Assembly (NCBI GenBank): GCA_026127935.1
Contig: JAJSLL010000017.1
Location: 1-38,197 of the forward strand
Source: Thermoplasmatales archaeon
GTDB lineage: Archaea; Thermoplasmatota; Thermoplasmata; Thermoplasmatales; GCA-001856825
Reading direction: 5' to 3'
DNA length: 38,197 nucleotides
Below, one piece after another: positions 1-38,197 of the stretch. Under the pieces are notes generated by a model. The model did not search any database. It saw only the letters and a program-made list of their open reading frames with translations, and had not been told where the DNA came from. Numbering within the stretch: position 1 is the stretch's first letter; each line of letters starts with the position of its first letter. The position numbers and the translations under genes were made by a program.

Positions 1-382
1 AGGGGGAACGCCATCTTCGAGAGAATGAACGGTTTTACCACCATCAGGTTCATCATATTCTTGAAAACACCTTACGGAAACTGTTCCAGAGGAGAGACAA
101 ATTGGAACCCTGCATTGTTAATCAAGACATCAATACCACGAAAGTGTTCAAGTGCACTTTTCACTACCTCCTTGCAGTTGTCTGGATTTGATAGAACAGA
201 TTTTATGAAGAATGTCTTGTCCCCTTCTAGGGCGATGTCGTCTGGTACGTCCTTCTTGTCGACCACTACTACCCTATTTCCATTCTCGACCAAGGAGCCA
301 ACTATGGACCTCCCTGTTCCCCTTCCAAACCACCGGTGACTAGTGCTATTTTTTCTTTTGGAACTGCAATTATGTTACTCAA
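1..382 (-). pseudogene. Decayed SDR gene, 3-hydroxybutyrate dehydrogenase-like, 5' half only in window
   Basis: Reading leftward from about 382, one frame gives the start of an SDR Rossmann fold ending in LVTGG. The rest of the glycine motif (GRGTGRSIVGSLVENG) lies in another frame. Removing two T's between them would give TGGGRGTGR, a perfect TGxxxGxG motif. The fold then continues through DKKDVPDD and VLINNAGFQFVSPLEQFP to an in-frame TAA at 74-72. The same frame carries on with GVFKNMMNLMVVKPFILSK to the window edge. The NNAGFQxVSPxExFP pattern is typical of 3-hydroxybutyrate dehydrogenases. One frameshift plus one stop inside otherwise well-kept SDR sequence indicates a recent pseudogene, unless the reads are wrong. 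The 3' half lies outside the window. Confidence 0.75.
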
Positions 383-432
383 GCTAGATGATTCTTTAAC
401 AATCTAATTATCACTTGGGTAGAGGCAGATCT

Positions 433-1857
433 TCAAACGAACCCAGAAGTGACAAGCTTGTCTATCACCTTTTTCCCGAATGAGTCACTATAGATCAGTG
501 CTATTGCAATCAGTGCAAACAATATTGTGGTGGTCACAGTAATAAGAATCGCCAATGAAGGCAGACCATTCTCCAGAACAGCGAATGAAATGGTGACAAG
601 GATCCATGCAGGTAGTGCGGGGAGCAGTGTTCCCATCTGTCTCAGATTGAGCTGACCGGGCATAGAAAGTTCTTCCTTGATTTGAAGTGGATACAGGAAT
701 GCAGAAAGATAAACCACGATTATCAGAAGAGACGGTATGACTACGAGAAGGAACAGTCCTAAATTCAGAGCTTGCTCATCGCCACCCAGTGCTATGAGAA
801 AATTCGCAATTGCAAGAGGGGATAGGAGGGTTGCTATCGACAGTGATTTTGCTACTACTATGTCCCTCAGATACCTCGTCGGATTTCTAGTCATGAAGCC
901 TAGCCACAGTCTCTCATTACCGAGGACACCCATGGTGAAAAACATGATGAAAATGACGGAATAAATTGAGAAGATAAAGAGGGCAACCTCTTGAGAATGC
1001 AGAGGAAGTCTCAGTCTGTAAGTGAGAAGATAATAATAGGCCCCAGCAATGATTGCGGATACAAGTACTCCCCTCGACAGTCTGAATCTTCCAGATCTGT
1101 ATGATCCACCACTCCCTAGAGAATTCATCCGACCTGACACTTCGACGATAAAGAAATTCACTGCAAAGATAGCCCTAGTAGGGGACATCCCGCTGAATTT
1201 CCTGACTCGTTTAACATCACCTGAGGTGTACCTCGTAAATGTTTTCATCAGATCAAGATCAACTCGGGATAGTGACCTGAAAGCGAGTGGAACCGTGATC
1301 ACTGCAAGAACTACTGATGTTATGTCTGCATATAGTGGGTGTCCTGTATAAATGCCAGCAGGAGAGAATGGGAAGCCTGCGAATGCTGAAAGGGGAAGCA
1401 AAGCCATAAGTGTGGCAACTAACACTCTCCAACCTAGCTTGAGCGTGTATGTTATTGGCCCGAGGGAAGTGATAACCAGAATGAGTGCTATGAAATCTAT
1501 GAGCGCGTATGGGAGTACTGAACTGAGACTTGAAAATGAGTATCCTAGTATGTAAATTATAATGAGTCCAAAGCTGAGCATCTGTACCACGAACAGGGAA
1601 AGGGCCAGTTCCGACCTCTTCAGTGGAAGGGTGAAAAGGAAGTCCCTGTCGGACTTCAGCACTGCTATGCCTCCACTCAGTACGGGTAATATGAGAAAGA
1701 AGGTAATTAATGCTGGACCATAGTAATGGTACACCGCGCTAGATGAACCAGTCTTCGAACTGATAAAGAGTGCCCAGACAAGAAGTACGAGCATAAGGGC
1801 AAGGATCTGTTTTGAAAATCTTGACAAAATGACAAATTTTAGAAGCTTATAGAACAT
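433..1857 (-). CDS. ABC-2 type transporter permease subunit
   Basis: A 474-residue, very hydrophobic protein with many predicted membrane spans spread over its length. A more hydrophilic basic loop lies around residues 215-255 ([16 protein letters not shown] and what follows). There is no signal peptide and no ATP-binding motif. The ATG at 1857 overlaps the last 11 bases of the upstream ATPase gene, so the two are translationally coupled and form one exporter. Single-permease ABC-2 pairs of this kind export drugs, lipids or peptides. Nothing in the sequence shows the substrate. The family assignment rests mainly on length, hydrophobicity and coupling to the ATPase. Confidence 0.75.
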
Positions 1858-2575
1858 CGGTCAACATCCTCGCTACGATGCGTTCTATGGGTTCTCCTTC
1901 TTTGCCCAGTCTCTTCAGTTCCTCTAGAGTGCCAGACCAGACGAACGTACCACGCGAAATCATTATGACCCTATCTGTCAATCTAGTTGCCACTTCCATT
2001 ATGTGTGTTGATACAAGTTGAGTGGAGTTGAGATTCTTTAGGTACTCGATGACAGTTTCCTGCGTAGGAATGTCGAGATAGTTCAGCGGTTCATCCAGAA
2101 GGAGGACAGACGGATCGTGAATTATTGCCAGGGCAAGGGCAAGTTTCTGAACATTGCCTCTTGAGAGCCTTCCAACCTTTGACTTTTCATACTCCCTCAA
2201 TTGAAGGGAATCGAGCAGACGGTCTACTTTATCAGACACGTTGTCTATACCCCTGAGGGCTCCTATATATTCCATGTTCTCCCTCACGCTGAAAGTCCTA
2301 TAGGGAGAAGCATCGTCTGGAAGGTAACCCATCATTCTTCTGGAATCTTCTGAAGAAGGGGAGAAATCCCCGATCTTGGCTTCCCCAGAACTGGGACTTA
2401 GAAGCCCAACTAGGATCTTGAGGGTCGTTGTCTTGCCAGCTCCGTTAGGGCCGAGCAGTGCACACCTTTCACCTGGTTCAAGCTTAAAACTTAGGTTCTT
2501 GAGTGCCTGGAAATCGCCATAATACCTTGACACACCCTTCATTTCAATAGAAGGTGGAAGAGTTGACCTTTCCAT
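1847..2575 (-). CDS. ABC transporter ATP-binding protein
   Basis: A 242-residue ABC ATPase that powers the downstream permease. Walker A is GPNGAGKT at residues 42-49. The signature helix is LSRGNVQK, a variant of LSGGQ, near residue 136. Walker B is VLLLDEP and the switch histidine is in STHIMEV. The segment after Walker A reads MGYLPDD where a Q-loop glutamine is often found; acidic residues there are common in ABC-2 exporter ATPases. The length fits a single nucleotide-binding domain. An SD-like AAGGAGTG lies about 10 bases before the ATG at 2575. It is the first gene of a two-gene operon with the permease. Confidence 0.93.
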
Positions 2576-2910
2576 TGCTCATTCACTCCTTATTCTTTTT
2601 TTAAAAAATCTTTTTGACAATGAATCGACTGGTAGATTTTCAAGAGTGTAGTATACTACTATATTAGAGGTCATATTCCCTCCAAAATCCATATCTACTT
2701 ATCCCCTCCGATAATTTAACCGTTCTGCAGTTATGAATTCCAGGGCTTTACAATGAATATCTCGGTAGTTATTGTGCAGTGAATCAGTTTCAAACTTGGA
2801 AATTGTTCTTTCTTTTCAACTAATTGCGGAACTATTTTCTCATTTTTCATGTTTATGGAAACCCATGAATGAATTTTTATTCTCTGATATCGTATAAGTT
2901 TTGTGATTGT
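2576..2910. promoter_or_regulatory. Divergent intergenic region with a 12-bp palindrome
   Basis: This 335-base AT-rich spacer separates the leftward ABC operon from the rightward aldehyde dehydrogenase gene. On the minus side a T6A7-like stretch (about 2598-2611) sits 25-35 bases before the ABC start and could be its TATA box. A perfect 12-bp palindrome, GTAGTATACTAC, occupies 2648-2659 and could be an operator. No coding potential is seen; the first residues of the longer open frame ahead of the dehydrogenase (from 2869) are probably leader DNA. Confidence 0.45.
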
Positions 2911-4398
2911 ATGAAAAGTTATGATCTATTTATCGACAATGAATGGGTAAAATCAGAAAGGGAAGAAGAACAGAAGGTAATCAATCCTGCAAACGAAGAG
3001 ACCATAGCTTTGATTCAAAAAGGGAGCAGGGAAGATACAAGAGCTGCTATTGATGCAGCAAGAACGGCCTTTGATTCAGGGGAGTGGGCAAGACTCTCGC
3101 CGGTCTTTAGAGCGGACTACGTGATGAAACTTGCGAAAGTACTGGAAGAAAACCTGACTAGATACGGAGAGCTCGAGCTGCAAAACACTGGAAAGCCGAT
3201 AAAACAAGTCATCGACTACGATGTAGCTTACACCCTAGACAATCTGAAGTTTTTCGCAGGGGCTAGTAGAGTCATCGATGGTGTTGCGACAAATGAGTAC
3301 ATTCCGGATGGCACCAGCATGCTTAGGCGGGATCCAGTTGGAGTCGTAGCCGCAATCACTCCTTGGAATTATCCACTCATGATGGTTGGATGGAGAGCGA
3401 TACCCGCCCTTGCCGTGGGGAATACTGTCGTAGTCAAACCTGCTTCTTATACACCTTTGACTACCCTGGAACTTGCTGATGCAGTCAGTAAAGTTGGTTT
3501 TCCAAAGGGAGTCTTCAATGTTGTCACAGGCTCTGGTGCTGAAGTAGGTGAGGAACTCGCTAGAAGCGATAAGGTGGATATGATTGCTTTCACTGGTTCA
3601 AACGAGGTGGGGAGGAGGATTTCAAACATCGCATCAAGTTCGGTAAAGAGACTATCGCTTGAATTAGGAGGGAAGGCTCCTTTCATAGTCTTCGATGATG
3701 CGGATTTAGATGCCGCATCGGAAGGAGCAGTAATTGGTGGATTGATAAACAATGGCCAGGACTGTTCTGCCGCTACTAGAATTTACGTTCAGGAGGGAGT
3801 GTTTGAGAAATTTAAGAAACTCCTGATCGAGAAGGTCAGAAAGATAAGAGTAGGAGACCCTACAGATATGAAAACAGATCTTGGGCCACTGATATCAAAA
3901 GATCAACAAACAAGAGTGAAAGAATACATCGAGATCGGAAAGAAAGAAGGGGATGTGTTATACGAAGGAGGTTCGGAAGGGTTTAAGTCTGGTTTCTTCT
4001 TGAAACCAACTCTCATCTTTACCGATGATAACAGGGCGAGAATTGTACAGGAAGAAATATTCGGTCCGGTTCCAGTTCTTCTAAAATTTAAGACCTATCA
4101 GGAAGTGATTGAAAAAGCGAATGATGTCATGTATGGATTGGGATCGTCCGTTTGGACAAAGAACGTCAGGTTAGCCATGCTGGCAGCAAGGGACCTTAGA
4201 TTTGGTACTGTCTGGGTAAATGATCACGCTCCGATCCCGTCTGAAATGCCTTGGTCACCAATGAAGAAATCAGGTTACGGAGCATCCACTTCAAGATATT
4301 CATTAGAAGAGTTCACGACAGTAAAGCACGTCTATGTCGATCTGACTGGACTGGTCAGGAAGAGCTGGCACTACCAAATCTACGGCGATAAACCCTAG
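2911..4398 (+). CDS. NAD(P)-dependent aldehyde dehydrogenase
   Basis: A 495-residue aldehyde dehydrogenase that oxidises an aldehyde to its carboxylate with NAD(P). The start is set at the ATG at 2911 (MKSYDLFIDNEWV), where homology to the family begins; the open frame extends 14 codons upstream without family features. Motifs in order are TPWNYP (active-site Asn), VVKPASYTP, FTGSNEVGR (cofactor loop), LELGGK with general-base Glu251, and NNGQDCSA with catalytic Cys285. EEIFGPVPV near the C-terminus is also typical. Length and motifs match the betaine-aldehyde/4-aminobutyraldehyde type, but substrate cannot be told. It stands alone between divergent and co-directional neighbours. Confidence 0.93.
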   Translation: MKSYDLFIDNEWVKSEREEEQKVINPANEETIALIQKGSREDTRAAIDAARTAFDSGEWARLSPVFRADYVMKLAKVLEENLTRYGELELQNTGKPIKQVIDYDVAYTLDNLKFFAGASRVIDGVATNEYIPDGTSMLRRDPVGVVAAITPWNYPLMMVGWRAIPALAVGNTVVVKPASYTPLTTLELADAVSKVGFPKGVFNVVTGSGAEVGEELARSDKVDMIAFTGSNEVGRRISNIASSSVKRLSLELGGKAPFIVFDDADLDAASEGAVIGGLINNGQDCSAATRIYVQEGVFEKFKKLLIEKVRKIRVGDPTDMKTDLGPLISKDQQTRVKEYIEIGKKEGDVLYEGGSEGFKSGFFLKPTLIFTDDNRARIVQEEIFGPVPVLLKFKTYQEVIEKANDVMYGLGSSVWTKNVRLAMLAARDLRFGTVWVNDHAPIPSEMPWSPMKKSGYGASTSRYSLEEFTTVKHVYVDLTGLVRKSWHYQIYGDKP

Positions 4399-4599
4399 GA
4401 AACCAATTACAGATAGATCGAAGAAAAGTCCATCTCTCAGTATGTTTCAAGAACTGTTCTGGTAACAGACCTTTCGATCTGCATTACTGCGGAAATTCCA
4501 CCAGAGTATACTCAATTTTACTTTATTTATTACTTTCTCCAATTTTGAATTGGCTCCTGATAATTCATTCTTACAATATGCATTCGCTTTCAACGGGAA

Positions 4600-4612
4600 G
4601 TGATAAATAAAA
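4600..4612 (+). promoter_or_regulatory. TATA-like box of the C69 hydrolase gene
   Basis: The A/T-rich TGATAAATAAAAC lies about 26-28 bases before the ATG at 4634. That is the spacing expected when transcription starts at the start codon. It supports the second of two possible starts, the one that exposes Cys2. Confidence 0.45.
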
Positions 4613-4633
4613 CGAGAAAATAATATGACTAAG

Positions 4634-5899
4634 ATGTGCGATACTGTCTGTAGTCTGCCAGAAAACAATTTTGATTCTAGAGTGAGTTTGTTCGGGAAGA
4701 ATAGCGACAGAGACCCTAACGAAACCCAACTCGTTGAATTTTATCCCAGGAGTATCAGAAGTGGGAAGACTCACACTACTTATATCGATGTAGAGTACGA
4801 GGGGAAGACTAATGCAGTAATTCTATCGAGACCACACTGGATCTGGGGAGCTGAGATGGGCGTCAATGAAAAAGGTGTTTCGGTTGGAAACGAAGCCATA
4901 TTCTCGTCACCCAAGGTCAAGAGCAAGAAGCTTCTTGGAATGGACTTATTGAGATTGGGACTTGAGAAAGGTGATGACGCCGCTTCAACTGCGAAGACCA
5001 TGATTGAGTACCTAGAGACCTACGGTCAGGGAGGTAGCAATGACCGATACAAAGAGGAGTACTATAACAATATGTTCCTCATAAGCGACTTGAAAAAAGC
5101 ACTCAAATTGACTATTGTTGAAAAGGAATATTCACTGGAGAGACTGAATTCACGCTATTCTATTTCAAACAAGATTCCTGCTTCGGAAAGTGTTAACAAA
5201 GCGGATTTTGAAAGATCTCATAACTTTTCGTACCGTGAAGATATTCTTTACTCAAGACTGGGAAGGGGCCTAGAGCGATCTCGATTCACTTCCAGTGTCT
5301 TAGATGACAAGTCCAAATCAACACAGTTTCAAGATATCTTCAGGATGTTAAGGCATCATGAAGGGGACTGGCCCCATCCAAGTAGGGGATCCAACAGGGA
5401 CATCTGTATGCACGCCGGCCCTCTTTCTAGAAGATTCCAGACAGTCAATTCATTTGTTGTTATGACAAGCAAAAAAGGAACTGTAGTCTGGTCAACGTTT
5501 TCATCCAATCCCTGCATTTCTCTTTACAAACCCATCCTTCTTTCCGGAAATTCAGCTTTTGGACTCCTCTACAATTCAGATTATTGGGCTAGGGGAGAAA
5601 AGATACATCGAAATCTCCTGAACAGCACTTCATTTTCCTACTATGAATTTGCAAACCTGCTCGATGAAAGGCAGTCTCAGATAATCGACATATCAAAAGC
5701 GACCATTGACGGATGGCTCTCTGGGGACACAAGCGATTCTACGGTAGATCAAAGTATTTTCAAGACAATATTTGACATTGATGGATCACATCTCTCATCA
5801 CTGGAAAAAAGTAAGGGCCCACTTCACAAGGGTTTGACAGTGAGTCTCTACGACAGCTGGTGGAAAAAGAAAGAGAGATCGCTCGGCGGCTTAACCTGA
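4634..5899 (+). CDS. Secernin/peptidase C69-family Ntn hydrolase
   Basis: A 421-residue protein of the secernin/dipeptidase (C69) class. In this class an N-terminal cysteine is the nucleophile after Met removal. Two start ATGs are in frame, 4625 and 4634. The second is preferred because it yields MCDTVCSLP, placing Cys at position 2. A TATA-like TGATAAATAAA (4601-4611) lies about 26 bases upstream, as expected for a leaderless transcript. Conserved features include GKNSDRDPNE, RPHWIWGAEMGVNEKGVSVGNEA and CMHAGPLSRR. The family hydrolyses small amide or peptide bonds. The true substrate here is unknown and no partner gene lies next to it. Confidence 0.85.
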   Translation: MCDTVCSLPENNFDSRVSLFGKNSDRDPNETQLVEFYPRSIRSGKTHTTYIDVEYEGKTNAVILSRPHWIWGAEMGVNEKGVSVGNEAIFSSPKVKSKKLLGMDLLRLGLEKGDDAASTAKTMIEYLETYGQGGSNDRYKEEYYNNMFLISDLKKALKLTIVEKEYSLERLNSRYSISNKIPASESVNKADFERSHNFSYREDILYSRLGRGLERSRFTSSVLDDKSKSTQFQDIFRMLRHHEGDWPHPSRGSNRDICMHAGPLSRRFQTVNSFVVMTSKKGTVVWSTFSSNPCISLYKPILLSGNSAFGLLYNSDYWARGEKIHRNLLNSTSFSYYEFANLLDERQSQIIDISKATIDGWLSGDTSDSTVDQSIFKTIFDIDGSHLSSLEKSKGPLHKGLTVSLYDSWWKKKERSLGGLT

Positions 5900-5948
5900 T
5901 ACGTCGACGAGGGGGTTCAGCGGAACTGGTTTTTCCCTAAAGATAAAT

Positions 5949-7256
5949 CTACCTTAGTCTTCCAGATTTGTAGAGAGCTCCGTAGAGAACTGTCAGGATC
6001 AGGGTACCAAGAATCACGATAATGGCGTCCTCAATCGGAGAGGTAGCAAAGAGCAGAATCCCAAAGAGGAAGAAGACCCCAATTGCTATCAAGAAGATTA
6101 CGGTGCCTCCCTTCACGTGAAAAGGCACATCTGCCTTTTTCATCTTTCTGTGATGCCACAGAGCTGCATATCCCACAAATCCGTACATGAAAGCATCAAA
6201 TCCGGCAGCGACTATCACGATCACGGAGTAATTTCGAGTTACGAAAATTGCTACTGTGATGACAAGAACAATGCCGTAGAGGAAGAGTAAGGAGACGTAT
6301 GGTGTGAGGAACCTACTGTGTATCTTTCCTAGGAATCTTGGAAAAGTTCCCTCTCTTCCAAGTGCATACACGAGCCTTGAAGTTCCCAGTATTCCTGCAT
6401 TGAACGCACTGAAACTCATGATTACACTGACAATTCCTATGAGGACAGGAAGCTGGGTACCTACTAGGATGTATTTCCCAAGTATAATCTGGGGTATTAC
6501 AGTCACCTTCAATACGTCAAGTGGAACTTTCTCAAAAATTGCAATAGATGCCAAGATGAACACTATCCCTATGAAGGCAACTCCCAGTGGCATTGCCCTC
6601 GGAATGCCTTTCTTGTAATCAATCGCTTCTTCTCCAAGAGTAGTGACTCTGCCGAATCCTATGAAGAAGTAGATGGAAACAGCACTTGCTGAAAATATGG
6701 ATAACCAGTTTAGCTGGCCCAATACAACTGGTGTTGTATTCTTTACGAAGAAGATCGAATAAATTGAAACAAGGATCAGGGAGATAGCGACGAAGAAAGT
6801 GATGATCATTTGAAAATTTCCCGAAATCTCTACTCCGAGAATGTTGATTGCCACAACTATTGTTAGGATTAAAATTGCCCAGAAGAGTGGTGGAAGAGCT
6901 CCAACCAGGTAGTTGAGGACATTGCCTGCCATATATGCTTCAGTTCCGGCTGCCCCTAGTATCGCTATTACCCACATGATTGAAAGGGAGAGTGCAAGTG
7001 TATTTCCCATCGGCTTTTTCAGAAAAATCCTGTTCCCTGCTGCGGACGGATATATGCTCACCAACTCGCCATAGGCAAGCGACCCAAGAATGACAACGGC
7101 CGTTGAGATTATTACGGCAATTATCAGGTTTGCTAGGGAGCCCACAAGGAGCACCATTATTATTATGCTGAGGAAGACTGAAGAGGCAAGAGGCGTTCCC
7201 ATCGTGATTGCGATCAGCCGTGTGAATTTCAACCTCCTTTCCAGAGTTAGGACCAT
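5949..7256 (-). CDS. APC-superfamily amino-acid permease
   Basis: A 435-residue integral membrane protein with about twelve hydrophobic spans. It looks like an amino acid-polyamine-organocation (APC) transporter. The first span has the helix-breaking start (TRLIAITMGTPLASSVFLS). A conserved-looking stretch, FIGFGRVTTLGEEAIDYKKG, around residues 198-217 matches the APC loop FxGFExxxxxxEEaxnpkr. The ATG at 7256 overlaps the end of the preceding SCP2-like gene by 10 bases. It is the last gene of a five-gene minus-strand operon with an amino-acid dehydrogenase-like enzyme, so amino-acid or amine uptake is a reasonable inference. The substrate cannot be read from the sequence. Confidence 0.88.
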   Translation of the reverse strand: MVLTLERRLKFTRLIAITMGTPLASSVFLSIIIMVLLVGSLANLIIAVIISTAVVILGSLAYGELVSIYPSAAGNRIFLKKPMGNTLALSLSIMWVIAILGAAGTEAYMAGNVLNYLVGALPPLFWAILILTIVVAINILGVEISGNFQMIITFFVAISLILVSIYSIFFVKNTTPVVLGQLNWLSIFSASAVSIYFFIGFGRVTTLGEEAIDYKKGIPRAMPLGVAFIGIVFILASIAIFEKVPLDVLKVTVIPQIILGKYILVGTQLPVLIGIVSVIMSFSAFNAGILGTSRLVYALGREGTFPRFLGKIHSRFLTPYVSLLFLYGIVLVITVAIFVTRNYSVIVIVAAGFDAFMYGFVGYAALWHHRKMKKADVPFHVKGGTVIFLIAIGVFFLFGILLFATSPIEDAIIVILGTLILTVLYGALYKSGRLR

Positions 7257-7606
7257 AATAACCTCGCTACTGCATCCAGGACTATCTGATCCTTCTCTGA
7301 CCCGTAAGTTTCTACAACTCCATCCAAGTATAGATGGGATATATTTTCTCTCCCTCTGAGCATGCTTAATAGAGTTTCTGTCGAACTAACGACCTTGACA
7401 TTTCCTTCGTTCTCACTTTCTGCCTTTCTCATTTCTACTATCTTGCCTGTAGTTACATTAAGCACGAATCCAAATCCCTGATCCTTGCTCCACATCAGAA
7501 CGGATGTGCTCCATTTCTTGATAAGTTTCTGCACCCTATCGTTCTCATTCACCCTTCTGTTGAATTCCTCAAGGACAGTTCTTAGTTCTCCTTCCATATC
7601 ACTCAT
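7247..7606 (-). CDS. SCP2-like small protein, third of three tandem paralogues
   Basis: A 119-residue soluble protein. Its second half (TETLLSMLRGRENISHLYLDGVVETYG) has the pattern of the sterol-carrier-protein-2 fold: a helix, a short loop, then a hydrophobic strand ending in a glycine-bearing 'x-GxV' turn. It resembles the two genes just upstream, though identity is low. SCP2 domains form a hydrophobic tunnel that holds lipids or other apolar ligands. Here the three copies may act as carriers or as small ligand-binding subunits for the neighbouring enzyme. Fifteen bases separate it from the second paralogue, and it overlaps the permease gene. Confidence 0.6.
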   Translation of the reverse strand: MSDMEGELRTVLEEFNRRVNENDRVQKLIKKWSTSVLMWSKDQGFGFVLNVTTGKIVEMRKAESENEGNVKVVSSTETLLSMLRGRENISHLYLDGVVETYGSEKDQIVLDAVARLLWS

Positions 7607-7620
7607 CGAGCAATCAACTC

Positions 7621-8031
7621 CTATTCGATCTTTCCAGCAGATCGCACGAGTTCCTGAGCAGCATTGACATATTTCATCAGTTTCCTAACGTCACCTGTGA
7701 CAGTAATCTCTCCCCTGAGCATTGCCGTCACTACGTTTGTCTTCCCCGAAAGGACGTTTTCCCAGGTGGTCGCCGTCCCATCCAATATATATGGCATCTT
7801 CTTTCTGTCCACAGACGAGGGAAAGATCACAGAGTTGCACTTTCCGTGAAAAAGTTCGAGAATGATGTTTCTTTTCTCCCCACTGCGTAAGAAGTGAGAT
7901 TGATTGTCCCCTCTAATTGAAATGACTATGTCTCCCTCCCAGTCTGCCGCATATCTCTCGTAATCCTGGTTTGAGTTTATTTTTTCCCTGAACTTCTCGA
8001 ACCATTGATCAGAAAACATCAGAGTCTTCAT
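7621..8031 (-). CDS. SCP2 sterol-binding-domain protein, second paralogue
   Basis: A 136-residue protein and the clearest of the three SCP2-like genes. The C-terminal half holds the hallmark pattern TTWENVLSGKTNVVTAMLRG followed by EITVTGDVRKLMKYVNAA. This matches the family's W-x-x-l-l-x-G-x3-p...G-x-l-x-i-x-G-d motif. Its ATG overlaps the stop of the preceding paralogue by four bases (ATGA), so the genes are co-translated. There is no signal or membrane segment; it is probably cytosolic. The bound ligand is unknown. Confidence 0.78.
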   Translation of the reverse strand: MKTLMFSDQWFEKFREKINSNQDYERYAADWEGDIVISIRGDNQSHFLRSGEKRNIILELFHGKCNSVIFPSSVDRKKMPYILDGTATTWENVLSGKTNVVTAMLRGEITVTGDVRKLMKYVNAAQELVRSAGKIE

Positions 8032-8486
8032 AGATAACCTCTCTCACTCAACCACTTCTGGTATTGAATTCTGGTTGGAAGGATTATTTTCTTTGTCAGG
8101 TTCCTCAGAATGATCTCCATTCTTTCGGACGGGGCCTGAATGTTCATCACTTTCTTCATCGAACCCCTGAAAACTATTTCGTCACTGATAACCAGCTCAA
8201 CAAAACTCTCTTGTCCTGTGCTGATCTTGAGCATAGCATCGTATGAATCCACGTAATAAACTAATTCAGCTGTTGACTCGAGGCTTTTAACTTCGCTCCT
8301 CTTTATCAGACTGAATGAGAGTACTTCTCCATCAACAGTTTGCTGCCATATTCCTATGCCAAGATCTCTGATCACAATTAGTTCAGTCGCGTTATAAATC
8401 CCCTTCCCCAGCTCCCTGAATTTTTCATCGCCGTTCAAGGCATTCTTGAGGGTATCAAAGAATTCTTGGGTTCCGAAACTTAGCAC
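8028..8486 (-). CDS. SCP2-like protein, first paralogue
   Basis: A 152-residue protein starting with GTG at 8486. The region YDAMLKISTGQESFVELV followed by DEIVFRGSMKKVMNIQ matches the SCP2 core pattern seen in the next gene. It is more divergent, with a longer C-terminal tail (LTKKIILPTRIQYQKWLSER). It lies 26 bases after the saccharopine-dehydrogenase-like gene and overlaps the second paralogue by ATGA. Three divergent, co-translated copies suggest a heteromeric assembly more than simple gene dosage, but that is inference. Confidence 0.65.
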   Translation of the reverse strand: MLSFGTQEFFDTLKNALNGDEKFRELGKGIYNATELIVIRDLGIGIWQQTVDGEVLSFSLIKRSEVKSLESTAELVYYVDSYDAMLKISTGQESFVELVISDEIVFRGSMKKVMNIQAPSERMEIILRNLTKKIILPTRIQYQKWLSERGYL

Positions 8487-8512
8487 TGATTTATCACTAC
8501 CTTAATGCTCCA

Positions 8513-9652
8513 CTAATTTTCCTCTATCTTCACAGTTCTTTTGACGGAGATATTTCGCCTCTTCAATTCTGCGATGAAGAATGAGGGATCTATTGCGCCC
8601 TCTGGTGCATACAGACCGGGTCTCAAATTCTTGTTCCTTGATATATCTTGGGCTCCGATACTGGCGGACCAACCGGTCAACTTCTGCATTTTATCTGCAC
8701 CGCTGAATTCGATTGTTGTTTTCTTACCATCCTTTTGCCCGATAACTTCCACCCAGAAACCTGAGACTTCAACTCCTCCGCTCTTGAATTGTTCCATTGT
8801 TTGATGAACGAACGACGCAAGGAAGTCTCTGGATGATACTTCCACATTCCCAACTTTGACCAGCTTATCTTCTGTGAGTCCAATATCAGCGAACTGACTT
8901 ACCAAATGATTCTGCCAGTCTGGTATCAGGGCTCCTCTGAGGGTGACGTTGTTTACCCCTTTCAGGTATCGTGGAATCGTTATTGGCTCCGGATGACCAA
9001 CAAAATAAGTCTCCAGTCTTGAGATGGGCTCAGGAAAGTCAATTTCCCTCTTGAATTGTCTCGCAGGAACGTACTCGAGCTTACCGTCCAAATACATTGG
9101 TACTTCCCCTGTTACGGCGTGAAACACGTGTGATATAACGGCAATCCCTGACGCATCCGCTGCGCTTCCGCTCCATCCAATGTTTATGTCTGTCGTGGCT
9201 TCTAAACTATCGTACCCTGCTCTGGCAAGAACATTGGTGATTCCTGGAGTCCATCCCATGCCTATCAGAATTCTGGACTTTCCTTTGGCAATTTCTTTCT
9301 CTCTTTCTATGACCCGAAGAGTGGCGTCGTGATCGTCACATATATCGACATAATCTTTTCCGGCCTCCATTGTAGCATCGACTACCGTATTTTCATATTT
9401 GTAAAATGGTCCAACGGTATTGATCACTAAATCTGATTGGACTATTGCATCTATAAGATTCTTCTTATCGTTCACATTTACATAGGTTCCATCAACCTCT
9501 GTATCTCCCCCCTTTACCTGCGCAACCAGCTTCTCCGTGGCAACCTTATTTAAATCACCTACTATGACCCGTTCGACCCCGCTAAAAACCAAGTCTCGAA
9601 CGGCGGCGGATCCCATATCTCCAGCTCCGCCCAAAACCAAAAAAACAGTCAT
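8513..9652 (-). CDS. Saccharopine dehydrogenase-like NAD(P)-dependent oxidoreductase
   Basis: A 379-residue oxidoreductase of the saccharopine-dehydrogenase/Lys9-like superfamily. The N-terminus is a Rossmann fold with VLGGAGDMGSAAV (residues 7-19). VINTVGPFYKYENTVVDA and the family's YVDICDD segment follow. A central catalytic-type stretch is ILIGMGWTPGITNVLA. Enzymes of this group act on amino-acid-derived imines or carboxylated amines, for example saccharopine or carboxynorspermidine. The exact reaction is not determined here. It is the first gene of the operon with three SCP2-like proteins and an amino-acid permease, which supports amino-acid metabolism. Transcription probably begins at the ATG itself. 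Confidence 0.85.
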   Translation of the reverse strand: MTVFLVLGGAGDMGSAAVRDLVFSGVERVIVGDLNKVATEKLVAQVKGGDTEVDGTYVNVNDKKNLIDAIVQSDLVINTVGPFYKYENTVVDATMEAGKDYVDICDDHDATLRVIEREKEIAKGKSRILIGMGWTPGITNVLARAGYDSLEATTDINIGWSGSAADASGIAVISHVFHAVTGEVPMYLDGKLEYVPARQFKREIDFPEPISRLETYFVGHPEPITIPRYLKGVNNVTLRGALIPDWQNHLVSQFADIGLTEDKLVKVGNVEVSSRDFLASFVHQTMEQFKSGGVEVSGFWVEVIGQKDGKKTTIEFSGADKMQKLTGWSASIGAQDISRNKNLRPGLYAPEGAIDPSFFIAELKRRNISVKRTVKIEEN

Positions 9653-9672
9653 GGTGGTTTAGATAAATATCT

Positions 9673-9684
9673 CTCTATAAATAT
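9673..9684 (-). promoter_or_regulatory. TATA box of the saccharopine-dehydrogenase/SCP2/permease operon
   Basis: Read on the minus strand, ATATTTATAGAG is centred about 27 bases before the ATG at 9652. This is the classic position for a leaderless archaeal transcript. No SD sequence precedes the start codon, which fits. Confidence 0.6.
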
Positions 9685-9827
9685 GTTCTGAGGAATTAAG
9701 TTCACTTAACTAGTCGATTATGCTGGACTTAGCGCTGATTTAATGTCTACTTGATTATTTGACTTTTATTTCAAAAAAAGACAACAAGAATTTTGCTAAA
9801 GTTTTTCGATTAAGTCTCCAAACGTTA

Positions 9828-10022
9828 TGAAGCATATTGCTCAGAGCTGCCAAAGAGGCCGTCGAAGAGATGATCTCACTGATGGCTGAAAGAAGTTTTA
9901 TCAGAGATGAGGCTTATGTTCTCTGCAGCGTGGCAGGAAATCTGAGGATTAGCGAAATCGTGGATGAGCCAAACTACGGGGTCTCAATGGTGATACCAAC
10001 ACAGCTGCTTGAAAGATACTAA
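9828..10022 (+). pseudogene. C-terminal remnant of an acetamidase/formamidase gene
   Basis: An open stretch of about 62 codons reads LLRAAKEAVEEMISLMAERS, then EAYVLCSVAGNLRISEIVDE and PNYGVSMVIP. This matches the extreme C-terminus of the FmdA/AmdA acetamidase-formamidase family. The full enzymes are around 300-400 residues. Upstream of it an in-frame TGA stands at 9828-9830, no ATG is present, and the preceding DNA back to the operon promoter has no related coding sequence. It is therefore a truncated relic of an amidase that hydrolysed short-chain amides. It shows little internal decay, so the truncation may be recent. Confidence 0.7.
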
Positions 10023-10110
10023 TTACTACGACAAGAGAGGCTGTTTCATCTTGCAGTAGAGGAACCTTACTGAGAAGAGCGAAAACACACTTGAAATTCT
10101 GTCTAGATGC

Positions 10111-10857
10111 CTAAAGCCCTATTCCCCCATCTACTACCAAGGTTTCTCCCGTTATGAAACCGTTTTCCGGATCGATGAGAAATTTGACGGCGTTAGCAAT
10201 ATCCTCCGCTTCTCCCCATCGTGACATAGGGGTCATTTTCTTGATCCTGTTGTGAAATGACTCGTTCGTCCACCCTTCCCTGTTCATGTCCGTTTTAATA
10301 TAGCCGGGAGCGACGCAGTTGACCCTTATCTGTGGGGCAAGTTCTTTGGCAAGTGCCCTGGTGAGATGGATAATGGCAGCCTTTGATGCTTGATATCCGT
10401 GTGCCCACGCGTCAGCTCTGAGCCCATAAACACTTGATATGTTCACGACGGATCCACCATCCTCGATGATGCCGTGAAGATTCCTGACCAAGTAGAAAGG
10501 TGCAGTGAGGTTCAGGTCAATAGTCTTTTCCCAATCCTCATTGCTTATCTCATTGAGGGTCTTTCCGCTATAGACTCCCGCGTTGTTGATTAGAGCAAAG
10601 ATTTTTTTGCCATTCTCCTTCACTTTTCTGGTGAAATCTTCGAGTCTCTCTACCGAGGCTAGATTGACTTGATAGCTCTTCACATTGACTCCGAGCTCAA
10701 CAATCTCTCGTTCAGTGGAGATCGCTTCCTTTGTTCCAGAGTTGTAGGTGAAAGTTATATCGTATCTTGATTTGGCAAGAGCTAGACCTATTGCCTTGCC
10801 AATTCCTCTATTCCCTCCGGTCACAAGGACGGTTCGAGTCGGATCATTTTTTGACAT
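10111..10857 (-). CDS. Short-chain dehydrogenase/reductase, FabG-like
   Basis: A 248-residue classical SDR. The cofactor motif is TGGNRGIG at residues 13-20, with NNAG at 91-94, catalytic Ser142 in NISSVYG, and the Tyr155-x3-Lys159 pair in YQASK. The C-terminal MTPMSRWGEAEDIANAVKFL and ITGETLVVDGG are typical of 3-oxoacyl-ACP reductase/glucose-dehydrogenase-type SDRs. It would reduce a ketone or oxidise an alcohol with NAD(P)H in the cytosol. The substrate is unknown. It is transcribed alone, with a TATA-like GTTATATCC about 28 bases before the ATG, suggesting a leaderless mRNA. Confidence 0.92.
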   Translation of the reverse strand: MSKNDPTRTVLVTGGNRGIGKAIGLALAKSRYDITFTYNSGTKEAISTEREIVELGVNVKSYQVNLASVERLEDFTRKVKENGKKIFALINNAGVYSGKTLNEISNEDWEKTIDLNLTAPFYLVRNLHGIIEDGGSVVNISSVYGLRADAWAHGYQASKAAIIHLTRALAKELAPQIRVNCVAPGYIKTDMNREGWTNESFHNRIKKMTPMSRWGEAEDIANAVKFLIDPENGFITGETLVVDGGIGL

Positions 10858-11120
10858 TGAACTTCTGCCCGCGGTAATGTGGATATAACTTCAGTTTAAA
10901 ATCGTGTTGTCTCTAATCATTTAACAATGGTACTGACATGTCAACCTGAGGGCCGAAATCTCTAAATTTCCTCAAAAGTATTCTTCTCTCAGCATTACGG
11001 AGTTCTATCAGTATATTGACGGCTGTCCTACAATTTGTGCGGGGGAGATTTCACAAGCTACTTACTTGTTAGTTATCGATTCCGGTTTCGGGCTCGATAA
11101 GATAACGTATTTATCACTCT

Positions 11121-12218
11121 ATGCCTTTCTTTTGTCCTGTGCACATTTTGGTTAGACGCATTATTCCAGGTGTCTTAATATCGTTGGGAGCCCTCGGGGT
11201 AGCCCTCCTGTATTATTATGAAATCGTTGGTTATGCGTCTATCCCAGTAATCAGACTTGGCAGTTACTTTCTCTATGAAGAGATATTCCTGCTAGCTCTG
11301 GTTCCGATCGCAATTCTTGTATTTCGCTTCCTGAGAATACATCCTTCTAATGATTATTTGGAGCCTGTACCTAGAAAATTCTTGAGAAAATCATTTGGCA
11401 TTTTGTGGATATTTGATGGTGTCCTTCAGATGCAACTTCCTTTCCTTACTCTCTTCATCCAGTATAATCTGATTCCACTCTTGGGCACTGAGCCATTAGT
11501 GACTTTTCTTGTCAGACATGCCATTGATTTATGGAGTCTGAATCCGCCGATAATCAATGTCATAGCTTCGCTCTTGCAGGTGTATCTAGGTGCATTTTTT
11601 CTAATCTACAAGAGAGGATACGTGTTTAAATTTGTACAGATATCTGCGCTCTGCTGGAGCCTAATCATTTGGGTTTTCGGAGAAGGATTTGGAGGTGTTC
11701 TGTCTCCAGGTGCGACTTTGCTCACTGGCTCCCCTGGTTCTGCACTCTTCTACGCAATTGCTTCGTTCTTATTGCTCATTTATGAACGGGAATCTTCGAC
11801 AGATAGAGTTGTTATAGTTACGAGGATTGCAATGGTCTCCACTTTCATAGGCTTTGCCATTTCTCAGGCTTTGCCATTCAACGGATTCTGGACTGCTCTT
11901 CCAGTGTCATTCTATCCATCTCCATTTGCTATATTGAACAACTTGACATCGATCACCTTGTTAATAAACCAACACGCAGTCGTATTGAATGGAGTATACG
12001 TTCTTGCAATGTTAGCAATAGGGATCTCCTGGCTTGTCTATCCACGATTTGCTGCTTATCCGACAGTCGCCTGGGGCCTTTTCACTTGGTACGTCTATCA
12101 GGGACTTGGTATCTTTGGTATGACCAGTAGTACTGATCCAAACACGGGTTTGCCACTCATACTGATTTCCTGGGCATTCCTCTTCATTACTTTGTCAAAA
12201 AATCGCACTCAAAACTAA
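11121..12218 (+). CDS. Polytopic membrane protein of unknown function
   Basis: A roughly 360-residue protein with around ten hydrophobic helices and short loops, and no recognised motif. It is not matched to any transporter or enzyme family that I know. The start is uncertain. The ATG at 11121 lies only about 7 bases after a TATA-like CGTATTTATC (11105-11114), so a leaderless transcript would instead begin near the in-frame GTG at 11139. It stands alone between the divergent SDR and the repeat-rich island. Composition is like that of the chromosomal genes on its left. Confidence 0.7.
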   Translation: MPFFCPVHILVRRIIPGVLISLGALGVALLYYYEIVGYASIPVIRLGSYFLYEEIFLLALVPIAILVFRFLRIHPSNDYLEPVPRKFLRKSFGILWIFDGVLQMQLPFLTLFIQYNLIPLLGTEPLVTFLVRHAIDLWSLNPPIINVIASLLQVYLGAFFLIYKRGYVFKFVQISALCWSLIIWVFGEGFGGVLSPGATLLTGSPGSALFYAIASFLLLIYERESSTDRVVIVTRIAMVSTFIGFAISQALPFNGFWTALPVSFYPSPFAILNNLTSITLLINQHAVVLNGVYVLAMLAIGISWLVYPRFAAYPTVAWGLFTWYVYQGLGIFGMTSSTDPNTGLPLILISWAFLFITLSKNRTQN

Positions 12219-12385
12219 AGCCTTCATCTTTACAAGCGAAAGGAGAATTTGACATAAGAAAAGAAAACTGGTTGATACAGAATTATGTCCTTATTTCAGT
12301 TATATCTAAATTAGAGAAGGCTTACGCACTGACTGATTAGTAGCAGATTTGGTTCAATAAAAGAAGTCTTCCTACCGTGTCTCAA

Positions 12386-12501
12386 AGGTTCGAGTCCCTT
12401 AAGGGACATCTAGGGAAAGTTGTTCCACGGAGCCTTAAAATAAGTAGAGTTCCCCGTGACCAAAGCGCCCCGAACTGGATTTGTGTTGAAAGTATTGCTC
12501 C
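12386..12501 (+). repeat. Dispersed ~120-bp element, copy A
   Basis: This copy begins AAGGTTCGAGTCCCTT and continues with TAGGGAAAGTTGTTCCACGG. It ends in the conserved core CGCCCCGAACTGG, then ATTTGTGTTGAAAGTATTGC and TCC (12465-12501). The last 36 bases match copy C at about 30 positions. The middle GGGAAA...TCC block matches copy B. The copy lies on the plus strand, as do all other copies. It may be an RNA gene, the end of a decayed insertion sequence, or a recombination site. Confidence 0.6.
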
Positions 12502-12698
12502 TGTACGGCTGTGCTGGTGTATTACGACAGAAAGAATTGAACGAAAAGTCGATGGTACCGTGCTAAAATCCTTTACGACTTGAAAGGCAAGAATTATAAT
12601 TAGATAGCGATCTTGAGAAAATGGAAAAGATTCTTGCAGCATGGAGAACCCTAGTCGTTATAAGGTCTGTTTAGACTTTGATTTGGTTGTCAATTCAA

Positions 12699-12764
12699 TA
12701 TAGGAAAATTATCCTATATATAAGTATGAATTCTTTACCAATAGTAAAGTTATAGTATTACTAT
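12699..12764 (+). promoter_or_regulatory. vapBC1 promoter with nested inverted repeats
   Basis: Three inverted repeats are stacked here. TATAGGA (12699-12705) faces TCCTATA (12712-12718). CTTTAC (12733-12738) faces GTAAAG (12744-12749). ATAGTAA (12741-12747) faces TTACTAT (12758-12764). TATA-like boxes are CCTATATATAAG (12713-12724) and GTTATAGTATTA (12749-12760); the latter is about 25 bases before the ATG. The arrangement fits autoregulation by the AbrB-like antitoxin, alone or with VapC. Confidence 0.55.
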
Positions 12765-12778
12765 CCCATATTTGTCTG

Positions 12779-13006
12779 ATGGTAAAGAAAGTAACAATAA
12801 GTTCTAAGGGACAGATAACTCTACCTAAAGTTCTGCGAGAAAAGTATCACTTAACTGATGGGGAAACCGCAGTGATTCTTGACTCAGGAGATGGGATTAC
12901 AATAAAACACACGCAAGAAACACTTCGTGGATTACTGAAAGGGAAGATTGACGCTAATGGATTTGAAAGGGAACTCAAAAAGTTAAGAAAAGAGTGGATG
13001 ATATGA
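12779..13006 (+). CDS. vapB: AbrB/MazE-type antitoxin (VapB)
   Basis: A 75-residue swapped-hairpin AbrB-like protein. MVKKVTISSKGQITLPKVLR is the standard DNA-binding N-terminus and EKYHLTDGETAVIL completes the barrel. The charged C-terminal tail (residues 50-75) would bind and block the PIN toxin. Its stop codon overlaps the toxin's ATG (ATGA at 13003-13006), the usual arrangement for a translationally coupled vapBC pair. It probably represses its own promoter through the inverted repeats just upstream. Confidence 0.92.
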   Translation: MVKKVTISSKGQITLPKVLREKYHLTDGETAVILDSGDGITIKHTQETLRGLLKGKIDANGFERELKKLRKEWMI

Positions 13007-13404
13007 CGGACTTACTCATGGATACAGTTGCTTTTGTTCGTTATTTAGAGGATGATTTACCACCCCCTGCTGCAGCTGCTGTTGAAAAGGTCGAAAGAGA
13101 GAACGAATCCATACTGCTGCCTCAAATTGCTCTAGGTGAGTTTGTCTATATCGCATTGAAGGGGCGATTAAATCTTACCAATCCACTTAGTGCAATTGGA
13201 CAAGTAATAGATCAACTAAAGAGTTCGCCGATTATTTCTATATCATCTATGCCTACTGATGCTTGGGAGGTATTTGTTCAACTAAAAGTTCCTGAATTAC
13301 ATGATCGCATGATAGCTGCAGAGGCATTGTACAGAAATATTCCTCTGATCTCTAATGATCCAGCTTTTGATGTTGCTAAGGACCTCAAGATTATCTGGAA
13401 GTAA
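13003..13404 (+). CDS. vapC: PIN-domain ribonuclease toxin (VapC)
   Basis: A 133-residue PIN-domain protein, the toxin of the vapBC pair; VapC toxins cleave tRNA or rRNA with Mg2+. The four acidic active-site positions are present: Asp7 (LLMDTVAFV), Glu46 (ALGEFVY), Asp101 (ELHDRMIAA) and Asp119 (SNDPAF). The start is set at the ATG at 13003, which overlaps the antitoxin stop. An in-frame GTG nine bases upstream is less likely. It is intact and presumably active, held in check by VapB. Confidence 0.92.
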   Translation: MTDLLMDTVAFVRYLEDDLPPPAAAAVEKVERENESILLPQIALGEFVYIALKGRLNLTNPLSAIGQVIDQLKSSPIISISSMPTDAWEVFVQLKVPELHDRMIAAEALYRNIPLISNDPAFDVAKDLKIIWK

Positions 13405-13847
13405 CAGGTTCTGCTTCATGGCAGGTTTTTCTTAGGATGTAAGGGAGTTTAAAATTCGAAATGATTGGAAGTTTGAGAAGCTTACAAGAGCCAGATATTC
13501 TGACCCAGTTTTATAAATACGTTGGAACGCAATTCCAGCCGTTCTCCCCCATTATTTCATTTTTTAAACTTGATTAGTGCAAAAGGTTCAACGCCCTTCC
13601 TGTTCTTCGAGGGAAAAGTGCTCCGTCAATCTGAATTATAACAATTGCTGAAGTAGTTTTCACGCCCCGAATGGGCTGTATTACTAAAGTTCACAGTCTC
13701 TACTTACTACTGAAACAAGTCTACAAGAAGCCGCTCGTTTCTTTGGTTTTGCTAAACTGAACAGACTCATTTCTACAACGAAGAGTGTAAATAATATTGG
13801 AATGTCAACAAGGTTCATACCAACAACGCTTGCAGCGTGATTGGGGT
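13405..13847. other. Gene-free stretch between convergent vapBC modules, holding repeat copy B
   Basis: No supported gene lies in these 443 bases. A TATA-like TTTTATAAATACG (13509-13521) points right but has no start codon at a useful distance. After the repeat core, one frame from 13661 to 13838 reads HAPNGLYY, a stop, then about 50 open codons including TTETSLQEAARFFGFAKLNR and ending in MSTRFIPTTLAA. This looks like the tail of a lost protein. Confidence 0.45.
13585..13697 (+). repeat. Dispersed ~120-bp element, copy B
   Basis: It starts AAGGTTCAACGCCCTTCC and continues CGAGGGAAAAGTGCTCCGTC. The core CACGCCCCGAATGGG is at 13661-13675, 77 bases after the start motif, the same spacing as in copies A and D. 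Compared with copy A the core's stem base C-G is changed on one side (AATGGG), so the three central G-C pairs remain. Confidence 0.55.
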
Positions 13848-14213
13848 TCACTCAATCACTTTGACTGATTCACTCTTAAGCTCCCTAAACGCTTTATCCT
13901 GAGTAATCAGCACCTCGTTGTTGGCAATGCATACTCCAAAAATCAACAAATCATTGTCGCTTATGATCTTCCCCTTTGACTTCAATCCCTGATATGCTTT
14001 GGCAGAGGCATTTATAGATGAATCATTTGAGTGATAAACCCGTAAGTTCGCGACTGTCTCATCCAGAGCTCTTCTGTTTTTGTACTTCATCAACTCATAC
14101 TCATTGACAAATGTGGTTGACAGTTCATCCTCTGGAAAATCGCTCACTAGTTTTACGATTTTCTCCTTTCCGAGAAGATAGTCTATGATTATGTTGGTAT
14201 CAAGAACTACCAT
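13848..14213 (-). CDS. vapC: PIN-domain ribonuclease toxin (VapC), second module
   Basis: A 121-residue PIN protein with the typical opening MVVLDTNIIIDYLLG (Asp5), an acidic pair at Glu38/Glu40 (VNEYELMKY), SDNDLLIFG (Asp86/Asp88), and LITQDKAF (Asp106). It should be a site-specific RNase toxin. It starts 4 bases after the end of its antitoxin gene on the minus strand. It is only distantly like the first VapC in this window, so the two modules are not a recent duplication. Confidence 0.9.
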   Translation of the reverse strand: MVVLDTNIIIDYLLGKEKIVKLVSDFPEDELSTTFVNEYELMKYKNRRALDETVANLRVYHSNDSSINASAKAYQGLKSKGKIISDNDLLIFGVCIANNEVLITQDKAFRELKSESVKVIE

Positions 14214-14217
14214 GCAA

Positions 14218-14442
14218 TCACGATCTCTCTGTGTTCCTCATTCTATCTTCTTCGATCAATTTCTTGAATTCTTCCAAATCATCAGTGTTAGATATGAATG
14301 TCCCAACGAGCTTTGTAAAATTCTTCTTCCGTATAGAAGTATCGATGAGTTTTAGCACAGCCTCTGAGAAGGACATGTCTTTGCCTTTTACTTTTAATAA
14401 CGCATTATAAGCTGCATCAGATAGTGTCACTGGTTTGGTCAT
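14218..14442 (-). CDS. vapB: VapB-type antitoxin, second module
   Basis: A 74-residue antitoxin beginning MTKPVTLSDAAYNALLKVKG, the pattern of the archaeal VapB family (PF02697-like ribbon-helix-helix). It is a different antitoxin class from the AbrB-like one of the first module. The ATG at 14442 is chosen because the upstream part of the longer frame (from 14508) is leader DNA and a TATA box lies about 26 bases before it. The C-terminal half (DLEEFKKLIEEDRMR) would wrap the toxin. Confidence 0.85.
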   Translation of the reverse strand: MTKPVTLSDAAYNALLKVKGKDMSFSEAVLKLIDTSIRKKNFTKLVGTFISNTDDLEEFKKLIEEDRMRNTERS

Positions 14443-14474
14443 GATATATACATATAGTATACGTATATAAACTT
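14443..14474 (-). promoter_or_regulatory. vapBC2 promoter/operator
   Basis: On the minus strand GTTTATATACG sits about 26 bases before the ATG, giving a leaderless promoter. The 10-bp palindrome TATACGTATA and a run of alternating T/A steps overlap it, a likely autoregulatory operator. Confidence 0.5.
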
Positions 14475-14810
14475 TGATATTACAACTTGATGGAAACAAA
14501 CAGTGCAAAATAAATCGAATATTGAAATATCACTGCTGCATATTCCTAATTTGTAAGTCAACTACTCACTGCTATTTTCAATGATGCTTGATAATGTTGG
14601 TCTTTTTGGCAGTTCACAATGAGAAGAAGATTCTGAACGGCCGAATTTCTAAGGTCCTCATACCTTTCAACACATTCATTTAATATGCTTCACGGAATTA
14701 TATTATGAGTGATTTTCTGATACAGAAACGCCCCGAACGGGATTTGTGATGAAAGCATAACTCCTTATCATGATGTTCTGTGTAAATAAGGTCAAGGGAA
14801 ATCAATCCTG
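14475..14810. other. Gene-free stretch holding repeat copy C
   Basis: This 336-base AT-rich spacer separates the vapBC2 promoter from the end of the AAA ATPase gene. I see no gene in it. Apart from repeat copy C it has no clear feature; a TATA-like AATTATATTA (14697-14706) lies about 25-30 bases before the repeat's hairpin. Confidence 0.4.
14664..14764 (+). repeat. Dispersed ~120-bp element, copy C
   Basis: The left part is the most degenerate (CTTTCAACAC... then TGCTTCACGGAATTATATTA). The right end is the best kept: AACGCCCCGAACGGG, then ATTTGTGATGAAAGCATAAC and TCC at 14728-14764. The core forms a CCCG-AA-CGGG inverted repeat. It matches copy A over the last 36 bases. Confidence 0.6.
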
Positions 14811-16025
14811 CTATAAGGATTGCATCCACTTCCAAGCGGGCTTTACCAATATCTTCTTGCCTTGGATGTTAATCTCGTCTTCCTGATTGGAAGTTATTAT
14901 CAAGCCTTCGTCCAAGCCAAATTTACTCATAGCTTCTAACAGCCCATCAAGTTCGCGACGTTTGTTGTCTTCGTTCATTTCATAGGTCACCTGTATAGTC
15001 ATCCTTATGCTACCTCCCTCCTTTACAAGAAAGTCGCATTCTCCTCTCCCTTTAAAGTAATAAATATCCTTGTGAGATCTTCGCAGCCCCACGAAGACCG
15101 CATTTTCCAACATTCTACCCTTATCAGAGGTGAACGATACAGAGTTGGCAACTGATAATCCGTTGTCAATCGAATACACTTTCTTTTCATTGATCAATTG
15201 TTTCCTTAATGAATAATCGAATTTTGGTATTGTAAACAGCAAATAGCTGTCTTCCAGGTATGAAAGGAAGGAGATTGGCGTGTTAACGGAACCTAACCCA
15301 AACATTCTCTTAAGACTGTTAAATGAGAACTCTTTCCCTACGTTCGTCAACAGGTAGATTGCCATTTCTTGAAGTACCTTAATTTCTCGTATATTGTGTC
15401 TAGAGACTATGTCCCTATGCAAAATGTCGGAAAGCAGCTCTCTCAGGATTTCGGCCCTCTCATATTTTGCAAACTCTGGAAATCCCCCTTTGTTCAGGTA
15501 TTGTTCGAATGATTTGGGAGAGGCTTTCTCCTTCCTCAATAGCAATATCTCCCTAAAGGAGAAAGGGAATAATTCAACATTCAAGTGCCTGCCTGTCAAC
15601 CTCGTTCCAAGTTCCCTGCTTAAGAGCGAAGCATTGGAACCAGTTATGATGAATTGCTTGCGTTTGTCCAATCTAGACCTTACAAATATCTCCCAGTGTT
15701 TGACGTTCTGTATTTCATCTAGAAGATAGAACTGAGAATCACCATACTCTTCACGGAAGATCACATCAAGCTTTTCAAAATCGCTTGATTCAAAATCAAT
15801 AAGTCTAGTATCCTCAAAATTGAGATAGTAGAAATTAGAGAGCTTCTTGAGCAGCTGATGTAACAACGTGCTCTTACCCGATCTTCTTACGCCAGATATT
15901 ATGATTGCATACGGTAGATCCAATCGTATTTTACCTAGTTCTTCTCGCTCTATGCCATATTCAAAGGACCTCAGCTCAGCCCTTTGTTCTATCACAATTT
16001 GCCTCAGGGTTTCTTTTAGTATCAC
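14811..16025 (-). CDS. AAA_14/DUF4143 family ATPase
   Basis: A roughly 404-residue archaeal-type ATPase. Walker A is GVRRSGKS (about residues 45-52), Walker B is FYLLDEIQN (Asp103/Glu104), followed by FIITGSNASLLSRELGTRL (sensor). The C-terminal DUF4143 domain ends in a nuclease-like GRGECDFLV (about 326-334), resembling a PD-(D/E)xK core. Function is not settled for the family; members are mobile, often multicopy and found among toxin-antitoxin and defence genes. GTG at 16025 is preferred over TTG at 16034 because a TATA-like TTATACAT lies about 25 bases before it. Confidence 0.85.
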   Translation of the reverse strand: MILKETLRQIVIEQRAELRSFEYGIEREELGKIRLDLPYAIIISGVRRSGKSTLLHQLLKKLSNFYYLNFEDTRLIDFESSDFEKLDVIFREEYGDSQFYLLDEIQNVKHWEIFVRSRLDKRKQFIITGSNASLLSRELGTRLTGRHLNVELFPFSFREILLLRKEKASPKSFEQYLNKGGFPEFAKYERAEILRELLSDILHRDIVSRHNIREIKVLQEMAIYLLTNVGKEFSFNSLKRMFGLGSVNTPISFLSYLEDSYLLFTIPKFDYSLRKQLINEKKVYSIDNGLSVANSVSFTSDKGRMLENAVFVGLRRSHKDIYYFKGRGECDFLVKEGGSIRMTIQVTYEMNEDNKRRELDGLLEAMSKFGLDEGLIITSNQEDEINIQGKKILVKPAWKWMQSL

Positions 16026-16034
16026 GATATGCAA

Positions 16035-16731
16035 TCGCGAAATAATGTATAAGCCTTTTCATTACTAATGAATAATATTGTTCGTTGATAAAATAAGAAC
16101 TATTTCATAGATTTTTTATAAACTCCCTGGATACCTGCTACTGATCATTGAGTTAAATTAGCTAAGGAAAGAGCGTTTAAGAGTTCTGACTAGGTGTTAG
16201 AACTATATTAAGCAAGAGAGTGCAAATGTTTTGGCGCTTTCCACGCGTCGCTCTTGCGGTAACAAGATAATAACTTCGGATCTTATATTCGAAAAACTAG
16301 GAATATTGAGATCAGGGAAGAATTTATGCGAATTAACGCACACTTCATTATGCTAATATCAGTACTGTTTGAGTGTTAAATACTTATTGCGTAAATGCAT
16401 TTGGGTTCAACTCCTCCCGTATTAATTCTGAGAAAAGCCTTTCATGAAGCAGAAATATAGCCATTCATTGTGTTCCTGAACGCCCAGAAGGGGATTTACT
16501 GAAATAATCAAGAGCCCTATCTTCATAGATTATTCTTGTTAATTAAAAGAATGGAACTATCTTCATTTGTAATGTTCACACAAATTTATAAATTCCTCCA
16601 AGGGAATTCAGGAAGAGGTTCCTGGAAGATCAGTCGTTCGGGGAGAAGTATGTGAAGAAATTGGAGGCGAAACTGAATGAAAAGTGACGAAAAGTGTTAC
16701 GAATTTAAGGGGAGCAGATCAATAGGCCAGA
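16035..16731. other. 700-base gene-free stretch with repeat copy D and a small coding-like remnant
   Basis: The region upstream of the ATPase gene and downstream of the hyfB-like gene holds no supported gene. Besides repeat copy D, one open frame of about 44 codons (16592-16726, plus) reads REFRKRFLEDQSFGEKYVKK and then LEAKLNEKVTKS. It lacks an ATG and is probably the tail of a lost gene. A TATA-like TTTATAAA (16583-16590) precedes it. The remainder is AT-rich without visible structure. Confidence 0.4.
16405..16516 (+). repeat. Dispersed ~120-bp element, copy D
   Basis: It starts GGGTTCAACTCCTCCCG and continues GAGAAAAGCCTTTCATGAAG. The hairpin core AACGCCCAGAAGGGG is at 16479-16493, 76 bases after the start motif. 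Here the core differs (CCC-AGAA-GGG) but the stem is kept by changes on both sides, then ATTTACTGAAATAATC follows. It lies on the plus strand like the other copies. Confidence 0.55.
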
Positions 16732-18480
16732 CTAATACACCAAGACTGCAAGTACTAGAACAATAACAAATGCAATTATTATATATGCAACGTACCACGA
16801 CATGGAACTGTTCATAAATTTGTAGGTTATAAAACGAGAAAATGACCTGTAGAATTTACCAAGTGACAGTATGGAATCCCAAAATATGTTTTTAACTCCA
16901 TCTTCTCTTTCTGTCTCAGCCGAAAATGGCTTCAGTATCTTTTTCAGCATGATCCTTATGTTATTGGAATACGCAAAAGAAGTATACACAGAGTCAAGTC
17001 TAACTCCTCCGTTCCAGATTTCTGCCTTTCTTAAAATAGGTCTGCCAAAACCAACGACCGCCATCATAAAAAAGAAAGAAATCAAAGCAAGGATGAATAC
17101 CGGTGTTAGAACTCCAAAAGTCGTTCCTGGACTTAGACTTGAAACAATCATGAATCCGTATGGAATTCCAAGCGAAATGTTACCGGAAACGAAAGGTCGA
17201 CTCACAAGGAACGTAGAGACTACTCCAAAGAATACCACCAAGATACCTGCGGATAATACTGGTAACGAGAGTGAGATTCTTTCAGTCCTTTTCTCCTTCA
17301 AGAGCTGTGTGAAGGAAATGAATTTTATCATTGCTCCCGATATCAGGCCTTCACCTAGAGCAATCAAGGAACCTATTATTATTGAGAATATCCCTAAAAC
17401 TTGAAACTGGGTGGACTGCATGAATAGGGATTCGAGAAGCATCCAGACAGCAACTCCCCCTAGCGTTGGTAGAAGGCCGGATAGTGATGAGACAACCAGA
17501 ATTCCTCCAATCTGATTGTACTTGTCCTTTCCCGATGATCCGCGTGAGAACATAGTTTCGCTAGAATTTCCACTTATCATGAACATGCCAGTCTTAGAGA
17601 CTGAATGAGCAAGGGAGTACAGTAATACTATAGATATCAGAAAGCCTCTTTCATATTGTGAAGTTATCGCCATCACTAGTCCAAGGGCCACTAATATTCC
17701 TCCGTTGTTTTCGATTGTGCTAAAACCCGGAAGCACCTTTGTTCTTTCAGCTGTGTATGTAAGCAGGGCGGCAAAGAAAACTGTAAATGCACCTATTCCC
17801 ATGAAAAGCATCCCTAGCGACACATTCGACGGACTTAACAGGGTAACTTTCAGGATCCCGTATACTCCCATTAATGTCATCGTTGCACTCAGTAATACCG
17901 ACGCATTCGCTGGAGCACTGCCGTGCGAAACCGGTAACCATTCACTTAACATGAAGGGCAGCAATCCCATTTTTATGATGAATCCAAGAGAGACAAGCAG
18001 CAGAGGAATGTCATTTCCTAGATAGGTAAAGTTAATTGTCCCCGTGATAGAATATGCATAGGCAAAACCAGCGACGATTAAGACCGTACTGAATTCGCTA
18101 AACGCAGAAAATAAGAATGCCGTTCCAGCCCTCTTGCTATTTAGTCCAATTATAGCATACCCACTCAGCGACATTACTTCCCAACCAGCAAGAAACTGGA
18201 TGTAGTTGTTGGATAGGAGAACGAGGACCATTCCAAATATGGATAGGGTGTAAAGGACAGCAAGCCACCTTTCATATGTGTCGTATTTGATTGAGTACCA
18301 TGATATCAACGCCCACACAACACCTGCAATAAGGAAAAAGAAATCAGTGCCCTGAACTGGAAGCGCCTCTAATATAACCATAACGACAGAAGATACAATG
18401 ATGCCAATGTAACCGGCCTTCTTGCTTCTCAGCGAAAGCAGAACGGATGTTCCAAACAAGATTAGAACTATAAGGTTCAT
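16732..18480 (-). CDS. HyfB/NuoL-like proton-pumping subunit of an Ehr-type complex
   Basis: A 582-residue antiporter-like membrane subunit with about 14-16 spans. Key proton-path residues are visible: the Glu in AGWEVMSLSGYAI (near residue 100), the Lys in FIIKMGLLPF, the HGSAPANASVLLSA loop (equivalent to HxAPxxxSALL), and the Lys/His in SLAHSVSKTGMF. It is the last gene of the operon, 2 bases after the small-subunit gene. It would carry ions across the membrane, driven by electron transfer in the peripheral arm. HyfB/EchA-type is a better fit than true NuoL because of its partners. Confidence 0.88.
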   Translation of the reverse strand: MNLIVLILFGTSVLLSLRSKKAGYIGIIVSSVVMVILEALPVQGTDFFFLIAGVVWALISWYSIKYDTYERWLAVLYTLSIFGMVLVLLSNNYIQFLAGWEVMSLSGYAIIGLNSKRAGTAFLFSAFSEFSTVLIVAGFAYAYSITGTINFTYLGNDIPLLLVSLGFIIKMGLLPFMLSEWLPVSHGSAPANASVLLSATMTLMGVYGILKVTLLSPSNVSLGMLFMGIGAFTVFFAALLTYTAERTKVLPGFSTIENNGGILVALGLVMAITSQYERGFLISIVLLYSLAHSVSKTGMFMISGNSSETMFSRGSSGKDKYNQIGGILVVSSLSGLLPTLGGVAVWMLLESLFMQSTQFQVLGIFSIIIGSLIALGEGLISGAMIKFISFTQLLKEKRTERISLSLPVLSAGILVVFFGVVSTFLVSRPFVSGNISLGIPYGFMIVSSLSPGTTFGVLTPVFILALISFFFMMAVVGFGRPILRKAEIWNGGVRLDSVYTSFAYSNNIRIMLKKILKPFSAETEREDGVKNIFWDSILSLGKFYRSFSRFITYKFMNSSMSWYVAYIIIAFVIVLVLAVLVY

Positions 18481-18482
18481 AT

Positions 18483-19100
18483 TTACTTCCTCACCCTAAT
18501 AAGGGCATCAAGTATGGCGTAAGGATTAGGAGGGCATCCTGGGATGTCTATCACGGAAACGTGGTCTGGGTTCTTACCAATTACCCCTCCTGTTATGGCA
18601 CACACTCCAAGTGCTATAACAGTTTTAGGCTCAGGCATCGCATCATACGCAAGGAGGAAAGCATCCCGCATCTTTGGGGTAAACACTCCCATAATCACTA
18701 TAGCGTCTGCATGTCTCGGCGTGTTCGTAAAGAATATACCGAGTCGATTGAGATCGTACTGCGGATATGAGAGGGCCCTCAGTTCCACATTGCACGCTCC
18801 ACACGTACCGAAGTCAAATGGATAGATGAAAAATGACTTTTTGAATTGACCATGACTTTTCTTTGGTTCTGTCCTTGCAAGGTTCCCAGTTGGCTTGTAA
18901 TTAGGAAAACATCTTCTGCAATAAATGCACTTTTCCGCATCCCACTTGTTATTGGTTATTGCATCAGTTGGACAGTTTGCATTGCCTTTTCCTGCTATTC
19001 CTCCAGACCAAGCTGCCACTTCATCTGGAGGAGACAAGGGAAATCTTTCAGTCTCTATTCCCCTGTTAACTCCCTTCAAGAACCAATTCTTACTCTTCAT
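18483..19100 (-). CDS. HyfI/NuoB-like small subunit with N-terminal one-cluster ferredoxin segment
   Basis: A 205-residue iron-sulfur protein. The C-terminal two-thirds is the NuoB-like small subunit with its four cluster ligands: Cys100 and Cys103 (GTCGACNVEL), Cys167 (GVCAITGG) and Cys189 (IPGCPPNP). Before it stands a ferredoxin-like piece with NCPTDAI (Cys43) and KCIYCRRCFP (Cys58, 61, 64). These ligands suffice for one 4Fe-4S cluster, as if a two-cluster HyfH/NuoI ferredoxin had lost the other. The protein therefore joins the roles of HyfH and HyfI and would wire electrons toward the large subunit. It overlaps the large-subunit gene by 4 bases. Confidence 0.87.
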   Translation of the reverse strand: MKSKNWFLKGVNRGIETERFPLSPPDEVAAWSGGIAGKGNANCPTDAITNNKWDAEKCIYCRRCFPNYKPTGNLARTEPKKSHGQFKKSFFIYPFDFGTCGACNVELRALSYPQYDLNRLGIFFTNTPRHADAIVIMGVFTPKMRDAFLLAYDAMPEPKTVIALGVCAITGGVIGKNPDHVSVIDIPGCPPNPYAILDALIRVRK

Positions 19101-20281
19101 TTTATGCTCACCGCCAATTCAGATATCCAGATTCCAAAACTTTCCCAGTTAAAGTGAAAATCAGTAAGGACACCACCCTTCATTGATTCTAGGAATACCG
19201 GAAAATTGATTTCAGATGGAGTCAGGATATCAAGTTTCCTTATTCTTCCATCTTTCACTTCAACGAGGTAAGTTAGATCTCCTGCAGGCGATTCTACCCT
19301 TGCGATTCCTTTCCCGTCCTTTTCAAAGGAGCTATTGTCTTTAGAAGTAAATTTTATGTCCAACTTCGAGTAAGTATCCATCTTCTTAATTATTTCTAGC
19401 GATTGAAATATCTCATTTATCCTTTGGATTAATCGACTGTAAGCATCTCCATCAAGCTCCACTACGGGCATAAATCCAAGAGATGCATATGGAAGAGCTT
19501 CACTATCTGTTCTAGCGTCAAAATGAAATCCAGAGGACCTTGCGACAGTCCCTGTACTTTTCTCCGATCTAACTTTTCCGTTATTCTGTAACCTGTCAAC
19601 AAAAATCGCCGAACCTACCAGGGATTCTTGAACCGTTCTAATTTCGTCAGCTATGGGCAATAAGTCAACATATATTCCAGCAAAGTCTACGTTAACTGAG
19701 TTTATTCCATTTATCCCGAAGAAGAAACGATGTCCGGTATACTTCCCAATAAGCCTTGAAACACGTTCCTCAAGAGAGTTTAGAAAACTCAAGGGGACTC
19801 CAAAGCCTGCAGGTTCGACCATTCTAGAAAGAACATAAATGTGAGACCTGATTCGTTCAAGTTCAATTTCAATAATCCTCTTAGCTTGAACCTTATCGTC
19901 TGGAATTATCCCAAGTGCATCCTCAATCGATAGCAAAAATGCTATGGCGTGAGACGCAGAATGAAATCCATTTAGCCTCTCTATTATCAATTGTGCGTCC
20001 TCTATGGTATTTCCAATGATTTTGAGACTCCTCTGTTTGAATTCTGTATGGGCTGAAATATTGTTTATGACCTCTCCTGGGGTAGAAATAAGGAATCTAA
20101 CAGATTCCATCAATCCGCCTGTTGATGGTCCATAACTGAAATTGAATTCCCCTCTTGATCTGATCTCTTGGTCTGGCTGCACGTAATTGGAAGCTGAAGA
20201 AATAACGCTTGCATATAAATCATAATTGCCCAATTTCCCTATTAGTCTCCCTTCTGGTTCTCCGTATCTATAATATCGCAT
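19097..20281 (-). CDS. HyfG/NuoCD-like large subunit lacking all NiFe ligands
   Basis: A 394-residue protein with the NuoC-like start fused to the NuoD/hydrogenase-large-subunit fold. The L1 motif of group-4 NiFe hydrogenases (ICGxC-xxx-H) is here LNGFHSASHAIAF: Asn104 and His107 replace the cysteines while His111 is kept. No DPCxxC exists at the C-terminus, and the protein has no cysteine at all. It therefore cannot hold the Ni-Fe centre. This is what defines the 'energy-converting hydrogenase related' (Ehr) complexes, whose electron partners are mostly unknown. It overlaps the genes on both sides (by 14 and 4 bases). Confidence 0.88.
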   Translation of the reverse strand: MRYYRYGEPEGRLIGKLGNYDLYASVISSASNYVQPDQEIRSRGEFNFSYGPSTGGLMESVRFLISTPGEVINNISAHTEFKQRSLKIIGNTIEDAQLIIERLNGFHSASHAIAFLLSIEDALGIIPDDKVQAKRIIEIELERIRSHIYVLSRMVEPAGFGVPLSFLNSLEERVSRLIGKYTGHRFFFGINGINSVNVDFAGIYVDLLPIADEIRTVQESLVGSAIFVDRLQNNGKVRSEKSTGTVARSSGFHFDARTDSEALPYASLGFMPVVELDGDAYSRLIQRINEIFQSLEIIKKMDTYSKLDIKFTSKDNSSFEKDGKGIARVESPAGDLTYLVEVKDGRIRKLDILTPSEINFPVFLESMKGGVLTDFHFNWESFGIWISELAVSIK

Positions 20282-21605
20282 AGTTCATCACCACCAGTGC
20301 AAAAATACCTATGAGAAGCGAGACTATTGCCGAAATCAGGGGTATGACTCTTAATACCCCGCCCACATCCTTCCCTTCATCCTTTCCTTCAAATAACATA
20401 AGAGTGATGTTATAGTTTACAGCGACGAAGGACGCACCTAGGAAGAATAAGACAACGGCAAAAATGAGATAGAGGTGAAGACTTGCAAGTCTGAGAAGAA
20501 TGATAAATTCTCCAACGAAAATGCCGAATGGCGGAGCACCCGTGACAGCCAGAGATGAAAGGAGTAAGGAAGCTGAGGTAGTTTTCATTGAACTCCATAT
20601 TCCTGTTACTTCTCCAATTATTTTTGTCTTTTTTTGAAGAAAAATGTTTCCAGATGAATAGAATGCGGCGGACTTTGCAAAGGTGTGAGAAACTAGAAGT
20701 ATGGATGCACCAATTATTCCAACACCCCCCAGAACAAGTCCTAACAGCGCCATGCTCATGTTTTCCATCGTGGAATAGGCGAACATTCTCTTGTATCTAT
20801 ACTGGTAACTCATGAATACGGAAGATGCGACTATAGTTGCAACTGCGAATCCTGCATAGAATGGCATTGTTGGCGCGATTTGATAGACCATATAGAGAAC
20901 ATAAAGTGCAGTAGGAACCAGTACTCCAGAGAACAAAGCACTTACTGGTGGAGGGGATTCGCTGTGTGCATCAGGAAGCCATGTGTGAACGGGAAATAGC
21001 CCAACTTTTGTTCCGAATCCAACAAGGGCGATCACTGCTATTATGTGTGAAAGAAGAGTAATTCTCGAAGGCATTGCGAGAATCTGTGTTACTGTGAGAG
21101 TGTGGAAGTCATAGTAGATTAGGATTATCGAAATGAATGCAAGTCCTATACCCGCAGAGGCTATGATCAAGTATCTCCATGCTGCCTCCACCGATGTCTC
21201 GCTTCTCTCTACCATAATGAGTAGCACTGATGATACCGTTGTTGCTTCTATACCAACCCACATCAGACCATAATTGTTTATCACCAGACTGAACAGCATT
21301 GAGGCTACGAAGAAATTACTCATGAAATAGTACGTCTTGATGGACCGCTCGGACATTCCATCTGTAAAATATTTCGAGGCATAGATTGAGGAAAGCAGAT
21401 AGATGGATGAAACCATCACAATGAATATAGATGTGAGTGCCGTCACGTAGAAAAGTCCGGTGATTTGTGGGCTTCTCATGATAAAGAGAGAAAGGATGAC
21501 CTCAACTGATGCTGCCAGAATTGTAGAGTGTTTTAGGAATCGTGTAGGGTATGCCGCATTTGCTGCTATTGGGATTAAAATTAACAGAAATTCGAGAACA
21601 GTCAT
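20268..21605 (-). CDS. HyfF/NuoN-like antiporter-type membrane subunit
   Basis: A 445-residue membrane protein with about 13-14 spans. Ion-path motifs are the Glu in LMWVGIEATTVSS (near residue 118), the Lys in GFGTKVGLFPVHTWLPDAHS (near 200), ESPPPVSALFSG, and the Lys in LVSHTFAKSAAFYSSGN. These match HyfF and NuoN/NuoM. It starts directly after the hyfE-like gene with no gap and overlaps the large-subunit gene by 14 bases. Together with the HyfB-like subunit it gives the complex two pumping modules. Confidence 0.88.
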   Translation of the reverse strand: MTVLEFLLILIPIAANAAYPTRFLKHSTILAASVEVILSLFIMRSPQITGLFYVTALTSIFIVMVSSIYLLSSIYASKYFTDGMSERSIKTYYFMSNFFVASMLFSLVINNYGLMWVGIEATTVSSVLLIMVERSETSVEAAWRYLIIASAGIGLAFISIILIYYDFHTLTVTQILAMPSRITLLSHIIAVIALVGFGTKVGLFPVHTWLPDAHSESPPPVSALFSGVLVPTALYVLYMVYQIAPTMPFYAGFAVATIVASSVFMSYQYRYKRMFAYSTMENMSMALLGLVLGGVGIIGASILLVSHTFAKSAAFYSSGNIFLQKKTKIIGEVTGIWSSMKTTSASLLLSSLAVTGAPPFGIFVGEFIILLRLASLHLYLIFAVVLFFLGASFVAVNYNITLMLFEGKDEGKDVGGVLRVIPLISAIVSLLIGIFALVVMNYAIL

Positions 21606-22250
21606 TTAACCTCTCAACTCCTCCATTGGAAGATGACTATCCTTTTCCATGACGATTACTGAAGAAATAACTACCAGAATGAAAACATCCAATATTACGC
21701 TTGCATCTATTACTATTGGTACCGGAAGCAGGAAAACTGCCATCAGGATAAGGGCGTTCTCCTCTTCGACGTATCCTATGACCTGTGCAAACGTCCCCTT
21801 CCTTGAGATTATAAGGAATAACCCCATGAAAAGCAATGCAAATGGGAAAAGTAATATTGCGCTTGACCCGATTTCAAGTGGTCCGACAATACGTGAGAAA
21901 ACATCAAAGTACACGACAACGATTCCGAGTAGAACAAAGAGTAGAGCAACAAGAAACGAAGAAGCTAGCCCCTTGGACTGCTCCCTTAATACAGGCGATC
22001 TCTGGCGTATCTTAGATTCCAGCTGAAATGAGACCAAAATACCTCTTAGGAATATCAAAAGTATCCCTAGAATGACCAGAGTGCTGGAATGATAGAGGTA
22101 GGCAAGAATGAACACTATGGATGACAAAAGGATGGACTGGACCGCAACTCCTCTTATCATTGGACGAATAAATGATTGCCCCTGTAAATAAAAGGAGCTG
22201 ACCATTGTAAGTGCAGCAAGAAAATATACCAACGAATAGAATGAGATCAT
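21606..22250 (-). CDS. HyfE-like membrane subunit
   Basis: A 214-residue hydrophobic protein with about six or seven spans. Its size and position between the hyfC- and hyfF-like genes match HyfE, whose C-terminal part resembles NuoK. An acidic pair in IGYVEEENALILMAVF (near residue 158) lies at the place of the conserved NuoK glutamates. The start codon overlaps the stop of the hyfC-like gene (ATGA). Sequence motifs alone are weak; operon position carries most of the call. Confidence 0.78.
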   Translation of the reverse strand: MISFYSLVYFLAALTMVSSFYLQGQSFIRPMIRGVAVQSILLSSIVFILAYLYHSSTLVILGILLIFLRGILVSFQLESKIRQRSPVLREQSKGLASSFLVALLFVLLGIVVVYFDVFSRIVGPLEIGSSAILLFPFALLFMGLFLIISRKGTFAQVIGYVEEENALILMAVFLLPVPIVIDASVILDVFILVVISSVIVMEKDSHLPMEELRG

Positions 22251-23194
22251 TTCATCATCACACTGAAAATCAGGAATAGTAGTGAGAATGTGAATGCAAC
22301 TGCAAGGTAGTCCTGGACCTTGAACAGTCTTAGTTTTGCCAAGGAAGTTTCAATTACCAATAGCACTAATATCAATATGAGCCACTTCCCGAACATTATA
22401 CCTAAATCAATTATTGAACCAGGAAACGAGGTGAATAGACCCCAAGGAATAAGAAATACGTTTAGGAAAACAGAGCCGAGCAGGAACTGCTTCATGTATG
22501 ACCCCCATTTTAATATTGCAAGAAGTTTACCACTGTATTCGTAGTTAAGTCCATCATCTATCATCCCCAGTTCCATCAAACCAGAGCTTTCGACAGGTAT
22601 CCTGCCACTTTCGAAGATGAACAACATGAAGAATGCAACTATGGCAAAAACATGATCTAAATCGAGATAAGATGATGGATGGGTAATGATGAAATTATTT
22701 ATGACATATGGATTATTTGTCCCCGTTATAAGAGCTACACTGAAAAAGACGGTGATCAGAGTAGCCTCAGACAAATAATTAAATGAAACTGATCTTGCAA
22801 CACTCATGGTCGTAAAGTTACTTCCACTGTCCATCGCCGCAAGATACTTCAAGAAGGCAGCGAGTGCAAAAAGGAGGGCACCCCCCAAGAAGTCAACGGT
22901 AGCTGTGAAGTAAATTGGAGCAGAGATGATCACTGGGATAACAAGAGCTATAAGGCAGTAGATTCCAAATACGACATAAGGAACGATTACGAAGACGAAG
23001 CCTGAGTTCTTTGACACAACTGTCTCTTTCTTAAGTAATTTTATGACGTCATAATAGGGTTGAAAAAAGCTTGGTCCCTTCTTTAATTCAATTTTGCTCT
23101 TGAGTGATGCATATATCCCGACTATAAGCGGCGATAGTAATATTACACCTAGCAGTTGTATTATTGTGTTTTCCACGAGCCCCATCCAGTACAT
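22247..23194 (-). CDS. HyfC/NuoH-like membrane subunit
   Basis: A 315-residue protein with about eight spans that anchors the peripheral arm to the membrane. It shows the NuoH-type loop GPSFFQPYYDVIKLLKKE (residues 39-56, compare GPxxxQPxxDxxKLxxKE) and FESGRIPVESSGLMELGMID, the HyfC version of the quinone-site loop with its Glu-rich end. It is the first gene of the six-gene operon. An SD-like GAGAGGAAT immediately precedes the ATG at 23194. Its presence with HyfG/HyfI-like subunits and no quinone-oxidising NuoE/F/G favours an Ech/Ehr-type complex. Confidence 0.9.
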   Translation of the reverse strand: MYWMGLVENTIIQLLGVILLSPLIVGIYASLKSKIELKKGPSFFQPYYDVIKLLKKETVVSKNSGFVFVIVPYVVFGIYCLIALVIPVIISAPIYFTATVDFLGGALLFALAAFLKYLAAMDSGSNFTTMSVARSVSFNYLSEATLITVFFSVALITGTNNPYVINNFIITHPSSYLDLDHVFAIVAFFMLFIFESGRIPVESSGLMELGMIDDGLNYEYSGKLLAILKWGSYMKQFLLGSVFLNVFLIPWGLFTSFPGSIIDLGIMFGKWLILILVLLVIETSLAKLRLFKVQDYLAVAFTFSLLFLIFSVMMK

Positions 23195-23675
23195 ATTCCT
23201 CTCTCCAGTGAGGCTCCATCGTCCTTTCGAAGGCGGTTCAGGTATTACCTACGGAGGGGCCATTCCGCTATTTGCTGGGGTTGATTTGAGAGCAATATAT
23301 TATCTTTTCTTGCCTAAAACAACCTTCTTTAAGGCGTTAGCAAACTTCTTCTCCCCCTTTCGTCGAAAATTTCATTGAATAGGTCTTCTCCCTAGTTGGT
23401 ACCTTTGGGTCTTCCTTGAATGACTTTAAACGTTTATTCTCTGTTGCTCAGCCTCTCTGCCTGTTTTCTATATAAAAGCAGGGACACTACTAAGAAATAC
23501 ATACAGGTGGACCAGAAGGGCGTGCTGGAGGCCATGTTGGAGAAGAAGTCGGCTTTTTTCTGGCGGAGGCGAACCTGCTATGAATCCCACGCCCCGAACG
23601 GGAGGTTAATATCCATCCCCAGCCGGATTTGATTGATGAGGTGAATTTGGTGGATTTGAGCGAGGTGCTTTAGTG
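23195..23675. other. Intergenic boundary region: hyf-like operon promoter, repeat core E and element edge
   Basis: These 481 bases separate the chromosomal operon (leftward) from the integrated element (rightward). On the minus strand a TATA-like GATAATATATTG (about 23297-23308) lies about 100 bases before the hyfC-like ATG. A hyphenated palindrome AGGTA-T-TACCT near 23240-23250 lies between them and could be an operator. On the plus strand CTATATAAAAGC (23468-23479) is a good TATA box with no start codon until 23676, leaving a leader of about 175 bases that contains repeat core E. A 70-codon frame (23420-23632) is not convincing as a gene. Confidence 0.45.
23589..23618 (+). repeat. Hairpin core of the dispersed repeat, copy E
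   Basis: ACGCCCCGAACGGG is identical to the core of copy C (14728-14741), again on the plus strand. The preceding bases do not align convincingly with copies A-D, so only the core is claimed. Its position at the left edge of the integrated element is notable. Confidence 0.4.
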
Positions 23676-24023
23676 ATGGGCGGCTTAGATATTCTCACCG
23701 TTCCTGACTACCAGAAGCGCCTGGACATCCTCTCGGTGATAACTCCGTTCAGGCCGGGGATGTTTATTTCTGCCAACCAGGAGGAGATCCTGAGACTATG
23801 TGAAGGACAGCTGGAGATTGCGGAGGATGAGCTGAGAAGGTGGGCGGAAAGGCACTCTGAAGACGGGACCTCTGAAGTGAAATGCAGGACCGTTGGGGCA
23901 AATCCTCTCACGGTCAAGATCCTGGAAGTGAAGGATCCGGAGCAGGAGATCATCGAGAGCAATTTCAGGGATAGGAAGCAGAGACAGAGGAGATGGCAGC
24001 GGGAAAGGAGGTTATTGGAATGA
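23676..24023 (+). CDS. Unknown small soluble protein, first gene of the integrated element
   Basis: A 115-residue protein starting at ATG 23676 (a GTG lies just ahead at 23673). The N-terminal half is mildly hydrophobic (LDILTVPDYQKRLDILSVIT). The C-terminus is strongly charged with a run of Arg/Gln/Lys (FRDRKQRQRRWQRERRLLE), suggesting a helical nucleic-acid or protein contact. No family is recognised. It is plus strand like all genes to its right and, unlike genes on its left, uses many GC-ending codons and AGG arginines, so it belongs to the element. It ends just before the palindromic repeat array. Confidence 0.65.
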   Translation: MGGLDILTVPDYQKRLDILSVITPFRPGMFISANQEEILRLCEGQLEIAEDELRRWAERHSEDGTSEVKCRTVGANPLTVKILEVKDPEQEIIESNFRDRKQRQRRWQRERRLLE

Positions 24024-24030
24024 ATCAAAA

Positions 24031-24232
24031 TTTTACGTACGTACGTCTCATGAGCCTTCTTCCCTCAATGCCATGCTCTGGAGAATCAATATTACAGGGC
24101 TTCTACAAACACGGTAAGAATTTTACGGCCGTAACACTTTTGGACAACCACGTACGTGGCGTTTTCCGGGCCTTGAAAAATGGCCTCTATTTTATTTTTT
24201 TAAGAATTTTACGTACGTACGGTACGTACGTT
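24031..24232. repeat. Array of ACGTACGT-type palindromes (possible origin or operator)
   Basis: Four palindromic sites lie in 200 bases: TTTTACGTACGTACGT (24031-24046), TTTTACGGCCGTAA (24121-24134), CCACGTACGTGG (24148-24159) and a double site starting TTTTACGTACGTACGG, then TACGTACGT (24207-24232). The three sites preceded by AATTTT are about 86-90 bases apart. An AT-rich stretch (24187-24210) adjoins the last one. Such spaced palindromes are typical of iteron origins or multi-operator control regions. The first operon of the element begins immediately after. Confidence 0.65.
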
Positions 24233-24238
24233 CCATTC

Positions 24239-24269
24239 ATGATAGAGATAGAGAGAGATAGAGAGAGAA
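24239..24269 (+). repeat. GATAGAGA purine microsatellite
   Basis: A run built of GATAGAGA/GAGA units (GATAGAGATAGAGAGAGATA and so on) occupies about 30 bases directly before the SD of the next gene. It is a short tandem repeat in the leader and could vary in length by slippage. Confidence 0.6.
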
Positions 24270-24284
24270 TGGGAGGTGAAAGGG

Positions 24285-25163
24285 GTGCCCAATAGGATGA
24301 AGATAAGGACGGAGTACAAGGATACGAGAGGGTCCATGCACCTGACACCGAGGGAATGGGTTAAGGCCCTCATTCCCAAGGATGCGGACACTACGAACCT
24401 GTTCGAGAATTTCATATTGGCAGTGTATGGGTCCGGAGAAAAGAAGATAGAGGACATCAAGTCAGAGATCACGAGGACAGAGGGTGAGCTTGCAAGGATA
24501 CAGGGCAGACTTATAGACCTGAAGAGGAAGCTGGAGGACCAGGAGAGGGAGAACGAGAAGCTTGAGCAGATAAGGAGCGAGGTGGAGATGAATCTCCACT
24601 ATGCAAGGTATGTATTCCTCCGGGAGGTACTGTCTGGTCCGGTAATATCGAAACAGAAGGCAATCAAGATCGCATACGGAGTAGAGGCAACGGGCGAGAT
24701 ACTGGCGTGGGCCACAATGGTAAGGAAGAAGTTCCTTTCCAATGAGCTGGGAGAAGAGATGCAGAGGAAGGACACGGAGCCGCTCCTGAAATATCTGAAG
24801 GAGCACTTCGTGGAAGCGTATCCCGGAATAAGCTACGTGGGAAGAGGGGAAAAGGAGAAAGCAGCAAAGCAGGAATTCCTCGATGTGATGAGCGAATCTA
24901 AGAGGCTGTGCTCAAGGGGACATGTCTACAGCTCCCTCGAGAACAAGTGCCCGGAATGCTTGAGGTTAAATCGCAATCCCGAAGACTACATCCTAGCAAA
25001 CGTTCCATCAATATACATCAGGTTCGTCAACCAGGAGTTCGAGGGCTATTTCAGTGACCTCATCCTGTCAGAGGCCTTCAAGAAACTTGACGGGAAACTT
25101 GAACTGGATGGACCCAGAGAAACGAAAGCGATAGCCTCGGGAACTGGAAGGGTGAAAGCTTGA
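24285..25163 (+). CDS. Coiled-coil and zinc-ribbon protein, first gene of the element's first operon
   Basis: A roughly 292-residue protein of unknown function. Residues about 55-100 form a long charged heptad region (ITRTEGELARIQGRLIDLKR, LEDQERENEKLEQIRSEVE), a likely coiled coil. Near residue 210 a zinc-ribbon-like LCSRGHVYSSLENKCPEC supplies C-x3-H and CxxC ligands. The GTG at 24285 is chosen because SD GGAGGTGA (24272-24279) is correctly spaced from it; ATG 24297 is too far. The combination suggests a DNA-binding or scaffold protein, possibly the partner of the upstream palindromes, but this is inference. It overlaps the next small gene. Confidence 0.7.
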   Translation: MPNRMKIRTEYKDTRGSMHLTPREWVKALIPKDADTTNLFENFILAVYGSGEKKIEDIKSEITRTEGELARIQGRLIDLKRKLEDQERENEKLEQIRSEVEMNLHYARYVFLREVLSGPVISKQKAIKIAYGVEATGEILAWATMVRKKFLSNELGEEMQRKDTEPLLKYLKEHFVEAYPGISYVGRGEKEKAAKQEFLDVMSESKRLCSRGHVYSSLENKCPECLRLNRNPEDYILANVPSIYIRFVNQEFEGYFSDLILSEAFKKLDGKLELDGPRETKAIASGTGRVKA

Positions 25164-25300
25164 GGTCCCAATCAGACGACAGGGAGGCAAGGAGCCTCCT
25201 GGCTCCCAAGATCCTGGAAGCCGGTTTTGAGATAGTATCTTTCAGGGGGATAGACGAGGGGGACTACTGGATCCATGTACGGAAGGAGGCCCTAAAATGA
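25160..25300 (+). CDS. Small unknown protein, 46 codons
   Basis: A short frame starting with TTG at 25160 overlaps the previous stop (TTGA) and runs to TGA at 25298-25300, where it overlaps the next ATG. The product reads REARSLLAPKILEAGFEIVS, then FRGIDEGDYWIHVRKEALK. Its composition and AGG/CTC codon choice match the neighbouring genes, and it fills an otherwise unexplained 133-base gap exactly. It is soluble with an alpha/beta look. Function is unknown. Confidence 0.55.
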   Translation: MRSQSDDREARSLLAPKILEAGFEIVSFRGIDEGDYWIHVRKEALK

Positions 25301-25509
25301 TGCAGCTCTCATTGCTGGAAATAAAGCCCGTTATAACACCAGAGGAGATAGAATCTAAGGAAAAGGGGCTCCAGCGGTTGAAGAAGGCCTATTCCATACA
25401 GAAAGGAATAGCAAAGACAGCGAATGGCAGGGAAGCTTTTAACGCTGCGGTCCTGGCAAATCACCTGAAGACGGAAATTGAGAAAATGGAGAAGGAGTGG
25501 ATCAGATGA
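25297..25509 (+). CDS. Small helical unknown protein
   Basis: A 70-residue protein (MMQLSLLEIKPVITPEEIES to EIEKMEKEWIR), almost wholly helical and charged. It may be a coiled-coil or DNA-binding accessory protein. It overlaps the frames on both sides (ATGA junctions), so it is part of one translationally coupled operon. No family is recognised. Confidence 0.65.
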   Translation: MMQLSLLEIKPVITPEEIESKEKGLQRLKKAYSIQKGIAKTANGREAFNAAVLANHLKTEIEKMEKEWIR

Positions 25510-25664
25510 AGTTCGTTTCTATAGTCTCCTCAGTCTACATTTTCTCCTCTGGCATGTCATCATATTTCTGCCCGCAACTCTTCGTTCCCTTGACCTTCTC
25601 CTATGTATTCAGCATCGGTGGATACGAGGTTTCCAGCTACATTCAGGGGAGGTTGGCGAAATGA
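25506..25664 (+). CDS. Small hydrophobic unknown protein, 52 codons
   Basis: ATG at 25506 overlaps the previous stop and the frame runs to TGA at 25662-25664, overlapping the next ATG at 25661. The product (MKFVSIVSSVYIFSSGMSSY, then FCPQLFVPLTFSYVFSIGGY) is aromatic- and serine-rich and moderately hydrophobic, possibly a small membrane protein. Coupled junctions on both sides are the main support. Confidence 0.5.
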   Translation: MKFVSIVSSVYIFSSGMSSYFCPQLFVPLTFSYVFSIGGYEVSSYIQGRLAK

Positions 25665-25876
25665 CGTCTTCGGTGAGGATCGTTTTCACCAATGGCAGAT
25701 CCATAAAACGAAAGATAATCGGCCAGAGATTATCGTGGCTGATAGTGAAGGGGAAGCGCAGGAAGGTCTACTACCCCATTCACCAGATCAGGACCATCAA
25801 TTACCGGACCGTTGATGATTTCGGGTTCACGCCTGGGACTATGGAAATGGAGGCATTGGTTTGGAACAGTCTCTGA
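25661..25876 (+). CDS. Small basic beta-rich unknown protein
   Basis: A 71-residue protein starting MTSSVRIVFTNGRSIKRKII at ATG 25661; a longer frame opens at 25478 but that part overlaps two other genes. Alternating hydrophobic and basic strands (LSWLIVKGKRRKVYYPIHQI) suggest a small beta-barrel nucleic-acid binder. It is coupled to both neighbours. No family is recognised. Confidence 0.6.
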   Translation: MTSSVRIVFTNGRSIKRKIIGQRLSWLIVKGKRRKVYYPIHQIRTINYRTVDDFGFTPGTMEMEALVWNSL

Positions 25877-26127
25877 TGACCAGGTCGATCGAGGAAATTG
25901 ACATCAGGGAGGAGATTGAAGCTTTTCCCGGAAACATCTTTTCTGCCAGGAAAATCAGGCGCAGAATAATTGACAAATACGGGTTGTCCTTGGACCAGCA
26001 TCAGGAACATTCTCTGGGCAGGAGGGTAGGAGACATTCTATCACGAATGAGCGATGAAGGAAGGTTGTCTGTATACCTTCGCAGCGATTCGAGGCATCCA
26101 ATCAGGTATATCCGCAAGAGGAGATGA
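25876..26127 (+). CDS. Possible winged-helix DNA-binding protein
   Basis: An 83-residue basic protein starting at ATG 25876, which overlaps the previous TGA; a TTG start at 25861 is less likely. The pattern IREEIEAFPGNIFSARKIRR then LGRRVGDILSRMSDEGRLSV followed by RHPIRYIRKRR fits a winged-helix fold: helices, a recognition helix, then a two-strand wing. It may regulate the element's promoters. It is the last gene of the first operon, followed by a strong hairpin. Confidence 0.55.
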   Translation: MTRSIEEIDIREEIEAFPGNIFSARKIRRRIIDKYGLSLDQHQEHSLGRRVGDILSRMSDEGRLSVYLRSDSRHPIRYIRKRR

Positions 26128-26170
26128 GCCCGATTCATCAAATAGTCGAATCATATAATTACTCTGATTA

Positions 26171-26203
26171 GCCTTCGAGAGAAGAGGGAACGCTCTCGAA
26201 GGC
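26171..26203 (+). terminator. Strong 11-bp hairpin between the two operons
   Basis: GCCTTCGAGAG (26171-26181) pairs perfectly with CTCTCGAAGGC (26193-26203) around an 11-base loop. A pyrimidine-rich TCCTCTTCTTTCTC follows, so it may end the first operon. A TATA-like CATATAATTA (about 26151-26160) lies just upstream. If used, it would place the hairpin at the 5' end of the surface-protein mRNA instead. Confidence 0.6.
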
Positions 26204-26243
26204 TCCTCTTCTTTCTCGGGCTTGTCGGGAAAAGAAAAACCAT

Positions 26244-28820
26244 ATGTCTAACAAAAAGAATTTGGTAAAGTTTTTGACGCTGGCAGTCCTGTTTGTAATG
26301 GTTGCCACGATCGGTATGGGAACGATGGCTTCAGCGCAGCCATCGAACACTGAGCTGAGCCTTCCATTCATCAGCAACCCAGCGAATATGGCGCTAAACG
26401 TGACCCTCAGCCAGATATCGTACATAACGCAGCCAACGCAGTGGCTCTATTCAGGCAACGACCACCAGAAGGCCTATTATACAAACTCAACGGCCTGGGT
26501 CGTCCCAAATTCCGGAGACCTCTTCATCGCAAACAACTCAACCACGTCAACAGCCCCAACTGATTCAGCGATAAATTTCCCTGTGGCTAATTCGCTGGGA
26601 TCTCCCATCAATTACATATTCGGCGATTCAAGGCTTTCATTCAATGGAACAGGGGAAACGGCTTACTACATGATCTCCGAAGGGAATCAAACAGCTCCAC
26701 CAAGCGTGAGCGGCAATGTGCTGAAAGCATCTGCCGGTACAACCCAGAACGTCATCGATGTGATCATATCAGAGCACAATGCAACCACTTCTACAGTCAG
26801 CGTAGGCTACTTCGCCGATTCTGACAGCGGGGCTTACCAGAACTACACCACGTACTCGTTCTCCAGCCTCTACATCAACGCCCTGCAGTGGTACGACTTC
26901 ATGATCTACGTCCAGGGCTCTGGAACGGTCGTTTCAGTGATGAACGCAACTGGATCTATTCTTGCATCCTCTTCGACCCTGACTCCCGTCCTGGACGGAA
27001 ATTATTCCAAGATCACGACGGTCAGCTACATATCAGCTGAAGCCGCAACCACGAAAGGAGACATGCTCATCCTCGATTATTCGTACTTGGTGGACCGCAA
27101 CACGTACCAGACCTCAGCTCCGTCTGCTCCATTGGCTGGAGCGATAGGGGAGACAATAGGACCTGCCGCGCCATTTGACCCTGGAGCATCAGTAGCCGGA
27201 AATTATACTCAGGCCTCAAACTCCTCGAATGACTATCTCTCGACGAACATCAGTTTGGCATCCTTCAGCAGCGTGACAAACTCTTCAACGGTTGCATCGG
27301 AAAACAGCGGACTCATCAATGTGTCCCTGGAGACTCAGACGAATGACACTATAGCCTTGTCTCCCTCAACTCTAACCGACGTGAGGACGGCATCATACCT
27401 CCCCGCCACAGTCACAACGAACCTGTACGTCACGACGTGGACGTCTGCAGGAATAAACGCATCCATCATGAATTTCCTGCAGAGCATGATCGGATCCATA
27501 ATAAGCGTGGATCCAGCCGAAGTCAATGTGGTAGGGTATGCAGTCACGTCGATGGGGTTGGACATAACTCTCTCAAACACTACTATGACAGAGGTCAGCA
27601 ACTATCTTGACAATGCAATACCGGGAATACTAAATTCCAATGGCCTCGCCCTAGAGGACTCACAAACCGGAGCGATACAGGCGGGAGCGATGGCGGGATA
27701 CTTCATGACACCCAGCGGACCCGAAGCACCGATAGTCAATGGCCACCTGATAGAAAACCCCTTCACGGGAGCAGTCTATGCATCGATCGCACAGGCGGGA
27801 TTCTCCACGGGATCATACGTCTTCGAGGGAGCGATAGTTGTGCCCCAGTGGGAGTTCCTTGGATTCGCAGCGGATGGCCAGCCCATATTCGGTAACGTAC
27901 CTCTTGCGTGGAATCCATTTGCTGCCCTCAACGGAGCAGCATCTTCAGTCAGAAACTTCTTCCACAGTGCAGCTACAACTGTTAGCAATTCCTTGAATAC
28001 CGTGAAGGCCACAATATCACCTGCAGCATCGAAGATAGTCAATGTGGCTGGTGGCAGACTAGGAACCGCAATCCGGAACGCGGCAACGGACATACAGAAA
28101 TCAGCTAGCAGCGTGATGCCCACATTCGCAGGAGCGATCGGATCGGTCGGTAAATCCATAAGCGGCACCATAAGTCATGCAGTTACAGGAGTCCAATCCG
28201 GACTGGCTGACGTCAAGTCATCTGTCACAGGCGCAGTCCTGGCAGGGGTCAGCACCGTGAAACAGGGAATATCAAACATAGGGACGAGCGTCAAATCGGG
28301 CATCTCCGGGATCTCATCGAACATGGGCGGAGGATTCAAAAGATTCGGGAATGCGATCTACACGACCCTCGGCACGGTAGGCACCACAGTGAATAACGTG
28401 ATCTCCCCAATAGTGAACACGGTCAGGAACCTGCCGACCGCCATCGCGAACGGAACGCAGTCACTTGTGAAGGGTGCATCCAGCCTTGGACAGAGCATAG
28501 CCTCAGATGCGTCAAACCTAGGAATAGCAATCAAGAACGGCACAATGAACGCACTCGACACAATCGGGAACACGATAACGGGAGCAGGGAAGGAAATACA
28601 GAACGCATTCGGCAATATTTCGACCGAAATGATGGGCGCACTGAAAAGTCCGTTCTCGTTCATGATGGGTCTCAGCAACAACGTGGCTCACATAATCGAG
28701 TACGCTGGAATAGGAGTGGTGGTGCTCGTCCTAGTAATCGTCGGAGTCTACGTTTTCAGCCACAACGAGAAACACAGAAAGAGCAGAAAGCAGGTAAAGA
28801 GCGCGCAAAGGAAGAAGTGA
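26244..28820 (+). CDS. Large secreted, membrane-anchored surface protein (858 aa)
   Basis: An 858-residue protein with a clear signal peptide (MSNKKNLVKFLTLAVLFVMV to about ASA-32), one C-terminal membrane span (VVVLVLVIVGVYVFS, near residue 830) and a basic cytoplasmic tail (HRKSRKQVKSAQRKK). The first 540 residues are Ser/Thr/Asn-rich, beta-like, with many N-x-S/T sequons. Residues about 565-800 are a long Ala/Gly/Ser/Val-rich amphipathic stretch with repeating short units (VKSGISGISS, VTGAVLAGVS), like phasin or tape-measure proteins. The topology is that of a viral envelope spike or cell-surface adhesin. There is no known homologue by eye. It opens the element's second operon. Confidence 0.78.
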   Translation: MSNKKNLVKFLTLAVLFVMVATIGMGTMASAQPSNTELSLPFISNPANMALNVTLSQISYITQPTQWLYSGNDHQKAYYTNSTAWVVPNSGDLFIANNSTTSTAPTDSAINFPVANSLGSPINYIFGDSRLSFNGTGETAYYMISEGNQTAPPSVSGNVLKASAGTTQNVIDVIISEHNATTSTVSVGYFADSDSGAYQNYTTYSFSSLYINALQWYDFMIYVQGSGTVVSVMNATGSILASSSTLTPVLDGNYSKITTVSYISAEAATTKGDMLILDYSYLVDRNTYQTSAPSAPLAGAIGETIGPAAPFDPGASVAGNYTQASNSSNDYLSTNISLASFSSVTNSSTVASENSGLINVSLETQTNDTIALSPSTLTDVRTASYLPATVTTNLYVTTWTSAGINASIMNFLQSMIGSIISVDPAEVNVVGYAVTSMGLDITLSNTTMTEVSNYLDNAIPGILNSNGLALEDSQTGAIQAGAMAGYFMTPSGPEAPIVNGHLIENPFTGAVYASIAQAGFSTGSYVFEGAIVVPQWEFLGFAADGQPIFGNVPLAWNPFAALNGAASSVRNFFHSAATTVSNSLNTVKATISPAASKIVNVAGGRLGTAIRNAATDIQKSASSVMPTFAGAIGSVGKSISGTISHAVTGVQSGLADVKSSVTGAVLAGVSTVKQGISNIGTSVKSGISGISSNMGGGFKRFGNAIYTTLGTVGTTVNNVISPIVNTVRNLPTAIANGTQSLVKGASSLGQSIASDASNLGIAIKNGTMNALDTIGNTITGAGKEIQNAFGNISTEMMGALKSPFSFMMGLSNNVAHIIEYAGIGVVVLVLVIVGVYVFSHNEKHRKSRKQVKSAQRKK

Positions 28821-28824
28821 TCCT

Positions 28825-29049
28825 ATGACAAAAGTGACAGTAAGGGACTACGCAAAAACGGACGGAACCCACGTGAAGAGGCACACCAGGAATGACCCCC
28901 GGGCGGGGGGGTCTTCCGAGGAGCTCAACCCCGAGGACAAATACGAAGTGGAGGCAACGGTCACTGGAGAAATGGACAGCAAGGGAAAACTGGAGGATAC
29001 CAAGGTGACAGAGGTTAAACTCAAACCCAAAGAGAAGACGGGTGATTGA
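28825..29049 (+). CDS. Small charged unknown protein
   Basis: A 74-residue hydrophilic protein 4 bases after the surface-protein gene. The opening VTVRDYAKTDGTHVKRHTRN followed by DPRAGG resembles the short 'VxxHxRxxP' motif seen in small DNA- or peptide-binding proteins of mobile elements. The second half alternates acidic and basic residues. It is probably soluble and inside the cell or particle. Function is unknown. Confidence 0.6.
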   Translation: MTKVTVRDYAKTDGTHVKRHTRNDPRAGGSSEELNPEDKYEVEATVTGEMDSKGKLEDTKVTEVKLKPKEKTGD

Positions 29050-29070
29050 ACGGCCCAAAAGAATGGGGGA

Positions 29071-29256
29071 ATGAACATCGGCGCAATGATCCTTGTCCTG
29101 GTTGTTCTTCTTGCAATAGAGGGCGTGATAGATGTCTTTGGTCTCCCATTCGATGAGATCCTCGTCCCGGGGGAAATGATCGGCGACGTGCTGCTGATGA
29201 TCCTTATGGCTCTTTTTTCCGGTATATCTGGTCCGGGACCAAGGAGGCTCCAATGA
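29071..29256 (+). CDS. Small membrane protein, 61 aa
   Basis: Two hydrophobic segments (MILVLVVLLAIEGVIDVFGL and IGDVLLMILMALFSGI) surround an acidic loop. A GGGGGA SD-like run precedes the ATG. It overlaps the next small membrane-protein gene by four bases (ATGA). Candidates are a minor envelope protein or a holin-like protein; the sequence does not decide. Confidence 0.6.
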   Translation: MNIGAMILVLVVLLAIEGVIDVFGLPFDEILVPGEMIGDVLLMILMALFSGISGPGPRRLQ

Positions 29257-29450
29257 ACAGGATCGCACTCGGGATACTGATACTCATAGCCCTGGAGCTT
29301 GCATCAGACGTATTCATTGTCCTTTATCTCGGAGGATGGAGCCTGCTTGTCCTGCCTTTCGTGATATCCATCCAGGTGGTCTTTGATTTCATCCTCCTGG
29401 CGATGATCGGATTTGCTTCTTACTCCAGGAAGACGAGAGTGATCCAGTGA
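29253..29450 (+). CDS. Small membrane protein, 65 aa
   Basis: It has two hydrophobic spans (ALGILILIALELASDVFIVL and LLVLPFVISIQVVFDFILLA) and a basic C-terminus (SRKTRVIQ). It resembles the preceding gene in layout (IALELASDVF versus LAIEGVIDVF), so the pair may be an old duplication. It is coupled to both neighbours. Confidence 0.6.
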   Translation: MNRIALGILILIALELASDVFIVLYLGGWSLLVLPFVISIQVVFDFILLAMIGFASYSRKTRVIQ

Positions 29451-30319
29451 TGTGGCCCTTCAACGATGAGGAGAAATCACCAAGGCTCGGAGTGCTAAGT
29501 CCCCTGGACGTGGAGATCCACGATTCCGTTGGGGGCTGGACCCACTTCGGAAGGCCGGAGATGTTCAGGAAGGACGTCTCGAAGGAGAAGGGAAGCATCT
29601 TTTTTTACCGCATCCTCACCAAGTACAGGGAAGACGAGAAGGTCATAGTGACCACTCAGGACTTCATCCACATCGCGGACCAGATTCCCTACACTCAGAC
29701 AAGAAAAGGGAAGGGGAGGCTTTTCCAGATATTCCTGCTCACCTTCCTCGGGATCTACGGCCTCACCCTCTGGATGATGGGGGTGATGATCCAGGCAGGG
29801 CCGAGCATCATATTCTACCAGACGCAGGTGACAGGGCTGGAGATGGACGTGGCGGATGTAGCAATCGCCTTTGCGGCCATAGCAGGGTCATGGGCCTGGG
29901 CCGCACGGTACCATCATTACGTATCGGACTGGGAGATACAGCCCCTCAGGATCAACTCCCTCAAGAGCAGCACCGACTTCTACATCCTCACAAACTCATC
30001 GAAGGCTCCAGTATGGGAGGAGATGCTGAGGCTGAAGGACGTAGCAACTGCTGACATAGACAAGCTCGTAGATGCCGTGAGGCTGTTCGAAAAGAGGGAG
30101 ATTGACAGACTGCAGGAGAGCAACACAGACCTAGCGGGCGAACTTCAGGACGTCCACAACGGGGCATTCACCTATGGCGCTCTGGCTTTGGACGCGGGAA
30201 CTGTGACCAAGATCGAGAAGAGCAGGAGCATGCCAGACAGGACGAGGACGTTCTTCATCGTTGGAGTTGCAATTGCGGCTACCTTCGTTGCATCCTTCCT
30301 CATCTTCGTGGTGGGATGA
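29450..30319 (+). CDS. Unknown membrane protein, 289 aa
   Basis: The ATG at 29450 shares a base with the previous TGA. The N-terminal 95 residues are soluble (TTQDFIHIADQIPYTQTRKG). Two spans follow near residues 98-155 (FQIFLLTFLGIYGLTLWMMG, VAIAFAAIAGSWAWAA). A cytoplasmic helical region with LVDAVRLFEKREIDRLQESN comes next, and a last span (FFIVGVAIAATFVASFLIFV) closes the protein. The layout suggests a membrane platform that could recruit the ATPase three genes downstream. No family is recognised. Confidence 0.62.
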   Translation: MWPFNDEEKSPRLGVLSPLDVEIHDSVGGWTHFGRPEMFRKDVSKEKGSIFFYRILTKYREDEKVIVTTQDFIHIADQIPYTQTRKGKGRLFQIFLLTFLGIYGLTLWMMGVMIQAGPSIIFYQTQVTGLEMDVADVAIAFAAIAGSWAWAARYHHYVSDWEIQPLRINSLKSSTDFYILTNSSKAPVWEEMLRLKDVATADIDKLVDAVRLFEKREIDRLQESNTDLAGELQDVHNGAFTYGALALDAGTVTKIEKSRSMPDRTRTFFIVGVAIAATFVASFLIFVVG

Positions 30320-30612
30320 TGGACTATTCTTTTCTCCTTTTATTCTTGGCAATAGTTTTGGCGGTTGCAGTGATTTATCTGACTATTTTGATGCTCAAGA
30401 GATGGTACGTCACATTCTCACCAAAGGAGACCGCTTTTTTTGGATTGATTATGTTCAGCATAGGCTGGGTGCTGGAAGCCTATCTCGTAGGCAATGCTGC
30501 TGGAGTTCTTGAAGGGTCGGTCATAGACTTCCTGTTCTTTGGCCTATTCATCTATCGCTGGAATAAGCGCAGGATAGTGCGCAAAACCAAGAAGGAGGCA
30601 GGCATTCTATGA
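30316..30612 (+). CDS. Small membrane protein, 98 aa
   Basis: Three hydrophobic segments (FLLLFLAIVLAVAVIYLTIL, TAFFGLIMFSIGWVLEAYLV, DFLFFGLFIYRW) are followed by a strongly basic tail (NKRRIVRKTKKEAGIL). It overlaps both neighbours by four bases. It is probably a minor membrane component of the particle or a conjugation-like channel. Function is unknown. Confidence 0.6.
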   Translation: MMDYSFLLLFLAIVLAVAVIYLTILMLKRWYVTFSPKETAFFGLIMFSIGWVLEAYLVGNAAGVLEGSVIDFLFFGLFIYRWNKRRIVRKTKKEAGIL

Positions 30613-31145
30613 CTGGCGGGCCTGAGGACAATAGGCTCAACACCACCAGGGTGGATGAGCTTAAAATAGAGTGGTGGAAGAAGAATACAATGGCCATCTC
30701 ACGTGACGTCCTTGACCTCAGCGGATACCTTACCAGCTATTCCGAAAAGGAGGTCGTTGTGATCAAAGATGGCAAATTCGAAACCGCCAAGGTGGGAGAG
30801 ACCAAGGACGTCGAGCTCAGGTTTGCAATCCCTGCCGAGAAGAAGGATTACAACGAACTCCGTGTCTACCTGAATTTCTACGAATGGAAGAAACTCACAC
30901 TGAATTCGTATGACGTCAGGATCCTGGAGCTACAAAAGAGCGGGAAGATCGAAAAGGTCAAGCGCCAGATGATGGAAAAGGAGCTCTGTAAGCACCCGCT
31001 TCCAGGGTGGGACCGCTGGTTCAACGGTCTTCTCGACACTCTCGCGCTGAAGGCGACGGAGATGGCATATTCCGAAATGAGGCAAATGCCAGACCGCAGG
31101 TGGTTTCGCATTTATGACCAGGAGCGTGAATTGAACAATGAGTGA
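30609..31145 (+). CDS. Unknown soluble protein, 178 aa
   Basis: A soluble alpha/beta protein. The middle has strands (EKEVVVIKDGKFETAKVGET, KDVELRFAIPAEKKDYNELR) and the C-terminus is helical with many aromatic and basic residues (GWDRWFNGLLDTLALKATEM, MPDRRWFRIYDQE). It is coupled by overlap to the genes on both sides. No family or catalytic motif is seen. Confidence 0.6.
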   Translation: MTGGPEDNRLNTTRVDELKIEWWKKNTMAISRDVLDLSGYLTSYSEKEVVVIKDGKFETAKVGETKDVELRFAIPAEKKDYNELRVYLNFYEWKKLTLNSYDVRILELQKSGKIEKVKRQMMEKELCKHPLPGWDRWFNGLLDTLALKATEMAYSEMRQMPDRRWFRIYDQERELNNE

Positions 31146-31551
31146 CGATGGAGCGAATGGAACGGTAAAGGGGATAGGCCATGGAGCAACGCTTCACACG
31201 GCGTTAGAATGGGTCCTGAGGGAAACGGCAAATGGGACCAGGCTTGAAGAGAACGACTACCCGAACGTCTGGAATTATACAATGCTCGCTGAGGCATACG
31301 CAGAATACATGCAGAACCCGCTGGCGCCCGAGCAGGCACTTCAGAAGTTCATGGATAAGACGAACGACATGGACAAGAAATACGGGGGAAAGAAATTTCA
31401 CAGGATGTCGAGGGAAGAGGCATGGGAGCGTTCTTACGCTGCGCTTCTCTATTTCACTTATCTTGGAGCTCACCAGCTGCAGAAGGAAGAACAGCAGTGG
31501 AGCGACGATGAGTTGGTCAGGACGGAAAGGGAGGAGTCAAATGCTAGATGA
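31138..31551 (+). CDS. Unknown soluble helical protein, 137 aa
   Basis: A mostly helical, charged protein (NVWNYTMLAEAYAEYMQNPL, REEAWERSYAALLYFTYLGA). Its ATG overlaps the previous stop by eight bases, and its end overlaps the ATPase gene by 11 bases. This tight coupling to the ATPase suggests a direct partner, for example a regulatory or adaptor subunit, but there is no sequence match to support it. Confidence 0.6.
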   Translation: MSDDGANGTVKGIGHGATLHTALEWVLRETANGTRLEENDYPNVWNYTMLAEAYAEYMQNPLAPEQALQKFMDKTNDMDKKYGGKKFHRMSREEAWERSYAALLYFTYLGAHQLQKEEQQWSDDELVRTEREESNAR

Positions 31552-32638
31552 TGAGATGGCGGACGCGACAAACGCACTCTCCAAGGACATCGAAGAGGAC
31601 TGGGAGGTTTCCCCAGCAGCTGCTATCAAGATGACAACCGATTATTTGGAGATCCTGGGATCCGTGAAAAATGAAAAGGCCTTCGTCTCAGGATTCAACA
31701 CCGGAAGAAACGAGAAGAGAGAACGGGAAGAGGCAGTCAAGTTCTGGCTCGATACTGTGTTTTTCAGAAGGGACCTCCCAGTGGTGATCAGGGCGAGGAA
31801 CGGAAGGGGGAAGACATACCTTCTCACCTGGCTTCTGTTGAGGACCAAGATAATGAGACCTGATGGGGATTTCCTAACGAACATCCCCTGGTTCTGGGAA
31901 ACAGATCCCAAGGTGAAGCCTCTCGCAATGCCCAACTTCTACAACATAAACAAGATGAGCGATATGCTCAGGAGATCTTCTGAGACAGTCCTGGAAGGAA
32001 GGACCCCGTATGTAATAATTGATGAGATGGACAATGCTGTGAGCTCGCAGGATTTCACCGGAGGAAGGGGAGGACCCTTTGCCAGCTGGAAACAGTTCAC
32101 GTACATCAAGAGGCACCTGAAGATGAAGGGACCACTCCTGGCATATCACAGCGTAAATGACATCCCCAATTATATGCGAAGCAGACAGGTCGTTGCTGAC
32201 ATCCTCAAGGTGTACGTTCACGGAGGGGAGCGATACGTTTTTTCGAAAGCCACAAGACCATATCGTTTGAAAGTTGGTGGCGATTTCGTTATCTATTCAA
32301 AGAATGGATTCAATGATTTCGAGATTGACGTGGACATGAGGAAGCTGAGAGTCAGCATAGGAAAGACCGGCACGCCTGCCGAGTCTGCAAGGAAGATATT
32401 GGCCAACCTGGATTCTTGCACATATGACGCTTACGAGAAGAGAAAGGAAGAATTCGACAAGGGAGAAATGTACAAAGACATTTGCGAGATGAAAGCTGAG
32501 GGACAGACGTACAGGGAAATCCAGGAGAAGATGAAGATCTCCGCAGCCACGGTGAAGAAGGCGCTCGAGTGGTGTGAGAAGCAGCAGAGCATGAAGGGAA
32601 GCAAGGAAAACGATGAGGGGGACGATGAAATTGAGTGA
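31541..32638 (+). CDS. P-loop ATPase (FtsK/HerA/Zot-like) with C-terminal helix-turn-helix
   Basis: A 365-residue ATPase starting at ATG 31541, with SD GGGAGG nine bases before; the open frame extends further upstream but overlaps other genes. Walker A is the variant ARNGRGKT (residues 85-92), with Ala in place of the first Gly. Walker B is YVIIDEMD (Asp161/Glu162). Then FTYIKRHLKMKGPLLAYHS followed by NDIPNYMRSR matches the late-strand/arginine region of FtsK-HerA-type DNA-pumping ATPases. The last 60 residues hold a helix-turn-helix (AEGQTYREIQEKMKISAATV). The best guess is a genome-packaging or DNA-translocation ATPase of a virus-like element. Confidence 0.7.
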   Translation: MLDDEMADATNALSKDIEEDWEVSPAAAIKMTTDYLEILGSVKNEKAFVSGFNTGRNEKREREEAVKFWLDTVFFRRDLPVVIRARNGRGKTYLLTWLLLRTKIMRPDGDFLTNIPWFWETDPKVKPLAMPNFYNINKMSDMLRRSSETVLEGRTPYVIIDEMDNAVSSQDFTGGRGGPFASWKQFTYIKRHLKMKGPLLAYHSVNDIPNYMRSRQVVADILKVYVHGGERYVFSKATRPYRLKVGGDFVIYSKNGFNDFEIDVDMRKLRVSIGKTGTPAESARKILANLDSCTYDAYEKRKEEFDKGEMYKDICEMKAEGQTYREIQEKMKISAATVKKALEWCEKQQSMKGSKENDEGDDEIE

Positions 32639-32658
32639 TGCTTCTCGCTTTCCTCTGG

Positions 32659-32701
32659 CGCGCGAAACTCATGTATATATGACTAACGCGCGAAGGAGGT
32701 G
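32659..32701 (+). promoter_or_regulatory. Promoter with flanking CGCGCGAA repeats and strong SD
   Basis: The TATA-like TGTATATATGA (32672-32682) is flanked by direct repeats CGCGCGAA at 32659-32666 and 32687-32694. The second repeat runs into the SD AGGAGGTG (32694-32701) of the protease gene. This marks a separate transcription unit for the protease and large spike. Confidence 0.5.
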
Positions 32702-32706
32702 GTCTC

Positions 32707-33666
32707 GTGTCGGCTGACTGGATGGCCTACGTTCTCCCTTCTCTTTTCTCTTTTTCTTTTGTCCTGGTCTACGTGAGGATATTCAGGTTGATCAAGAAGG
32801 CTCCTCGAACGATAGAGATGTTGACCGGGTCCATTCCAATATCGATTACCGCAGTGATCTTAGAATCATACTTGTTCAATTATCTTGGAACGCTCCTTGG
32901 CCTCCTCGTTGCTGCTCCGGTCCTAGAAGAAGCTCTGAAATTTGCAGGAACGGCACGAAAGAGAGACGTCAGTTCTGGACTTGGAGTGGGACTTGGGTTT
33001 GCGTTCACTGAGAACTTGCTTTATTTCCACGCTTTCCTTTCCGGATATTCCATCTCTTCCATCGTGTCAGTTTCTTTCATTTCTTCACAGGTCTTCCTCT
33101 TCGTAGCCATGAGGGGGTCTTTTGACCCGTTGCTGCATGCGACCCTGACCGGCCTTTCAGTCAGGACCTGGCAGAAAGACAAGCGCTTTTGGCTGCCTAT
33201 AGCCATAGGATTTCACGTTGCGTACAACTTCGTCGCTGTTTTAGGCATGACCAATATTCCGTTTCTGGTCGCTGCAGATGTAGCGGTTCTTGGACCCGCA
33301 TTGTTCCTGCTCCTGAGAAAGGCCAGGACAAGCATTCAGACGGTATCGCCGAAAATTACGACGGAATCAAAACAAAGGACCGATAAGGTGAAGCCCCAAG
33401 TCCAGGTCGACGTAAGGAAGCTCGGAATTGATAATCTTGCAGCATGGGTGAGAGCCAGCTCAAGGGCAATCGGATTTCAGGGAATCACCAAGGCGATAGG
33501 ACTCGAGCTTTCTGATCGTTATGAAAGAACGATGTGGATTAGGAGATCCTTGACTGTATCAAATGGAAGAAAGATCACATACACGGAAATCGGACCTTAT
33601 GGAGCTCTCCTTGTTACAGCTCTTGCAGCCCTGGGGGGGATTGCCGTATGGGTGCTGTTCCTGTGA
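32707..33666 (+). CDS. PrsW-like intramembrane protease
   Basis: A 319-residue protein whose first 205 residues form a bundle of about seven spans carrying the PrsW/CAAX-protease-like catalytic set. These are Glu74-Glu75 with Lys78 (APVLEEALKFAG), Glu102-Asn103 (GFAFTENLLYF), His144 (LLHATLTGLS) and His170 with Asn174 (GFHVAYNF). A soluble domain (about 210-300) and a last span follow. These proteases cut membrane-bound substrates. The gene starts with GTG 32707 behind a strong SD. Its position 29 bases before a giant membrane-anchored surface protein suggests that protein, or host anti-sigma/surface proteins, as substrate. Confidence 0.8.
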   Translation: MSADWMAYVLPSLFSFSFVLVYVRIFRLIKKAPRTIEMLTGSIPISITAVILESYLFNYLGTLLGLLVAAPVLEEALKFAGTARKRDVSSGLGVGLGFAFTENLLYFHAFLSGYSISSIVSVSFISSQVFLFVAMRGSFDPLLHATLTGLSVRTWQKDKRFWLPIAIGFHVAYNFVAVLGMTNIPFLVAADVAVLGPALFLLLRKARTSIQTVSPKITTESKQRTDKVKPQVQVDVRKLGIDNLAAWVRASSRAIGFQGITKAIGLELSDRYERTMWIRRSLTVSNGRKITYTEIGPYGALLVTALAALGGIAVWVLFL

Positions 33667-33695
33667 CCTCGCTTCGTGCAAGAAAAGGAAGAAGA

Positions 33696-36600
33696 ATGAA
33701 AAAACTCCGGTTAATCTTGATCCTGTTGATTCTAATTCTTACTATTTTTTCATCTTTCAACTTTGCACTTCAACCAGCCGTTGCAAGTCCCCCAGCAACG
33801 GGAGACATAGCATGGGCAAATGCCACGGCGAGTTATACCGGAGTGTCAAAATGGCAACAGCAACCTACTACAAACCTAAAGATATGGGCTAACAACAATT
33901 CTACGGCTTCCCCTCTAAGCCTTCCCTTCCCGAGTGGTTCGTATATGACACCTTGGATGTCGAGTCAGAGGTTATCGGCTACTTATCCGTTAAATAATTA
34001 TACATACAACGGGACGGTCGATGCAAGAGTCAACGGTCAATTTGAATCTGATATGCCTACTAATGGCGGCAATGCCTATGACAGCCTTGGCACTATCTGG
34101 GCTAATATAACGGCGAGCGGTTCGCTATATAGCTGGTCGTATAGATTCAATTTCAAGGGTACAGATCTCTACGATAGGCCTCTATTTGCGCCGGAATGGA
34201 ATGTAACGGCGGGTTCCTTGGTTACGAAACTCAATATAACCTTGACACCTTACGACAGCACGGGTTTTAGCGGCAACTCAATGAACAACCCATGGACAAT
34301 ATGGCATCAGAATATAGGCGTAAACGAGATATTGGATAGTAGAGATTTCAATTCCAGTACTGTAGTACCTTTAAAAGATTTTGTCTATGGTTGGAATTAT
34401 GCGTATAAGTCCATATCCTCGTCCTTCTCTCTCCCTTCAAATATCGCATCTTATACCCTAAATTGGACATCATCTCAAAGAACTAATGCAACCTACAACT
34501 CTCTAACTCAGTCAGGGGCTATAGGCGGACATTTCACCGGCTCTTTATCTATGACCTCCGTCACATTCCAAGCCGATTTTATGGACTTCAATCAGCAGTA
34601 TTATTCCATTTCCTATTTTCTCAATGAAAACACAACCTCAGCTATGGATGACGTTTACGGAGCAGAGGGGTATATTTACGGTATCTCGGAAAATGGGAAC
34701 TTCTTTAATTCTACTCCTATCTATTTCAATTATACCGTTCCGAGCGGAGCCTCTAATTCTTATTCTGTTTCATACAAGGTCACTATTAGCAACGTGACGT
34801 TGACAAATCCCAACGCTCCGGTCGAGGATTTCGGCCTAATCAATACCGATTTTACCGAGTATTCCGTCTCAAAATCAGGTAGTACCATTAACATAGTTGG
34901 CTATGTCAACTATTCAAGTGCGCAATCTACGAGCGTTAAATTTCAGACCTCAGAGTTAGCCAACTATTACCCTACTATTGTCAGTTCCTCCATAGGTTGG
35001 ACGGACACGGGCAGCGAGGCCGCCTTGACGGTCAATGCCGAGGACGTAGGCGGAGGCTATACATTCAGTTCCGAGACCATTCAGGTTATCAATATCAACT
35101 GGGGAGACGGCAGCCCATTGGGCTCCTCGGCCGTTGAGACCGGAGCCTATGACTGGACGTTCTATCATTACTACTCGAGTCCGGGGAGCTATACAGTGAG
35201 CTTTCAGGTCGTCAACAGGCCTGGTCTGGCAGGGTCGCTGTCTAGCCAGGCTTCCGGAAGCTACGTAATCACGACCACTATAACTACAGGGCCGACTGAC
35301 AACTCATATTTGGCCTCGGGTCAAAAAATCTATTTCAACTATTCCGGAGCCGCCGCAGGCCTCACATCCTTGACGCTTCAGATTAACGGGATTGCGCAAT
35401 TCACAGACTCGTTCCAGTCGCTGCTGACGAGCGGCACTTCTTATACCCCGACATACAAGGGACAGCTCAATGTCACCTGGGAGTGGGCAGCGGGGAATAT
35501 CACGGGAACAGTCTCACTGACCTACCAGACGACAATCTACATCTCCCCGCAGGCGCTGTATGTCCTTGTCAACTATACTTATGGCGGAGTCCGCTACTCC
35601 AATTTCGTTCCCTGGTCAGGGTCGCCGATAGGGTACAACCTGACATACTCATACTACACATGGAGTTACAATCTCCCGGGGGAGAGCACGGGCGTCACAA
35701 TAGAGGGGAGCACGTCTTGGACCTTCGTTCTTGCTAGCCCGGGAGATGTCACTTTCTACCCTGCCAACGCAACTGCAGACTTCCACATCTCCCAGACGGA
35801 CTTCGTCAGCATAACGTTCCTGGCGAAGGACCCTCCCCAGCCGGCATCTTTCCAGATCACCTACTATCCGACGAGCGCGATCTACAACTTCTTCGGGGCT
35901 GCCCTCAGCTTCAGCGACCTGCACACCTACGTGGACGGCCAGCTCCTCCATACCGACTTCATCAATGCGCAGGTCGGCAGCACGTACTCGATAAAGGCTT
36001 ATGACCTAGTCGGAGACCTGGTTGTGAACACAACCTATTACGTCCAGTACCAGACGAGTTTCGATGACATACCCGTTGCAATCTGGCCCATCACGATATC
36101 CAACCAGAACTCCACCTATGAGCTGGGCCTTGACGTGAGCACTCATGGATTCTCCCAGCCCTTTCCTTACATCGGGCCCTCAGGGACGGCCACGTCCGGC
36201 TATACAATATGGATACTGAGCGGCAGCTACTACTTCAACTTCACCTACGTGAACACGCAGACATATGCGGTCTACCAGACGGTGCCTCTGCTCAGGACAG
36301 TCACAGGTCCATCGTTCATCAACATACAGGGGGTGACACTCTCGCAGCTCCAGGTCACGCAGCAACGCAACGCTCAGAACTATACCAACCTCGTGGAGCA
36401 GGTGAATATCACGTTTGCCAATGAGTATTCAAAAATCTACAATGAGACCTTGGGAGTAAATGTCAACGTTAATAACGTCAATGTCTCCGTCAATCACGTA
36501 CTCGTAGAGATGCTTACCAACGTCTCTTTTATCAAGAGCTACGTCTTGAACTTGAATAACACCATGAGTTCAGATTTCACGGTCACAAACGATATTATCA

Positions 36601-37877
36601 AGTCGTTCCAATCGAATCTTACGGTATTGACTACCTACGTGAATAATACCGTCAGTTATATCAAAACTCTTGAGACTTCTATCAACCAGAACCTTACGAT
36701 TCAATACGGGATAGTGAACGAGACGCTGTTCATTTCCAAGCAGAATTTTACAGCGCTGGGCTCTTCCATTAAGAGCAACTTTGACACGCTAGTGGCGTCT
36801 CAGGATTTCCAGGACTCCCTTGTAAACCTCACAATCTCTGATGTCAGGACCGGGTTCACCTACAGCAACGACCTGATCAATAATACGGCTACAAATCTCA
36901 TAGCTCAGGACAATCTAATCAATGATACAATCAACTCGATAAAGTCTCTTGATATTCAGTTCAATTCTAATCTTAGCCTCGTGAATGCCTCCATCAGCGA
37001 GTTGTCCATACTATCAAAGCAACGGTCGGTTTATCTCAACTCTACAATCGCCAACGATTATGACTCGATGCTTAACAACGTTACCCTTGTCTATTCCTAC
37101 GTCAAAGGTATGAATGTTACCCAACTCGACTATCTTGCAGCCCTTTCAAGCGCAGTCCATAGCATACAAAACAACGTCACAGTAACGAACAGTTACATCA
37201 ACGATACGGTCACCCGGGTGGATACATATATGACAACAATTGAGAACAGCATCCTGGACAACATCACTTACAGCACACTCAACGTCACCACCAGGATCAA
37301 TACCGTGAAGAACCTGGTATCGCTCAGCCTCCAGGACCAGAACGCGACCCTGAGCTACAAGCTGCTGTTCGGCACTCCCCAGATCCTCAACGGTTCCACC
37401 TACAGGTTCCCCGTGTTCGTGGAATCCCTGAACGGCGAGCTCGCAAACCTGTCAGTGACAAGACAGGCTGCCGCCAATCTTACCCTCTACTATATCTCGG
37501 GCAACAGCACCCATTACCTCAATTTCACGACAGGGAGCGTAAAGGCCGGGAGCTTCGAACTGTACATCACCAACCTGAACAGTTCCGATGCAAACTACAT
37601 TAGGGGGAACGAGGCAATAGTCCAGGGGAAGAGCGACATAGGCGCGGGATCCGTAGGCAACCTGGCAGTCGGCATTGCAGGGAGTTCGCAGCTCAATGGG
37701 GCAACAGCCTATCCGGGCTACAATTTCAATTCGATCCAGGGAATAGTGGCCTTTCTGGGAAACCTTGAGCAGACCACCAGCGGAAGAGCTCTCTATCTGA
37801 TAACAGGTCTGGTGGCTCTCGTGTACTACATTACTGTCCTAACCAGGAAGAACGAGAAGAAGGCGAAGAAGAAATGA
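33696..37877 (+). CDS. Giant spike-like surface protein (1,393 aa) with PKD domain and heptad stalk
   Basis: A 1,393-residue protein. The start is ATG 33696, where the signal peptide MKKLRLILILLILILTIF begins; codons before it are leader. The mature part has Tyr/Ser/Thr/Asn-rich beta structure with dense N-x-S/T sequons (about 35-440). A PKD-type domain (INWGDGS...HYYSSPGSYTVSF, near 465-505) follows, then further beta domains to about 895. A 300-residue heptad-rich stalk comes next (e.g. LSKQRSVYLNSTIANDYDSM, about 900-1210), then a compact C-terminal domain. One membrane span (ALYLITGLVALVYYITVL) and a basic tail (KNEKKAKKK) end the protein. It is an adhesin or viral spike. Base composition changes several times along the gene. 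Confidence 0.8.
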   Translation: MKKLRLILILLILILTIFSSFNFALQPAVASPPATGDIAWANATASYTGVSKWQQQPTTNLKIWANNNSTASPLSLPFPSGSYMTPWMSSQRLSATYPLNNYTYNGTVDARVNGQFESDMPTNGGNAYDSLGTIWANITASGSLYSWSYRFNFKGTDLYDRPLFAPEWNVTAGSLVTKLNITLTPYDSTGFSGNSMNNPWTIWHQNIGVNEILDSRDFNSSTVVPLKDFVYGWNYAYKSISSSFSLPSNIASYTLNWTSSQRTNATYNSLTQSGAIGGHFTGSLSMTSVTFQADFMDFNQQYYSISYFLNENTTSAMDDVYGAEGYIYGISENGNFFNSTPIYFNYTVPSGASNSYSVSYKVTISNVTLTNPNAPVEDFGLINTDFTEYSVSKSGSTINIVGYVNYSSAQSTSVKFQTSELANYYPTIVSSSIGWTDTGSEAALTVNAEDVGGGYTFSSETIQVININWGDGSPLGSSAVETGAYDWTFYHYYSSPGSYTVSFQVVNRPGLAGSLSSQASGSYVITTTITTGPTDNSYLASGQKIYFNYSGAAAGLTSLTLQINGIAQFTDSFQSLLTSGTSYTPTYKGQLNVTWEWAAGNITGTVSLTYQTTIYISPQALYVLVNYTYGGVRYSNFVPWSGSPIGYNLTYSYYTWSYNLPGESTGVTIEGSTSWTFVLASPGDVTFYPANATADFHISQTDFVSITFLAKDPPQPASFQITYYPTSAIYNFFGAALSFSDLHTYVDGQLLHTDFINAQVGSTYSIKAYDLVGDLVVNTTYYVQYQTSFDDIPVAIWPITISNQNSTYELGLDVSTHGFSQPFPYIGPSGTATSGYTIWILSGSYYFNFTYVNTQTYAVYQTVPLLRTVTGPSFINIQGVTLSQLQVTQQRNAQNYTNLVEQVNITFANEYSKIYNETLGVNVNVNNVNVSVNHVLVEMLTNVSFIKSYVLNLNNTMSSDFTVTNDIIKSFQSNLTVLTTYVNNTVSYIKTLETSINQNLTIQYGIVNETLFISKQNFTALGSSIKSNFDTLVASQDFQDSLVNLTISDVRTGFTYSNDLINNTATNLIAQDNLINDTINSIKSLDIQFNSNLSLVNASISELSILSKQRSVYLNSTIANDYDSMLNNVTLVYSYVKGMNVTQLDYLAALSSAVHSIQNNVTVTNSYINDTVTRVDTYMTTIENSILDNITYSTLNVTTRINTVKNLVSLSLQDQNATLSYKLLFGTPQILNGSTYRFPVFVESLNGELANLSVTRQAAANLTLYYISGNSTHYLNFTTGSVKAGSFELYITNLNSSDANYIRGNEAIVQGKSDIGAGSVGNLAVGIAGSSQLNGATAYPGYNFNSIQGIVAFLGNLEQTTSGRALYLITGLVALVYYITVLTRKNEKKAKKK

Positions 37878-37996
37878 ACAGGAATGAAAGGGAAAGAATG
37901 AGAAAGAAGATAGAGGATGCAAAAAGGGACAGGATCTTAGCGATTATGCGGTTCACCTATGGTAGCAAACACATCTCAGCTTCCACCCCTGCCTGA
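37874..37996 (+). CDS. Very small basic protein, 40 aa
   Basis: ATG 37874 overlaps the spike stop codon (ATGA). The frame reads MNRNERERMRKKIEDAKRDR, then ILAIMRFTYGSKHISASTPA, to TGA 37994-37996. The first half is a highly charged helix and the end is unlike a fold. Translational coupling and AGG/AGA-rich codons support it, but its tail may already be non-coding. Confidence 0.45.
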   Translation: MNRNERERMRKKIEDAKRDRILAIMRFTYGSKHISASTPA

Positions 37997-38197
37997 TTTT
38001 AATTTTAAATGAAGCGTGAATTTAAAGAGTGGCTAAATTGAGGGATCCTGATCAGCTCCAAACATGGTGTACTTTTATCCTTAAAAGTTCATCGAACCAC
38101 CCGCTTTACTTAAAAACGAAGGGCTGAAATTGATTCAGAGATAGTCAAAATGATGAACTTTTAAATAAAAGTTTAAATTGAACATGCATGGAAGAGC
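37997..38197. other. AT-rich non-coding right end with a 13-bp inverted repeat
   Basis: No gene is seen in the last 200 bases. TTAAAAGTTCATC (38081-38093) is exactly inverted as GATGAACTTTTAA (38152-38164). Each arm also sits in a smaller palindrome (ACTTTT-ATCCTT-AAAAGT and AACTTTT-AAAT-AAAAGTT). This may be a control region or the terminus of the element. Confidence 0.45.

Follow-up and report, generated by a model that had tools for sequence, protein, structure and literature searches.

A mobile genetic element occupies the right-hand part of the window (the 38,197 bp stretch of archaeal DNA analysed here), from 23.6 to 38.2 kb, as shown by an integrase, att sequences at a tRNA gene and an uninterrupted target site in related genomes. 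We consider it probable that this element is the provirus of a non-lytic membrane-enveloped virus, or less likely a plasmid passed on in vesicles, that works in a pleolipovirus-like manner and stands outside that family. The provirus reading is based on the att sites and integrase, the uninterrupted site, a conserved gene order, a patchy distribution, gene trees, an ATPase resembling Zot and VP8, and a layout like that of pleolipoviruses.

The window is an entire contig (C23) of a draft genome of 1.58 Mb in 33 contigs. GC content steps from ~0.42 to ~0.50 at 23.4 kb, and to the right of this step the likely genes between 23673 and 37996 are 100% on the plus strand and closely packed. AGG makes up 0.52 of arginine codons in the element versus 0.33 in neighbouring host genes, and several element starts are preceded by purine-rich runs resembling Shine-Dalgarno (SD) sites. 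The gene list, codon counts and inspection of starts thus agree with the initial annotation, which had described a one-strand, tightly packed, AGG-rich block with SD sites at 23.7-38.0 kb. The block is real and its inventory was accurate, with edges that needed revision: the left edge lies at 23589, and the right edge lies beyond the contig. Because the window is a whole contig, the element runs past its right end. It measures at least 16.3 kb, comprising window 23589-38197 (14.6 kb) and positions 1 to ~1700 of contig C20, with a gap of unset length between the two contigs; their joint lies outside this single draft assembly and is drawn from synteny. Near the right end of the contig, an inverted repeat (38071-38093 and 38152-38172) may have caused the assembly break. 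The features are as follows.

23474..23588, plus strand: C-terminal remnant of a tyrosine recombinase (SRDTTKKYIQVDQ...), read in frame, ending at attL and outside the element
23589..23603, no strand: attL, ACGCCCCGAACGGGA, equal to the tRNA-Asp 3′ end (antisense), 15 bp
23673..24023, plus strand: P116, small soluble protein and first element gene, with homologues in G008 and G086, likewise at the element's left end
24024..24275, no strand: CGTACG palindrome array, 6 copies
24276..25163, plus strand: coiled-coil protein of 295 aa with a C-terminal Cys/His cluster
25297..25509, plus strand: 70-aa protein, homologue in G008
25497..25664, plus strand: 55-aa ORF, or piece of an overlapping 132-aa ORF (alternative frames); G008 match E 4.7e-24
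25861..26127, plus strand: 88-aa basic protein, ORF only with no family match, possibly DNA-binding
26244..28820, plus strand: FUS, 858-aa surface protein, homologues in 9 other genomes
28825..29049, plus strand: P74, small charged soluble protein, homologues in G167, G008, G006 and G005
29071..29256, plus strand: 61-aa protein with 2 transmembrane (TM) segments, corresponding to one half of a protein of ~155 aa with 4/5 TM segments in relatives
29253..29450, plus strand: 65-aa 2-TM protein, its position suggesting the other half of the ~155-aa protein
29447..30319, plus strand: P290, membrane protein with 2 TM segments, homologues in 9 other genomes
30316..30612, plus strand: 98-aa 3-TM protein, homologues in 7 other genomes
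30609..31145, plus strand: P178, soluble, homologues in 6 other genomes
31138..31551, plus strand: P137, soluble, just upstream of the ATPase and also found in elements without the membrane module
31541..32638, plus strand: P-loop ATPase with N-terminal helices, P-loop core and C-terminal helix-turn-helix (HTH)
32707..33666, plus strand: PrsW-family intramembrane metalloprotease, Pfam PF13367 E 2.5e-6
33648..37877, plus strand: SPIKE, 1409 aa, G008 homologue E 1e-232
37874..37996, plus strand: 40-aa ORF, the last in the window, the element going on at C20:1-1700

The attL 15-mer is matched exactly at C20:1682, the 3′ end of a tRNA-Asp gene, and was absent from 200/200 mononucleotide shuffles. 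It precedes the first element gene by 70 bp and has the same orientation as the tRNA-Asp 3′ end on C20; an att search restricted to the window had found nothing. A genome-wide search for tyrosine recombinases located one at the start of C20 (834-1733, plus strand, PF00589 E 1e-36), so the earlier statement that no integrase is recognised does not hold for the genome as a whole. The 3′ end of this integrase overlaps the tRNA-Asp gene (1683-1755, minus strand), and C20:1-1700 holds a DUF6015 protein, the integrase and attR. GC content on C20 is 0.52 in 1-1680 and 0.45 past tRNA-Asp, and the codon log-likelihood of element versus host is +60.8 for the integrase and -45.6 for the host genes that follow. 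The element is missing from this site in two related genomes. On a single G006 contig, tRNA-Asp stands between orthologues of window genes 433, 1847 and 10111 on one side and those of C20 genes 1777 and 2759 on the other; a single G004 contig likewise has tRNA-Asp with orthologues of window gene 11121 and C20 gene 1777. These uninterrupted sites reveal the target and, without recourse to the element itself, tie the window to C20. A nuoH-like flanking gene had no counterpart in the 10 genus-mates searched and was uninformative for an empty site. Taken together, the att sites at tRNA-Asp, the integrase and the relatives' intact target site bear out the original proposal of an integrated element.

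The recombinase remnant at 23474-23588 is what an earlier integration event left behind here; since it is the C-terminus of another integrase, the tRNA-Asp site seems to hold tandem insertions. G086 has comparable remnants upstream of P116: two successive tyrosine-recombinase C-termini (L071:5926-6470) directly precede the P116 homologue. A further copy of the tRNA-Asp 3′ end, a 19-mer at 14728, bounds a second att-delimited segment to the left of the element (14728-23588). Its genes encode an AAA/DUF4143 protein followed by proteins resembling a proton-pumping oxidoreductase (Proton_antipo_M, Complex1_49kDa, nuoH-like), and the segment is possibly an earlier island at tRNA-Asp. Just left of this first att copy, at 12779-14508, are the toxin-antitoxin pairs MazE/PIN and VapBC. 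In G004 a partial copy of the tRNA-Asp 3′ end was seen 0.8 kb off. Tyrosine-integrase-like genes also adjoin tRNA-Asp in G001 (L146:15324) and G009 (reverse complement of L149:6523), making this an integration hot spot of the genus.

The conserved part of the element was followed through samples of species genomes, from which all homologue counts are drawn. ATPase homologues occur in 4/10 genus-mates and in other families. FUS homologues were found in G008, G086, G125, G167, G276, G334, G362, G388 and G408, and the FUS module is sporadic (~10 of ~400 sampled genomes of the class Thermoplasmata). Public records for four FUS-bearing genomes, labelled as Thermoplasmata or metagenome bins, are JAKAUN010000012, JAKIVS010000027, JAKBKR010000149 and JAJZYX010000005. 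In the best kept copies the order is FUS, small TM protein, variable large surface protein, P290, spike C-terminus, TM98, P178, P137, ATPase and PrsW. This order is conserved across families while the flanking genes change from genome to genome; neighbours include other tyrosine integrases (G276, G388, G362), serine resolvases (G276, G086, G008), and N6-methylase/Eco57I-type and other restriction-modification genes. No clean empty site came from an MFS gene that flanks the element in G008. This gene is present in 11/11 genomes of the genus, and the element was seen beside it only in G008. Repeats were also noted in two relatives: an AGGATAT array at reversed positions 2200-2550 of the ATPase-bearing 8.6-kb contig C5 of G004 (L018, reverse strand), possibly that contig's own iterons, and dense GGGGAAC repeats at reversed ~18750-19050 of G388 contig C116 (reverse complement of L067+L068), possibly a CRISPR or tandem array.

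In gene trees the window joins G167, a member of another family (FUS 100/99, ATPase 96/94, P290 100/100). The genus-mate G008 is placed elsewhere in the FUS and ATPase trees and has a long branch of unsure position in the P290 tree. Transfer from family to family best accounts for this pattern. A host chromosomal operon was rejected because the block is patchily distributed and relatives show the site uninterrupted. The sporadic block, its varied flanks and the separation from the genus-mate in the FUS and ATPase trees exclude whole-block chromosomal synteny without mobility, the finding that the initial annotation had named as contrary to its proposal.

A hydrophobic segment at the N-terminus, a C-terminal TM anchor and a Lys/Arg-rich tail characterise both large surface proteins (858 and 1409 aa), as first described. 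FUS consists of a signal segment, a lectin-like beta-sandwich, a long amphipathic helical region, a TM segment and a basic tail. Its structural model is poor overall (pLDDT 43) and better for residues ~120-280 (~53-79); the best PDB matches of this low-confidence model are jelly rolls of legume lectins and glucanases, which makes a glycan-binding lectin-like head plausible only. Matches of FUS to tape-measure and baculovirus PEP proteins were set aside as low-complexity amphipathic helices of the long C-terminal helical region. SPIKE has a signal segment, 54 N-glycosylation sequons, a C-terminal TM segment and a basic tail, and other elements retain its C-terminal part as a ~240-aa gene. The four small or medium membrane proteins counted at the outset are present, with starts at 29071, 29253, 29447 and 30316; sequence homology of the 65-aa protein to the ~155-aa protein of relatives was undetected. 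The protease, likewise recognised earlier, scores 27.6 bits against a Pfam PF13367 cut-off of 23.5 and has the PrsW motifs EExxK, FxxTEN and DPLLH. All relatives retain EExxK and DPLLH (DPLVH in G388), and all except G008 retain FxxTEN or FxxSEN.

The ATPase starts near 31541/31556 rather than at the longest-ORF start of 31232. Profile evidence and a good AlphaFold model (pLDDT 81) with a helical N-domain, P-loop core and HTH substantiate the P-loop ATPase with HTH of the initial annotation; its 'DNA-pump' role is putative. Profile alignment with hhalign to eight pleolipovirus VP8 sequences gave 97-98% probability over at least 231 columns. Nine Zot/pI proteins, aligned as a control of comparable depth, reached 96.6-97.1% over 108-109 columns, which weakened the identification as VP8 only that the first values had suggested. 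The best viral fold match of the model is Zot, and its PDB matches are generic RecA-like folds and STIV2 B204. Taken one by one, the VP8 proteins scored from 1.5 to 91% against the ATPase, a scatter that makes single-sequence scores weak evidence, including those below 10% for the packaging ATPases PRD1 P9, SH1 ORF17 and STIV B164, likewise single sequences. Because the Zot/pI control scores close to VP8 and the best viral fold match is Zot, sequence comparison places the ATPase in a Zot/VP8-like group rather than with VP8 proper.

All CGTACG sites of the 38-kb window (6/6) fall within 24024-24275, where shuffles predict 0.03, so the palindrome array seen at first reading is far above expectation. 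At the same syntenic place in G008, between P116 and the next gene, is an unrelated array of 12 TGTAGTC/GACTACA copies in 260 bp. Unlike motifs at a like position would fit an iteron origin or an autoregulated operator, and we infer that the array is iteron-, origin- or operator-like. The 295-aa coiled-coil protein had no relative in the other element loci compared. Its slot in G008 is taken by a 567-aa protein (L016 5988-7691) that shows a P-loop-like motif, matches nothing in Pfam and is a candidate replication protein.

Pleolipoviridae and 'Thalassapleoviridae' (HRPV-1, His2, AvPV1) share with the element a one-strand operon, a spike, small TM proteins, a ~280-aa TM protein and a VP8-type ATPase; their genomes are 7-18 kb, they have no capsid, and the His2 ATPase has an HTH, as here. 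AvPV1, an active provirus of 17.9 kb, has its att in tRNA-Gly next to the integrase (PMC10919331), and so resembles the element in tRNA integration by a tyrosine integrase. The element differs in its PrsW protease, its very large second spike and the lectin-like N-terminal head predicted for FUS. A VP8-like NTPase was found (97-98%, with Zot similar on the core). Profiles of FUS, SPIKE, P290 and BIGS all scored below 1% against the VP4 spike; for VP3 the MTM family scored 0% and the TM98 family 1.8%, small multi-TM proteins being nonetheless present; and all module families fell below 1% for ORF6 and ORF7. With no homologue of VP3, VP4, ORF6 or ORF7 detected in the module, membership in Pleolipoviridae or 'Thalassapleoviridae' was rejected. 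The likeness to enveloped pleomorphic viruses originally proposed therefore stands for the Zot/VP8-like ATPase and the gene layout and does not extend to membership. In Inoviridae, the P-loop core of the Zot/pI assembly ATPase matches the element ATPase (~109 columns), whereas no filament coat, secretin or Zot C-terminal domain was recognised in the element, and its ATPase is soluble with an HTH. Pfam and PHROG scans of the element agree with the first reading in that no capsid, portal or large-terminase family matched; tape-measure and small-terminase matches were discarded as confined to helical or coiled-coil regions.

Counting against a provirus, no homologue of any known virion protein was found, no replication initiator is recognisable in the element, phage and plasmid collections gave no relative, and the elements of G005 and G006 contain P74, P137 and the ATPase with no surface or membrane module seen. 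IMG/VR scans with ATPase and FUS also gave no relatives. The G005 and G006 elements, from the same genus, have a ~670-aa P-loop-containing protein in lieu of the surface and membrane module. A tyrosine integrase of its own is present in the G006 element, which is flanked by a 13-bp repeat (14253 and 21838) that could be chance. Occurrence of the trio without a visible membrane module indicates that its role is separable from the envelope; to regard such elements as satellites is speculation.

The absence of a capsid or classical virion protein would also suit a vesicle-transmitted plasmid that loads itself into protein-studded membrane vesicles and has no defined virions, an explanation we regard as unlikely. 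Its model is pR1SE of Halorubrum, whose plasmid vesicles (apHPVs) resemble the element in uniting surface proteins, a protease and an ATPase in a plasmid-like, capsid-free plan; plasmid recruitment is the proposed role of its ORF25 ATPase (PMC10818511). By description, however, the published pR1SE core differs, with other core genes, a subtilisin-like protease rather than PrsW and a VirB4/packaging-like ATPase (PMC10818511). It is quite improbable that the membrane operon encodes an apparatus of the cell surface or for contact transfer, in which adhesins and a DNA pump pass DNA between cells without free particles: the lectin-like adhesin head predicted for FUS, the long anchored proteins and the HTH-bearing ATPase would suit such a role, but relaxase, VirD4/TraG and VirB4 matches are absent from the element proteins (Pfam, PHROGs and NCBIfam scans) and the ATPase groups with Zot/VP8. 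Very improbable is a genomic island carrying surface and ATPase genes as cargo that benefits the host and has no part in the island's transfer, for despite several islands at the tRNA-Asp site and restriction-modification genes in some related elements, the module keeps a fixed order over several families where cargo is variable.

These considerations favour the provirus, for which we propose the following model. The tyrosine integrase would recombine a circular form into the tRNA-Asp 3′ end, and the integrated block would carry one membrane-morphogenesis operon. FUS and SPIKE would be exported and held by their C-terminal TM anchors as surface spikes, the lectin-like head of one binding glycans, and might serve in fusion. 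The small TM proteins and P290 would make a membrane patch studded with protein, and the PrsW protease would process one of them. The Zot/VP8-like ATPase, with its DNA-binding HTH, would bring the genome to this patch or drive it in, whereupon the loaded patch would bud as a particle without lysis of the host. The CGTACG array would act as origin or operator.

We tentatively raise the further possibility of a new family of enveloped viruses of Thermoplasmata, with an attachment and fusion apparatus unrelated to VP4 (a lectin-headed FUS whose stalk is a long amphipathic helix, together with a giant spike) and a DNA-loading ATPase also found on smaller elements of the genus, which could be its satellites. 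Thermoplasmatales are without an S-layer (PMC12448462), and fusion of the pleolipovirus HRPV-6 is triggered by an S-layer component, according to a title cited in PMC10919331. The element group looks new relative to the phage, plasmid and viral-contig collections searched, and its host is an uncultured acid-mine archaeon. Nothing like this element was found for Thermoplasmata in the open-licence literature searched. To our knowledge, few viruses are known from the acid-loving Thermoplasmata. The att site, integrase and flanks offer PCR targets for excision and particle release. If confirmed, the element would represent a new enveloped virus type for an archaeal class with few known viruses; if true, it would provide a test of whether membrane-budding viruses had a single origin or were rebuilt around one DNA-handling ATPase.

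Follow-up and report, generated by a model that had tools for sequence, protein, structure and literature searches.

Ribbon-helix-helix (RHH) repressors encoded by archaeal viruses bind sites that overlap the transcription start site or promoter of their own genes, and distal high-affinity sites, with spreading toward the promoter, have been described for them (PMC5569661). The known examples SvtR, AvtR and F55 are small RHH proteins, and their sites are imperfect inverted repeats or ATAGATAG tandems (PMC5569661). The RHH autorepressor CopG of pMV158 is tied to the replication genes of a mobile element, copG and repB being cotranscribed, and the RHH antitoxin PrpA, whose targets are its own promoter and also an origin that contains repeats, offers a dual-role precedent in bacteria (PMC7848731). 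In the plasmids pPO1 and pTA1 of the Thermoplasmatales, the proposed oriC is an AT-rich repeat region beside a replication-type gene and adjoins Orc1/Cdc6 genes (PMC3177234).

Here we analysed a stretch of 38,197 nucleotides from a Thermoplasmatales archaeon (the window), which is a complete contig whose end at 38197 cuts the mobile element concerned. It contains an array of palindromes, which in our judgement is probably the autoregulatory RHH operator region of the gene starting at 24285 in a Thermoplasmata provirus. As with SvtR, AvtR and F55, a virus-encoded RHH protein would have a number of sites that cover or adjoin the promoter of its gene, from which spreading may be proposed; unlike in those systems, the RHH region is joined to a long coiled coil, with a zinc ribbon too in the window protein, and the putative operators of the window are perfect CG-bearing dyads inside a small open reading frame (ORF). 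The features of the locus are as follows (other genomes carry our own G numbers; G027 is from the same genus).

23673 to 24023, plus strand: upstream gene, 116 aa, with relatives in G029 and G090 (tblastn).
24020 to 24295, plus strand: leader ORF, 91 aa, within which sites 1 to 3 and the main dyad all fall; its start overlaps the stop of the upstream gene (ATGA).
24035 to 24046, no strand: site 1, perfect 12-bp palindrome ACGTACGTACGT (sequence scan).
24123 to 24134, no strand: site 2, perfect palindrome TTACGGCCGTAA; G027 has the core ACGGCCGT at an equal distance.
24148 to 24159, no strand: site 3, perfect palindrome CCACGTACGTGG, of which G027 has an imperfect form (CACGTTCGT).
24175 to 24195, plus strand: weak inverted repeat GAAAAAT-GGCCTCT-ATTTTAT; a clean hairpin with 7-bp arms in G027 (GAGAAATGGCCTCTATTTCTC).
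24186 to 24191, plus strand: TATA-like TCTATT, 25 bp 5' of the first core of the main dyad; putative promoter of the 24285 gene.
24211 to 24231, no strand: main dyad ACGTACGTAC-G-GTACGTACGT, with ACGT cores 13 bp apart; G027 has the same sequence.
24272 to 24279, plus strand: ribosome-binding-like GGAGGTGA before GTG 24285 (by eye).
24285 to 25163, plus strand: predicted RHH-coiled-coil-zinc-ribbon protein, 292 aa; putative binder of the array.

The sequence ACGTACGT occurs five times in 197 bp (24035-24231), against 0.12 copies expected in the window; none of 100 shuffles had five copies, and five of its 12 places in the 1.58-Mb genome fall within these 197 bp. The leads AATTTTACG lie at 24029, 24119 and 24205, spaced by 90 and 86 bp, and the centres of the dyads lie 25-88 bp apart. 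Perfect palindromes of at least 12 bp number 13 in the window, three of which are packed into 125 bp. The three sites with a shared lead and the extra palindrome reported in the preliminary description of this DNA were all recovered at their places, and the counts of ACGTACGT put them beyond chance. The last site is larger than had been seen, being a perfect 21-bp inverted repeat with 10-bp arms around one base. A spaced pair of ACGTACGT had no further match in the window's own genome.

The array travels with the 24285 gene. The G027 homologue of the 24285 protein is 44% identical overall (48% over the matched part), and its gene is preceded by the same array, in which ACGGCCGT stands at the same distance, site 3 is degenerate and the main dyad is retained letter for letter between differing flanks. 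Besides the 24285 gene and its leader, no ORF of the window matches the 20-kb G027 stretch (E 1e-3). Allowing any centre base, the main dyad has one match among 84,980 species genomes, namely a 67,709-bp contig of Thermoplasmata archaeon isolate DBS2-4.bin120, which we take as the G027 contig; it encodes a 24285 homologue, and its dyad spacings are the same as in the window. The G001 homologue is more distant (hhalign 96.8%, E 2.8e-10), and the matching place there reads TTACGGCCGTAA-CAGCCGTAA. The G068 leader has ATACGTAT dyads and AATATACGTAA-GTTAT-TTACGTATATT, with the 13-bp spacing of ACGT cores that the window shows. No match was found for the array DNA among phages or for the exact main dyad among viral contigs. 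A search for the array in related elements, as the preliminary description had suggested, finds it in G027 itself and, as regards the layout, in further relatives.

A profile search placed the RHH-coiled-coil family at 25 places in 16 of 400 genomes of the class, in Thermoplasmata mobile elements; a phylum-wide search found it in 8 of 389 genomes, all of them already in the class search. We examined 21 leaders from these places, leaving out the identical second G068 copy, a G070 copy whose flanking bases equal those of G078, the second gene of the tandem pair in G098 and one G070 place at a contig start. Two or three dyads stand before most family genes; the usual positions are near -160 and between about -70 and -95, and a third dyad near -235 is common. 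In 13 of 20 leaders, none of the 60 dinucleotide shuffles did as well as the top dyads; elsewhere the shuffles as good (of 60) numbered one for G079, one for G001, three for G071, six for G090, seven for G078b, seven for G059 and 17 for G078a. The excess of dyads over shuffles is not clear in the leaders of G078a, G078b, G059, G090 and G071. When native control windows were used instead, 12 of 17 leaders stayed unmatched; controls as good were found for the window (20/1496), G071 (5/413), G078a (6/96), G124 (10/88) and G090 (92/743), and the window leader was matched because its 12-bp palindromes fall below the arm threshold.

From centre to centre, the last two dyads are separated by 72-74 bp in seven of the 13 leaders where both were found (G070a, G070b, G135, G098, G059, G105b and, at 73.5, G080 C10); in the other leaders, one of the two dyads is missing or not palindromic. 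Spacings of 67.5 (window, from site 3 to the main dyad), 67.5 (G068), 66 (G001), 82 (G098c), 104 (G124) and 124 (G048) were also found. We do not claim a single strict helical phase, given the cluster at 72-74 bp against 66-67.5 in the window, G068 and G001. The letters of the dyads vary by element (ACGTACGT, ATACGTAT, TTACGGCCGTAA, AATTTCGTAATACGAAATT and others). The leader of G080 C10, which was not used in forming the idea, has both the ORF and the dyads. It had been argued from the middle site that symmetry, and not exact sequence, is selected. The distant relatives, with wholly different dyads in the same layout, bear this out, but the middle site alone does not carry the argument, since G027 keeps ACGGCCGT itself at the same place.

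A putative promoter precedes the main dyad. A TATA-like hexamer starts 25 bp before the first core of this dyad in the window (TCTATT), in G027 (TCTATT) and in G001 (TCTATA), and 23 bp before it in G068 (TGTATA), although as a TATA box it is a weak match. The usual archaeal distance from TATA box to start would place the start under the dyad; the dyad would therefore cover the transcription start. As judged from sequence, the sites overlap the putative promoter of their own gene in all four elements measured, and multiple palindromic sites, as in RHH autorepressors, are present. The designation 'master operator' keeps its second word, as a probable autoregulatory operator of the 24285 gene, since the array travels with the gene and the TATA-like box precedes the last dyad at this distance in four elements. 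The first word is not upheld: ACGTACGT is absent from the rest of the window's element, and five of the eight TACGTA of the G068 provirus lie in this one region.

We propose that the product of the 24285 gene is an RHH protein that forms dimers and also has a long coiled coil and a zinc ribbon; its dimers would bind the ACGT-core dyads. Occupancy of the main dyad (24211-24231), which the TATA-like box precedes by about 25 bp, would cover the transcription start and repress the gene. The upstream dyads (24035, 24123 and 24148) may serve to raise the local concentration, or may allow bridging and spreading through oligomerisation. When the operon is driven by an upstream promoter, the leader ORF (24020-24295) would let translation continue into the regulator gene by coupling. 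An unexplained palindrome array would in this way be tied to a testable regulator family in Thermoplasmata proviruses.

An RHH-like region at the N-terminus and a coiled coil are common to the proteins of the family. The small protein of G090 matches CcdA (PF07362) above the Pfam cut-off, and three of 12 family members match PF07362 at E up to 0.1; CcdA is an RHH antitoxin family. For the window protein, we infer the RHH fold through the chain from the window over G001 to the family. It had no RHH match in Pfam, and in an RHH profile test its N-terminus ranked 5th of 925 scored sequences, behind three shuffles, with G027 at 22nd and G068 at 239th. Its structural model (mean pLDDT 67; a first AF2 model, with pLDDT 47, was discarded) has helices at 24-29 and 36-48 and a coiled coil at 51-117, with pLDDT of about 70 there and no strand before the two helices; Foldseek gave no match to this model in PDB or BFVD. 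Neither the 24285 protein nor the family members matched viral contigs, plasmids or phages, and no title or abstract listed in searches of open-licence papers describes this RHH-coiled-coil family or the array. In G098 C25 (L087, L089), two tandem RHH-coiled-coil genes stand behind one leader.

The array lies before the 24285 gene, as in the preliminary description, yet not in a non-coding gap, since the leader ORF spans it: the ATG of the ORF at 24020 overlaps the upstream stop, and its stop at 24295 is 11 bases into the 24285 gene. A leader ORF was found in 19 of 21 leaders, and it ends between -4 and +14 of the regulator start in 17 of 21, exactly at +4 (an ATGA overlap) in 13 of 21. In G068 and G098c it stops early, in G059 a longer upstream frame takes its place, and from G124 it is absent. 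Shuffling of the same bases gave a chance of 0.0005 to 0.048 per leader for the open frame in 18 leaders; the combined value is only indicative, because the frame was picked among three and some of the leaders are close relatives.

With an ORF so regularly present, the repeats might be codons or RNA hairpins, selected as part of a leader peptide or an RNA attenuator and not for DNA binding. Values of dN/dS of 0.45-0.80 in nine of nine pairs point the same way, as do group profiles that detect the leader ORFs of other groups in the right frame (E 7e-10, 3e-8 and 2.6e-8). Nevertheless, we regard this explanation as very improbable: in the 36 best-conserved codons, the differences between the window and G027 are distributed 8/8/7 over the codon positions, a decoy frame reaches E 1.9e-4 among the matches listed, the window/G027 leader profile found no in-frame relative at a useful E-value, and the first site stands in opposite orientations in G080 and G079 (by eye). 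PHROGs had no family for nine of ten leader ORFs and gave one weak match (E 0.016). A plainly protein-coding gene was rejected for the leader ORF, because the frame is kept and the protein is kept weakly, as judged by dN/dS, the codon positions and the profiles. In our reading, the leader frame stays open either for the sake of coupling or as a peptide that evolves fast, and the operators are written into it. The same 190-270 bases would then contain the operators, a promoter internal to the operon and an open frame that is conserved, although the letters of the sites change between elements; this is an unusual economy.

The array was also described as a candidate replication origin. On this explanation, the leader would be the origin of the element, and the RHH-coiled-coil protein would be an initiator or an origin-binding regulator of copy number that recruits the MCM of the element or the host. 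An MCM helicase gene stands directly upstream of four of the 21 leaders (G001, G068, G048 and G098 C25), which may link the module to replication, and in many leaders perfect AT-rich dyads, 21-33 bp long, are found at about -70 to -95. A repeat-bearing AT-rich region by a replication gene resembles the proposed pPO1 origin as outlined in PMC3177234, and binding of origin iterons by an RHH antitoxin lowers copy number according to PMC7848731. In G029, a large P-loop-like protein fills the slot instead. However, 17 of the 21 leaders have no MCM gene directly upstream, and there is none in the window; the TATA distance fits a promoter, and the sites are dyads and not tandem direct iterons. Cumulative GC skew, named as a check in the preliminary description, was computed for the 29,431-bp G068 unit and has no turning point at the array, which lies at offset 2492 on a rising slope, gene orientation being a confounder here.

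Unlike with PrpA, no toxin was recognised beside the window gene, tandem iterons are lacking and the part of the element covered here has no known initiator; unlike in pPO1 and pTA1, the proteins scanned here have no Orc1/Cdc6 match. The gene order also differs from that of pMV158, where copG comes first and repB second; here, the adjacent helicase gene, in the four leaders that have one, lies upstream of the operators. We consider an origin unlikely, though worth weighing, and such a role could coexist with autoregulation. If the leader is also an origin, it would provide a concrete and small test case for MCM-linked initiation in archaeal mobile elements. A bolder version, which we offer as speculative and doubtful, is that the family forms a new class of DNA-replication initiators of Thermoplasmata viruses and plasmids. 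The leader would then combine a small gene, operators and origin, the coiled coils would bridge dyads about seven helical turns apart, the complex would recruit MCM without Orc1/Cdc6, and a private dyad sequence would have evolved in each element.

A spaced array of dyads adjoining an RHH-type gene might be a partition centromere bound by a ParB-like RHH protein, of which ParG, omega and ParR are examples. No ParA- or ParM-type family was found by Pfam among the ten element proteins scanned, from an element cut by the contig end at 38197, and we hold a centromere to be very improbable. Accessory sites for recombination or excision near an attachment site seem highly improbable to us. An integrase C-terminal fragment does lie upstream in G090 (PF00589, E 5.9e-9), and 23420-23632, at the left end of the window's element, may be a split integrase C-terminus too, as it resembles the G090 fragment by eye; yet Pfam, which recognised the G090 counterpart, found no integrase in it. 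Moreover, the distance to an attachment site is not kept, because in G068 the MCM gene separates the integrase from the array.

The GC content climbs from about 0.41 to 0.50 near 23.5 kb, and further right are provirus-like genes: Pfam recognises a PrsW-type protease, and large secreted proteins as well as an ATPase were noted by eye. The 858-aa secreted protein had no match among viral contigs. On inspection by eye, the upstream gene also has relatives in G068 and immediately ahead of several further leaders. An otherwise syntenic element lacking the array, which the preliminary description had named as the case that would refute its proposal, does exist: the G029 element has virion genes and the small upstream gene in common with the window, and its slot is filled by a 567-aa protein with no Pfam match, P-loop-like by eye. 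The array is therefore one exchangeable module and not essential to that virion backbone.

Several minor features were also observed. A small gene soon 3' of the regulator starts with MxQxxL in the window, G027 and G090 and at the matching place of G029 (window 25297-25509; L034:8975-9304; L022:18687-18980; L035:8516-9283), a start that resembles a PCNA-interacting peptide; the next genes of most other leaders start otherwise. The G068 provirus is apparently partly in tandem, with at least 15.3 kb identical at an offset of 29,431 bp (C1 1811260-1826569 and 29,431 bp further on; L062-L064). A hairpin, GATTAGCCTTC...GAAGGCT (26166-26210), lies just 5' of the gene for the 858-aa secreted protein and has a counterpart in the G029 element (L022, near the end), with different letters in loop and stem. 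The hairpin with the loop GGCCTCT (24175-24195; L034, minus strand) sits between site 3 and the main dyad, and both sides of its stem have changed between the window and G027, from A-T to G-C.

Follow-up and report, generated by a model that had tools for sequence, protein, structure and literature searches.

The window, as we call the whole 38,197-nt stretch of DNA analysed here, is a complete contig of a 1.58-Mb source genome. Host genes (the nuo operon, PIN, SDR and saccharopine dehydrogenase) fill it up to about 23.2 kb. From about 23.4 kb on, GC content changes from ~0.41 to ~0.50 and a co-directional block, made up mainly of membrane or orphan genes, extends as far as the contig does. 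This block, hereafter the element, holds the following features:

23673..24023 (+): small ORF (116 aa) near the element's left end, with a homologue in the element of genome G090 (E 5e-7)
26244..28820 (+): P858, with a signal peptide, a long helical C-terminal part and a C-terminal membrane anchor
28825..29049 (+): p74, small conserved ORF with homologues in G005 and G167
29071..29256 (+): p61, small membrane protein with two predicted transmembrane (TM) segments; belongs to family 2, which 8 elements share
29447..30319 (+): p290, membrane protein with a C-terminal TM; homologues as separate ORFs in six further elements
30316..30612 (+): p98, 3-TM membrane protein with homologues in five further elements
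30609..31145 (+): p178, conserved soluble protein with homologues in four further elements
31138..31551 (+): p137, a short soluble protein standing where other elements have their family-9 proteins
31541..32638 (+): P-loop ATPase, a member of the VP8 NTPase family of pleolipoviruses; its C-terminal part is helix-turn-helix-like
32707..33666 (+): PrsW-family membrane protease (319 aa; PF13367 and motifs)
33663..37877 (+): giant anchored surface protein (spike), starting at GTG 33663 or ATG 33696
37991..38029 (+): 39-bp block between genes, conserved, a candidate for the element's right end or for an attachment site

Protease, spike and envelope module

The first-pass annotation had placed a PrsW-like gene directly upstream of a giant anchored protein. 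We confirmed both ORFs with their positions, and PF13367 matches the protease above its curated cut-off of 23.5 bits (27.6 for the window PrsW and 28.8 for its G005 homologue). The window protein carries E74-E75-x-x-K78, E102-N103, H144 in DPLLH and H170-x-x-x-N174, plus E53, and the motif residues, E53 included, are invariant in a six-sequence alignment. The catalytic set, described earlier as intact, is indeed complete, except that the motif given as 'ExN' actually reads TEN (E102-N103). A regular expression of the four motifs is by itself too unspecific to call a PrsW. About eight membrane-spanning helices are a criterion of the family; element copies have 6-8 hydrophobic segments by hydropathy, and the window copy has 7 core segments plus a C-terminal extension. 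No CPBP/ABI protease match was found in the window PrsW, where searches at E<=1 returned only PF13367 and one sub-threshold unrelated model. The AlphaFold prediction of PrsW (two sequences, pLDDT 39.7) is too low in confidence for topology or fold search. The C-terminal extension (residues ~215-319, 33349-33666) is ~100 residues long, ends in an extra TM, lies immediately 5' of the spike gene and has no counterpart in the 7 other element copies.

The protease gene starts with GTG behind a strong GGAGG Shine-Dalgarno sequence, 68 bases downstream of the ATPase gene and on the same strand, so that ATPase, PrsW and spike may form one operon. Its junction with the spike depends on where the latter starts. 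The 29 bases and 1,393 residues reported earlier hold with ATG 33696 (with an AAGGAAG Shine-Dalgarno-like stretch), while GTG 33663 gives a 4-base overlap and 1,404 residues; the start is ambiguous because the TSxRxRKGRR peptide encoded between the two codons is conserved in G005. The spike consists of a signal peptide, a beta-rich head with a PKD-like stretch (by eye), a coiled stalk and a conserved C-terminal anchor domain (residues ~1175-1404), and bears 54 N-glycosylation sequons. Modelling of the head reached a pLDDT of 32.2, too low for a fold search.

P858 is the most widespread protein of the element, with homologues in nine further element loci, and is probably the main envelope protein. 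It shows tape-measure-like helical repeats and is hydrophobic at both ends. Its matches to tape-measure proteins, baculovirus PEP and ZorA reflect helical-repeat similarity and were not accepted as homology, and a phylum-wide scan for P858 outside the class found nothing convincing. Among the smaller genes, p290 has one more homologue within a merged frame in G334, and p137, for which the window ORF gave no significant match, is assigned by position only.

The 39-bp block has an 87% identical counterpart after the ATPase in G005 (L003:13962-14000), and in both elements follows the last structural gene. No second copy was found in the window at up to 3 mismatches. Lone 3' ends of spike genes occur on chromosomes in G096 (L017:11792-12424 (-), last ~90 codons) and G008 (L018:7958-8170 (-), ~46 codons), one of the two fused in frame to an unrelated ORF; we read them as traces of earlier integrations or excisions. 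The homology of the G096 remnant (L017:11652-12006) to the window ends within the 39-bp block.

Gene order in related elements

Relatives were sought with PrsW in the host family (15 genomes) and with P858 and PrsW class-wide in Thermoplasmata. The sole PrsW matches in the host family are two element copies, that of the window and that of the same-genus genome G005, which lies within a homologous element. The class-wide P858 search gave copies in G090, G125, G167, G276, G334, G362, G388 and G408; the PrsW search added G326, G255, a gapped copy in G300, a contig-edge or decayed copy in G328 and a remnant in G146. What looks like an ATPase-PrsW fusion in G300 (ORF L114:599-2056) is artefactual, as its frame crosses a stretch of N. 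Four loci (G090, G167, G334 and G408) stop short of the PrsW place and were left out of the PrsW count, and eight entered it (the window, G005, G125, G276, G362, G388, G326 and G255). Each of these eight, in which the place is covered and the gene complete, has PrsW, and the four motifs EExxK, EN, H and HxxxN are intact in every one at sequence identities of 28-73%. Scans of IMG/VR for the ATPase, PrsW, spike and P858, and tblastn against INPHARED, found no relatives.

Genes are usually arranged as P858 - p61 - large anchored protein - p290 - anchor-domain protein - p98 - p178 - p137 - ATPase - PrsW - family 14, which makes the ATPase the constant neighbour of PrsW. It lies directly in front of PrsW in 7/8 loci, counting the decayed G255 locus, in which it is a fragment. 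The window (ATPase-PrsW-spike) is the sole locus where PrsW touches the spike, and G005 has the order spike-p100-p97-PrsW-139-154-ATPase, its 100-aa protein being the p98 homologue. Co-occurrence of the two genes in other elements had been set as a check, and it holds for PrsW and the anchor domain of the spike. PrsW and the anchor domain were found together in all six elements first compared and also in a seventh, G326. Direct adjacency is not kept elsewhere: PrsW follows the ATPase, except in G005, where two genes separate it from the spike upstream. The window junction is therefore local, and a shared promoter is no conserved feature of the group.

Linkage to the ATPase, together with strong sequence divergence, could also be read as a sign that PrsW works without proteolysis and serves the ATPase or surface-protein export as a scaffold or conduit in the membrane, and a conduit function of PrsW has been proposed for toxin export (PMC3482391). 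Retention of all catalytic motifs in 8/8 copies, at identities down to 28%, makes this very improbable.

The giant head is not conserved either. G005 has a full-length spike homologue (1,186 aa, 43% identity), but four other elements carry instead, in the equivalent role, a separate and unrelated anchored protein of 616-985 aa with a signal peptide, a C-terminal TM and a Kelch-like (by eye) or glycosidase-like character. The Kelch beta-propeller look was noted by eye in L059:10407-13364 (-) and L057:12277-14127 (-), one of them glycosidase-like in its second half, and the G388 protein has a glycosidase-like half (by eye). Such proteins suggest glycan binding or cutting at entry. The N-terminal domain of the window spike recurs in large surface proteins of G003 (37%) and G114 (41%, over a shorter stretch). 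In G003 (L016:8638-14080 (-)) large surface-protein ORFs overlap, one of them with this head domain, in a locus that is not of this element type. Unrelated heads in other elements, and the head domain in other proteins, indicate that the head is a swappable module and the C-terminal anchor domain the constant one. The anchor domain is present in every element covering its place, often as a separate protein of 235-387 aa, with a small free-standing version in G276. Its TM segment starts with a GRAxY motif that all 8 sequences share unchanged, one of them from a lone remnant on a chromosome, and no comparable motif was found in the TM segments of P858, the Kelch-like protein or p290. To judge from sequence, the signal peptide, single C-terminal TM and basic tail would put GRAxY at the outer face of the membrane.

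In several elements the core is flanked by resolvase-type recombinases and Eco57I/N6-type DNA methyltransferases (L003:14573-18801; L055:3-2030 and 15247-15948; L058:15223-17451).

Kinship to pleolipoviruses and origin of the protease

The ATPase ties the element to the pleolipoviruses. Five of six element ATPases match phrog_1979 (best E 1.5e-5), the family that HRPV-1 VP8 matches at 8.8e-97, and profile-profile comparison of ATPase and VP8 gave 95.7%. Profile comparison found no homology of P858, the anchor domain, p290 or p98 to VP3, VP4, ORF6 or ORF7 of pleolipoviruses. Against the profile of VP4, the fusogen with a V-shaped fold, P858, the spike anchor and the Kelch-like protein reached at most 0.7%, and p290 6.6% over 14 columns only. 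A VP3-like internal membrane protein gave no profile match, the small TM proteins standing merely in a comparable place. We therefore speak of a pleolipovirus-like element without assigning it to the family, since sequence comparison revealed neither VP3 nor VP4 and the model of the spike head is too poor for a fold comparison. Production of virions, which are pleomorphic and enveloped in the pleolipoviruses, is accordingly an inference for the element.

The ATPase also bears on whether PrsW regulates the element by freeing a membrane-tethered regulator or the ATPase complex, which would switch virion production on or off. Regulated proteolysis is the known role of PrsW, the neighbouring window ATPase has a helix-turn-helix-like C-terminus, and a small soluble protein (family 14) lies behind PrsW in other elements. 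Against this, the helix-turn-helix similarity is weak (E 0.006) and the other ATPases do not show it, and no regulator-TM-ectodomain layout was seen among the element proteins, so that we regard regulation as improbable.

PrsW is missing, too, from four ATPase-bearing relatives without P858 and anchor domain (L107, L108, L109 and L111, of which L107 and L111 are short or cut by a contig end); possibly they form a sister group of plasmids or viruses. The VP8-like ATPase loci L108:4663-10797 and L109:6117-10161 adjoin tyrosine-recombinase-like ORFs (by eye). PrsW profiles likewise found no PrsW in 11 pleolipovirus and thalassapleovirus genomes. Since neither these genomes nor the ATPase-only relatives have it, PrsW is, on sequence grounds, a core gene specific to one lineage, a pleolipovirus-like group not yet described.

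A chromosomal PrsW could have come to lie beside a surface-protein gene by chance in a metagenome-assembled genome, given that about half of the sampled Thermoplasmata genomes carry a PrsW. By a rough estimate, a PrsW gene placed at random among ~1,700 genes has a chance of ~1% of landing within an element of ~15, which excludes coincidence across eight loci, even though the loci are related. In a tree, the 8 element PrsW are split from 31 chromosomal PrsW of the same class by a branch with 100/100 support. Because the window and G005 branches are long, we claim only a separate clade and no rooted origin. This clade and the presence of PrsW in all covered relatives refute coincidence, and the host family holds no other copy; the chance that it explains the locus is negligible.

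Proposed role of the protease and comparison with known systems

The presence of PrsW in every covered relative, nearly always beside the ATPase, suggests that an undescribed virus group regularly cuts a membrane protein in the course of its life. In our proposal, PrsW would reside in the host membrane while virions assemble, and there cleave a membrane-anchored protein of the virus itself, at or close to the membrane. As its substrate we favour the conserved C-terminal anchor domain, which forms the spike's end in the window and is a small protein of its own in other elements. Cleavage at or near GRAxY would let the anchored surface protein mature, or would release or free it for budding. Besides its constant presence, the intact motifs, the separate clade and the linkage to a VP8-type ATPase and an envelope module speak for such a role. 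Bacillus subtilis PrsW cleaves RsiW, a single-span membrane protein (PMC5358783). The anchor domain accompanies PrsW in every element covering both places, and its candidacy as substrate is supported by the ATPase loci from which P858, anchor domain and PrsW are all missing. We give a probability of roughly 0.45 to this explanation as a whole. It takes everything beyond about 23.4 kb on the contig as all or most of the integrated genome of a Thermoplasmata virus of pleolipovirus-like kind, and PrsW as a core gene of this lineage whose product cuts one of the virus's own anchored proteins in assembly, with the anchor domain as favoured substrate.

Some observations weigh against it. The conserved partner of PrsW is the ATPase, with spike adjacency only in the window, GRAxY may instead serve oligomerisation or lipid contact, and a target among host membrane proteins would yield an identical pattern of conservation. 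Such a target, a host membrane or S-layer-associated protein, could be cut for superinfection exclusion, for receptor removal or for blunting an envelope-stress or defence response. PrsW is best known for cutting a stress-signalling anti-sigma factor (PMC5358783), it lies away from the spike in most relatives, and the haloarchaeal pleolipoviruses do without it, as expected of an accessory host-directed gene. Yet accessory genes for host takeover usually vary, and PrsW is in every covered element, fixed behind an assembly-type ATPase, and is lacking from ATPase-bearing elements that have no envelope module. A host target is accordingly rather unlikely in our judgement.

With cleavage of a viral surface protein as the preferred reading, we can tentatively conceive of an enveloped archaeal virus lineage with a membrane-embedded metalloprotease in its assembly module, maturing or shedding its own surface glycoprotein at GRAxY. 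If true, this would parallel in archaea the spike processing known from enveloped viruses of eukaryotes, except that the enzyme would be intramembrane and encoded by the virus. As a core gene of a whole element lineage, the protease makes archaeal envelope-protein processing directly testable by two-gene reconstitution.

The pairing of such a protease with a viral-type spike had been put forward as one not known to be described. This stands for archaeal viruses, as literature searched for both terms together gave no description of a PrsW-type protease in any of them; for viruses at large there is precedent, since PrsW-like domains have been reported in aquatic RNA viruses (PMC7508674). Those are likewise virus-encoded PrsW, but in RNA viruses and not in a DNA element with an envelope module, and we liken them at family level. 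With the known members of MEROPS M82 (Bacillus subtilis PrsW, Haloferax volcanii HVO_0408) the element PrsW shares the Pfam family, the four motifs and a multi-span membrane protein; it differs as a distinct clade on a mobile element, whose window copy has an extra C-terminal domain and TM. We know of no anti-sigma factor in archaea. In secreted polymorphic toxins, PrsW is reported as a releasing peptidase, fused there to the toxin N-terminus (PMC3482391). The processing or release proposed for a secreted protein is alike, while the element PrsW is a separate ORF from the spike, in which no toxin domain was found. With Pleolipoviridae and 'Thalassapleoviridae' (HRPV-1, His2, AvPV1) the element has in common a VP8-type NTPase, integration in archaeal genomes and, as in the pleolipovirus assembly block (PMC10919331), compact co-directional genes for small TM proteins and an anchored surface protein preceding the NTPase. 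We found no described virus of this kind in Thermoplasmata of acidic habitats, into which the element group carries the pleolipovirus NTPase module. It departs from both families in its Thermoplasmata hosts, its far larger surface proteins (600-1,404 aa) and the PrsW behind its NTPase.
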